Of a stretch of DNA of 64,000 nucleotides, positions 1 to 64,000 are shown one piece after another; position 1 is the first letter of the stretch, and every line of letters begins with the position of its first letter. The notes beneath the pieces were generated by a model, which worked only from the letters and a program-made list of their open reading frames with translations, ran no database searches and was not told the origin of the DNA. Origin of the DNA: Argopecten irradians (taxonomy: Eukaryota > Mollusca > Bivalvia > Pectinida > Pectinidae); the NCBI RefSeq assembly GCF_041381155.1, contig NC_091134.1, positions 5,260,255-5,324,254 on the forward strand. The letters run 5' to 3'. Both the position numbers and the translations under genes were made by a program.

Positions 1-1135
1 ATATATAGATGACCTTGAGTAAACCGACATTTTTATACACAAATGAGATGACCTAGAGTAAATCGACATCTTTATACACAGATGACTTGAGTAAATCGAC
101 ATCTATATACACAGATGACTTGAGTAAATCGACATCTATATACACAGATGACCTTGAGTAAATCGACATCTATTTACACAAATGACCTTGAGTAAATTGA
201 CATCTATATACACAGATGACTTGAGTAAATTGACATCTATATACACAGATGACTTGAGTAAATCGACATCTATATACACAGATGACCTTGAGTAAATTGA
301 CATCTATATACACAGATGACTTGAGTAAATTGACATCTATATACACAGATGACTTGAGTAAATCGACATCTATATACACAGATGACCTTGAGTAAATTGA
401 CATCTATATATATAGATGACCTCGAGTAAATTGACATCTATATACACAGATGACTTGAGTAAATCGACATCTATATACACAGATGACCTTGAGTAAATCG
501 ACATCTATATACACAGATGACTTGAGTAAATCGACATCTATATACATAGAATACCTTGAGTAAATCGACATCTATATACAGATGACCTTGAGTAAATCGA
601 CATCTATATATATAGATGACCTTGAGTAAATCGACACCTATATACATAGATGACCTTGAGTAAATTGACATCTATATATATAGATGGCCTTGAGTAAATT
701 GACATCTATATACATAGATGACCTTGAGTAAATCGACATCTATTTACACAAATGACCTTGAGTAAATTGACATCTATATATATAGATGACCTTGAGTAAA
801 TTGACATCTATATACATAGATGACCTTGAGTAAATCGACATCTATTTACACAAATGACCTTGAGTAAATTGACATCTATATATATAGATGACCTTGAGTA
901 AATTGACATCTATATACACAGATGACCTTGAGTAAATTGACATCTATATATATAGATGACCTTGAGTAAATTGACATCTATATAAACAGATGACCTTGAG
1001 TAAATCGACATCTATTTACACAAATGACCTTGAGTAAATTGACATCTATTTACATAGATGACATTATCTATGTAAACAAATGACTCGAGTAAATTCACCT
1101 TTTTTACACAGATGACCTTGAATAAAACGACATCT
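1..1135. repeat. Minisatellite, about 33-35 bp unit
   Basis: About 33 imperfect copies of a unit built on GATGACCTTGAGTAAATCGA followed by CATCTATATACACA. Units alternate between CTTGAG and CTTGAGT spacing and between TATATACACA and TATATATATA ends. The array runs off the left edge of the window. The short open frames on the minus strand here come from the 33-bp (11-codon) period and are not genes. Confidence 0.95.
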
Positions 1136-3200
1136 ATATACATGTACATGATGCCATTTCACCAGCCTCTTATATCCCTTGTATGTCAGCCCAACCATAC
1201 AGTTTGAATACTAAACATGTAAGGAGGAAGTGTGAAGCTCTACCAATTGTACAATTTGGAATCACCACCATGAATGGATACAACTTATAAAATGTAAACC
1301 AAAATGGTGCCTTTTGGCCCCGTACCCCATCCAACTAATGGGGAAATTTATAAATACTATCACATAGGGATGCTTCCAGTCCAATTGTTAAAATATGATC
1401 AGTACTTTTGGAGAGGAAGTCACTTTTGTGCATATGAGTGGACACCAGACACCATGCGAAGCATGAGTAAACCTTTATCCTTAGTCTGACTGAGCGGGAG
1501 AAAAAAACCACAGTATTCCTCAATCCAAGCATACTGTATAGGTCGTTATATTATTTAAAAACTTTTCATACTTTACAAGAAAGCTATAAGGTAATGGATT
1601 TTGGCAAGTTTTATTACACATTAATAAAATTTAATTTTGTACATGATGTTACATTATTTGAGAATCATAAAAGGTTCCCATCATGAACAATATCTCATTT
1701 CTAAATAATCTAAATAACTTAATGCACTTCTTAATGAGAAAATTGAAAGTTAAATAAAGAATTAGAACTTTGATAATTCTTGAACATTAGCAAAATAATC
1801 CATTCCTCATAAAAAGATAGTGAAATTTACATTTCTTTCAGCTAATATTAGGTCAAAGCCTTAAGAATATTTTCTTTGTAACAAAAGACAAACAGAAATA
1901 TTAGCTATCAGTATTTCCAGTTTGGCTGAAGCTCTGCTTCAAATCCCAAACTTTTGTACAATATTATCTACTCATTAGTAAAGTATGCTGTAGGAAGCCT
2001 ATCCAAAGCCTATCCACACAAGAAAACTGCAAAGAAAATATTAATAATATTTAGGAGACATTATCATAATCAATTTGCTGAAATATAAACAATGATCAAT
2101 GACTTAAGTGGTAACATGTTACAATAATTACATAAACAATACAACAAGCAATGTTTTTAGAAAATATCTTTCATTTTACAGTGGGAAGTTTCTTTCCAAT
2201 CTTATGTTGGTAATCATGATCTCTACTCTAAATATCTCAGGCTTGTCTTTTAACTTGAGATCTCTCTATATCTCTCTTACTTAGCTTTGAACTCTCCATC
2301 ACGCTTTCTTTCAATCTTTCTTGCTTATCTCTTACCTCCAAATGTCTATCATTATTTCTCTTTGACCATCCATCTCTATCTCTCTTATTTACCTTGTGAT
2401 TATAACTATGTCTGTAAATGTCTTTAACATGTACCCTAGAAAATGTGAGCAGGTTACATCACCTACCAGCTATGTATCTGTTCATTTCTGTACTTCACAC
2501 AGCCTAGCTAACATTTATCCACTGTGTGTAAGTGTGAAACTCATGATTGTTTTACGTTTATATATTTAATATAGCCCAAAAAATCCAGGCCTAGATAACT
2601 TGATTTTCTATCTGAACTGAATTAAATCTTTTAAGAATTTAATCCTGTTAATTTTTTAGAATGAGTTTTTTTCTCATTCCTGAGATGTTTCTGCATAGCG
2701 TTTCGTCCTTATTTTATTTTAGATACAGTAATAATGTTTTAACTACTTAAGAGTTACTCCCCTTGTCTTCTGATATGTAGATTTCCATGCCTAAATTCAA
2801 GCATTTGTCAGCTGTATAAACCATTAAACTCTTGCTTAATCACATAGGCACATTTCATGAAACTGATCCACAAAACACAGATAGCCTGTTCAGGATATCT
2901 ACTGTGTGATTTAGGTACAACACGTTTCAAAGGTCGCTGTCAACAAAGTGTGGAAACTGCATAATAACACCTTATTTTTGTCACTTTCACTAAGCGAAAG
3001 ACAAACAACTCAGCCATCCTTCCTTGAGCACGTACACATGTGTCTAAAATCTATCACTGCAACTGCACAAAGGTCCAATACATTTTATACACAGTTAAAT
3101 GTGAACAAAATGAATATTATCCAAATAATCACAAAGCACAAATTTTGAAAAATTCATAAAAACAAATCCATTCCAGCATGGATAAGAATGTCAAGTTCAT
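1136..3200. other. SSU72 3' flank; no gene seen
   Basis: AT-rich sequence downstream of the SSU72 stop codon. Part of it is presumably SSU72 3' UTR. Minus-strand AATAAA signals (TTTATT on the plus strand) occur near 2711 and near 1607, so the 3' UTR could be about 0.5 or 1.6 kb. A pyrimidine-rich stretch lies at 2215-2400. I see no other coding or RNA gene. Confidence 0.5.
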
Positions 3201-3302
3201 TCAATAGAATATAACTGTATGAAGAATAGGTCGTTGTGCTGTTGTCTCAAAATCTTGAATAATTTCATCCATGTCGTTATCCAGGTCATCGGATTCCACC
3301 AA
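3201..3302 (-). CDS. SSU72: SSU72 exon 5 (C-terminus)
   Basis: Encodes LVESDDLDNDMDEIIQDFE through ILHTVIFY and a TGA stop. The acidic helix and aromatic C-terminus match the family end. The acceptor is TGTTTCAG. Confidence 0.94.
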   Translation of the reverse strand: MVESDDLDNDMDEIIQDFETTAQRPILHTVIFY

Positions 3303-6300
3303 CTGAAACAAAATTATAAATCATAGTTCAATAGGCTATTGATATACAACAAATCAATACCCATAGATTTATCAAGATAAATGTCAGCAATAACATATCT
3401 ATAAACCTACAAACTCGTTTTAATTCCCAGATAATTATATCGGAACTGGACAGGGTCATATGTAATAACTAGGCAGCTGGACTCCTGGGTTATCTCAAAG
3501 TAAAACTGAAGACATTTCGAAAGAAAATGCCTGCACAATCACAGGCCTGCAAAGACTTTCTTAGAAGGCTACAGAGAGAGTGAAGCCCAACTTCAAATCC
3601 ACTTAATCACCTGTTCTGTTGCCTCCAGTTTTATTATGAGATATGCCGGCAAGGGTGGATATAACGTCAGTAATAGTAACCCCTAGAGTATCGGGGTTTG
3701 TTGTATTCAGAGGGTCACTTGTTTGAACCCCCATTTGGCAGTGAATTTTTTTTTGCTCCTTTTTGAATTCTTTCAAGTGATAAGACACATCAAAAATATG
3801 AATGATGAGTTGTCAATGTAGTGAACTAGACTGGAGTATCTAAACCAGCCCCAGTCTAGTACAGCACGTAGTAATACTCACCATACCCGCCAGATCACAA
3901 ATCATAAGTGCTCCAATAGTAGCCTCTTCGTGATTATCTTGTATATCCAGGTTGACAATGTGTACTGGTTCATTCTGGTCCTTTAAGCGGTTCTCCAAAT
4001 CTGAGTAAAGATTATACAACTAATGATGTATGTGATCAAAAAGGTATCTATATCTCTAAATGTAACTCCAAAATCTCTAAATGTAACTCCGCTAACATTA
4101 TGTAATCAAATAGGTATCCATATCTCTAAATGTAACTCAAAAATCTCTAAATGTAACTCCACCAGCCTAAAGTGATTCTAAATGTAACTCCACCAGCCTT
4201 AAATGATCAAATAAGTATCCATATCTCTAAATGTAACTCAAAAATCTCTAAATGTAACTCCACCAGCCTAAAGTGATTCTAAATGTAACTCCACCAGCCT
4301 TAAATGATCAAATAAGTATCCATATCTCTAAATGCAAATTCACCAGCATTATGTAATCAAATTAGTATCAATATTTCTAAATGTAACTCCAAAATCTCTA
4401 AATGTAACTCCACCAGCCTAAAGTGATCAAATAAGTATCCATATCTCTAAATGCAACTTCACCACCACTATGTAATCAAATTAGTATCAATATCTCTAAA
4501 TGTATCAATATCTCTAAATGCACCTCCACCAGCCTATCAGCAACTTCAGTACACATTATGACACATGAACGTGTTATATATATAGAGGGGCAGTGTAGGA
4601 ACTGACTGACAAATTATTTTGGAAAGATTTTGAAAGATTTGTCATGTGTAGAATAAATGTGGTCATTTGTACAGTGGCCTTGCCTTAGAAATCAACCAGT
4701 TAACCTTGAAGGCTGAAACACACTGGCACTTACTGATTTGTAACATATGTCATAAATAGATATCTAAATGACAAGAGAAAAACTTCAAAACATTTTCTTT
4801 AGATTGGAAAATCGGGTTATACACGAATTCTTCTCACTCAATAAATTAATGTTTACCTCTAATAGTTGAGATACAACCTAAGAATAAGTACCAAGTTGAG
4901 GTTACTCTTGACTCTCAGAGGAATAAGAACTTGAGGGTTGCTCTGGACTCTCAGAGGAATAAGTACCGAGTAGAGGATTGCTCTCGACTCTCAGAGGAAT
5001 AAGTACTTGAGGATTGCTCTCGACTCTCAGAGGAATAAGTACTAAGTTGAGGGTTACTCTCGACTCGCAGAGGAATAAGTACCGAGTAGAGGAATGCTCT
5101 CGACTCTCAGAGGAATAAGTACCGAGTTGAGGGTTACTCTCGACTCGCAGAGGAATAAGTACCGAGTAGAGGAATGCTCTCGACTCTCAGAGGAATAAGT
5201 ACCGAGTTGAGGATTGCTCTCGACTCTCAGAGGAATAAGTACCGAGTTGAGGATTGCTCTCGACTCTCAGAGGAATAAGTACAGAGTTGAGGGTTACTCT
5301 CGACTCTCAGAGGAATAAGTACCGAGTTGAGGGTTGCTCTCGACTCTCAGAGGAATAAGTACTGAGTTGAGGATTGCTCTCGACTCTCAGAGGAATAAGT
5401 ACAGAGTTGAGGGTTGCTCTTGACTCTCAGAGGAATAAGTACTGAGTTGAGGGTTGCTCTCGACTGTCAGAGGAATAAGTACTGAGTTGAGGGTTACTCT
5501 CAACTCTCGGAGGAATAAGTACGGAGTTGAGGAGTGCTCTCGACTCTTAGAGGAATAAGTACTGAGTTGAGGATTGCTCTCGACTCTCAGAGGAATAAGT
5601 ACCGAGTTGAGGATTGCTCTCAACTCTCAGAGGAATAGGTACTGAGTAGAGGAATGCTCTCGACTCTCAGAGGAATAAGTACCGAGTTGAGGGTTGCTCT
5701 TGACTCTCAGAGGAATAAGTACTGAGTTGAGGGTTGCTCTTGACTCTCAGAGGAATAAGTACTGAGTTGAGGATTGCTCTCGACTCTCAGAGGAATAAGT
5801 ACTGAGTAGAGGAATGCTCTCGACTCTCAGAGGAATAAGTACTGAGTTGAGGGTTACTCTCGACTCTCAGAGGAATAAGTACCGAGTTGAGGGTTGCTCT
5901 CGACTCTCAGAGGAATAAGTACTGAGTTGAGGATTGCTCTCGACTCTCAGAGGAATAAGTACAGAGTTGAGGGTTACTCTTGACTCTCAAAGGAATAAGT
6001 ACTGAGTTGAGGGTTGCTCTCGACTCTCAGAGGAATAAGTACTGAGTTGAGGGTTACTCTCAACTCTCGGAGGAATAAGTACGGAGTTGAGGAGTGCTCT
6101 CGACTCTCAGAGGAATAAGTACTGAGTTGAGGATTGCTCTCGACTCTCAGAGGAATAAGTTGAGGGTTGCTCTCGACTCTCTGAGGAAGAAGTACTGAGT
6201 TGAGGGTTACTCTCGACTCTCAGAGGACTTACCATCAATCACCTGGTCGTAAACACGCTCCTCACATGTTATAATGACGTTGAATCTCTCGGCAGACGAC

Positions 6301-9300
6301 TGAAAGCGCTCAGGTTTTGGTTTGATCCTGCGATTCCTGTCCAACATGTGCAGGATTCCATTCTGAGTATATCTGTTTGTTTGAGTTAAGGTCAAATGAA
6401 ACATGAACTACTTCGCAGAACAAGAAATACCCTAACCTCCATATGAAATCAGAATAGAAGTGACACAACAAAACTGGCCATGGGTAAATGTCTGCTTCTA
6501 ACATTTCGGAACTACAACTACTGATTTACTACAACCTGAAGAGTACACAAGATGTAGTTGCCTGCTGGCATCCCTTACATAGTGTCTTGTGGCAGTCCTA
6601 ATGAGGACATCTGTTGTAAAGGAGGCATCTCTCATGTTGATGCCTTGTAGCACTTCCAACCCCCGAAAAACTCTTGATGTTGTTGATCCCCTTCCCTAGT
6701 GGAGATATTGTCAAAATTGATGCTTTGTGGCATGCATAATATGTAAGTGATGACAATATCCAAGTTTAATTAAGGCGTGATTGAACATCAATGTCATTGT
6801 GTCACATTTGTAGATTCACAGATCATTGACCTTGACCTTTAACAAATACCACAATGATCACAAAAATTATACCGACATCAAAACCCTTCTACCTACCCAG
6901 TGTGGCAAGTGTTCCTTAATGTGGTAAATTAGCTAAATTCCTGTTGTGGTAAATGCACTATATCCCTTCTGTGCTAAATGATGTGCTGTATTACAAGTGT
7001 TATATTCATTGCTATAGTAAATGTGTTATATGTAATATAATTACGCTGTAGTAAATATACTGTGTTCCTCCATATGAAAAATATGTGTGTATTCCTTCTT
7101 TATTCTTTTCCATGGTAAATGAGCTGCATTCATACTATAGTAAATGTGTGATATTCCTGATGTGAGAAATGTGATCTATTCCTTTATCATTTTGATGTGG
7201 TAAAACTGAATATCCATGTTTTGGTAAATTAGCTGTATTCTCAGTGAATGTGCTATATTTCTGCTGTACTGAACTACTGCTGTTGTAAATGTGTTATATC
7301 ACTGCTGTGGTAAATGTGTTACATTACTGCTGTGGTAAATGTGTTATATCACTGCTGTGGTAAATGTGTTACATTACTGCTGTGGTAAATGTGTTATATC
7401 ACTGCTGTAGTAAATGTGCTCTATTACTGTTGTGGTAAATGTGTTATATCACTGCTGTGGTAAATGTGTTACATTACTGCTGTAGTAATTGTGCTCCATT
7501 ACTGTTGTGGTAAATGTGTTATATCACTGCTGTGGTAAATGTGTTATATCACTGCTGTGGTAAATGTGTTACATTACTGCTGTAGTAATTGTGCTATATT
7601 CCTTGCTGTAGTAAATGTGCTATATTACTGTCGTGGTAAATGTGCTATATTATTGCTGAAGTAAATGTGTTCTATCACTGCTGTGGTAAATGTGCTATAT
7701 TACTGCTATGGTAAATGTGCTATATCACTGCTGTGGTAAATGTGCTATATTATTGCTGAAGTAAATGTGTTCTATCACTGCTGTGGTAAATGTGCTATAT
7801 TACTGCTATGGTAAATGTGCTATATCACTGCTGTGGTAAATGTGCTATATTACTGTTGAAGTAAATGTGTTATATCACTGCTGTGGTAAATGTGCTATAT
7901 TACAGCTGTAGTAAATGTGCTATATCACTGCTGTGGTAAATGTGCTCTATTACTGTTGTGGTAAATGTGTTATATCACTGCTGTGGTAAATGTGTTATAT
8001 CACTGCTGTGGTAAATGTGCTATATTCCTTGCTGTGGTAAATCTGCTATATCCTTGCTGTGGTAAATGTGCTATATTACTGCTGTGGTAAATGTGCTATA
8101 TAACTGCAGTGGTAAATGTGCTACATTACTGCTGTGGTAAATGTGTGATATTCCTTGCTGTGGTAAATGTGCTATTATTCTATTATGACCCTTTCCAAAG
8201 GGAACTGTTCAACTATAATGTTGTATGGCGAAGTATAGTCCCAGAGTCAAAGAAGAGGGGATGATACCTCGCCAGACAACACTATAGGAAAACTGTTCCG
8301 GAGGGAAAGGACGTTAATAGATTTAGTACATCACATGACATTTATTATGACGTCATATATATGGTCGCGTGCTCATTCCCGGGGGAATATACTTTGGTAT
8401 AGTTCCTGTAGTCAGGTATAATGTCCCGTAGTCAAGAAGGGCAGATAACTGTCGCAAAATAGACCATGGATGTTATCCAATCGCATTTCTAGTAATTTTC
8501 ATGTGATTTACTGTAGTGAATGTGCTATATTCCTGCTGTAGTAAAAGTGGTGTATTCCTTGCTGTATTAAATATGGTGTATTCCTTGCTGTAGTAAATAT
8601 GCTATATTCCTGTTGTGGTAAATGTTCTATATTCCTTTCTGTGGTAAATGTGTTATATTATTGCTGTAGTAAATGTGCTATATTCCTGTTGTGGCTGTAG
8701 TAAATGTGCTATATGCCTTGTTGTGGTAAATGTTCTATATTCCTTGTTGTGGTAAATGTGCTATATTGCTTGCTGTGGTAAATGTGCTATATTGCTTGCT
8801 GTGGTAAATGTGCTTTATTCCTTTCTGTGGTAAATGTGCTGTAGTAATGTGCTTTATTCCTGATGTGGTAAATGATATATATTCCTCTTGTAGTGTATGC
8901 AATATGTTCCAATTTTGACAATATCTTTTGTTGTCAAATGTTGTATGTTGTTGTGATATTCACCATATTCCTGTTAAATGTGTTACTTAATTATTCCACT
9001 TAAGTTTGATTTTCAAAAATTAGTTTACAGTTTTTTCGCAAATAAAATGTGATGTTGTTCTGATGTGATTTGCAGACATGTTGTGGTATATAAGATATAT
9101 TCTGATAGTGGTAAATGCATTATAGTCTGGTTGAGGTAAATGGGACATATTCTGGTTGTGGTGAATGTGATGTGTTCTGGTTGTAGTACATGCAACATAT
9201 TCTGGTTGTGGTAAATGTGACATAATTATGGTTGTAATAAATCAAACATATTCTGGTTGTGGTAAATGCAACATAATTATGGTTGTAATAAATCAAGCAA

Positions 9301-12300
9301 ATTCTTGTTGTGGTAAATGAGATATGCTCTGGTTGTAATAAATGTTATATATTCTGGTTGTAGTAAATGTGCTATATTCTGGTTGTAATAAATGTGACAT
9401 TCTGGTTGTGGTAAATGTGCTTTACTCTGGTTGTGGAAAATGTGCTATACTCTGGTTATAATAAATGTGACATTTTCTTGCTGTGTTAAATGTGCTATAT
9501 TCTGGTTTTGGTAAATATGATATACTCTGGTTGAGGTTAATATAACATATTCAGGTTGTGGTAAGGTATCATATTTTGATTGTGATAAAGGTGACATATT
9601 CTGGTTGAGGTAAATGTGATCTGGTTGTGGTAAAAGCGACATAATTATGGCTGTAATAAATTTTTACATATTCTGGTTGAGGTAAATGTGCTATACTCTG
9701 GTTGTGATAAATGATTGTAATTAATTTTTACATATTCTGGTTGTGGTAAATGTGCTTATTTTGGTTGTGATGAATGTGATGTGTTCTGGTTGTATCACAT
9801 GCAACATATTCTGGTTGTGGTAGATGCGACATAATTAAGGTTGAAGTAAATTTGCTACATTCTGGTTGTAATAAATGTGACATATTCCAGTTGTGGTAAA
9901 TGTTCTATACTCTGGTTGTGGTAAATGAGATATGCTCTGGTTGTAATAAATGTTACATATTCTGGTTGTGGTAAATGTGATATGTTCTGGTTGTGGTAAT
10001 TACATTATTATGGTTTTAGTAAATGTGCTATATTTTGGTTGTAATAATTGCGACCAATTCTTGTTGTGGTAAATATGTTTATTCTGGTTTTGGCAAATGC
10101 GACATATTCTGGTTGTGGTGAATGCGATATACTCTTGTTGAGGTAAATGAGATATGCTCTGGTTGTAATAAATGTTCCATATTCTGGTTGTGGTAATTAC
10201 AACATTATTATGGTTTTAGTAAATGTGCTATATTTTGGTTGTAATAATTGCGACCTATTCTTGTTGTGGTAAATATGTTTATTCTGGTTTTGGCAAATGC
10301 GACATATTCTGGTTGTGGTGAATGCGATATACTCTTGTTGAGGTAAATGTGATATACTCTGGTTGTGATGAACGGATATGTTCTGGTTGTGGTAAATGCG
10401 ACATATTCTGGATGAGGTAAATGTGACATATTCTGGTTGTGGTAAATGTAACATATTCTGGTTTTGGCAAATGCGACATATTCTGGTTGTGGTGAATGCG
10501 ATATACTCTTGTTGAGGTAAATGTGATATACTCTGGTTGTGATGATCGGATATGTTCTGGTTGTTGTAAATGCGACATATGCTGGATGAGGTACATGTGC
10601 TATACTGTTGTGATTAATGTGATATATTTTTGTTGTGGTAAATGTGACATATTGTGGTTGAGGTAAATGTGACATATTCTGGTTGTGGTAAATGTAACAT
10701 ATTCTGGTTGTGGTAAATGTGACATATTCTGGTTGTGGTAAATGTGACATATTCTGGTTGTGGTAAATGTGATATATTCTTGTTGAGGTAAAGGTGACAT
10801 ATTCTGGTTGTGGTAAATGTGACATATTCTGGTTGTGGTAAATACAGTATATTCTGGTTGAGGTAAATGTTATATAATCCTGTTGCGATATGATTACATG
10901 CTACAAATATCTGATGAGGAGCTAAATGATTTAGCAGGATTTGATTTTGCCTATCCTAATAACAGCTGAGGCCGCTTAAAACATTTATATGGATTTGTTT
11001 GTAGGTTGTGTGAACATATATGTTTTATGGTAAGTTTTCATAAATCTCAAAAACATATTAACCATATCTATTGCTTTTAACTCCCATTCCAATTTATTTG
11101 CTTTCATTTATCTTTTTTAACCACCAAATAAATGACATAATGTGTATCAAAACCACTTAAATTTAAAGTCTGCTTTAAAAAAAAATCAAAACTTTGGGTC
11201 AATATGCTTTTGAAAAAATATGGTATACATATCAAATTAGAAACCTTGACAAATTGCGACAAATGTATCTGTCAAAGTTCCTGTCAGTATTTTATGAGCA
11301 AATGATCAGTCAAGAAATATGGATGAATTTTAGATTGATCAATGTCACATCCATATTCCTTTTATTATGATCAATTACAAATATTTTCTGTAGCACTTCC
11401 ATCTTCATGGCTCTCTAGACATGGGCAGGAGATCATCTTCAGCATGCAATCATGGCTGCCTTTACCAGGACAAAATCAGGAATCATCCCAGCATGCACAA
11501 CCAACAAGCACTTCAACAAATCCAGTGTATTACAACAAGACTGTTGCTATGATATCTGTCTGAAACTGAGCGCAATAAGCAAAATATTCCTGCAAATACA
11601 GCAGGTTTTCAATAATCTGTTAGCAAAAGTAACAGGTTTTTATAAATTACCATGATATTTAAGATTAAATTTTGATGTACATGTACATATAATTATGCAT
11701 GAATCCTAAATCTATATGAAATGAAAGTTTTTTTCTCTAAAAGAAAGCCACATTCAATTATATGGAAATGACTTTGCATGTTACCAGCAAATATGAATTA
11801 ATTTAAAGTATTGACCAGATAATTTTGTAAGTTACAAAGCGAACCTACTTCTCTATAAAATTCCAAAATCGCAATACGGTACTATCAAGGACTTTCAAAC
11901 ATTGATCACTTCTTAGCACAATTACCAGCTTTTCATTGCTTACATATATACTGGTAATCACCATTTCTGTGTGAAAGCTATAGCCTGGAAATGATCAGGG
12001 CATGTTCAACAACAGACACATAACAAAGAAAAAATGTGTTGTTGTAAAACTTCATTTGCAAGCATGAAGACCAAGATCTGGTATGTATCTCCTATTGCTA
12101 TCATTAGTCTTCAGGGGTATCGATAACAACTGAAAAGCAGCATCCGCTATACAAGTCTTTTTTTTCATTTTTGAACTGTATCCAAACCTAGATAACTTTA
12201 TTAAGATTCAGGTTACAGTAGAATTTATCAGTATACAGATTTGTTTTAATTTATTATTTAACTTCTCAAGTCTGTTTATACTTTGTCAAGTTTAGATTCC

Positions 12301-15300
12301 TTAAATTAGTAAGTTTCTGTCTGTTATTTGAAAGAATAGTCCAATTAAACGAGTCTTTCTGTCGTCAATAGTCAGTAACAGATTGGCCAGCTCTGTATAA
12401 TGCAGGGCTTTTTTTCACTAGTCTACTTTAGATATGGAACCCATGGCTTTGAATTTGGAATATGTGCAGTTTATGTTGTTTTCTTAGGTAAATAAACAAA
12501 TACCGTGGTATGTAAAAAGCCATAACCAACTAAGTTCATCCAAAATTTGTGAATATTTTCCTGTAACTTTTATTTGGGGTAATGTTTTGCCATTGGGAAT
12601 GGGGCCAGAATTCAGCCCCAATCAAGCTGAAAAAAGCCCTGTAAAGCAGAGATGAGATTCAAAATGAAAATCAGGAAAGTATTTTTTTCTTGATGAATAT
12701 TATTGGAACAATCTCTTAGACTGTCTTTGATATTGAATATTAGATTGCAGTAATTTTTTTACAATATCCTGGTAATCACTGCCATCAAAGTTGAACAAAG
12801 AATGCAATGAACAAATGTGACCAAATTGGTAATTCAGGGGGAATTACTCTCTCAAAAGCTCAAACAAATCATATCATCCAGATTTACAAGTTTTGAATCT
12901 CTACCAGTGGAGCCAAAGTGAAATGTCTGTTTGTCATTTGTTTGTCAGTTTTTCAAATACCTGTGCCATTATCACCGGTATGGACAAGCTTTGTTATCTG
13001 TTCTGGATATAACAACACACTAAATGGTACACCACAATAACATAACGCTGTATACACTTATCACAATAAAATAAACATGTTTTTGATTTTAATGAATAAC
13101 AAAATGTTCATCCATACATAGACATTGTTCTCCAATGTACATAATGTATCAGACAAACAAAAACAGAAACTGTACTCAGATAACCTTTTTATGAATGTGG
13201 TGTTTGTAATAATGTAAAACAAGGAAGCCTCATGTCGTATGACATAATAATGATACAAAACGTATGTTATAGATAGATGTATTGTTATATCCATATTATC
13301 TGGCTTAATATGACGGTATACTATTTAAGGCTATGATTTATGTATTTTGTTTTAATCTTTACTTATACATCAGATCTGGTGCCAGTAATACATAGTTTAC
13401 TTTTGGAGCCAAGATGACAAAACTTATCCATGTCCGCCTGTCAGAGTTATATACAATTCTGTATAGTTTTTTTATTAAAAACCTACGACTTGAAATAGAA
13501 ATGACATATCTAATATTCCCTTCAATACATTATGTTTATTTCTATAAAGCCAAGCGATAACAGTTGTATATATATAACAATATTTTGTTATTACATTGTT
13601 TTTCTTTTTTAAATATTTCTCTTTTGCTGTAATTGATAATCCAATTTTCTAATTAAAATGAATACAAGTTTAAGTTTTGCTTTATTTTCACTGATGATAA
13701 ATGTCCTTTGTTTCCCTAATGAAGGGCATTCATTTCAACATCACAAAAACATGATAATGAGAAGAAAATGATACCACCTTTACACAAACTTGTTTACGAG
13801 GTTTTGTGGTCGCTGTTTTGTGGTTCCCTTCAGTTCGGCAGCAGATTTTGACCAGGAAACCTGAAATAAAAAATTTAGCAAACAGGAAGTACATGTGTTG
13901 TAAGATTACCGCAATAACATATACATCTGGTATTTATTTCAGAATAAACCGGACTCTAGCTGTTTGTTTGTTAGTAAAAACCAGAGTTCCTTGGGAAAAA
14001 CTACTAACCAACAGTCAGTTATCAGACAGTTGCCCTACATTGGCCCATGGCAGACACATAATTTTGCTATGTAATGCTATAAATCTCCTTTTAAAACCAC
14101 GACAAGATATTGCTGTTATATTGCACACATTGTAAAATAAAATTTAACTGTAAATTTCTTCATCAATACAAATGGCAGTATGTAAAATACTTGTTGAACC
14201 CCAGATCATTTTGCTGGTGTTGTATATGTCATGTTCCTTTACCATTGAATTTACTTGAAAATAATTTCTTTTGTTATAAATGTATTTACATCTGTCTGCC
14301 CCTATCATGAACTGTATGTAGTTTGTTTTGTTTGTAAGTGTATGGTATCATAAACCCCTGGGAAGATGACAGATCAGAATTTTTTTGTTGAAGAGGATAA
14401 ACAATTTGATCCGAATCTGTATTCAGTTTCCAGATGTAACGAGATCAAATCGAAAAAGTACCAGACATTATCTGGTAACACAGGCCCGACACTTGTGATC
14501 CAGAGTTGTAGCGTTGATTTCACCTTTAGCTACAGGTCAAATTCTCCAAGACACCAATCTACCAAGCAAAAGGATACAGTGCTGGGTTCTTCTCCGCCAA
14601 GTCATTGTACATCTCGTCATATGTTGTATTGAAATCATAGATGTTTGGACGATCAGGAGCAGGTCCTGGCAGTTTTACTTGGCTTCCTGTCCCAAATGAC
14701 TTGACACGGTATCCTCGTTTACTATCAATACAAAGTAAATATTCATCAGTCAAAGGACACAATGCAGTCTGAAATATCCCAACAAGCACCATGCACCCAT
14801 TCATTTTCAAAACTTACAAGCAACTTAGGGACATATCGTTATTGCACTGTAATTTTTTTAATCTAAGCTGTGAAACATCTATTCTAATGAAATTTATTTG
14901 ATGAATATAAAATCCATGAGACTTCAAACCCAAGGTTTTTCTATTTCTATGACCATGTACTCACTCCGATTGCAATGATATCTCCAACTTTAATTTAATT
15001 TGAAATCTAATCAGCATTTCATGGTATAGGTAGAAATTGAAAAGGATATATATCCTTATTTATTTATTAGGCCTAAACTCCCAACACATGGATGCAAAAT
15101 CTAGCTTTCAAACATCAAAGAATGTTTCTGTTGAAGAAATTTGGTTCAATTAATGACTTGATCCAGGGTTAGCTCATCCTCGATACTCCAGGGGTTCTGA
15201 TCACTTATAATCTCTACACCCCTGGACTATCTCATAGTGAAATTGAAGACAGCTCAGCGTAAAACATTTGACCAATCACAGGCCTGCAAAAATTTCCTTT

Positions 15301-16179
15301 GAAGATTACAGAGAGAGCGACGCCCAACATCAAAGCAACTTAGTCAACCACAGTGTACCGTTATACAGCGCTTTTGACTAAATGACTAAATTACCTGTTC
15401 TATTCTGTTGCCTCCAGTTTTACTATGATATAGTCCATGGGTGTAGAGATCGTAAGTAATCGGAAGCCATGGAATATCGAGGATGGGGTTAGCTAAATAT
15501 TCCCCTTTCAAATTCACTCACTGCTCAGACGTTTCCAACCAAAATTATCTAAAATCCATTAGGTGTGAACAGAACCTACATACTTCACACTCTTTTGAAT
15601 TGATTTACTTCTTTTTTTTTCTAATTTAAAATAAGAAGCATTAAAAGACAAAATCATTGTTATTGTTAAATCAAAGTGTCATTCTGGGGGACAACAAATC
15701 CGAAGAGATCGCCCTGGGGTCGCATCCATACGAATCGAGGTCTGCAGCTCATAGTTTCAATCAGGATGTTTCTACGATATTTTCTTTTCCACTGTCACGA
15801 TTTTAATGGTAATCCCTGGAATATTAATGATGGACGACAGGGAGAGTTATGACTAATTGATAACTTATTGGAACAGTACAATCTGCTGGTAGCACAGCTG
15901 TGATGAAACAGTCAAAGTGACCTAGATGTAAAAAAAAATACAAGTTCGTTCGATGTTAGCTTGTGACATACTGTCCGACAACCCATCCCTCCTTTTTGAG
16001 AGAAGCTGCAGACACACCAATGCTGTTGGTGTGACAATGACAGCATTGACAACACATTCCAATTCATATAATGAACGATTTCCAATGTTATCCCCTCACC
16101 TGAGAAAATTATGTGCTTCCATACTTCTATTTTGATTGCTAGAGCAAACCACAGCGAATTTTATTGCAGCGTCGACCAT
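3201..16179 (-). CDS. SSU72: SSU72, RNA polymerase II CTD phosphatase (five exons, 194 aa)
   Basis: SSU72 removes phosphate from Ser5 and Ser7 of the RNA polymerase II C-terminal repeat. With symplekin it acts in transcription termination and mRNA 3'-end formation in the nucleus. Coding exons in order are 16100-16179, 14578-14721, 6233-6372, 3882-4000 and 3201-3302. All junctions are GT-AG and the phases agree. The joined product is 194 residues, the same length as the human protein. The N-terminus carries the CX5R phosphatase loop, VCSSNQNRS, with Cys12 and Arg18. The conserved segments KSFGTGSQVKLPGPAPDRPN and YTQNGILHMLDRN follow. DIQDNHEEAT places the general-acid Asp at 143, as in the human enzyme, and the C-terminus ends HTVIFY. 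The start is the only ATG just before the loop. The introns are filled with minisatellites. It lies head to head with WDR33. Confidence 0.97.
3460..3760. mobile_element. Degenerate copy of the 15175-15485 MITE family
   Basis: Shares ordered blocks with the element at 15175-15485: ATCACAGGCCTGCAAA, an ACAGAGAGAG block, and CTGTTGCCTCCAGTTTTA. The ends are diverged and no clean target-site duplication is visible. It lies in SSU72 intron 4. Its orientation relative to the other copy is the same. Confidence 0.6.
3882..4000 (-). CDS. SSU72: SSU72 exon 4 (general-acid segment)
   Basis: Encodes DLENRLKDQNEPVHIVN, the conserved LDIQDNHEEATIGAL with Asp143, and ICDLAGM. The acceptor is TTTACTCAG and the donor ATG|GTGAGT (phase 0). 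Confidence 0.93.
4040..4540. repeat. Tandem TCTCTAAATGTAACTCCA repeat
   Basis: Irregular copies of a short TCTCTAAATGTAACTCCACC block alternating with AGTATCCATA. A roughly 100-bp higher unit is duplicated almost exactly (about 4127-4222 and 4227-4322). It lies in SSU72 intron 3. Confidence 0.85.
4883..6228. repeat. 40-bp minisatellite, about 33 copies
   Basis: Regular 40-bp unit of GAGGAATAAGTACCGAGTTG followed by AGGGTTACTCTCGACTCTCA. Copies differ at a few positions (GGATTGCTC, GGAATGCTC, GGGTTGCTC). Larger blocks repeat within it, for example GTACGGAGTTGAGGAGTGC near 5519 and 6079. The right end abuts the SSU72 exon 3 donor. Confidence 0.97.
6233..6372 (-). CDS. SSU72: SSU72 exon 3
   Basis: Encodes YTQNGILHMLDRN, the basic segment RRIKPKPERF and ITCEERVYDQVID. 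The acceptor is CAAACAG and the donor G|GTAAGTCC. A 40-bp minisatellite begins within about ten bases of this donor on the intron side. Confidence 0.95.
6405..7254. other. SSU72 intron 2, unique part grading into degenerate repeat
   Basis: No gene is seen. From about 6890 there are scattered, diverged copies of the GTGGTAAATGTG motif, which becomes a regular 26-bp array further right. Confidence 0.5.
7255..8178. repeat. 26-bp minisatellite, left block
   Basis: About 35 copies of CTGCTGTGGTAAATGTGTTA plus TATCA, with a few 27-bp variants (TATTCCTTG). A block of about 104 bp carrying TGAAGTAAATGTGTTCTATC is repeated around 7651 and 7755. It lies in SSU72 intron 2. Confidence 0.95.
8179..8510. 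mobile_element. Insertion interrupting the 26-bp array, with a long hairpin
   Basis: About 330 bp unlike the array splits it in two. Its left half (about 8189-8310) folds back on itself: CCTTTCC, GGGAACTGTT, ACTATAATGTTGTATGGCGA and AGTATAGTCCC pair in order with the sequence up to GGAGGGAAAGG. The remainder (CGGGGGAATATACTTTGGTA and neighbours) is of unknown origin. No coding capacity is visible. It is probably a non-autonomous element, family not recognised. Confidence 0.55.
8511..8885. repeat. 26-bp minisatellite, middle block
   Basis: Continues the same unit family as the left block (CTGTAGTAAATGTGCTATAT and relatives) after the insertion. It is more diverged, with ATTCCTTGCTG spacer variants. 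Confidence 0.88.
9070..10885. repeat. 26-bp minisatellite, right block with higher-order repeats
   Basis: About 65 copies of a related unit, TTCTGGTTGTGGTAAATGTG plus ACATA. A 200-bp higher-order block is duplicated: the stretch starting TGCTATATTTTGGTTGTAAT occurs at 10026 and 10226. The clean 26-bp period near 10640-10830 leaves a 205-codon minus-strand open frame (SHLPQPEYVTF repeats) that is a by-product of the array. Confidence 0.95.
10886..14577. other. SSU72 intron 2 remainder; no gene seen
   Basis: AT-rich intronic sequence. Open frames up to 109 codons (13806-14135) have no recognisable domain, signal or homologous match that I can name, and no splice context. I treat them as chance. 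Confidence 0.55.
14578..14721 (-). CDS. SSU72: SSU72 exon 2
   Basis: Begins after a TTGATAG acceptor by completing Ser27, then KRGYRVKSFGTG and the LPGPAPDRPNIYDF core. It ends in the Leu75 codon at donor CT|GTATCC. The open frame runs a few codons into the intron, so the visible ORF is longer than the exon. Confidence 0.95.
15175..15485. mobile_element. Mutator-like MITE, 311 bp, 9-bp target duplication
   Basis: Terminal inverted repeats of about 62 bp start CATCCTCGATACTCCAGGGG on the left and match the right end in reverse complement (ending ATCGAGGATG). The element is flanked on both sides by the direct repeat GGGTTAGCT (15166-15174 and 15486-15494). Long inverted ends with a 9-bp duplication fit the Mutator/MULE group. 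No coding capacity. It lies in SSU72 intron 1. Confidence 0.85.
16100..16179 (-). CDS. SSU72: SSU72 exon 1 (start and catalytic loop)
   Basis: Encodes MVDAAIKFAVVCSSNQNRSM and continues to FL plus two bases of a Ser codon. It contains the P-loop Cys12 and Arg18. The donor is AG|GTGAGG (phase 2). It is too short and split to appear as a long open frame, and was found by matching the family N-terminus. Confidence 0.93.
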
Positions 16180-16740
16180 TTTGAAAATTATCATACGGCC
16201 TGATTATGGAAATATTTGTTTAATTAACGCCACTGAAACGTAAACTATACAGGTAACTACGCAGGCTTCATATCAAAATGTAAATATGCACGATTAATGC
16301 AGATTGAATATTAGTAAATATGTAATGAAAGTATACTGCCACAATTGTAAACTTCCGGTTAGCTAGACCAAAGATGTAAATATAATTTACAATCCCCTAA
16401 AACTAACGGAAAGCAAAGCATTTTTAATTCTTTTTGGTATATGTAGACTAGTTTTTTTAAGTTGAAGAATTCCATGAAAAATAAAAATGATATTTGGTAG
16501 ACCAGTCTTTCGATATTTATTTCTTTATTGCAAATTGCTAAAGAATCACAATTGTTTCGTTACGGGTTTGAACATTCGTAAGATTATATATTACAACAGA
16601 GTCCGCCATTTTAAGTCAACATGCGACTCGAGTTCAATTAAATTTTGATTGTTAGTTAACATCTGATGAAAGATTGACACCATTTTATAATGTCATTGTT
16701 GATGTTCAACAAAACTTAAACGCCTGATATAGGCTTTGGT
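16180..16740. promoter_or_regulatory. Candidate bidirectional promoter, SSU72/WDR33
   Basis: Interval between the SSU72 start codon and a likely WDR33 5' noncoding exon. A YY1-like GCCATTTTA lies at 16605-16613 on the plus strand. The reverse-strand counterpart, AAAATGGTC, sits at the SSU72 start codon. A GTAAGA donor at 16739 could end a WDR33 noncoding exon, since the first coding exon has an acceptor only 16 bases before its ATG. The transcription starts themselves cannot be read from sequence. Confidence 0.45.
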
Positions 16741-17369
16741 AAGAAATCGACCGTTTTAACTCTTGTTTTCAGAAGCATGTATGGCTAAAGATGCAGCTCG
16801 CATCAACACAAAATTAGAAATTTACAGGTCGACGAAATCAGTTCATATGTTGGGCCCAGTAATTCAGATCTGGGCTAAACTAAGGCAATTTTGCCAGTGT
16901 CTTCCATTTTTTGAAGTTTTTGAAAATCATTTAAATAACAATAGAGAATGCCCGAACAAAATGTCGAAAAGATTTTAAAATCAATCTGAAACACAGTTGA
17001 CCTACCTGTTCATTGTTAATATGATTTACATTCATTTATGACAACCATCTCATGACACAAGGATTGTTTTAAGTGAAAAATTATGTTTTTCAAATTTTAT
17101 CGGATTGATCCCAAGGCCACTACAACCAAAATGAGATCGAAATTATGATGCATATGCAACATCAACAAATCGTTGCATGGTAATAAGGTGGAATCTAGAT
17201 TTAGGCTTAAAAGACAATCGTAATAAGGATAAAATACACTAACAGTTTTTAAAGATTAAAACTGACTGTCATTGTTACTTCAGCATTAATAAACATTGTT
17301 CAGAGATTAAACATGTTTTCAACAGGTAATGTCTATTCAATCTGATGAACATTGAAGATGTCAAAATTA

Positions 17370-17771
17370 TAGTGTTGTATAATCGGCTAAAAATGATGAT
17401 CTTTGGTTGGAATCGGAAGACTCATCCGATCCGATAATCGCACAAAATGATCGGTTCAATTTTCTATTCAAATTGCCTATAATCTATATATTAAAAGCTT
17501 GTTTTGCCCTCTCTGTTATGAGCAGTGGATAGAATGTTGAAAACAAAAATTTCTGGCCTGTTTTTGACTGTATTTGGTGAAAATTATTGACATGGAGGAA
17601 TGTTGGGGAGTTTTCAGTGTATTTTAGGTTTTTAATAGAAAAATATTTGATTCCCAAGGAGTTTAATTTTTTTTCCCTATGATCGATTATGACATTTTCA
17701 ATCGATCATCGGATCGGTTGAGGGTCATCTAGCCAGTTAATCGATTATTGCTGATCATCAATACAACACTA
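17370..17771. mobile_element. hAT-like MITE, 402 bp, 8-bp target duplication
   Basis: The ends TAGTGTTGTAT and ATACAACACTA are inverted copies. Both flanks carry CAAAATTA (17362-17369 and 17772-17779), a perfect 8-bp duplication typical of hAT elements. The interior is rich in inverted ATCGGATCGGTT motifs. No coding capacity. It lies in the 5' intron of WDR33. Confidence 0.83.
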
Positions 17772-17870
17772 CAAAATTAAGCTAATCATGTATAAGTTGT
17801 GTCCGAGGTAACATATTCTCTCTGTTGTCATGACACTGAGGGAAACTAAAGCTTCTTTTCAATATTTGTA

Positions 17871-18205
17871 AAGGCCCACTACCTTTCAGAAACAAAAAGA
17901 TAAAGTAGCCTAAGATGAGGTTGCAACACCAAACAAATGCAAGATTTCCTGGGTAAACTATATTCACAGTGAAGATTCATTTTGCTGTTCTGCCGTATGA
18001 CGCAGTGGTAGTCAACTAGTGCTCAGTAATTAGGATGACAGCAGGAAACTTAACATAACATTTATTTAAATTTAATTGTTCAGAAGGTGATGACAGGTAT
18101 AGTATTAATGGTAATCTAATAACTTTAGCGACTATCAAAATTATCAATTTCATTTTACATTCTAATTTTAAAAATTAAAAGCGGTTTCAGAAAGTAGTGG
18201 GCCTT
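17871..18205. mobile_element. MITE with AAGGCCCACTAC ends and TA duplication
   Basis: The left end AAGGCCCACTACCTTTC is mirrored by the right end GAAAGTAGTGGGCCTT, and TA flanks both sides. The TA duplication fits Tc1/mariner-type non-autonomous elements. No open frame of note. It lies in the 5' intron of WDR33. Confidence 0.72.
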
Positions 18206-18315
18206 TAAAGTTTTCTCCATTACAGAAACTTTATGTATTATTCCTTAAAAAACTATGACAATAACAAGGACTTCCTAATTTTTAAGGGGATCCAGTGGAA
18301 ACATTAATTACTGAG

Positions 18316-18410
18316 TCAATCTTAATAATATATATCTATCAATCTTATCAATCTTAATAATATATATCTATCAATCTTATCAATCTTAATAATATATATC
18401 TATCACTCTT
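18316..18410. repeat. Short tandem repeat, about 36 bp x 3
   Basis: Near-identical copies of CAATCTTAATAATATATATC followed by TATCAATCTTAT. Confidence 0.85.
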
Positions 18411-18835
18411 AGTCTTATATTTTATATACCACAAACATATATTTATACATTTGTATTACAATAACACATGATTGGAACACATGATTTAAATACACTGTAT
18501 TCTGATAATGACTGGCTGAAAAAAAAGCAACATTACAATTTACATGTTTGGATGTCAGCTTGTGATTGGAAGTTAAACTGAAAGAATGTATTCTTGTTAA
18601 AATCTTGATTCTGTTTACTTTCTGATTCAATCACATGAACAAATTTATATGGAATTCGAATGTTCCATAGTTTTAATTTGAAACCTGAATCCACTATAAA
18701 ACATTGAAATAAAGTTATGAAATGATAAAACTCCAGTATCTAACATTGAATGATCAATGTTCTCATTGTATTCTTGAAGTTTTTTATACCTATGATTTTC
18801 AATCCATTTCTTTTACAGATCACAAAAATCTAAAA

Positions 18836-19060
18836 ATGGAAGGAGGAGTAGCAACTCTGCAAATGGAGCCTCCGAGGTATGGAGCTCAAAGGATGGGGCG
18901 AGGATATGGAAGGGGAGGTTTTGGCCGTGGGGCTGGTCAGCCAGGGGGAGGCGACTCTGGAGTAGGGGGACAGGCTGTCATGTTCGATGGAAAACGCATG
19001 CGGAAAGCAGTCCATAGAAAAACTATAGATTACAACTCTGCTGTGATTAACTATTTACAG
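18836..19060 (+). CDS. WDR33: WDR33 coding exon 1
   Basis: Encodes a leader with [15 protein letters not shown], then [19 protein letters not shown], the conserved motif that contacts AAUAAA in the human complex. The acceptor TTTTACAG ends at 18819 and the donor is CAG|GTATTA. Phase 0. Confidence 0.93.
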
Positions 19061-22000
19061 GTATTAATTCATAGGAAGATTTTTTATTTTTTCTTGTACG
19101 GTGTTTATTCAACTTTCGAAACAACTTTCAATATTGTGAATCTGTAGTGAGTTTGTTGCCAGTTTGATGTATTGTCTGTTTTCAGTCAATTTTTACCAAA
19201 TAAATCCTCTTTCGCGTTATGTTGTAAATAGAATTTGCTGTACCCATTGTTATTACAAGATAATCTGAAATTGATTTCTCTGTGTCTGACAGGATAGGAT
19301 CTGGCAGCGGGACCACAGGGATAGACGAGCACTACAGCCAGAATCTCTGTATCAGATCGAGGTAAACTATAAAATAGATTTGTACATGGTTATGTAACTT
19401 AGACAGACATACTAACATACAACTAGATTTGACAGCTCAGCTAAATACATTGTATAAAGGATTGCTTGAGTGCTGTTAGACATCCATAGTATTTCACGAG
19501 GTTTGTGATGTTCCTGTTTACAAAACAAACCCCGTTTTGGATGTTGGAATATCACTGTCACCTTTCCAGTGTGTCAAAGGGTATGAGTTGAAATGATTTT
19601 CAAATGTCATTGCCAACTACCAAGGCAATTAATTTATATACAACATGAAAGTTAAAATAACAATTCATCATCAAAGGGGACCATACATGTAAGGTCATTG
19701 ATCTACAATGTATACTGTGTAAAATTGATTATATGAAACCTTTCAAAAAAAGTAAAAACTAGGTTTTAGGATGTTTTGAATATTAAGCACAATAATCTGA
19801 ATAATATTTTAATTTATTTATATGCTACTGTTTCATCTTATTACATACATCTTATCAAGATCACTAGATTTTACGTAAAGCTAAAATACATAAGTTTACA
19901 TGAGTTTACATGGTACATTTATGTTTTGTAGATTAGGTACCAGTAATTGATGATTGGTCATCTGTCTTCTATCAATTTAACAAACCAATTCCCATTAATA
20001 TGTACAAGTGTACAAACTTATAAAATGTAAACATGACTTGTCTTTCAGCTGACACCACCCTTGCATATGAAAGACAATCCCATGAACTGTGTAACAACCA
20101 AATTCATCCGCACATCCACAAATAAGTTCAGATGTCCTATATTTTGTTTAGCAGTGAGTAGTCATCAACACTCTTTTTATTTATCGTTCATATATACTGA
20201 TATGAAATGTATCTTGTTTTATTTATCATTTTCTTCCATACTGCTTTCCATTGAAAATTTTCTTTTATCTTGTGATTCATTTTTAAAAAAACTTTATACT
20301 GGACAGTTTGCCTGCAATTAAGGTTTTAAAATGAAAACTAGCCTTTATTAATACTTAAGATTATTTTCATCTTTATGAAAATTTAGTTTTGAATCTTAGA
20401 TTCGTTCTGTTGGTAAAACTGTTTGTAATTGTTTCGCACAGTGGACACCTGAAGGACGACGATTGGTAACAGGAGCATCGAGTGGAGAATTTACTTTGTG
20501 GAATGGTCTGACATTTAACTTTGAAACTATTCTACAGGTAACAATATAGATATCTAACAGATATATTTTATTGAATTAGGATAATAACTGAGAGCTGGTA
20601 AAATTCTGAGTTAGAATCTATGTTATGTTTTATTATCAAAGTCTAAAAGAATAGTGTCATGTTATTAAATGCATTTAATATTTACTAAAAGTTAGTTAGA
20701 GCATCTGGTAAAAAGTTCTTGTCCAAAATAAGACAATAATCTACAACATTAGGATTATTATTTCATATTGAATATTGCTTGTTAGAGATAGACTGTTTGT
20801 CTTCATTTAGTCATGCTAAATAAGTTCTGTGATAGAAAAAACTTAAATTAATAGTGTGTTTGACTCGACGGAGGATCTGAGGTCCATTGTTTGTATCTCA
20901 TTATATTCAAGTTTGACTGAAGATTGTAAGTTTTAAGTGTACTTAATTATAGTAACAAACTTGTTAGATTTATCTTTCTGTTCTTGGGCAAGACGATGAC
21001 TTTACTACAGTAAAACTCAATTTAGTCGAACACAGTTGAATCAAATACATCGGATGAGTCAAATGTTTCAATAGGTCTCGATTTTTATCCTCCACTTTCT
21101 CCGAAACGGGGGATATTAATTTGGGTTTGTCGGTCTGTCCGTCTGTCTGTGATGCTTCGTTTCCATGCAATAACTGTTACAAATGTAAACCAATTTTCTT
21201 CAAACTTGGTGACAAGGTTAAATGCCTTAAGGGCGGAGTTATGGCCCTTTGAATTACTAAAAACATCATTTTCTGCCATTTCCGTGCAATAAGTGTAACA
21301 AGTGAAAACCAATTTTCTTTTAACTTAATAACAATGCTAAATGCTGTAATGACTCGGCCAAGTTTGATCGTGACTTTCAACAGACCTTATTTAGGGAAGT
21401 AATTGCCCTTTGCTAAAGTACAATAACTGTAATAAATATCAACCGATTTTCTTCAAACTTGGTAATAAGGTTGAATACCATAAGTGCCTGGCCAGGTTTG
21501 ATCAACTCTTTTAACGGATGTTACATGTATTTATTAGAGTAATGGCCCTTTAATTTGAATACTACAAATATCATTTTATGCAGTTTCTGTGTAATAACTA
21601 ACAAATATTAAAAATAATATTGTTAAAACTTGGTAACAAAGTTAAATGCCTTAAGGGCTTAGCCAAGTTCGATTGTCACTTTTGGCAGATCTTAATTAGC
21701 AGAGTTATGGTCCTTTGATTTAATAAAAAGAAAAAAAATAATTCTGCCACTTACGTACAATAACTGTTATAAATATTAACCAATTTTCTTCAAACTTGGT
21801 AACACAGTTAAATGTCTTAAGAGCTCAGTCAAGTTTGATCCCCACCTGCGAGTGACCTTATTTAGCAGAGTTATGGCCCTTTCATTTAATAATAAAAAAA
21901 AAAGGTCATTTTCTGCCATTTCCCTGCAATAATTATTAACCAATTTTCTTCAAACTTGGTAAGAAGGTCCAATACCTTAAGGGCTTGACCAAGTTCGATT

Positions 22001-25000
22001 GCTACTATTGGCAGACATCATGTAGTGGAGTTATGGCCCTTTGATGTACTAAAAAAACCCATCATTTTCTGCCATTCCCTGTGCAATAATTGTAACAATT
22101 GTAAACCAATTTTTAGCTCACCTGGCCCAAAGGGCCGGTGAGCTTATGTCATAGCGGTGTCCGTCCGTCCATCCGTCTGTCCGTCAACATTTCGTTTAAA
22201 TCGCTACTAGTCATAGAGTTCTGCATGGATTGTAACCAAATTTGGCCACAAACATCCTTGGAATAAGGGGAATAGAACTTGTATAAATTTTGGCTCTGAC
22301 TCCCCAGGGGGCAGGAGGGGCCAATAGGGGAAAGAGAAGTAAATCCTATAAATCGCTACTTGTCCTAGAGTTCTGCATGGATTGTAACCAAATTTGACCA
22401 CAAACATTCTTGGGGGAAGGGGAACAGAACTTGTATAAATATTGGCACTGACCTCCCTGGGGGCAGGAGGGGTGGGGCCCAATAGGGGAATTAAAGGTAA
22501 ATCCTATTAAATCGCTACTTGTCCTAGAGTTCTGCATAGGGATTGTGACCAAATTTGGCCACAAACATCCTTGGCAATGGGGGAAGAGGGAATAGAACTT
22601 GTATAAATTTTGGCTCTGATCCCATGGGGGCAGGAGAGACAGGGCCAATAGGGGAATTAGAGGTAAATATTCAAATTCCTTCAGAAAAGAATCAATGAAC
22701 CTATATCCAGAACATTACTTGGCATTTCAAACCAGGTGAGCGATGCAGGCCCTTTGGGCCTCTTGTCTTAAAAGTTAGTATTGAAATTTAATGCCTTAAG
22801 AGTTCAGCCAAGTTCAATAGTCACTTTCAGCGGACATTATTTTACACATCTTATTTCCGATTAGATTTAAACATAAACTCAATAATGTTTACCTACAATA
22901 TGTCCTGAAAGCGGGGGATGGAAATTCCACAAATTTGCTTGTTTTTCCGTCTTTGTATTACACATCTTATTTCCGAATAAGTTTTAAACCCAACCTCAAT
23001 AATGTTTACCTACAATATGTCCTGAAAGCGGGGGATGGAAAATCCACAAATTTACTTGTTTTTCCTACTTTGTATTACCAAGTAAATAAAGCACGGATGA
23101 ATCAAACACGGTTGAATTGATTACATTTTGCGGTCCTTTCCTTCTAAAATATACCAAAATTTCCTTTTTTGTGTCGAAAATTCCGGCATCACACTGTCTC
23201 AGGTAACAGTTAAGTCTATGTCTGATTAACCGAAACATGACTAATCAACTGTAATGTTTGATTAAAAAATGTTCCCGATATATATTTATTGCCTATCAAT
23301 ATGTGTATAAAACGTCAACCTGGAAAAAGTCGGTTCAGTCACTTGAGTCAGTACAACTTGGATATCAATGTCTTCGTTAACAGTAAAACATGGTTGAGTC
23401 AAACCATCGGATAAGTCAAATATTTTTCCTGCTCCAGCTGACTTCGACTTATGCGTGTTTTACTGTACTTTGGATTATTACCATTTGGCAACTTTGTTTT
23501 ACAGTGATGTTTGGGGGTTGGTTTTTTTGCGGCATCCTATCAACAATGATTTAAGGACACTTCAGGTTTAGGAGATGGAGAAATGTTAGAGTACCAAAAG
23601 AAGAAAAAACAATGGCCTATATTCCATGCCTTCTTACTGCTCCACTTTAATTTTAAAGACGTCTTAGTTGGTGAATGGATAGTAGGTTGTATATTTGAGT
23701 CAACAGCCGATTCATGGGAGTTCTGTTCATTAAAGGATGTGTTGGGTTCAGAAGGCAGAGAAAAGCTAAAATGCTGGAGAAAAAAACATTGGCCTGCTGT
23801 CCAAATATTAATATATTAAGATACCTTCAATATCCAACTTGGCCACAGTAGTGTTTACCTTAAAACGGACAGTTCATAGCGTCCTACCAAAATCAGAACC
23901 CACATTTACCAGAGATGGGGTCAAGTATCCAAGTATCAGAAACCTGTATAGTTACTGAGGTGGACATCAGATTTTTAAGGAGGATTGATTGAACGATCAC
24001 CAGAATGTGAATCTTTGAGTTATAGTTATATCCTCATAAAAAATAGTGTAGAGTGAAAAAAGGAGCAATTCTCCTTAGAAAGAGTGATAATTTAGATCAA
24101 TATCAGCTAAGACAAATATGTAATATGTTGTTCTAATCACAGGCCCATGACACATCTGTACGAGCTATGCAGTGGAGCCACAACGACCAGTGGATGGTAA
24201 CAGCGGACCACTCAGGCTTTATCAAGTACTGGCAGACCAACATGAATAACGTGAAGATGTACCAGGGCCACAAGGAGCCGGTGCGCGGGATAAGGTGGGC
24301 TTCTGTGCAGGACTGTATTGTTTACTTGACCCTCCTTTGGGTCGCAGCCAGAAATCTAGCTATTCCATGTCTGTGTGCTCGTCTTAATAGTTACTTAAAT
24401 ACTTATTTCAAAATTCACAAGTTAGCATTGCCATATTTAGATAAAAAGTTAACATCATATAGTTATATTTTATTACTGCTTTTAAGATATATTCCCAAAA
24501 GTCAGAAGTTGATACAGATAGATAAGAGTAAAGATTTAAAAGGTCATGGCTTGTTTTTTCAAATTTCAAACACAAATTACTTAAAAATTCTTTCAGGTAT
24601 AATGCCGCCAATAATAAAAACTGAAAAATTATCAAATAAAGTCCTATTTTGTTTACAATTCGGTTTTGGCCAGCTTTTCAGCTTTTATCAAGAACAAATA
24701 TTTTGATTTTTTTACATGGCAAAGTTGTTTAGATATATAATTTTTTTTAGATGCGTGCTTTACTGTTTTACTTAGAAAGAAAGAAATGTATCAATAAGAT
24801 ATATGGTATATTAGGTTTGAGTTAATATTCTATTAGATTTTGTGAACATATAGGCTGGGAGGATTATATGGATTGTCACTGCGGCTTAATTCTGTTAAAT
24901 CATTGGGTTTCTAGCTGACTTAATGTGATATTTCTATGGAACATTTCACTATCACAAAGACTTTCTGATAAACGCCTACTTCGGCATTAGACAATATTCT

Positions 25001-28000
25001 AGATCAAGAAATATTGTTTCCACTATTTCTCCTGTTAAATCTGTCATGGACATTTTGCAGCTTGCTTCTAAATAAAGGCTTTAAGCCCTGCATAGTTAAT
25101 AGTTTGATTAAGAATCTTTTCAATAAAGGCATAAAGCCCCAAATTTTTTCAATGCGTTTTTGAATATTTTTCAATAAAGGCATTAGCCCATATTTTTACT
25201 ATACATAGCTATTTGATCTTAATAAAGGCTTTTAGCCCTAATTCTAAAACTCACTTGTAGTGTTGTTTCTTGCATCCAGTTGGGAAATTTTTCAATAAAG
25301 GCTTTAAGCCCAAACATATCGAGTTTACAATTCAGCAGGAAATTGTAATGCAAGTATTCCTAATAAAGGCATTTGCCCACTCCTTCTGCCATAAAGATTT
25401 GATTGAATTGATTTGCAGAGGCAAGCTTTTAGGAAGTTAAAGATATACTGGGATAGCAGTCACAAGGATTTGTTCCAAGCTTTCAACATTATAAAGGTTC
25501 AATAAAGTCTAGGCCCATTTATGTTCTTCCATAGTTTCACAACTTTATGATTAAAGGAAGCTTCAGAAATAAAGGCATCTAGCCCAAACAGAATCTTTGA
25601 GCATTTCACAACTTTTGATTGAGGCATTTAGGGTATGGATGATTCAACATTTTAATAAAGGCATAAGCCCAACATCTTATACGCACAAACAGATTCTTGG
25701 AGAAGATTACATCTTTTTGAATAAAGGCATCTAGCCCGTACAGGAACTTTGAGAATTTTACAGTTTTGAATAAAGGCATCTAGCCCATATAGGAACTTTG
25801 AGTATTTTACATAATTTGAATAAAGGCATCTAGCCCACTAAGGAACTTTGAGCATTTTACAGTTTTTAATAAAGGCATCTAGCCCATTAAGGAACTTTGA
25901 GCATTTCACACTTTTGAATAAAAGCATCTAGCCCATATAGGAACTTTGAGCATTTTACGCTTTTGAGTAAAGGCATATAAGCCCATTCAGGAACTTTGAG
26001 GATTTTACAGTTTTGAATAAAGGCATCAAGCCCATTTAGGAATTTTGAGGATTTTACAGTTTTGAATAAAGGCATGGAGCCCATTTAGGAACTTTGAGCA
26101 TTTTACAGTTTTGAATGAAGATATCATATCAAGTCCATTAAGGATTGTTAAGCATTTTACAGTTTTGATACACAGCATCAAGCCCATTAAGTATTTTTGA
26201 ACATTTCACAGTTTTTGAATAAAGGCATACAAGCCCGATAAGAAATTTCCAACTTCTGCAAGATTCAGCAACGCAATTATATGTTATTGCAGTGTTATGT
26301 AATACTTCAGCACACTATTTTTTTCAATAAAGGCTCCGACCAATCAGCTTAAAACTTGTCTGCATTAATATACTCTTTTTCTTGCAGAATGCCAGTTCTT
26401 GATATTTTGATGTTGATCACTGATCTATGAGGGTAGAATGTTCAGCATGTTGATAAGTTTGAACAGGCTATGGGAGTTAATCTTTATTTTGCCGTTCTCT
26501 CCTTTCCATATTTAATAAAGGCTTTTAGCCCTAATTCTAAAACTCACTTGTAGTGTTGTTTCTTGCATCCAGTTGGGAAATTTTTCAATAAAGGCTTTAA
26601 GCCCAAACATATCGAGTTTACAATTCAGCAGGAAATTGTAATGCAAGTATTCCTAATAAAGGCATTTGCCCACTCCTTCTGCCATAAAGATTTGATTGAA
26701 TTGATTTGCAGAGGCAAGCTTTTAGGAAGTTAAAGATATACTGGGATAGCAGTCACAAGGATTTGTTCCAAGCTTTCAACATTATAAAGGTTCAATAAAG
26801 TCTAGGCCCATTTATGTTCTTCCATAGTTTCACAACTTTATGATTAAAGGAAGCTTCAGAAATAAAGGCATCTAGCCCAAACAGAATCTTTGAGCATTTC
26901 ACAACTTTTGATTGAGGCATTTAGGGTATGGATGATTCAACATTTTAATAAAGGCATAAGCCCAACATCTTATACGCACAAACAGATTCTTGGAGAAGAT
27001 TACATCTTTTTGAATAAAGGCATCTAGCCCGTACAGGAACTTTGAGAATTTTACAGTTTTGAATAAAGGCATCTAGCCCATATAGGAACTTTGAGTATTT
27101 TACATAATTTGAATAAAGGCATCTAGCCCACTAAGGAACTTTGAGCATTTTACAGTTTTTAATAAAGGCATCTAGCCCATTAAGGAACTTTGAGCATTTC
27201 ACACTTTTGAATAAAAGCATCTAGCCCATATAGGAACTTTGAGCATTTTACGCTTTTGAGTAAAGGCATATAAGCCCATTCAGGAACTTTGAGGATTTTA
27301 CAGTTTTGAATAAAGGCATCAAGCCCATTTAGGAACTTTGAGGATTTTACAGTTTTGAATAAAGGCATGGAGCCCATTTAGGAACTTTGAGCATTTTACA
27401 GTTTTGAATGAAGATATCATATCAAGTCCATTAAGGATTGTTAAGCATTTTACAGTTTTGATACACAGCATCAAGCCCATTAAGTATTTTTGAACATTTC
27501 ACAGTTTTTGAATAAAGGCATACAAGCCCGATAAGAAATTTCCAACTTCTGCAAGATTCAGCAACGCAATTATATGTTATTGCAGTGTTATGTAATACTT
27601 CAGCACACTATTTTTTTCAATAAAGGCTCCGACCAATCAGCTTAAAACTTGTCTGCATTAATATACTCTTTTTCTTGCAGAATGCCAGTTCTTGATATTT
27701 TGATGTTGATCACTGATCTATGAGGGTAGAATGTTCAGCATGTTGATAAGTTTGAACAGGCTATGGGAGTTAATCTCTATTTTGCCGTTCTCTCCTTTCA
27801 GAATGTATTTTAAAGAAATGAATGTTTTTTTGGAGTATTACAAATGCTGAACCCACCTCTCCCTCATAGTAATTACTTCAATGAAATTTGCTTCATTGTC
27901 TTCACAGACACTGAAACATGTTCAAATGCATTTTATCACTAAGTTTATGGCATTAATATTTCCATATGTTGTTTTGTTTATTTTTCTGCACAGTTTTTGT

Positions 28001-31000
28001 CCAACGGATAATAAATTTGCGACATGCTCTGACGACGGAACAGTCCGAATATGGGATTTTATGAAATGTCACGAAGAAAAAATTTTGAGAGGTAGGTCTG
28101 TCCGAAGCCCAGTAGGAGGGGAAAAAACTGCCAAGAAACAACTCGCTTCCTCTTCTTATTGTCTAGATGTATTTATTTAAACCAACTCTTCTAAGGTATT
28201 TAAACTTGTTTGTTAACCATGATTGTACACAAGAAATATTAATGGTCTTTAGCTCAGACAGTGATGCTGTCCTGGGCCACATGCAACAAGAAGTATGGCT
28301 TTGGAGTAGATTAAATTCTCACATCTATATAGGTTGTAATTTTAGATTATGGCAATCAGCAGATTAGATAGAATAAGTTACTATAGCAACCAAGAGAAAG
28401 GTGACAAAATGGACATAACATGGTTAAACACATGATGCCAACCATTATAGAAGAGGGAATGGAAGTACATTTGTACACATCATTAGAATACGCCAGGGAA
28501 ACGCTACTCCTGTAAAGGGTTGACTTAATAACGTTTGCAGTTTTGGTTTATTGTAAAACCAAATTTATTTTTGGACTGACAAAATCAGTATGATAGAAGC
28601 GAAAAAGAGTTTTTAAGTCTTGAATATTGCTATTGACAATTAAAAATTGGATACAGAAAGCATTTTGTGTATGGGATACTGAAACTGTGGTTATAAATCA
28701 TGCAGGATTTGATCTAGAATTGTAAAAATGTTACTCAGGCTTTGGCACAAATATAATTGTATATGAGGATTGTTATCTGCTGTAGGAATAGTTTTGTGAG
28801 GAAAATTTTTCATTTATTTCAAAGTAAGTGAAATTGAAGCCAATAAAGGGGGATGGGCACTTATAGGAATGGGGGCGCTTACCTTGAGCATTTTAAAACT
28901 TAAAGGAAACAATGTTATAATGTGCCTTTATAGCATACATATGAAAAAGTAACTGCAGCTAGGGCATCAACAGATAAAAAAAATGTATTAACATGAATAG
29001 GAATTTTAATAAAAACACACACAAAATGAATAACTACAAAAATCATTTTTTGCTACTTTGAAACTGCTATTTACAGTTTCAAGGGCACTAGTTACATGTA
29101 CTCTGCTAAAACATGTGTCTAGCAAACATTTTGATAAAATCACTCCAAAGGAAAGAAAACGAGAATACATGAATGTTTAGAACTCTTGAGCTACTGAGCT
29201 AGCTAGACTCGCCACGTCATTGCTGTCTCTAGGTCATGGAGCTGACGTCAAGTGTGTGGATTGGCACCCCCAGAAATGTCTCATCGCCTCAGGCAGTAAG
29301 GATAACCAGCAGCCTCTCAAACTGTGGGACCCCAAGTCTGGCTCCAGTCTGGCCACCATGTATGTATTCATTACAATAAGGCTGTCTGTATCACTCGTAA
29401 AAATGATGATTAGCTTAGTTACTATTTAACAGCATTGTTACAGTTTTTACTTGGTTGATGATGCTCCACTGCTGACGAATGGTATTTTTATCACTATCAA
29501 AAACAGGAGCAGACGATTTAGTGTTTTTCTTTAGTTACAAAATTTATTTACTTTACACCATTACCACCATTGGAAAGTTTGAGCTTCTAGCTAATTTAAC
29601 TTCAAGTTGAAATTACAAAAAATAATTAATTGCATCCTGAAAAAAATCTGTTGCACTATATTCTATATGGAATGAAGTACTGATTGCACATACACCATAG
29701 GCAAAATAAATTATTTTACATAAGGCCATGCAGACTGACGTCACACTGGTCAGAACAAAAGATTAGGCCACGCCCACTGGTGGTCTAAATTGGCTTGAGT
29801 TTACTAGAGACATATATTGAGAAAAATACAGATAAGTTGATTACTACAGACACAGAAATGTCAGCGAAAATTGGAAGACATCATTGGAAAGGGAATAATC
29901 CCATCTCCATTTTGATGTATGACATTTAAAGATCGGTTCGAAAATAAAGAAGAAATCATTTATTAAAAATTTTACACTGTACAGTAATACAAAGCCAAAC
30001 CACCAAAGTTAGACCAGCAGTGGGCAGGGCTTAACTGGCCATTGTGACGTCACTATAATTACTGTATGAATGGGCTTATTAATTTTTTTGTGTTAATTAG
30101 ACACAAATACACGATTTAAACACCAATTATTGTTCAAGTGATGGATATAATTTATGGTCTGTCGAAGCTGGAGCATCTTTAAATGTTCAATAATTTAGAC
30201 AGTGTTCCAGATTAAAATACATATATATTACATCTGGCTATATTTGGCTATCTGTAATTTTTCAATCAGTAAAAAATCTGCAAAAATCAATCGGTAGCAG
30301 TGTTTTTAAATCTACAATATAATAGAATTATGCCGGATTTTTTAAAGTGATTTAGCTAATCATTGTTTGAACAGCCAAGCCCTGATGCCAAATTTCCTCA
30401 TACCTTGACATTTTTGCATAAAGTGACAAACATTTTCATAATCTGATTACAATAGAGATTCTTATTCTAATGGAGGATAAAAAACCCTACACAATTACAT
30501 CCTGATTGTGGTCACGTTGTTATGACTTCTATACTTACTCGCTTTGTTTCTGCTGAAGACAACATTTCTCCAAAGTGTATACATATATGCTGTGCTCTTA
30601 GGCCAAATTGACTATACATACTAACGAGAATGATTCTCATAGCTCTTGTAAACTGTTTTTTTCCTTGTCAAGAAATTGGGAAGTAGCATTTTTGAAAGGT
30701 CATCAGAAACATGACCCCATATAGGATGTCTCCCATATACTTCACAGGGATACCCTGTGGTTGCTAGGGAAAAGATAACTCTATCTTACACAGGGAGGTG
30801 TAAGACAACTCACACGCGCTAGAAAATTACGATACAGCATCAATACATGCGGCGTAACTGTGCAGTGCATTATAGATGACATCATCAATTTTGACGTATA
30901 ACAACATTCCTGCATAATGTCACAACGAAAAAGCTGGAAACAAACAGGAATTTCATCTTTTTGCTACTAAGTATGGGAGAAAAAGAATCCTACATGGGTC

Positions 31001-34000
31001 TGTCAAGTGGACAGGGATATCTCAACCCTCTTGAAAGATTTTGGCCATCAACCCTCGGTAAGCCTTGGGATGACAAGCCAAAATCTTTTCAATCGGGTTG
31101 AGAAATCCCTGTCTACTTGACAGACCCATGGAAGATTCTATTAATCCACAGAGTGGGGACCTAAAATAGGAAACATTGCCAAATTTAGGCTTAAAAGTCC
31201 TACTACATGTACTTCTTAACCCTTGAGTGGATTACAACCAGATTTGGTGTGAATACAACAGTATTGTATATAAACACAGCAGGTCTGACCCCAGGGGATG
31301 AGGGGTTAGGTTTCCAAAATGAGAACATTGCTTTCATTTTCTACATCTCTTAATGACTCTGAGTGGATGTCAACCAAATATGGTGTGAAAGATTTACAGA
31401 GGATGATTGTATTTTATGTGAATGGGGCTGGTCCAACCTCCTTCCAGGTGCAGAGGGGTGGGGCTCTAAAAGGGAACTTTGCTATGTTTTGTTTTAAATT
31501 ACAATTTGTTTCACGCTTGCATGGATTACAGTGGGTCCAAAGGGGCAATTTTGGCTATTTCTATATGAAGATTTACTCTGAAACTTAGCACTGGATAACA
31601 CTCATATTGCATTGACACTGTAGCATCCTTATGGAGTACCATGGTGAGGATTCTAAATTGTACAAATAATTGGGCTTACCCCTGAGAGTTTGGGCCAAAA
31701 GGGGTTGATTTCTCTATTTCCAATTTTAATTTTACAAGCCCCATTTAACCTATTAGGAAACAATAGTTATGCAGGTTTCATGGAGGATAAGAAATCCCAA
31801 AAATAAAATTTTTTAATTAAATCACTGTGGAATGTTTAAAACATATGTACAGACTAGAACCAAATGTGTTTCAAGCCTGAAATTCAATCACTGTGAAAAA
31901 ATGATTTGGCAAAAAAAAATGTGCAATTTTGTGGTCACAAAAATTAGTTGAACCAATAATTCATATGGTAGAGTGTGTGTCCAGCATCATTTTGTCTACA
32001 CATTGAGGTTAGTAAAGGATTCCTGCAGTGTCTAGGACATGTAATATGTCATATTTTTCCAGAAGACATAAGCATTCATGCAACAACATGCAGGGGAGAC
32101 AATCCTTACAAGGCCTCGGCTGTTTTTAAGACAAATTAAACAACCAAAAAACATGGCAGAGCCTAGCACAGTGACAATAAAGGAGGGACATATTTTAGCC
32201 CGTCTGAAATTAATTTTTGATCCCTTTGACATTTGAATCATGAAATTACATATTGTACCATGATCTTAAGCTCTTTGTCTGACTAAAAACATAATTTTAG
32301 GCCGTTTTCATATTCCCTTGAATGACTTGCATCTCTTTTTTTGTTTCCATGGCATACCATAATTTTTGCAAATAAGCTAAATCATATTTGTCCACTACCT
32401 CCTGATTGTGATGTTCTGATGACATCAGAGTAGTGTTATAAAATGGATGACATGGCGGAACATATGGTGTTACAGACATGCTCACAAAGGGACTGTAATG
32501 AATCTGAAGTGGAATCAGAATGGTAACTGGCTGCTGACTGCCTCCAGGGATCACCTCATGAAACTGTTTGACATCCGTAATATGAAGGAGGAGTTCCAGA
32601 CCTTCAAAGGACACAAAAAGGAAGCCACAGGTACTGTTAGGAATAAACTGTTATAGAGGATCATACATCATGAGTGGCTAGATAATATGAAATTTACATG
32701 AGTGTAAGATTCTATTTTATCACATAACTTGCTAGTATTTATGAAATTATAGACAAAACTTTTCATTTTATTTCTATATAAGATTGGCGAAATCAGGTTC
32801 CGATATTTATGACATGGCCGAATGTGTCAATTATTTGACAAATCACCTTTATCATATGGTATACCGTAAACACAGATGTTTTGTTGTGTCATATGTTAGC
32901 GGAAATTTCATGCAAACAAAAAACAAAACAAAAACATGAAAACTCCTAAGTGGTAAAAATGTCCAACATTTTGACTACATATAGCCAATTGGCAAAAAAA
33001 CCCATCCAGCTGCATTGAACTTTTAGTGCTGACAGTGGGGGGGGCATGTGTTTTTTTTCCTTCCTTTGTGGCTGAGTAATTATGGTGTTCAGCTATGAAA
33101 TAAGTTTGAATCACAGAGGGCAGTTGCCAGGCACTGACTGTTTCTTCAAGTACATTGACTTTACTTCCCCTCCTAAACCTTGCACAAATTACCCTGGCTG
33201 TTAATTTTATAGGATGTTAAACTAAAACAAAGGGAACAACTTTCTTTGACAACTCACAATTTAACCTTTAGCAAAACTCTGCATATTTTCAGATGAACAT
33301 AGCTGTGAATTGTTATGACCTTACAAACAATTGTAGAATTCCTAAATTTCATTAGATTAAATGGTTACATTTCTTTCTTGACTCTCCGATAGGTTTAAGA
33401 CTATTAACAAAGCTGATACATGTTATGACTTTACAGCTGTGGCTTGGCATCCGATCCATGAAGGGTTGTTTGTGAGTGGTGGATCTGATGGGGCCGTCAT
33501 GTTCTGGATGGTCGGGTAAGTCATGTCATATCACACGACATTCTCAGGTATCAAAAATGTAAAAATGTTTCATCATATTCAATGAGAAATTCCCTGAAGA
33601 TAGCATTAACGAACAGTAGTTCATGACTAAATTCAATCTTTATCATCAAAAACTGATGATAAAAAGTACTTTATGACTATCATATGGTGTGTCAATGTAG
33701 ATGAATCTGGTAAATCAAGACATCAATCGAGAAAGCCCTATTCAATTTGAAGCATTTTAGTGACCTGGAATACACTTTATACTAGTATACTAGGTACAAC
33801 TAACCTTGATACCCCAAATATCTTTTTAACAGTATTTATTGGCTTGGTTTGTGTTGTAGAACTGACAGAGAGGTTGGAGGAATGGAGGAAGCCCACGAGG
33901 GTATGGTATGGAGCCTCGCCTGGCACCCTCTCGGTCACATCCTTGTGTCTGGCTCAAACGATCACACCACGTAAGTTAGCCAAGCACCCTCTCGTTCACA

Positions 34001-37000
34001 TCCTTGTGTCTGGCTCAAACGATCACACCACGTAAGTTAGCCAAGCACCCTCTCGGTCACATCCTTGTGTCTGGCTCAAACGATCACACCACGTAAGTTA
34101 GCCAAGCACCCTCTCGTTCACATCCTTGTGTCTGGCTCAAACAATCACACCACGTAAGTTAGCCAAGCACCCTCTCGGTCACATTCTTGTGTCTGGCTCA
34201 AACGATCACACCACGTAAGTTAGCCAAGCACCCTCTCGGTCACATCCTTGTGTCTGGCTCAAACGATCACACCAAGTAAGTTAGCCAAGCACCCTCTCGG
34301 TCACATCCTTGTGTCTGGCTCAAACGATCACACCACATAAGTTAGCCAAGCACCCTCTCGTTCACATCCTTGTGTCTGGCTCAAACGATCACACCACGTA
34401 AGTTAGCCAAGCACCCTCTCAGTCACATCCTTGTGCCTGGCTCAAACGATCACACCACATAAGTTAGCCAAGCACCCTCTCGGTCACATCCTTGTGTCTG
34501 GCTCAAACGATCACACAAAGTAAGTTAGCCAAGCACCCTCTCGATCACATTCTTGTGTCTGGCTCAAACGATCACACCATGTAAGTTAGCCAAGCACCCT
34601 CTCGGTCACATCCTTGTGTCTGGCTCAAACGATCACACCACGTAAGTTAGCCAAGCACCCTCTCGTTCACATCCTTGTGTCTGGCTCAAACGATCACACA
34701 AAGTAAGTTAGCCAAGCACCCTCTCGGTCACATCCTTGTGTCTGGCTCAAAAGAACACACCACGTAAGTACTTCCTAAAATGTAACTTGAGAAGATGCGA
34801 AGCCTGTATTGAAAACTACCAGTGTATTCATTTAAGATTTGTTGAAATATAGGATTTCTTGTGTTTCTGAATGCTTTTGTTTAAATTGTGAAACAGGAAG
34901 TTTTGGACACGAAATCGTCCTGGCGACCGAATGAGGGACAAATATAACCTGAACACCTTACCAGGAGGGTCTGAGCATGAAATGCCTGAGTTTGGTAAGT
35001 GGGGGGAAAATGCCAATAAAAAAAATATATTTCTAAGAAATAAACATTATTGGTGATAACTTCTTGCAAGCTATCATTAGAGCAGAGATTGTACGGTAAA
35101 CATGAAGAGGCAAGTTTCTTTAATTTTAAGCCGACTACCATAGTTAAGAGTGCTTATGTCTGGTACGAATAAAACTTAAGTTTTAATAATCATTATTATC
35201 TTGAAGTACTGTGAGTGGATTTTTTGTCTCTTGTGTTAAACTCGATAAACATTTACTTACAATTTTAAAGTTATCCAGACATTTTTGTGAGAAAAATCAC
35301 ACATTTAGGCACAGGGACAATTTGAATTGGACTGAAATGAGTACAAGTCTAAGGGATATCTGTTAAGTTGTTATTTAAGTGCCTGCAAAGTTTACAATCG
35401 AGTTTGATTAATTATATAATGTTGGTGTTATACAGAGCCTGACAATACAGGACAAAGTAACATTCCAGGCATGGGTATCACTCCAGCTGATAAAATGATG
35501 AATGAACAGATCAACAAAAATCAAGGTAAGTCCAGACACACCCTTGATCATAGTAATGGGCGAGTCCTAATTTGGTATAAATACATACTTGGCAAAAGAT
35601 TGTATTGAATTTTAGGTAAAAAGAACTTAAATTGCCTATAATCTATTTATATTTTAAAGCGTAAAAGTTGACTCGGCTCTAAATAAATGTAATGTATGTT
35701 TGAATTTGTGTTGACATTTTTTCGGTCCAATTTGGCATTGTATCAGTCAATAAAATGACTGTATTATGAATGTATCTGTGTTTATAGAGACTGAAGGAGA
35801 AGATCTGCCATCCATTCCTGGTCTTGACTGGTCGGCAGATGAACAGTTCTTTAGAGAACAACAGCTCCTTCGAGAAATACCGAAGAAAAAGATTCCCTAC
35901 GCTCGCCCAATTCCCTGGGAATTTGAGCAGGCCTGGATGGTGAAACATACAGGGCTTTTAGTGCCTGACGGAGAAGGAGAGGAAGGGGCAGGAGGCGGAG
36001 GAAGTAGGGAAAAAAGGAGGGAAAGACGCAGAAAACAGCAAATGGAAAGAGGGGCTGATAATCAGCAAGGCTCAGGGGATAGTCAACCCAATAACAATCC
36101 TCCATCCTTAATGCAGCAAGGTTAGTGATAAATCTGTGTTACGTTTAGGTTTCTGTTTTAGGGGTGGGAATATAAAGGAATCATTCTGGTAATGGTGTAG
36201 GCTTTGTTAAATGTATGAGTAAGTGTTGAAAATGTTCAGTAACAGATTAAGCTAGGAAATGATTCAAATATGATGGAATCACAGGGACCTGGCACGAAAA
36301 TTTTTAACCAATAGTATACATATATATATTATAGTATCAAGGGTATGAACTCGGCGGTCAAGAAAAACGGACCTATTTTTTAAAAACCGTGATTATTTTA
36401 ATAAATGGTTTCTATACAACATTGACAGATATCTTACCTTAAAGAGAAATAATTTATCTTTCCATTGAGTGCTTGATGAACAAAATTGGCCAAGTATTGA
36501 CGAAGTTATGGCTTGATGAATCGGGAAATTTACGAAAAATATGCTAGGTAGACATTTCCCTGTCCGGTCGAAATGTCGTCTCGGCTCTAATGGGTACCTC
36601 AAAAACCAAGCCAAAATCACAAAATTTACGCTTGTGTTGGTAAACAGTACCCAGAACTGTGTTCATCCACAATCTCCTTTGTTGGTGTCATCACCCGTAC
36701 TTTATAGAAACATTATTTAAACATCGTGTAGCTCGCTTACTTTACCTTCACAGCCATGTTCATTTTTCTCTCGGAACGCTTCTCGACTTTACATAAAGTG
36801 ACTACATTATGCAAATTATGTTATGTTGTGCTTGCCTGTAAACTCGAGAAGCGTTCCGAAAAACAAATGAACATGGCGGTCACGGTTAAAGTAAGTGAGC
36901 TACACGATGTTTAAATAATGTTTCTATAAAGTACGGGTGATGACACCAACAAAGGAGATTGTGGATGAACACAGTTCTGGGTACTGTTTACCACCACAAG

Positions 37001-39505
37001 CGTAGATTTTGTGATTTTGGCTTGGTTTTTGAGGTGCCCATTAGAGCCGAGACGACATTTTGACCGGACAGGGAAATGTCTACCTAGCATATTTTTCGTA
37101 AATTTCCCGATTCATCAAGCCATAACTTCGTCAATACTTGGCCAATTTTGTTCATCAAGCACTCAGTGGAAAGATAAATTATTTCTCTCTAAGGTAAGAT
37201 ATCCGTCAATGTTGTGTAGAACCCATTTATTAAAATAATCACGGTTTTAAAAAAATAGGTCCGTTTTTCTCGACCGCCGAGTTCATACCCTTGATACTAT
37301 AATATATATATATATATACTGTTAGTTTAAAAAAGTCGTGCCAGGTCCCTGTGGATGGAATGGATTTAAACTGACAAAAATACAGCATCATAAATTAACA
37401 CAAAAAAAATTGGTGAAATCGTTTTGTTGAGAGATTGATAGGTTTGTAACAATTTTATTTTGATGCTGTAAATTTAAATTCAAAGATGTTATAGGAAGTA
37501 AAATATTTGAAATTACAGGAGCACCGCCCAACCAGATGATGGGTCCAGGGAACCAGAACAATAACCCTAACATAGTGCCACCTGGACAAGGCAATATGCC
37601 AGGTAGAGGGTTACTAGGCAACCAGCCAGCAGGATGGGGCCAGCAACAAGGTGGTGGATCCCAGGGAATGAGGCAACAGGGACCAGGACAGCAGCAAAAT
37701 CAGGGCTTGCCACATGGTAAGTATCTATATCCCCATCCCAGTTCCATTTCAGGTTTGGGGTTTTATAAAGCTATTGAATCTGTCCCTCTGGCTTGGAAGG
37801 GACAAAGCCCTCTAGTAGAGGCGAGAGCTTTAAGTCATGTAAAATGCTAATCGTTAGAAAGTATCTGAAAGATTTTTACCAAATTGAATTAAACATCTTT
37901 TGGTGAATGGGAACATGTTTAAAGTGTTGCACAAAGCAATTAAAAACACAGAAAAGTGGGTACTAAATTCTTTTAAATCAGTTTGTAAAAATGAACTATT
38001 TTGCCATAATGAGTGCAATATCCTGGCATTCTTTAATTGCCCTCTGTGTGGTTTATTGCTTTGTGCAGTCTTATGAAAAGTTTTTATTTTACAGGAGGTG
38101 GGAGATCCCAGGGATTGCTATCAAACCCTATGATGCAAAATCAAAATCAAGGTATGTAGTATCTGCTTTTTTATGTTATCTATACAAAGCAGGTGACTAT
38201 AGGCATCCAGGAAATAACTCTTGATCAAACCAGAACACCATCAATGCACCAAAAGTATTTGCTTGGGATTGATTTTCATCATTAATTGTCAAAGATCAAT
38301 ATCGCTTTTACCAAAAATAGAAAATTAAATTCTGTGAAATAAGGTTTCTGAATGCCTATTAAGACTTTCAAAAACCCCTTTCTTACAAAAAATACCTGCT
38401 CGGGATTGCTTTTCATGACAGAAGGGCAAATGTCAAGGTTATCGTATCTAAGAATTAATTGTGATAATTGAAGCTCTGTGGCTTTATTCAAATGGAAAGA
38501 ACTGGCATGAATAGTATTTCAGGTAAAAAATTCTGAGGTCAAGGTCGATGACAAAGAATGTGACATTTGTGAATTATATTTGATAACTGGTGTCTACTAT
38601 GACTGTACTACGACCCTTATAAAGCATTATCGCTATTGCCATGATTTACAGGTGGTCAAGGGTTTCAGCAAAATGACCATGACTTTTGTGGTGGACAGTG
38701 GAATCAAGGGCAAGGTGGAAACCAAGGAAACTTTGGTAACAATGACATGCTTAATGATAACCAGTTCCAAGGTGACCAAGATTTTCGCAGTGACCAGGAC
38801 TTCAGGGGAGACCAGGATTTCCGTAATCAACAACGGCAGCGGAATGATAACCATAATCAGAACTTTAATGACGGAGGTCAGGGATTTAATCGCCGTGGAA
38901 ACAACATGCAACGGGATGATAATCAGAGAGGTTTCCGTGGTAACCAGTGGGAGCAACAGCAAAGAGGTGGTAATGACAGAAACTCAAACTTTGGTGGTGA
39001 CCATGGTAATAGTAACTTCAATAACCATGGTAATGACAATTTCATGGATCAGGATGAGAGATTTGATGGTCGAGGCCGAGGAGGAGGCATGAATCCGAGT
39101 CGTGGTAGGGGAAGGGGCCAGGACGAGAGGCGGCGTGGTCGTAGGAACGAAGGGGGGCATAACTTTGGGGGATCACAGGAGAACTATAGTAACAAGAGAC
39201 ATTGGGAGGAGGGGCCAGGGGATTACAGACAGCAGCAGGGAAACCAAGGTCCTTCAGACATGGATACAGACCAGTCAGGGGGGTGGGGACAAAATAATCA
39301 GAGGGGAGGGCGGAATTTCTCAAGTCCTGGTCGGGGCGGTAATCGTGGTGGGAGGGGAGGGAGAGGAGGTGATAGAGGACGGGGTGGGGATAGAGGAAGG
39401 GGTGGGGACAGGGGGAGGGGTGGGGATAGGGGAGGACACAGAGGGGGATCAAACAGGGGTGGGGACTGGGGAGGGGGAAGAGGTTTTGGAGGGGGAGGCA
39501 GGTAG
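18836..39505 (+). CDS. WDR33: WDR33, AAUAAA-recognising CPSF subunit (16 coding exons, 948 aa)
   Basis: WDR33 binds the AAUAAA signal together with CPSF30 in the nuclear CPSF core and so directs pre-mRNA cleavage and polyadenylation. Coding exons: 18836-19060, 19293-19361, 20049-20153, 20442-20537, 24143-24294, 27994-28091, 29233-29359, 32476-32630, 33437-33515, 33860-33970, 34897-34994, 35436-35525, 35788-36120, 37519-37716, 38095-38151, 38652-39505. All junctions are GT-AG and the phases agree. The sum is 2847 bases with one stop. The N-terminus has an RG-rich leader, then [14 protein letters not shown] (residues 50-63), the basic RNA-contact motif of the family. Seven WD repeats span about residues 130-410 ([41 protein letters not shown]). 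The motif IPGLDW then [18 protein letters not shown] follows. The tail is Q/N/G-rich and ends in RGG repeats, unlike the collagen-like GPQ tail of vertebrate WDR33. The start ATG lies 16 bases after an acceptor, so a noncoding exon lies upstream. Confidence 0.97.
19293..19361 (+). CDS. WDR33: WDR33 coding exon 2
   Basis: Encodes [20 protein letters not shown] then QIE, matching the family linker between the RNA-contact motif and the propeller. Too short for an ORF listing, but the acceptor TCTGACAG and donor GAG|GTAAAC are clear. Confidence 0.92.
19362..20048. other. WDR33 intron, nothing seen
   Basis: AT-rich intron sequence without repeats or open frames that I can support. Confidence 0.5.
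20049..20153 (+). CDS. WDR33: WDR33 coding exon 3
   Basis: Encodes [20 protein letters not shown] and [15 protein letters not shown], the strand leading into WD repeat 1. Donor GCA|GTGAGT. Phase 0. Confidence 0.93.
20442..20537 (+). CDS. WDR33: WDR33 coding exon 4 (WD repeat 1)
   Basis: Encodes [20 protein letters not shown] and [12 protein letters not shown], one of the most conserved stretches of the family. Acceptor TCGCACAG, donor CAG|GTAACA. Confidence 0.95.
21090..22840. repeat. Dispersed repeat with internal units of about 130-165 bp
   Basis: Six to seven diverged copies of a unit containing ACCAATTTTCTTCAAACTTG, AAATGCCTTAAGGGC and GAGTTATGGCCCTTTGA. It begins with GAAACGGGGGATATTAATTT and a GTCTGTCCGTCTGTCTG tract. 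It is split by the insertion at 22115-22766. I recognise the style from bivalve genomes but cannot name the family. Confidence 0.75.
22115..22766. mobile_element. Element with AGCTCACCTGGCCCAAAGGG ends, nested
   Basis: Starts AGCTCACCTGGCCCAAAGGG and ends ACCAGGTGAGCGATGCAGGC then CCTTTGGGCCTCTTGT, so the termini are inverted copies. The interior has three copies of about 145 bp built on TAGAGTTCTGCATGGATTGT and GGCCACAAACATCCTTGG. It sits inside the surrounding dispersed repeat, so it is the younger of the two. Confidence 0.75.
22845..23085. repeat. 120-bp tandem duplication
   Basis: Two copies of a block containing ACACATCTTATTTCCGA, CAATAATGTTTACCTACAAT and TCCTGAAAGCGGGGGATGG, offset by about 120 bases, within the pogo-like element. 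Confidence 0.85.
24143..24294 (+). CDS. WDR33: WDR33 coding exon 5 (WD repeat 2)
   Basis: Encodes [40 protein letters not shown] and [10 protein letters not shown] plus two bases. Donor ATAAG|GTGGGC is weaker than the other donors of this gene, most of which are GTAAGT-like. The reading frame stays open into the intron for another 137 codons (see the separate entry). Confidence 0.93.
24143..24706 (+). CDS. WDR33: Read-through form of WDR33 exon 5: candidate composite terminal exon
   Basis: If the weak GTGGGC donor is not used, the WDR33 frame continues without a stop to TGA at 24704-24706. This adds 137 residues after Ile215, for a product of about 352 residues with only the first two WD repeats. 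The added tail contains two hydrophobic stretches, [19 protein letters not shown] and YILLLLL, that could sit in a membrane. AATAAA hexamers lie at 24613 and 24635 just before the stop, and a dense array follows from 25071. Human WDR33 is reported, from memory, to make short isoforms by alternative polyadenylation that reside at the endoplasmic reticulum. Whether this tail is translated is inference. Confidence 0.4.
25071..27640 (+). repeat. AATAAAGGC...GCCC array: 33 sense AATAAA hexamers
   Basis: Units share AATAAAGGC, a short loop and GCCC (for example AATAAAGGCATCTAGCCC). Spacing is irregular at first and then settles near 49 bases, with AGGAACTTTGAGCATTTTAC between units. Hexamers start at 25071, 25122 and 25173, then 15 in each copy of the 1,293-bp duplication (first copy 25221 to 26326, second 26514 to 27619). 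The opposite strand has one AATAAA in the same span. The GGC and GCC parts can pair into a small stem. It lies in the WDR33 intron after coding exon 5. Confidence 0.95.
25221..27799. repeat. 1,293-bp tandem segmental duplication
   Basis: The block from AATAAAGGCTTTTAGCCC to TTGCCGTTCTCTCCTTTC occurs at 25221-26506 and again at 26514-27799 with only a few differences seen. For example, TCTTTATTTTG in the first copy is TCTCTATTTTG in the second, and GAATTTTGAGG is GAACTTTGAGG. High identity implies recent origin, or an assembly duplicate. Confidence 0.96.
27994..28091 (+). CDS. WDR33: WDR33 coding exon 6 (WD repeat 3)
   Basis: Completes Ser, then [20 protein letters not shown] and [13 protein letters not shown]. 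The acceptor is TTTTTCTGCACAG. It follows the AATAAA-rich duplicated intron. Confidence 0.95.
28092..29232. other. WDR33 intron, nothing seen
   Basis: No gene or clear repeat, apart from a short GGGGGATGGGCACTTATAGG stretch near 28850 that resembles the GGGCGCTTA ends of the element at 40278. Confidence 0.45.
29233..29359 (+). CDS. WDR33: WDR33 coding exon 7 (WD repeat 4)
   Basis: Encodes [34 protein letters not shown] and SGSSLAT. Acceptor GTCTCTAG, donor AT|GTATGT, phase 2. Confidence 0.94.
29460..30177. mobile_element. Inverted-repeat element, about 718 bp
   Basis: The outer ends GATGCTCCACTGCTGACGA and TCGAAGCTGGAGCATC are inverted. Inside, a second pair of arms (CTGACGTCACACTGGTCA and GCCCACTGGTGGTCTAAA versus GACCAGCAGTGGGCAGGG and GGCCATTGTGACGTCACT) is also inverted. 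No target duplication was resolved and no coding capacity seen. It lies in the WDR33 intron after coding exon 7. Confidence 0.55.
30993..31130. repeat. Perfect-arm hairpin, 138 bp
   Basis: CATGGGTCTGTCAAGTGGAC and AGGGATATCTCAACCC pair with GGGTTGAGAAATCCCT and GTCTACTTGACAGACCCATG. GATTTTGGC and GCCAAAATC extend the stem. Probably a small foldback element. Confidence 0.75.
31190..31640. repeat. Dispersed repeat, two diverged units
   Basis: Two copies of a block with CTTGAGTGGATTACAACCAG (or GAGTGGATGTCAACCAAATA), TGGTGTGAA and a purine-rich GGGGATGAGGGG stretch. It is similar in layout to the interior of the element at 22115. No coding potential is supported. Confidence 0.55.
32476..32630 (+). 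CDS. WDR33: WDR33 coding exon 8 (WD repeat 5)
   Basis: Encodes [40 protein letters not shown] and [11 protein letters not shown]. Acceptor GTGTTACAG, donor ACAG|GTACTG. Confidence 0.95.
33437..33515 (+). CDS. WDR33: WDR33 coding exon 9 (WD repeat 6)
   Basis: Encodes [20 protein letters not shown] and VMFWMVG. Acceptor CTTTACAG, donor GG|GTAAGT. Below ORF-list length but clear by homology and phase. Confidence 0.93.
33860..33970 (+). CDS. WDR33: WDR33 coding exon 10 (WD repeat 7)
   Basis: Encodes [36 protein letters not shown] and the start of a Thr codon. The last part of the exon, with its GTAAGT donor, is the first unit of a 14-copy 61-bp tandem array. Only this first donor keeps the frame, because reading past it meets TAA at once. 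Confidence 0.94.
33922..34763 (+). repeat. 61-bp array of exon end plus splice donor, 14 copies
   Basis: Unit: CACCCTCTCGGTCACATCCT, TGTGTCTGGCTCAAACGATC, ACACCAC|GTAAGTTAGCCAAG. Donor positions fall every 61 bases from 33971 to 34764. Twelve of the fourteen copies keep GTAAGT and two carry ATAAGT. Exon-like and intron-like parts of the unit are equally well preserved, so the expansion looks recent. Confidence 0.97.
34897..34994 (+). CDS. WDR33: WDR33 coding exon 11
   Basis: Encodes [32 protein letters not shown], closing the propeller and starting the linker. Acceptor GTGAAACAG, donor TTTG|GTAAGT. Confidence 0.95.
35436..35525 (+). CDS. WDR33: WDR33 coding exon 12
   Basis: Encodes [20 protein letters not shown] and [16 protein letters not shown] is a family motif after the propeller. 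Acceptor TTATACAG, donor CAAG|GTAAGT. Confidence 0.93.
35788..36120 (+). CDS. WDR33: WDR33 coding exon 13
   Basis: Encodes [38 protein letters not shown] and a charged [12 protein letters not shown] stretch before [16 protein letters not shown] and the YAKPIP-like motif are conserved in animals. Donor CAAG|GTTAGT. Confidence 0.95.
36280..37353. mobile_element. hAT-like foldback element, 1,074 bp, 8-bp target duplication
   Basis: Almost the whole element is one inverted repeat: each arm is about 530 bases, meeting near 36815. The ends are CACAGGGACCTGGCACGA and its reverse complement. GATGGAAT flanks both sides exactly (36272-36279 and 37354-37361). The mirrored 75-codon open frames in the arms differ at only about six residues, so the arms are very similar. 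The 8-bp duplication and CAGGG ends fit hAT. It lies in the WDR33 intron after coding exon 13. Confidence 0.9.
37519..37716 (+). CDS. WDR33: WDR33 coding exon 14 (low complexity)
   Basis: Encodes a Q/N/G/P-rich segment ([37 protein letters not shown]). Acceptor AATTACAG, donor CATG|GTAAGT. The frame fits its neighbours. Confidence 0.92.
38095..38151 (+). CDS. WDR33: WDR33 coding exon 15
   Basis: 57 bases encoding [19 protein letters not shown]. Acceptor TTTTACAG, donor CAAG|GTATGT. A symmetric phase 1 microexon-like unit that could be skipped without changing frame. Confidence 0.88.
38652..39505 (+). CDS. WDR33: WDR33 coding exon 16 (N/Q-rich and RGG tail)
   Basis: Encodes [12 protein letters not shown], repeated FQGDQDFR-type units, a long N/Q/D/R segment, and a terminal block of RGG and DRGRGG repeats ending FGGGGR and a stop at 39503-39505. 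RGG boxes commonly bind RNA and are methylated on Arg. The DRGRGG units are near-perfect tandem DNA repeats, so length variation is likely. Confidence 0.95.
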
Positions 39506-39900
39506 CTATAGATGTTGGTGTTATAAATCCTTCTTGTTTTCATTTTCATATTCATTTCATCAATCCATAGTTTTTCAATTCATTTCAGAAGAAATATTCA
39601 TTTCACCAATTTTTGATATTTCCGAGTCCATTTTTATTAACGTTGTGAATTCACAATATCTTCACATATTTTCAGAAATTTTGTTTTACTTCATAGTTAA
39701 AAGATATCGATGTCTCTTAGATCTTGGAAATTCGTCATGAAGGATACCATGAATATCTTAATACAGCCAGTGCAACTATTCTGCTTTAATATACGATAAT
39801 ATATCGTGGAATAGAAAGCTCTGTTACTGTATATCAGTTACTTTTGTAGGAGTGTTATTTTTGCTATTTTGCAGGTCACTAAGGTGGATAATAATAAATG
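39506..39900 (+). terminator. WDR33 3' UTR and polyadenylation signal
   Basis: AATAAA at 39893-39898 is the first canonical sense-strand hexamer after the WDR33 stop that I could find, giving a 3' UTR of roughly 400 bases. Confidence 0.5.
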
Positions 39901-40277
39901 TATACATAATACATTAGATTGCAGCGAATATATTTTGGTATTTACTAGAAAACAAACATAAGTTGCAAAAAAGTTGGTTTGAACAAAGAAAAATCATATA
40001 TTTTCTTTTTTCTTTTATCATTTTCATTTTTTCGCTAGTATTAATGCTTCATATGTATGTTTAAGAAAGTTTAAGCAAGTTTTCGAAATATATATGTGTT
40101 GTTAAGAATACAATGTGATTTGTGTGAGATGTATTGTATATAATGTAAATATATGAGTATGGTCCCAACCGTGGTGCATGAGCCAGTTTATAAATCATAT
40201 GTCAATGTTTCATTTAACTAAATTGGAACTGACATTTCCTCTGTTATTTGAAACCTGAATATTTTTAGTTGTATGTA

Positions 40278-40477
40278 CCGTATTCTACCCAATAAGCGCC
40301 AAGGGCGCTTAAAAAAATTGATATAAATGAAAAGGTGCTAATAAGTCAAAATTATTGCAAATCTATACCGTTTTATGTAATTTTGGTCCTTATTTATGCA
40401 TGGGCAATTGAAATTGAGGCCTCAAAAAGATGGAGGGGCGCTTACAGGGACATGGGCGCTTATTGGGTCGAATACGG
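40278..40477. mobile_element. MITE with CCGTATTCTACCCAATAAGC ends, 200 bp
   Basis: The left end CCGTATTCTACCCAATAAGC is mirrored by the right end GCTTATTGGGTCGAATACGG. Inner GGGCGCTTA motifs are repeated. No coding capacity. This end sequence looks like a widespread animal MITE type; the family name is not certain. Confidence 0.75.
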
Positions 40478-40540
40478 TTCTTGGTACAATTGATGAGTAG
40501 TGTTTGATTGTGGTGCTTGGTCTGAAGTTGGTCAGTAAAC

Positions 40541-41340
40541 AGGTGTAAGAGTGAAACTCATTGATCCATGGCCTTCATGTCACGGCACAGTAAACATGTG
40601 TTAGGATGAAAGTCAATGATCCATGGCCTTTAAGTCACGGTACAGTAAACATGTGTTAGAATGAAAGTCAATGATCCATGGCCTTTAAGTCACGGTACAG
40701 TAAACATGTGATAGAATGAAAGTCAATGATCCATGGCCTTTATGTCACGGTACAATAAACATGTGTTAGAGTGAAAGTCAATGATCCATGGCCTTTATGT
40801 CACGGTACAGTAAACACGTGTTAGAATGAAAGTCAATGATCCATGGCCTTTATGTCACGGTACAGTAAACATGTGTTAGAGTGAAAGTCAATGATCCATG
40901 GCCTTTAAGTCACGGTACAGTAAACATGTGTTAGAATGAAAGTCAATGATCCATGGCCTTTATGTCACGGTACAGTAAACATGTGTTAGAGTGAAAGTCA
41001 ATGATCCATGGCCTTTAAGTCACGGTACAGTAAACATGTGTTAGAATGAAAGTCAATGATCCATGGTCTTTATGTCATTGTACAGTAAACATGTGTTAAG
41101 AGTGAATGTCATTGATCCATGGCCTTTAAGTCACGGTACAGTAAACATGTGTTAAGAATGAAAGTCAATGATCCATGGTCTTTATGTCACGGTACAGTAA
41201 ACATTTGTTAGAGTGAAACTCATTGATCCATGGTCTTTATGTCACGGTACAGTAAACATGTGTTAAGAATGAAAGTCAATGATCCATGGCCTTTATGTCA
41301 CGGTACAGTAAAACCTGTGTTAGAGTGAAACCCATGGCCT
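40541..41340. repeat. 55-bp minisatellite, about 14 copies
   Basis: Unit: CAGTAAACATGTGTTAGAAT, GAAAGTCAATGATCCATGGC, CTTTAAGTCACGGTA. Alternating variants (AAGTCACGG/ATGTCACGG, GAATGAAAG/GAGTGAAAG) suggest a two-unit higher order. Just downstream of WDR33. Confidence 0.96.
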
Positions 41341-41344
41341 TCAG

Positions 41345-42850
41345 GTCATGGAATGTCTGTTTGTGTAAAGACTTCAGGGACTTCAGGGATAACACTAAAA
41401 TGTTCTGTTACTTAAAAAACACCAGTTTACTCATCCAACTCTATATATTTTAACGAACTGCTCCCTCATTTGAATTAGACGAGTCCAGATTTGTGGTCAG
41501 AGGTACATCAGACCTAGGAGGTATGTTTTCCAATACTAATACATCAATATAGTCGAATAGTTGTTGTAGTTATTTCATTGATGTCATCGTGTTTTTTTTT
41601 GCAAGTGTATAAGGTGTCTGAAATCCTTCCATTCATCCCTACCGTTATGATATGTGGCAGTGACCAGGTAAAGACCACAGGGGCCCGTAATATGGGATAT
41701 AACGTACCCAGTGAATGAAAATATATATTATAATATAAACAGTAGTTACGGGCCCCTGTGTACAGACCGTAGACCAATAGTTACAAAGTTCTCTTACTGG
41801 GGTTCTCCCTTCACTTTCCATGCATTACCATATCATCATACATAATAAGGTTGGCATATCTTCCATCAAAGGAAAGTGAGACATATTGTGCAAATACTAG
41901 TTTAGCACAGACATGATTGTTATTTGTGTAACTTCTATATCTGTCCAAGCATACTTCTATTCGGGTCATTGGCAATACCCAAACACAGATATCCGATGGT
42001 ATACATAACTGAACGTCTAAGGGGCAGCTAGATAATACAAAAGGGTTATGATGAAAAATTGAGATGTCTTAAAAGTGCTCATGATCCCAAATGCGTGAGT
42101 GGCTTGCACGTATTGACAAGATAGTTCTCTGTGTGTCTAAAATGCATTGATTTGTAAATATTTATACAAGTTATTGATCTGTATACATACAGAGCTATGC
42201 CACTTGTCTGAAGAATAAATAAAATTTATGGAAAATATAATGAATATGTTTGTATTTTGATACAGAAATTATGCTTAATCGATTTAATTTACCGATGGAA
42301 AGAGAGCTATGTTATCATTGTTGGCGGCTATGAAACACATGTTACACAACAGGTGCAAGTCTCCTGATAGAAGTCTCAGTCGAATACCATTGCTCATGTC
42401 CTTCATCGTCCCATTCGTGAACAGTTAACATGTCGATTTATAGATCTGAAGTCTTAGCTTTATTTGCTGGCTGTCGTTTTATGCAATTATTGACGAAGTA
42501 TGCACACCAGCAAAGCATGGAATATTCAAATGATACTACAGCATCACAGCCGTTTCGTCAATATTATACGTGTCAAAACATGGTAATAGAACACTTTCAT
42601 CACGCTTAAAATGTATCGAGTACTAAATTTGTTTCTTTATTCTTTATTGAAAATGCAAGTGATTTATGCTGTTAAGATCAATGTCTGAAACTTCCATAGC
42701 TATATCATAGCTCGATTTAAAATGTAGATTTAAGAATATAAATGAAATTACAAATACATATTAATTGATTGTATCTTATTGTTTCATCTTAGGGATTTTT
42801 AAAAGTCTCTTCAGTCCATAACGGTCAATATTCCAATTTATTACTTGTGT
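41345..42850. other. Intergenic; no gene seen
   Basis: No supported gene. It contains the small hairpin element at 41676-41760. Confidence 0.5.
41676..41760. mobile_element. Mini inverted-repeat element, 85 bp
   Basis: CACAGGGGCCCGTAA and TTACGGGCCCCTGTG bracket an AT-rich core. The flanks TAAAGACC and TACAGACC agree at seven of eight bases, hinting at an 8-bp hAT-type duplication. Confidence 0.6.
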
Positions 42851-42857
42851 ATTGCAG

Positions 42858-43021
42858 AATTTCGTACTTTCGCTGGTATCACCAATCACGACATCGATGG
42901 TTGGTCTGATGTAGGCCTAGTGACAGATGAATACAACAACAAATGCTACGGCATCCAAATGGACAACAATGTTGTACACTTCTGTATTTGTGACTGTTTT
43001 ATTTTAATATTTAATGGTTAA
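42858..43021 (+). CDS. Possible orphan exon, unrecognised
   Basis: After a TTGCAG acceptor the frame reads FRTFAGITNHDIDGWSDVGL, VTDEYNNKCYGIQMDNN, VVHFCICDCF and reaches a stop. The composition is protein-like, with Cys and Asp/Asn, but I recognise no domain and no partner exon. It may be a remnant. Low confidence. Confidence 0.2.
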
Positions 43022-43255
43022 AATAACATTTCTTTTTCATAAAGAATTCTAAGGTTAATAATTGGTCTATTGCATTTTACTGGGAACTCTATTTCTTTTT
43101 GTCCGTTTATAAAGTGGCATATCGCCTTGAACTTTGACAATATATTTTGTCCAAAATGTACGCACTGATTATTTTCCATGCATTTACCATTTCATGTAAT
43201 TCGTCCCTTACAGACAAATATACCCGTTTGACCCATCCACATGAAACTATTCAAG

Positions 43256-43391
43256 CAATAAACTATTACCAGATTGGACATACAGTTGATATGAAGCCCA
43301 TCCGGAATGAAGATAAAAGCCATGAATATTTATCTTTCGGACGGATGGGCTTCATATCAACTGTATGTCCTATCTGGTAACAGTTTATTAC
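43256..43391. repeat. Hairpin element, 136 bp
   Basis: Arms of about 55 bases: ATACAGTTGATATGAAGCCC then ATCCG pairs with CGGATGGGCTTCATATCAAC then TGTAT. The outer AATAAACT and AGTTTATT also pair. Confidence 0.75.
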
Positions 43392-44148
43392 TTATATTTC
43401 CATTACGATCATTCGAATTAAAAACTATACACGTATAACCTTTAAATTTCCTGCTTGCGCTAGTGTTGACGTCACCAAATTCAACAGCAATAGCATCAGC
43501 TTCTGAATATAGTTCAACACAAAACGGTTTGAAACAAGCGAACAAATGAAAATTATGCCATGACGTTTTTTAATACAAGTGATTTTGTCAACACGATAAT
43601 ACTATTAGATTTCATAGACTGCACAACTTTAAAACCACTTTTGAAATTATTTGACCGTTATGTATAAGCGTAAGCATACATTGAATACATTGTCAGTGAC
43701 GCGGCGGAAACGTTAAATATTCATACGCTTAATCAAATTGGAGTTCATAGCCAGATATTGCCCATCTGGATTAACATAGATTAAACGGGAAACTGCAAGT
43801 AGAATGGAAATATATAGTTATGTGATAGAAAACATTTAAAAAAACAAACCATGTGGATAAGAAAATACCAATTTCATTGACAAATCATAACAGACAAAAT
43901 ACATTGTATTACATATATACCGTGTAACTAGTGTCGTTCATTAATCTGTAACATGTCGTAATGAACATTCAGAGCGTTAGAATAAGATTTCAAATAATTC
44001 TTCACGAATGAATAATTTTAGCTGAATAGCGTGTTTATTTATTTTATATACTCGTCTGGTAGATGCACACAACTTGTAGGAACCGAAATACATATTTCCT
44101 AGCGGTGGCTTGAACGGCCACCACTCAATATCTCCCATAGTATTTTCC

Positions 44149-46202
44149 TTATCTTCTTTGGACATTCGGGTTGACCCGACATAGAATAAAACCAGGACAT
44201 TGTTCGTTCACTGTCGACAGAAAAAACAAAACAAATTAATACTGTTAATGTATTTGATTTCTCCAAAGAATAAGACGTTCCAGAAATCGAGTAATTAAAT
44301 TAATACATATCTTCAGTCGACATAAGATCACTTACTGAATGCATAGCACAAAGTTGTTTCAGAGTTATCGTTATTACTATGAAGTTGTGTCATTAATGAT
44401 ATATTTTCATAAATTTTGAAAAATGTATCAAAAAATGATTACGCTAAAGATGAAAAACACAATGTTAGAGCACAACATACAAATCAGCATACTGAACAGT
44501 GTTACCCCTGCCAAAGGATAATGCCATATGGTTTTTTATATTGGATGTTGTTCGTGGAATTTTCCGCAAGTAATGACATCACTCATTATGGCTTTCACTC
44601 AATCTACTCTTGTATCGGGGTAGATCCAATACTTTAAAGAGGTAGTATTAAAAAGAACAAAGTAAAGTATTTTTAGCCATTTTTTGGCTTCTTTTTACGA
44701 CTAGGAAAATAGAGAAAATGCTACCGTACAATGTAAATGTATATACTTACCGAAGCAGCTGGAATTATCTCGCCAGGCAATAGTTTTATGTACCAATGGA
44801 AAGAATGCGACGCCCTTCAACAAACTGAATAGAAATATGTAATTTAATATTCAAATCTAAAATGACAAGTGAATTAATACTAAATAGCAAAACTAATTAC
44901 AAAGCGATAGAGGTTTATTCATTTTGCAAACGTATTTGATTGCAAACTTGGCACTTTTCTTGTAGTTACCAAATATGAAAATACACGCAAAAATATCAAT
45001 GGTACATTGAAAAAAAACCTTAAATATAAGAACACATATGTTTTATTCTACTCCATTTTTGCTGTGATTTTAACTACAGTATCCAATGTATGACAACTCA
45101 GAACATGATTAATAGTATAAATTATACTAACGGCAATCGATTATGTATAAATGAAGAATAGCTTCTTTGCTAAAATATAGTTGCTTGTCTTTCTATCAAT
45201 TGGTTACTAAATAGATAGAAAATAAAATTCAATCAGTACAAATGTCTCTTCCACAAATTTTCGGTCTCTTGGCCATCTTCAGGTACATAGAAACACAAGA
45301 AAGCTAGGTGAAATCCATCCTGAATCTTTTTGTATGAAAGAAAATATCATATCAAAAGGTTCAAGATGGATTTCACCTAGCTTTTCTTGTGTTTCTATGC
45401 ACCTGAAGATGGCCAAAAGCCGAAAAATTGGGAAAGAGACATTAATACTGTTTCGCATTTATATATATATTCTTCCTCTAGAGGACTAGTATTTGGAAAA
45501 TAGAAAATAGTTTATACGTTTTTACTGCAAATGTTTTCATAGCTTACTAATATGCAATACATCGTACTAAATTAAATGTTTCTGTCTCATTGATATCCTC
45601 ATAAAAGTTCGAATTTGATATGAAATATTGTTTTATATTAATACCTATAAGTATATCCTCAGTTTTTATCCTTCAAACTTTGCCTCACCTCACCAGCGAA
45701 TTACTTTACATATGTACCATCAACATTCATGTTGACTAATGACAGGACACTCTCTGTAATTGACTTCTTCTTGACGGCTGGTTATGGAAACAAAAATCAG
45801 TGATAAACAAATGTTCTAAATAATAAAGGAAATGTTAACACGAATACAAGTGTTATTTTACAAGTACACGTATTTGTCTAGTATTAAACGAAGTCTATAG
45901 AATTATTAATGCCAATGAACTTTGACAACGAATTGATAATTCTTTACTATGGTATTAATGCTTACCAATATTTCCCAAGTCCATTTGAAACAATGCAATA
46001 AGAACACAAGTAAAACATACAAATACAATTTAACATTATGAATAAATATAGTAACATTATGCAGTGATTCATTTGAGAGGTGAATATATTGCATCGGTTC
46101 ACTTTCTTTGTTGTATTTCACATCACGATAAACAAAAACAAAAGTCAAACTGAGTATCACTTACCTTTCTATACGTTTGGTAGTTGTGGACATTCTGACC
46201 AT
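44149..46202 (-). CDS. Possible three-exon small gene, 57 aa, unrecognised
   Basis: Exons 46165-46202, 44751-44824 and 44149-44210 join with matching phases. The first starts with ATG (MVRMSTTTKRIE) and donor AG|GTAAGT. The second has acceptor TTCTATTCAG, one open frame only (LLKGVAFFPLVHKTIAWRDN, SSCF) and donor G|GTAAGT. The third has acceptor GTCGACAG, reads VNEQCPGFILCRVNPNVQRR and stops. The middle exon is the best supported. The three cysteines suggest a secreted or disulfide-linked piece, but no signal peptide is seen and I recognise no family. It could be part of a larger or decayed gene. Confidence 0.3.
45241..45443. repeat. Foldback element, 203 bp
   Basis: AATGTCTCTTCC, TGGCCATCTTCAGGTACATA, GAAACACAAGAAAGCTAGGT and GAAATCCATC pair with the right arm ending GGGAAAGAGACATT. 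The loop is AT-rich. The family was not recognised. Confidence 0.78.
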
Positions 46203-46730
46203 GGTCTTATTATAATGTTATATAAAAATAATTCTTAATGGTAAAAACAAGCAAACAAAATATAAATAAATAAAAGAATACATGTAGCGTTTAAAATGGT
46301 TATGATAAGCATTAGATGTTAGTAATTTCAAACACAGTGAATAATTAAAACATAAATTATTCTCATGAATTGAATCTGACCGTCATTTTGACAAAACATT
46401 ATTTTCATAAATACACAATGTTGAAAAACGAAGTTATGATACATACTGGGTCCCTACCAGAAGTCATGATTTTGAAAAAAAAAATTGTTTGCATCTTCGT
46501 CAGCAGCTCCAGACATTTGGAAATCTGGACGCACAGTAGAATATGTATACTGTTTCGTGACGGCTACTGGTTAGGTCCCAGTACTTGACATATTGTATAC
46601 AAGAGACCTGATAATGATTTCAATGTTTATGTAGTAATTTTAATATCATATACATATACAATATACTGTGATAAAAATGCCATAAAACTATAATATGAAA
46701 TATTTGTAATGACTTCTTCACTCTTAACGA

Positions 46731-46904
46731 CTACAAACCGGATATTATCTCGTCACCAGCGGCTACAATTCTGTTCCCGTCAACACTGAATAAAAACCTG
46801 CCAGGGACACCAGTGTTACTTCTGTGTTCAAGGTTGATGACGTCATCAAAATCAGTGTTGTTTACTGTGTAGCTGTTATTATTGTCACCTGCGTTGAATC
46901 CGAC
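46731..46904 (-). CDS. NIDO gene exon 4 (C-terminus)
   Basis: Encodes VGFNAGDNNNSYTVNN, FDDVINLEHRSNTGVPGRFL and FSVDGNRIVAAGDEIISGL, then stop. GFNAGD and N.GVPGR.F are the conserved NIDO end. Acceptor TACCTCAG. Confidence 0.88.
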   Translation of the reverse strand, partial: VGFNAGDNNNSYTVNNTDFDDVINLEHRSNTGVPGRFLFSVDGNRIVAAGDEIISGL

Positions 46905-49900
46905 CTGAGGTAAATATAATTTTATCCCGATGAATTCAGCCTACATTATAACATATCATTGCTGACACTGAACACGCCAACTTAATTATGCTTTGTCATA
47001 TTACACTACAGATACCAGCTCACTTTCAAAAGAAAAATTGTCCTTATATGTGTAACTCTAAAATATATTTATCCCGTGTCGGTTTAAAATATCTGCAATT
47101 AAATATGCAATGGGTGTTTATATGAAAACCTGGAAAGTAGGACGTTTAAAATGTTTTTACTGTTTTTTGCGACTGTTGTTATTATTGATTAACTTACAAT
47201 TGCTTTAGTAACGTTATTAGCATATCCAGCCCATTCTATTTTCAGATAATGGAACATTGTAAAGGATCTGTCTCCATCTGTCATTAAAACAATCTGGAAA
47301 GTGTTTCTCTGAAATTATAGATATATACAAATCATGTTTAAATGACCACCGCCGCATTCATCAATAGTGGGAGACGTACCAGATTACAGCTTAATTTTGA
47401 AGTAAAAATGTTACCAACAACAAATATAGTGTAGTCTTTGAAACAATGCAATATTAGCAAAAGTTATCTCATAACAGAGATACATCAACAAAGTTATATT
47501 AACAACATTATATAAATAAGGTTAGTTATCTTAACAAAGATATCTTCAACCAAATTGTATCCATTATAACATTATAACATTTACCATAACCCCATTTTAC
47601 ATTGCATCCATTATAACATTTACCATAACCCCATTTTACATTGCATCCATTACAACATTATAACATTTACCATAACCCCTTTTTACATTGCATCCATTAC
47701 AACATTATAACATTTACCATAACCCCATTTTACATTGCATCCATTATAACATTTACCATAACCCCATTTTACATTGCATCCATTATAACATTTACCATGA
47801 CCCCATTTTACATTGCATCCATTACAACATTATAACATTTACCATAACCCCATTTTACATTGCATCCATTATAACATTTACCATAACCCCTTTTTACATT
47901 GCATCCATTATAACATTATAACATTTACCATAACCCCATTTTACATTGCATCCATTTATAACATTATAACATTTACCATAACCCCATTTTACATTGCATC
48001 CATTATAACATTATAACATTTACCATAACCCCATTTTACATTGCATCCATTATAACATTATAACATTTACCATAACCCCATTTTACATTGCATCCATTAT
48101 AACATTATAACATTTACCATAACCCCATTTTACATTGCATCCATTATAACATTATAACATTTACCATAACCCCATTTTACATTGCATCCATTATAACATT
48201 ATAACATTTACCATAACCCCATTTTACATTGCATCCATTATAACATTATAACATTTACCATAACCCCATTTTACATTGCATCCATTATAACATTTACCAT
48301 AACCCCATTTTACATTGCATCCATTATAACATTTACCATAACCCCATTTTACATTGCATCCATTATAACATTTACCAAAACCCCATTTTACATTGCATCC
48401 ATTATAACATTTACCATAACCCCATTTTACATTGCATCCATTATAACATTTACCAAAACCCCATTTTACATTGCATCCATTATAACATTATAACATTTAC
48501 CATAACCCCATTTTACATTGCATCCATTATAACATTTACCATAACCCCATTTTACATTGCATCCATTATAACATTATAACATTTACCATAACCTCATTTT
48601 ACATTGCATCAATTATAACATTTACCATAACCTCATTTTACATTGCATCCATTATAACATTTACCATAACCTCATTTTACATTGCATCCATTATAACATT
48701 TACCATAACCTCATTTTACATTGCATCCATTATAACATTTACCATGACCCCATTTTACATTGCATCCATTATAACATTATAACATTTACCATAACCCCAT
48801 TTTACATTGCATCCATTATAACATTATAACATTTACCATAACTCCATTTTACATTGCATCCATTATAACATTATAACATTTACCATAACCCCATTTTACA
48901 TTGCATCCATTATAACATTTACCATAACCCCATTTTACATTGCATCCATTATAACATTTACAATAAACCCATTTTACATTGCATCCATTATAACATTATA
49001 ACATTTACCATAACCCCATTTTACATTGCATCCATTATAACATTTACCATAACCCCATAGCAACTAAAAAGATATTGTGCCATAAATGGAACACGGCTGT
49101 TATATTATTTGTAGTTTGTAAATGACAGAAATTAAAAATTTTAAAACAAAACAAGCCAATTCACTGCCTTCATTTCGCTCGAGACTTATCATTCCAGAAT
49201 AGATAGGAGAGAACCACAAAAGAACATCTGAACATATCAAACTCAGATGCACAAACACGTGGTAGGAATCCCCCTTATGGACACACTTGGCATCAAACAT
49301 CAATCGATGGACGTCAATCCATGTTACTATGAACACCTTTGTCGGCTGAAATGTAGTTTGGTTGTCATAGTAGTTAGCAATGTCAGTTTGGGCACGGGTA
49401 AGGATGTCCGAGTCGTTTGTAAGCCTGTACCAGACCTCTCCTGTCGAACGGGTGTCGACATCCATCCAAAACACGGCGATCAATGGCAGAGGTATTGGTA
49501 GGTTTTGCGGAATGTATACAGCGTATGCAGTAAAGAAAGACAGGTGTCCATTATTGTTCACCTGTAACCGAACATAGATGGGTAAGATTACAGGAAAAGT
49601 TTTTGTCATTATATGTAAAAGACTTTGTTATAATTGAAGGGAACGAATTTCGATATCATTACGAAAGAATAACATAAAACTGAAAATCTATTACATCTTA
49701 TTATAACAATTTATGTATATTGAAATATACAGACTACATTAAAAGTACAAACGACATTGATTGATACGCGAATGGGTCTGACTGCCAGCATAGCTAACAA
49801 AGATTTAAGTCACATACCAGGCTATACACTTGTATCACACATAATACGTGAAACAGATCATCTGGTATCTGTCACTTCTCAATGTATTTGATAAGCCAAA

Positions 49901-52900
49901 GTTTCGATGAGGCAATATTTGTTTTTGAGTGACCGATCTCGCGAGATATTAATTGATACGGTAAGTGATGAATGATTAGCTATATACATACATTATTTTA
50001 GCCTAAGCGTTAAGGTTTACACGTCAGAATTGGATTTTGACCCACGAAAATAACCCACTATACGGTAATTATATCACCATAAAAAAGAAATGGGGGGGGG
50101 GCATATTGTATCTACTCGAGATTCTTATTTCTTTGATTTTCTTCTGCCACAAGCGTTCTGCAAATAGGGCGTTGGAATTGCACTTAACCGACTTTCTTCT
50201 TCATAACTTCTCCAGTGACAGTCATGGGTTGAGCGTTCGCCCCTGTGAGGGTACTTCTCCCTGGCCGAGACACAACAGTATTTTCAGATGTGTTTCAGTG
50301 AGTTAGCACTATAAAAGGGTCCAACTAATACAAAGTGTCGACAGCACAAATTACAGCTGTTATCCAAAAACGTACGCGCTTCACACACACAGCACACTCC
50401 AAACATAGCAGACAATACTTGAATGACACCTGATAGGACGCAAAGCTAGTCCAACGGCCACCCAATCAACTGGAGGTTTACTCAGGAGCTAAAAGGTAGT
50501 CATCACGAAACTTGTTAGATATACCCAGTATTAGTGGATTGTACTATTTGCGTAAAGGTGTTTTTTTGGGGGGGGGGGATTTCAAGATGGTCTCAGTAAT
50601 TTCTAGGTTTCGATGGTATATAGATGTTTAAAGGGATGGACATAAAATGTATAATATACTTTTATTTTATACTGCTTATCTATACAGTGAACTGCGTTCA
50701 AGCTTCCGGATTAGACTCCTCCCCCAAATGTTGTAACATTCTGTTACGACAGCCAATGAAATCTCTGGGAAGTTACACTGTAGCGCAAACAATGTTGACT
50801 TCAAAGAAATCTACTGATTTGACTTGGTCACACCTTTGTACCAAACATTTGTTAGCATACACTTGGAGATAAAAGGATTCAAACATGTTTTTTTAATTCA
50901 ATAGTACCCTATAACCATCGAAAGACAACAACACTATATATTGATAGCTTCGTAATACGTTCGCTGGAACGCACACGGTTGTAGCTCGGGTTTTACCACA
51001 TTTTCTGACCCCTCGGGTGGAATACCCCTATCCTCCATGTGTACATATGAAAGAGTCTTATAATCTCCGACGTCATATTATAAAGGGGAGAACGTTGTAT
51101 GTCCGACGTCATATTACACAGGGGAGAACCTTGTATGTCCGTCGTCATATTACACAAGGGAAAACCTTGTATGTCCGACGTCATATTACACAGGGGAGAA
51201 CCTTGTATGTCCGTCGTCATATTACACAGGGGAGAACCTTGTATGTCCGACGTCATATTACACAGGGGGGGACCTTGTATGTCCGACGTCATATTACACA
51301 GGGGGGGAACCTTGTATGTCCGACGTCATATTACACAGGGGAGAACCTTGTATGTCCGTCGTCATATTACACAGGGGAGAACCTTGTATGTCCGACGTCA
51401 TATTACACAGGGGAGAACCTTGTATGTCCGTCGTCATATTACACAGGGGAAAACCTTGTATGTCCGACGTCATATAACATAGGGGGAGAACCTTGTATGT
51501 CCGACGTCATATAACACAGGGGGAGAACCTTGTATGTCCGACGTCATATAACACAGGGGGAGAACCTTGTATGTCCGACGTCATATTACACAGGGGAGAA
51601 CCTTGTATGTCCGACGTCATATTACACAGGGGAGAACCTTGTATGTCCGACGTCATATTACACAGGGGAGAACCTTGTATGTCCGACGTCATATTACACA
51701 GGGGAGAACCTTGTATGTCCGACGTCATATTACACAGGGGAAAACCTTGTATGTCCGACGTCATATTACACAGGGGAGAACCTTGTATGTCCGACGTCCT
51801 ATCACACAGGAGGGGGGGGACCTGGTATGTCCGACGTCATATTACACAGGGGAGAACCTTGTATGTCCGACGTCATATTACACAGGGGAGAACCTTGTAT
51901 CTCCGACGTCATATTACACAGGGGAGAACCATGTATGTCCGACTTCATATTACACAGGGGAGAACCTTGTATGTCCGACGTCATATTACACAGGGGAGAA
52001 CCTTTATGTCCGACGTCATATTACACAGGGGAGAACCTTGTATGTCCGACGTCATATTACACAGGGGAGAACCATGTATGTCCTACGTCATATAACACTG
52101 GGGAAAACCTTGTATGTCCGACTTCATATTACACAGGGGGAGAACCTTGTATGTCCGACGTCATATTACACAGGAGAGAACCTTGTATCTCCGACGTCAT
52201 ATTACACAGGGGAGAACCTTGTATGTCCGACGTCATATTACACAGGGGAGAACCTTGTATGTCCGACGTCATATTACACAGGGGAGAACCTTGTATGTCC
52301 GACGTCATATTACACAGGGGAGAACCTTGTATGTCCGACGTCATATTACACAGGGGAGAACCTTGTATGTCCGACGTCATATTACACAGGGGAGAACCTT
52401 GTATGTCCGACGTCATATTACACAGGGGAGAACCTTGTATCTCCGACGTCATATTACACAGGGGAAAACCATGTATGTCCGACGTCATATTACACAGGGG
52501 AGAACCTTGTATGTAAGACGTCATATTACACAGGGTAGAACCTTGTATGTCCGACGTCATATTACACAGGGGAAAACCTTGTATGTCCGACGTCATATTA
52601 CACAGGGGAGAACCTTGTATGTCCGACGTCATATTACACAGGGGAAAACCTTATATGTCTGACGTCATATTACACAGGGGAGAACCTTGTATTTCCGACG
52701 TCATATTACACAGGGGAGAACCTTGTATGTCCGACGTCATATTTCACAGGGGAGAACCTTGTATGTCCGACGTCATATTACACAGGGGAGAACCTTGTAT
52801 GTCCGATGTCATATTACACCGTCGAGAACCTTGTATGTCCGACGTCATATTACACTGGGGAGAACCTTGTATGTCCGACGTCATATTACAAAGGGGAGAA

Positions 52901-55900
52901 CCTTGTATGTCCGTCGTCATATTACACAGGGGAGAACCTTGTATGTCCGACGTCATATTACACCGTCGAGAACCTTGTATCTCCGACGTCACATTACACA
53001 GGGTAGAACCTTGTATGTCCGACGTCATATTACACAGGGGAAAACCTTGTATGTCCGACGTCATATATAACACAGGGGAGAACCTTGTATGTCCGACGTC
53101 ATATTACACAGGGGAGAACCTTGTATGTCCGACGTCATATTACACAGGGGAGAACCTTGTATGTCCGACGTCATATTACACAGGGGAGAACCTTGTATGT
53201 CCGACGTCATATTACACAGGGGAGAACCTTGTATGACCGACGTCATATTACACAGGGGAGAACCTTGTATCTCCGACGTCATATTACACAGGGGAGAACC
53301 TTGTATGTCCGACGTCATCTTACACAGGGGAGAACCATGTATGTCCTACGTCATATAACACTGGGGAAAACCTTGTATGTCCGACTTCATATTACACAGG
53401 GGGAGAACCTTGTATGTCCGACGTCATATTACACTGGGGAGAACCTTGTATGTCCGACGTCATATTACAAAGGGGAGAACCTTGTATGTCCGACGTCATA
53501 TAACACAGGGGGAGAACCTTGTATGTCCGACGTCATATTACACAGGGGAGAACCTTGTATGTCCGACGTCATATTACACAGGGGAGAACCTTGTATGTCC
53601 GACGTCATATTACACAGGGGAGAACCATGTATGTCCTACGTCATATAACACTGGGGAAAACCTTGTATGTCCGACTTCATATTACACAGGGGGAGAACCT
53701 TGTATGTCCGACGTCATATTACACAGGAGAGAACCTTGTATCTCCGACGTCATATTACACAGGGGAGAACCTTGTATGTCCGACGTCATATTACACAGGG
53801 GAGAACCTTGTATGTCCGACGTCATATTACACAGGGGAGAACCTTGTATGTCCGACGTCATATTACACAGGGGAGAACCTTGTATGTCCGACGTCATATT
53901 ACACAGGGGAGAACCTTGTATGTCCGACGTCATATTACACAGGGGAGAACCTTGTATGTCCGACGTCATATTACACAGGGGAGAACCTTGTATGTCCGAC
54001 GTCATATTACACAGGGGAGAACCTTGTATGTCCGACGTCATATTACACAGGGGAGAACCTTGTATGTCCGTCGTCATATTACACAGGGGAGAACCTTGTA
54101 TGTCCGACGTCATATTACACGGGGAGAACCTTGTATGTCCGACGTCATATCACACAGGGGAGAACCTTGTATGTCCGTCGTCATATTACACAGGGGAGAA
54201 CCTTGTATGTCCGACGTCATATTACACAGGGGAGAACCTTGTATGTCCGACGTCATATTACACAGGGGAGAACCTTGTATGTCTGACGTCATATTACACA
54301 GGGGAAAACCTTGTATGTCCGACGTCATATTTCACAGGGGAGAACCTTGTATGTCCGACGTCATATTACACAGGGGAGAACCTTGTATGTCCGACGTCAT
54401 ATTCCACAGGGGAGAACCTTGTATGTCCGACGTCATATTACACAGGGGAGAACCTTGTATGTCCGACGTCATATTTCACAGGGGAGAACCATGTATGTCC
54501 GACGTCATATCACACAGGGGGGACCGTGTATGTCCGACGTCATATTACACAGGGGAGAACCTTGTATGTCCGACGTCATATTACACAGGGGAGAACCTTG
54601 TATCTCCGACGTCATATTACACAGGGGAAAACCATGTATGTCCGACGTCATATTACACAGGGGAGAACCTTGTATGTAAGACGTCATATTACACAGGGTA
54701 GAACCTTGTATGTCCGACGTCATATTACACAGGGGAAAACCTTGTATGTCCGACGTCATATTACACAGGGGAGAACCTTGTATGTCCGACGTCATATTAC
54801 ACAGGGGAAAACCTTATATGTCTGACGTCATATTACACAGGGGAGAACCTTGTATTTCCGACGTCATATTACACAGGGGAGAACCTTGTATGTCCGACGT
54901 CATATTTCACAGGGGAGAACCTTGTATGTCCGACGTCATATTACACAGGGGAGAACCTTGTATGTCCGATGTCATATTACACCGTCGAGAACCTTGTATG
55001 TCCGACGTCATATTACACTGGGGAGAACCTTGTATGTCCGACACGTCATATTACAAAGGGGAGAACCTTGTATGTCCGTCGTCATATTACACAGGGGAGA
55101 ACCTTGTATGTCCGACGTCATATTACACCGTCGAGAACCTTGTATCTCCGACGTCATATTACACAGGGTAGAACCTTGTATGTCCGACGTCATATTACAC
55201 AGGGGAAAACCTTGTATGTCCGACGTCATATAACACAGGGGAGAACCTTGTATGTCCGACGTCATATTACACAGGGGAGAACCTTGTATGTCCGACGTCA
55301 TATTACACAGGGGAGAACCTTGTATGTCCGACGTCATATTACACAGGGGAGAACCTTGTATGTCCGACGTCATATTACACAGGGGAGAACCTTGTATGTC
55401 CGACGTCATATTACACAGGGGAGAACCTTGTATGTCCGACGTCATATTACACAGGGGAGAACCTTGTATGTCCGACGTCATCTTACACAGGGGAGAACCA
55501 TGTATGTCCTACGTCATATAACACTGGGGAAAACCTTGTATGTCCGACTTCATATTACACAGGGGGAGAACCTTGTATGTCCGACGTCATATTACACAGG
55601 AGAGAACCTTGTATCTCCGACGTCATATTACACAGGGGAGAACCTTGTATGTCCGACGTCATATTACACAGGGGAGAACCTTGTATGTCCGACGTCATAT
55701 TACACAGGGGAGAACCTTGTATGTCCGACGTCATATTACACAGGGGGGGGACCTTGTATGTCCAACGTCATATTACACAGGGGAGAACCTTGTATGTCCG
55801 ACGTCATATTACACAGGGGAGAACCTTGTATGTCCGACGTCATATTACACAGGGGAGAACCTTGTATGTCCGACGTCATATTACACAGGGGAGAACCTTG

Positions 55901-56566
55901 TATGTCCGACGTCATATTACACAGGGGGGGGACCTTGTATGTCCAACGTCATATTACACAGGGGGGGGGGCCGTGTATGTCCGACGTCATATTACACAGG
56001 GGAGAACCTTGTATGTCCGACGTCATATTACACAGGGGAGAACCTTGTATGTCCGTCGTCATATTACACAGGGGAGAACCTTGTATGTCCGACGTCATAT
56101 TACACAGGGGAGAACCTTGTATGTCCGACGTCATATTAAAAGTTTTTCCCTGATAGAGTATCAAACAATAACTCCCTTTTATCGAATATAACACATAGAA
56201 GTTTACACTGAAGCTTGATTCAATAAACATACAAAACATTAACACCGTATCCATGCTATCCTATAGCGATATTATTGTGGCGAACAGGATGGAGATAGCA
56301 ATAGTTGTAAAAGTAAGACCGGGTTCCTTTTTTAAAATTAGATAAATTGTTAGAATACCTACGTATATTGTATTGTAATGATCATCGAAAAGCTTAAAGT
56401 TGAAGTTGATGACTGGAGAACTTCCATCAAGTGTTCGTTTCAACAACTGATCTTCAGCACCCGCGGTTCCGTTGTGTGGGTAGGGATACATGTCCTCTAG
56501 AATAATGCCGCTCACTACAGTAGCAAACACCAAACTCACCAGGGAAATAGGTTTACAGTTCGCCAT
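46731..56566 (-). CDS. Secreted NIDO (nidogen-like) domain protein, four exons, 263 aa
   Basis: Exons 56363-56566, 49259-49561, 47198-47308 and 46731-46904 join in phase 0 throughout and end at TAG. The first 20 residues (MANCKPISLVSLVFATVVSG) form a signal peptide. MYPYPHNGTAGAEDQLLKRT and SSPVINFNFKLF then YNTIY|VNNNGHLSF give the typical start of a NIDO domain. AVFWMDVDTRSTGEVWYRL, VFIVTWIDV, NTFQIVLMTDGDRSFTMFHY, KIEWAGYANN and VGFNAGDNNN then NTGVPGRFLFSVDG complete it. NIDO domains occur in nidogen, alpha-tectorin and SNED1, usually with further domains; here the protein stops right after NIDO. It is probably extracellular, function unknown. The exon 2 donor (CAC|GTGTTT) is the least certain junction. 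Introns 1 and 2 hold large minisatellites. Confidence 0.85.
47198..47308 (-). CDS. NIDO gene exon 3
   Basis: 37 codons: RNTFQIVLMTDGDRSFTMFH, YLKIEWAGYANNVTKAI. TFQ..L.TDG..SF is the family hallmark. Acceptor TAATTTCAG, donor ATT|GTAAGT. Confidence 0.87.
47545..49065. repeat. 39/47-bp minisatellite, about 36 copies
   Basis: Unit: CATTGCATCCATTATAACAT, TTACCATAACCCCATTTTA. Many copies carry an extra 8 bases (ATTATAAC duplicated), making two length classes that alternate in blocks. It fills most of intron 2 of the NIDO gene. Confidence 0.97.
49259..49561 (-). CDS. NIDO gene exon 2
   Basis: Encodes VNNNGHLSFFTAYAVYIPQN, IAVFWMDVDTRSTGEVWYRL and VFIVTWIDVHRLMFDAK. Acceptor CGGTTACAG. The donor is placed at CAC|GTGTTT by phase. 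The open frame continues beyond it. Confidence 0.82.
49620..51055. other. NIDO intron 1, unique part
   Basis: Contains a piece of a dispersed repeat (CCTGTGAGGGTACTTCTCCC then TGGCCGAGACACAACAG, near 50236) related in reverse orientation to sequence at 62400-62430. It also has G-runs at 50090 and 50568 and the short ORF at 50624. Confidence 0.5.
50624..50872 (+). CDS. Short ORF with signal-peptide-like start, doubtful
   Basis: 82 residues. After MFKGMDIKC there is a hydrophobic run (IIYFYFILLIYTV) and a plausible cleavage site at CVQA, then a CC-containing tail and stop. It lies on the opposite strand within the NIDO intron. No family is recognised and no splice partner found. It may be chance. 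Confidence 0.2.
   Translation: MFKGMDIKCIIYFYFILLIYTVNCVQASGLDSSPKCCNILLRQPMKSLGSYTVAQTMLTSKKSTDLTWSHLCTKHLLAYTWR
51060..56140. repeat. 36-bp minisatellite, about 141 copies (5.1 kb)
   Basis: Unit: GACGTCATATTACACAGGGG, AGAACCTTGTATGTCC. Most copies differ by at most a few bases. Blocks of variants recur at long range: the GTAAGACGTC variant at about 52514 and 54675, and the CCGTCGAGAACC variants at about 52819/52962 and 54982/55131, indicate internal duplications of about 2.16 kb. The period is a multiple of three and stop-free in several frames, which produces open frames up to 482 codons on both strands. These are not genes. Each unit has a CpG-containing GACGTCA core. It lies in intron 1 of the NIDO gene. 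Confidence 0.98.
56363..56566 (-). CDS. NIDO gene exon 1 (signal peptide)
   Basis: 68 codons: signal peptide, MYPYPHNG with an N-glycosylation-type NGT, and FKLFDDHYNTIY. Donor TAC|GTAGGT was chosen over the next possible one because it joins in frame to VNNNGHLSF. Confidence 0.85.
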
Positions 56567-57014
56567 TACTGATATGTTGTATTTTACATTGCCAGTTTAC
56601 ACAGAAATTGCCAGTTTACACAGAAATAAAAGGCCTGATGACCAGGTAAATGTGCATCTACTATAGAAACAGGATGGTAGTGGACTAACTAGGTCGGGTG
56701 ATATTCATTTACAAGGTTGGACGATCCTCGCCTGGGTGTACATGTAGTTGTTGATTGGTTGTTAATTGTAAATAAGATGGGGAGGCCGTCCTTAAATACC
56801 CGTGTTGTGGTGTATAGGACCTCATGTTAAAATGACATAATAGCTCTAAACACAGACAGGTTTACAAAACAAGAAATACATCATTCCTTCCTGCATACCA
56901 CCTTTCTGAATATGAATGCAGTCATGCTGAAAATACCATCGCTTTCTCGGGATTACCTTGAAAATGACTTGCACTTAAATATACAACACAAATACAGCGA
57001 TGGTTATATATATT
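56567..57014. other. NIDO gene upstream region
   Basis: Directly upstream of the start codon is a duplicated 20-base block (TGCCAGTTTACACAGAAAT). On the minus strand a TATTTAAG near 56795 could serve as a TATA-like box. Part of it (GGAGGCCGTCCTTA) resembles a dispersed repeat also present near 62250. Confidence 0.35.
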
Positions 57015-57022
57015 ATCTATAC

Positions 57023-57146
57023 CACAGGCGCTTGCAGATCATAATTATATATATATATATATATTGTGTTATAGAGTAAACCAGTAGCCCTATACCGTAA
57101 TACTTTTTACAGGAACTTTGTATTATATGATCTGCAAGCGCCTGTG
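57023..57146. mobile_element. hAT-like MITE, 124 bp
   Basis: CACAGGCGCTTGCAGATCAT and ATGATCTGCAAGCGCCTGTG are inverted ends around an (AT)n-rich core. The flanks ATCTATAC and ATCTGTAC match at seven of eight bases, consistent with an 8-bp duplication. Confidence 0.75.
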
Positions 57147-57494
57147 ATCTGTACACCTTGTCATATGACATTTTTAAATTCCGAATCACAATCTTTATGC
57201 TTTTTGGCGTTTCAGCATGCCATTTAGTTTTGGTATATAATGTGCACACGATAATCACCTTACCAAGTATTTTAATGACAACTATAATATCAACAATTCA
57301 GGAAGGGCTCCACTATAGGACTAACCTATCTGGACATCAGACCAAGTATGACCCAGACCTTGATCCCTTTCATGCAAGTTGCTAAGTTTGTTTGATATTA
57401 TTACACAGCAGATCTAATGGCATGGGAAAACATCCTACCAAGCATGAGAAGAATACTCTAATGTCTTCCATACAAAGTATTCAAGTTTTCCCAC

Positions 57495-58309
57495 GTTAAA
57501 GGTAGGTTTCGCCCAACCAAATAAATATTTTTATGTAAAATCCGATAAACGGAAGAAAAGGTGAAAAAAACATATTAATTCAACAAATGTGTCTTGAATA
57601 CAAATTGAAGGACATCCTTGATTTATTACGATGTCAGGCTGACAGGATAATATGCAAATGAAGCTGTAATGGATTGTGTTGTCGAGTTTCGCAGTAAACA
57701 AAATGGCTGTGAGAAAAAATGTATCTGAATCGGCAACAAAGAGGAGGAAGCACCCTAGGATATCTCTAGGGAATGAAATTAAGATACTGCATGTAGCAAA
57801 AGAAACAGAAGCCACATCTCATGCGTAACTTGTCTGGATACTGTTGGACTCATGTTGAACGTGGTAAGTTAAATTTCAACACATACGCTAGCGCACATGC
57901 AGCGGCAGACTAACTACATATATGTTTAATGTACTAAGCTAGCGAGCGTTTGTTAGTAACATGAATTATTTTATATTAAATGAGATGTATAAACTGTCCA
58001 TCGCACTTCGATTTGTTGCTATTTATTTACTAAACTTGCCGTGGCAAGACTGTCACTGATATCTGACTTTTTGTTGCACTCTTCTGTTTGTTGATGCGGC
58101 CTCGCTTTGGGAAAAATACGTCATGTTCTATGCAAAGCTTGACTTCGCTCTATTTTTAGAGGAGTCTTTTGCTGGTACAAGCTAGGCAATGAACACCCAT
58201 TATTGTTTCGCTGTATGCATTGAAAATGATTTTAAGATGATATCTATGTGCAGGATATTTTTCAATTTCGTAGTCTTTATATTTCACTGGGCGAAACCTA
58301 ACTTTAAAC
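57495..58309. mobile_element. Inverted-repeat DNA element, 815 bp
   Basis: The left end GTTAAAGGTAGGTTTCGCCC is mirrored by the right end GGGCGAAACCTAACTTTAAA. It carries a short plus-strand reading frame (57703-57828) that resembles the start of a pogo/Tigger transposase DNA-binding domain. Probably a non-autonomous deletion derivative. Confidence 0.6.
57703..57828 (+). pseudogene. CENP-B/Tigger-type HTH fragment, doubtful
   Basis: 41 codons: MAVRKNVSESATKRRKHPRI, SLGNEIKILHVAKETEATS. The pattern KRR...ISLG.EIKIL resembles the N-terminal CENP-B/psq helix-turn-helix of Tigger transposases, but only the first helix is present. The match is by eye. Confidence 0.3.
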
Positions 58310-58566
58310 TCTATGATAGACGCTGAGCAGCCATTTGGAATCCAGTTAGCCCAAAACAGCAGATATACATGGCATGGATATCCTACCAAATTCGAGAACA
58401 ATATTGGCAGATCGATAACGTAATTACAATAGGACAAACTACATCTCGATACGGAGCTATAATTACAAAATACTTGTTAATTAATGTGATAATTTTAAAA
58501 CTTAAGTTTTGTATGATGGTACAAAATAAATGCATGTATAACGCATATATATCCTACATGCTATTG

Positions 58567-60916
58567 TAGGACAGGGGTTATCTCTCCCCTTGCATAGCTC
58601 TTCTCTGTTAGGAGTTAATTAATTGCAGTGATAGGCAAGTTGCAATGCCGGCATGGGTGATTCTTTGCAAAGACCACAACGATGGAAGATCGGCCTAAAA
58701 GGTTACAAAAACTAGCTAGAACACTTGGTCCTCCAAAATCTGTTCTTGAGCCAGACTATTAATGGCAGATAACCAGAATATTCTTTCGGATGAAGAGTCC
58801 GAGGCGGACTTCTCAGGTGAACCCGAAGCGCACGTGGCCCGATCACAAGGGCAGCGCGATGAACTTGAAATTGAAGAATCAACGAGGTCTACTCTAAATC
58901 AAAATAAACATTTCACACGACCTCTTATTGCAAAGTCAACCACACAGGGTAAAGAAGCAATAAATTCAAGATCAGTAACATCCCACGTGGACCCCCCTCA
59001 ACATGACCTTGAAATGGCCACGATGGCTTCCGAACTCCGGGCGCTAAAAATGGAGGAAGAAAAACTAGAAATGAGAAAAGAAATCGCAGAGACACGCCAA
59101 ATAATTGCGGGTTATCAATCACACCAACTTTCCCTAAATGAGACTGGTGATGGACATAGGCCCGATGGATTCCACGTGGTACAACCTCGAGCTCCTTCAG
59201 TGAAAGCTAGCCACCACGTCAACAATGCAGAGGGAGACACAATACACAAAACCCAAGGTGAGAATGATGATTTCGTGAATATTATGCGACAATCATTATT
59301 CAGAGACACACAAGCTAGTAAAAAGTCATCGCCGTAACAAATCACCGACTTCATTTGGGAAGACCCCACTATGAAATCTGAGAATAGTGATACCATAACA
59401 ATTAGCACCGAAGGCAATGTGAAGGTCAGCAAAAAGTAAAACCAGACTTACAAAATATCTCAGTTGAGCAATGGGGATACGGTTGTATTGCAACATTATT
59501 GCACATGCTTGACTCCCAGGAGATAGATAATGCAGGCATGCTTGATTACCTAAAGTACACTCAAAACACCCTGCGTTACTTTCATAGATACCAACGAGTA
59601 AGTGTATTAGCATACGACAAAGAATATCGCGAGGCTCAGAAGAAAGAGGGTTTTAAGTGGTCATCGTCTCGAAGGGACATACAAGATTTCCAATTGGTAT
59701 TGAAAACAACCAAAGGCAGTTCAGAAGTTTTATCTACGCCCACTAATATAAAACGCAGAAAAGGCCCGTTCCTTCCGAATGGAAAGGAGATTTGTCGTCG
59801 TTTCAACCTGGAATCGTGCGAAAGATCACTAACAAATTGTAGAATGGCGCATAATTGTAGTTTGTGTTTTTCGAGGGACCATCCTGCAAGTAGATTTGGG
59901 CCCGGGCCCAGTTATGGACAATACCCCTGGGGATATTAGAGGGCCCCTACGTATTGAAGAGTGGTCTAGGCTTTTAGACGAGGATGATTTCGACCGTGAC
60001 TACATTTTGGAAGGTGTGAAAAATGGATTTAAATTACTAGAATCAAATATGGAGTCAATTTCGACATTAGAGACAGACAATTATTCATCCTGCACAAAAT
60101 ACTTTGATTTAGTTGAAAAGCAGATTAAACATGAACTCTTCCATGGCAACTATAAAGTGACTGCGTCAAAACCGACTATTATTAGTGCTTTAGGGGCCTT
60201 TCCAAAGTCATCTTCTAAAGTACGCCTAATCCATGATGCCAGTAGACCATCTAAATTATCACTATATGACCACATTTTATCAGATTGTTCATGCGAGTAT
60301 ATGGATTTACTGGAGGCCACGAAGCATATCACCCCGGGGTGTTATATGGCTAAAGTAGACCTTAGTAACGCGTATAGATCTGTTCCAATTCATCTATCCA
60401 ACTACACAGCTACAGGGTTAAAATGGACTTTCTCTGGTGAAACCCAACCCACTTATATGTATGACTGCAGACTTCCCTTTGGCGTTTCGAAAAGTCCACA
60501 GATATTCCAGTGCCTTAGTAGCGCAGTATGCCGTATATTAAAAAGTAAATATGGCTTCAGGGTAATATCTTACCTTGATGACTTTCTGATCATGGAACAT
60601 TCATTTGACAGATGCCTTCAGGCCTTAAACACCCTCATCAGAGTATTACGTAAACTCGGTTTTTCTATAAACTGGTCAAAAGTAGAAGGACCAACCACGC
60701 GGATTCGTTTTCTCGGAATAGTCATTGACAGTGAAACTATGACATTTTCATTACTGCAGGATAAGCTAAATCATTTTGCTTGTCTGTTACTATCATAAAA
60801 CAATTAGAAACTCTAGGACAGGGGTTATCTCCCCTTGCATAGTTCTCCTCTGTTAGGAGTTAATTAATTGCAGTGATAGGCAAGTTGCAATGCCGGCATG
60901 GGTGATTCTTTGCAAA
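58567..60916 (+). mobile_element. DIRS-like retroelement fossil with short terminal direct repeats
   Basis: Parts seen, in order: left direct repeat 58567-58671, a gag-like region (about 58762-59939, charged, with a Cys/His-rich end), a reverse transcriptase region (about 59896-60798, with KVDLSNAYR, LPFGVSKSPQIF, YLDDFL and FLGIVID), and right direct repeat 60814-60916. The RT style and the overlap with the preceding region fit the DIRS/Ngaro group. The two terminal repeats are about 98% identical, so insertion looks recent. The copy is broken, with a few breaks at most in what remains, and I see no RNase H or tyrosine recombinase parts. Confidence 0.75.
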
Positions 60917-61904
60917 CCCATCCCTCCCACCCTTTATATTATTATTATCTGTACACGTTCACATAGTAGTATTACTATTGTTTGTGTAGTCTTTTGCATA
61001 CCCCTTCAGGGGAATTTATTATCATAATTACTTAATTCTGTTATTGTATTTTGTTGTCATAATTACAAAAGATATTGGGAAGAATTGTTATTTTTATTTC
61101 TGTAATTAAAATTGCCAGACTTAGAGTGTTGTTGATCTTATATATGTACATCTTCAAACAAAATTGATGAATATTTGTCTATTGTTATCCCAGCAACCTA
61201 TTGGTTTATTTGTAAGAGGTCCATCCGATATAAGGAATGTTCGTGACAGTTTTTAAACTCTTGTTCAAAATTGTTGTATGATTCTAAAATAAGAAGAATT
61301 TTGGACTGTATTCAAATCAAGATAAAGAAAAATATAAAGTGTTTTATAAATTGTAAGCACGCAAATAGAACCTGACTGTCTATCTGTTAAATCTGTTAAA
61401 CTCGGTGTCTTCTATAGAAGGAATTACATCAGTGGCTAAAGTATCGACTTACAGTAGGAAGTTTATAATAGAACTATACATTGTTTATATATATATGTAA
61501 ATTCCAAACGGGAAAAAACAGAGGAGTGTCATCAAAACACCTTTATAACACGACAACGAAATCCTAACATGCAAACAAAATCAGTGACAAAGGAACTTTC
61601 AGGAGTATATGATTTGTAGAAAACCAGGCGATTGGACGAATCAAAGTCCCCTGTCGTATGTTGTAGATCCCTCGCTAAAAAGACCAAAATTACAAAGAGA
61701 GTATTAAATTGTCTCATAGTAAGGGAAAGATAGTACAGAGAAGTCTAGATAAGAAACCGACATACGAGATTTTCGATATTAAAAAAATGACGCATTTCGG
61801 TGAATGTGAATGTGTCAGTTTTTAGGCCGAGTGACGTTTCATTCACCGAGAGGCTACAGTTCTGGGTCAAGTTTATCCGGCAGTAGTCCGGAGCCCCAAA
61901 ACAA
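60917..61904. other. Intergenic; no supported gene
   Basis: AT-rich, with no repeat structure that I can define apart from the doubtful ORF at 61532. Confidence 0.45.
61532..61717 (-). CDS. Short ORF with hydrophobic start, doubtful
   Basis: 61 residues beginning MRQFNTLFVILVFLARDL, which could be a signal peptide, followed by a polar segment. AAG|GTGTTT near its end could be a donor, making this a first exon. No family is recognised and no second exon found. Confidence 0.2.
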   Translation of the reverse strand: MRQFNTLFVILVFLARDLQHTTGDFDSSNRLVFYKSYTPESSFVTDFVCMLGFRCRVIKVF

Positions 61905-63130
61905 ACAGTATTTCACACACATCGCTTAGAGGCCATCCTTAAATTACATTCGTTGTTGATAGGACGTTAAGTCGTAATAAACCAACCTGTTTGATTTAAT
62001 CAACGTCCTATTATCAGTCAAAACCATTTAAGGCAGCTTCTCGTGTATGCGGTGTCTTACATGTGGGAAATGCGTGGTGCATATTTTGGGAGATTGCGGT
62101 ATATTCGTGTTGAATATTCTTTTAATAGAGAAAAAAAACTTGTCTTTTTACAGTAATATCCCATTGAAGCATGCCGTCGAAGACACCAAGCATTGTTTGT
62201 TTGTTTGATTAATTAACGTTCTATTAACAGCTATGGTCACGTAAGGACGGCCTCCCATGTATGCGGTGTGTTGCGTGTTGTGTCTTCTTGTATAGTGATA
62301 CACCCCACCCGGTCACATTATACTGACAACTGGCGAACCAGTCGTCCCACTCCCGTTATGCTGAGCGCTAAGCAGGAGCTGAAACTACCACTTTTATAGA
62401 CTTTGGTGTGTCTCGGCCAGGTGACAGAACCCAGAGCATTCCTCACACTCCACTCTAGGCCATAAGTGAGGCGGTGCCAAGGGAGGCATTAGAAAACATA
62501 AAGTCAGTTAGGAAAAAGAGAAAAGATAAGATCCTAAATTTAGTAGCCTTTAACGATCATCCAATAGGGGCAGCAGGTACAATTCTAACGCCCTACCTAT
62601 AGGGCCAGACACCACACCTCAACCGATAACGTTATACTGACAACGGACAAACAAGTCGTCCTACTCCCTTAAAGCAGGAGTAAATTAGCACTTGACTTTG
62701 GGGTGTCTCGGCCAAGGGACAGGACTAAGATCCTACCTCATAGGGGCAGAGTTCAACCTAAGATCAACAGTGAGGTGGTGTCAAGAATGACGAGAAAATT
62801 TAAGATCCTAAACTTAGTCGCCTTTTTCGTTGTGCCGTTGATCGTTACTAGTCATGTAATAATGCTCTTGATTTCATTGCCCATAATTCACATAGGTATA
62901 TCGATGGTGGAATCAAGAGTCGACAATCGTTATTAGAACTGTAGATGTGGGTGTTCGTGTAAAGACCAATATCTATTGAAGTATCTGATGTCAAATTCCA
63001 TTCATCACAACGGACAAACCAGTCGTCCTTCTCCGTTTAAGCAGGCGTAGAAACGAAACTACCACTTTTATTGACTTTGGGTTGTCTTTGCCAGGGGACA
63101 GAACTCAGAGCAAGTTTGGAGCAAGTGTCT
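61905..63130. repeat. Cluster of dispersed repeat copies
   Basis: Several related blocks: GTTTGATTAATTAACGTTCT, ACGGCCTCCCATGTATGCGG then TGTGTTGCGTGTTGTG near 62200-62285; a diverged relative near 61960-62075; and repeated TGACTTTGGGGTGTCTCGGC and GGACAGAACTCAGAGCA motifs near 62400, 62700 and 63070. I associate this sequence style with bivalve repeats; no coding part is seen. Confidence 0.55.
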
Positions 63131-63564
63131 CAGGAAATGGAATGGAAATGCAAATGGAATGAAATGTTTAAAGAAGACAATTATAGATACATCTTTGTCA
63201 TTTGTACAAATAGAGCATGAGTAACGCACTTTGTTCAGACTGCACTTTAACTGTACATTGCATGAATGCGTAAGATAACTCTTACGGATCTCTCAGTTTA
63301 ATCACAGATTTAGGAGACATATTCTATAACATTGGACTTTTTCATCATTCGTCGAGGTCTGCAGCTGCGTCAGTTGAGAAACATGCTTTAGTTCCGCCAT
63401 GATAATCACTTTCCACTTGACATAGATGCTAAAAATACCCAACAATTTCAATTTTCATTTATTCATCATCAATGCATTATAATAAATGATACCCCAATCT
63501 TTACATCACTGTTTTGTGTATTGGTAGATATCTACAGTGTTCGGGAACTGAAACACATCTTTAC

Positions 63565-63691
63565 CGGTGGTAACTGGATTGGACTCTACGATATTCGCCA
63601 ACTCTTCCAGTGCGTTTTCTTTTTCTTCTTTCGGCATCCTTGCAAAGGATGATATGGTCGAATAGAAATGCAGCCGGTCGGAGATAGTATA
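63565..63691 (-). CDS. Possible exon, unrecognised
   Basis: Between acceptor CTTTTTATAG and donor CCG|GTAAAG one frame reads YTISDRLHFYSTISSFARMP, KEEKENALEELANIVESN and PVTTG. It is helix-like and charged. It resembles in layout a second exon-like stretch at 45710-45777 (VKKKSITESVLSLVNMNVDG, also ending at GTAAAG). No family is recognised. Confidence 0.25.
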
Positions 63692-64000
63692 CTATAAAAA
63701 GACAAGCAACATAATTTACTAAAAATACTTCAATATGATGACTGATTACACCCATCGTGCTTTACACACACTAACGAGTGTAAGAATTCAATCTGATTAA
63801 AACACATATCCTTATTATCACTACGTTTGAAAACAGGATATGATAACATCCCAATAGGGGTCAAGTTCTGGTGACAATTTGGAAATGACCAATCAAATAG
63901 CTACTGCTAGAATCTTGAATGGGGACGACATAAATTAAAAAAGCTGTCAAAATAATTTTCGTGTACATAGTCATCTCGCCCAAGGAGCACAACAAAGCTA

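Follow-up and report, generated by a model that had tools for sequence, protein, structure and literature searches.

Intronic polyadenylation has been described in several genes for 3′-processing factors. In the closest case, human WDR33, the V2 isoform arises by early polyadenylation through sites in intron 6, exon 7, and intron 7 and carries a tail of 118 residues encoded by intron 6, while V3 relies on poly(A) sites in intron 7 and carries a tail of 16 residues; the V2/V3 sites are multiple and weak, and the choice of site is described as stochastic (PMC11445923). The parts of that report available to us describe modulation of the human WDR33 isoforms by CFIm25 and contain no report that WDR33 senses its own level (PMC11445923). 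For PCF11, a second study describes conserved tandem AATAAA signals in intron 1, with PCF11 limiting its own transcription, and a short isoform whose open reading frame has a C-terminal extension (PMC6458999). Intronic sites with feedback are also described for CstF-77 intron 3 and for fly su(f) (PMC3708835). The PCF11, CstF-77, and su(f) precedents make a sensor mechanism reasonable in kind.

Here we analyzed a 64,000-nucleotide stretch of the Argopecten irradians genome (the window), in which one intron of the scallop WDR33 gene is rich in sense-strand AATAAA hexamers. The original prediction had offered either an autoregulatory sensor or a minisatellite that happens to contain the hexamer. 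Our analysis points to an old intronic tandem-repeat array with the hexamers riding along as the most likely reading, to which we give a probability of roughly 55%.

Identity of the gene and its intron

We built the WDR33 gene model by hand, with ten coding exons between 18836 and 33970. The intron of interest and its flanking exons are as follows.

24143 to 24294, plus strand: WDR33 coding exon 5, with the donor AAG/GTGGGC in phase 2
24295 to 27993, plus strand: intron after WDR33 coding exon 5; placed after human residue 208, it corresponds by residue position to intron 6 of human WDR33
27994 to 28091, plus strand: WDR33 coding exon 6, ending after the residue that matches human 241, where human intron 7 would fall

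Joined together, exons 5 and 6 align along all of their 83 residues with human WDR33 chains (E 4.3e-51, 6f9n_B), and the alignment covers residues 159–241 of the human chains 8e3i_B and 8r8r_B, whose residue numbering we took as native. As predicted, then, the gene is WDR33, both intron-flanking exons matching over all 83 residues, and in the hand-built model the hexamer-bearing intron lies directly after coding exon 5. The scallop intron falls after human residue 208 and the following one after residue 241. We take the human isoform totals to be 326 residues for V2 and 257 for V3; with these assumed totals, 326 − 118 = 208 and 257 − 16 = 241, so both introns match human introns 6 and 7. The parallel with human intron 6 is an addition to what had been predicted and raises the odds that early polyadenylation may take place here, although intron positions are old in many animal genes.

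The exon 5 donor is not weak. It scored 4.50 on a donor-site matrix and came third among nine donors ranked, the exon 7 donor being left out of the ranking. The G+C content is 0.52 in the first 60 intron bases and mostly 0.22–0.40 in the remaining intron. At the other end of the gene, a 61-bp unit present in 13.9 tandem copies (33923–34769) reiterates the last part of WDR33 coding exon 10 and the adjoining 5′ splice site, which places 12 GTAAGT donors at multiples of 61 nt in the intron after exon 10. As 61 is not a multiple of three, alternative use of these donors would shift the frame. Elsewhere in the window, we found an open frame with a reverse transcriptase domain on the plus strand (59833–60798; PF00078, E 1.6e-19) and one with a nidogen-like NIDO domain on the minus strand (49100–49627; PF06119, E 2.9e-24), the latter perhaps an exon of a neighboring gene.

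Hexamer count, block duplication, and minisatellite

Our recount reproduced the 33 coding-strand AATAAA hexamers that had been predicted between 25071 and 27640 and the single hexamer on the other strand (26483–26488). From the sense frequency over the rest of window positions 1–50000, about 3.2 sense hexamers would be expected in this interval; the eight other WDR33 introns counted hold 12 sense and 18 antisense hexamers together. The raw count of 33 overstates the case, and two features of the intron bear on it.

26512 to 27799, plus strand: tandem duplicate of 25219 to 26506, with two mismatches in 1,288 bases; holds 15 of the 33 hexamers
25715 to 26236, plus strand: 49-bp minisatellite, 10.5 copies by TRF

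The two blocks are identical at 1,286 of 1,288 positions (mismatches at 26043/27336 and 26484/27777). Since 15 hexamers sit in the second copy, 18 are independent of the duplication, comprising 7 in the 49-bp minisatellite and 11 in other units. Likewise, the 33:1 strand bias amounts to little more than a single choice, rather than 33, because head-to-tail copies share their orientation.

Two mismatches in 1,288 bases are also what favors an assembly artefact, in which one 1.29-kb block was assembled twice, a possibility that overlaps all three other readings considered here. We regard it as improbable: the joint between the blocks has its own bases, genuine recent tandem duplications would give the same picture, and the 18 first-block hexamers would stand regardless.

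TRF also reported the second copy of the 49-bp array, at 27008–27529. The units run head to tail with 83–84% matches and, at 49 bp, fall within the 10–100 bp unit length of minisatellites. Ten units start between 25720 and 26168, and seven of them carry an exact hexamer. Mean identity in this array is 0.821 for the core (defined below) and 0.824 for the spacer; core and spacer are thus equally diverged, so the hexamer has no special protection in this array. For a random stretch of 49 bp outside the arrays, the chance of a sense AATAAA is 0.055; for ten tandem arrays chosen by us in the window and taken at their own unit lengths, the chance that one or more would contain it is about 0.46. With a chance of this size, it is no surprise in itself that a single array should carry dozens of hexamers.

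Tandem arrays are abundant in the window (45 overlapping TRF rows). A 36-bp unit occurs in about 140 copies with 94% matches at 51066–56138, where the long open frames are translations of the repeat. Long 25–26-bp arrays with TGTGGTAAATG-like units occupy 6880–10900, with AATAAA appearing as a variant in some copies.

The 11 hexamer-bearing units outside the minisatellite have spacers of 31–122 nt. Compared with the 49-bp spacer consensus, 9 of these 11 spacers scored no better than shuffles, the spacer of unit 25568 was clearly related, and unit 25362 was borderline (p = 0.050). The likeness of these two spacers suggests that the old units do seem to be descended from the same array. The minisatellite that had been proposed accounts directly for 7 of the 18 non-redundant hexamers, and another 15 of the 33 come from the block duplication. 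The T-rich stretch GCATTTTACAGTTTT, given as an example of what follows each hexamer, belongs to the 49-bp units and their copy; the spacers of the other 11 units are mostly unrelated to the 49-bp spacer.

A bipartite core in the older units

The units outside the 49-bp array are arranged around a common core.

25071 to 25719, plus strand: core AATAAAGGC-N3-6-GCCC in nine copies, the spacers unrelated in most of them
26218 to 26342, plus strand: two further cores (26218 and 26326) with unrelated spacers; 26326 is without the GCCC box

The claim that every hexamer is followed by a GGC box and then GCCC was nearly right, a GGC-like box and GCCC following 31 of 33 (the exceptions are 26326 and 27619). 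In the 11 copies that do not belong to the 49-bp array, 98 of 99 bases of AATAAAGGC are kept and GCCC occurs in 10 of 11 after 3–6 free bases; beyond the two boxes the information is about zero, apart from a weakly T-rich lead-in. The kept element is therefore larger than the hexamer, with GGC and GCCC kept as well as AATAAA. For the first nine units, with units 26218 and 26326 outside both group means, core identity was 0.866 (shuffled 0.489) and spacer identity 0.450 (shuffled 0.436); the likeness of the cores is inflated, as they were picked by motif, and the core-like remnants at 25489, 25550, and 25618 were left within the spacers. When the same picking procedure was applied to the diverged flank of the 25-bp array (6880–7300), it gave cores of 0.69–0.75 versus 0.891 here, so motif picking alone does not explain the likeness of the cores. 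The 650 nt at 25071–25720 contain eight exact copies of AATAAAGGC, whereas the commonest 9-mer in 792 overlapping non-array pieces of 650 nt was a TATATATAT with seven copies.

Another array that keeps a box, TCTCTAAATGTAACTC, lies at 4053–4444 (box identity 0.930; spacers 0.364 versus 0.313 when shuffled), its spacers being of few recurring kinds and lengths. A kept box amid unlike spacers is thus not unique to the WDR33 intron. If selection does guard the core, it would be at work among the older copies, with the young ones exempt.

We also folded 12 core variants. For ten of them, a GGC/GCC hairpin of 3–4 bp was predicted (−3.5 to −3.9 kcal/mol); of the remaining two, one gave no hairpin and one gave two pairs only. 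The arms hardly vary, so the pairing is a prediction without covariation. Such a hairpin after AAUAAA, or alternatively a DNA-binding site, could make the intron a homotypic cluster for a protein or RNA that needs AATAAAGGC plus GCCC, with the hexamer incidental. That both boxes are kept while the 3–6 bases between them are free and nothing is kept outside them would suit this explanation, as would the predicted pairing of GGC with GCC in 10 of 12 variants. We nevertheless judge it quite unlikely, given that the arms do not covary, that 2 of 12 variants are without the hairpin and 3-bp stems are marginal, that the copies share a single orientation not needed by clusters of DNA sites, that no Rfam family was matched at its gathering score, and that the core is not guarded in the 49-bp array.

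Searches for related elements

Several identities were considered for the repeated element. The histone 3′ stem-loop has a 6-bp stem and a 4-nt loop. The stems predicted here are of 3–4 bp, and this family was not among the two Rfam matches obtained at E up to 1, both of them weak minus-strand matches to snoZ40 (21.5 bits versus a gathering score of 50); we rejected it. A DNA transposon with subterminal repeats was rejected as well: the intron has seven inverted pairs that are 71–86% complementary, none of them near-perfect around the array.

We then scanned collections of viral, bacterial, archaeal, and plasmid DNA. Viral contigs returned zero matches to the exact core, zero to the two-core pattern, and zero WDR33 relatives. 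In the genome contigs, the two-core pattern was found once, in a rumen bacterial contig (L001), where by hand estimate about one match would arise by chance, and zero WDR33 relatives were confirmed among 51 pattern matches. These collections are without animal genomes, so the misses say nothing on animals. Among the literature matches listed, none joined the AATAAA polyadenylation signal with minisatellites, none mentioned WDR33 in connection with such repeats, and no report of this array was seen, which is short of proof that there is none.

Poly(A)-site context and open read-through

To describe the surroundings of the hexamers, we compared the 18 non-redundant hexamers with 49 other sense AATAAA hexamers and with 2000 random gene positions. 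At +10 to +45, the T fraction was 0.38 versus 0.35 at the other hexamers and 0.33 at random positions, and the best 12-base G/T run scored 8.72 versus 8.39 and 8.44. GT/TG steps in the same interval were not enriched (2.78 versus 4.55 and 4.29), nor was UGUA within 60 nt upstream (0.17 versus 0.31 and 0.39). The predicted downstream-element-like context was not recovered: GT/TG and UGUA are below both comparison sets, and there is no strong T-rich enrichment. The hexamer surroundings thus lend no support to strong or efficient poly(A) sites.

We also asked how far translation would continue from exon 5 into the intron.

24295 to 24706, plus strand: frame continuing open from exon 5 for 137 intron codons, with the stop codon at 24704–24706

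From this stop it is 365 nt to the first core. In the nine other introns the frame stays open for 1–55 codons, and the 137-codon frame is the longest among 2,319 starts in introns defined by GT and phase. In 20,000 dinucleotide shuffles, 136 codons were reached in about 1 of 10,000 (P about 1e-4), a value to be read loosely since it was calculated after the open frame had been seen, among ten introns. Codon usage in the read-through gives no sign of coding (−0.366 per codon in frame versus −0.322 and −0.326 out of frame, on a codon table scored on its own exons), and Pfam gave no match at E up to 1. A V2-like membrane tail was rejected, as the best 19-residue hydropathy of 1.67 has P values of 0.496 and 0.525 against two random models.

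These results bear on the possibility that the hexamers form an early-polyadenylation cluster, the counterpart of human WDR33 intron 6, in which the unspliced intron is cut at redundant AAUAAA sites. The product would have 215 normal codons followed by the 137 intron codons and a 3′ UTR ending in the array. Full-length WDR33 would be lowered and a V2-like protein might be made; a response to the level of WDR33 would be a further, unproven step. Besides the long read-through, this possibility draws on the origin of human V2 and V3 from intron 6 and 7 sites, with intron positions that match under the assumed isoform totals. It draws further on the placement of sense hexamers in an intron of a 3′-processing-factor gene and on the orientation of the cores, since matches at 12 or more of 14 positions number 35 on the plus strand of the intron, zero on its minus strand, and zero elsewhere in the window. 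PCF11, CstF-77, and su(f) also have intronic sites (PMC6458999, PMC3708835). Weighing on the other side are hexamer surroundings that are enriched neither in GU-rich or UGUA elements nor strongly in T, the equal preservation of GGC and GCCC even though poly(A) signals do not need them, a read-through without codon-usage signal, membrane excess, or Pfam match, and an exon 5 donor that is not weak. On balance, we consider early polyadenylation in this intron the main rival reading, though an unlikely one. Both readings first offered have partial support. For the autoregulatory sensor, the literature on human WDR33 intron 6 and PCF11 intron 1 is in its favor, while the sequence carries no signs of efficient sites, the donor is not weak, and the unit that is kept is AATAAAGGC...GCCC rather than the hexamer alone.

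Discussion

The reading we prefer is that of an old tandem-repeat array. A unit of about 50 bp with the core AATAAAGGC-N3-6-GCCC would have been multiplied head to tail, and the older copies would have lost the likeness of their spacers over time. The 49-bp minisatellite, with its uniform units, would stem from a later burst, after which a recent tandem duplication of 1.29 kb would have nearly doubled the hexamer count, the hexamers being carried along as part of the repeat unit. The copies, the burst, the duplication, and the common core are all seen in the intron. We infer that no dedicated function keeps the hexamers and that they are rarely used as poly(A) sites, perhaps as the intron is removed first. 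The repeat-array reading leaves the survival of the core amid lost spacers unaccounted for, and it makes coincidences of both the match to human intron 6 and the 137-codon read-through.

A bolder proposal would join several of these elements: a dense, redundant cluster of AAUAAA plus hairpin would end WDR33 transcripts in the human-equivalent intron, yielding a short form of 352 residues; early polyadenylation at this intron would then be older than the divergence of the two lineages, and the number of units would tune full-length WDR33. We hold this to be very unlikely. Should the sites be in use, a gene whose product reads AAUAAA would contain its own target as a large array, in an intron that already serves as a control point in human, and repeat expansion would be a direct means of tuning a core RNA-processing factor. 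If they are unused, one could ask here, in a natural setting, why a transcribed intron can hold dozens of consensus hexamers that are all ignored. The bipartite core is of interest on its own, as a short element that outlives its surroundings.

Among the known systems, human WDR33 V2 shares with the scallop locus the gene, the intron by residue position, the presence of several hexamers, and a read-through of similar kind (137 codons here versus 118 in human). Human V2 differs in having three functional sites defined by 3′RACE rather than a repeat array and in having a tail with a membrane segment, whereas the hydropathy of the scallop read-through is no stronger than chance. PCF11 PAS1 resembles the locus in its tandem AATAAA within an intron of a 3′-processing-factor gene and in its open C-terminal extension. 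The PCF11 signals are conserved in vertebrates and shown to be autoregulatory, while the scallop copies, as putative signals, are far more numerous. CstF-77 and Drosophila su(f) likewise have an intronic poly(A) site in a 3′-processing-factor gene; CstF-77 combines a weak donor with conserved UGUA and GU-rich elements, in contrast to the scallop intron, where the donor is not weak and these elements are not enriched. Lastly, the locus is like intronic minisatellites in its 49-bp head-to-tail units, its block duplication, and its many neighboring arrays, and it differs from them in that the older scallop copies keep a bipartite core amid mutually unlike spacers.
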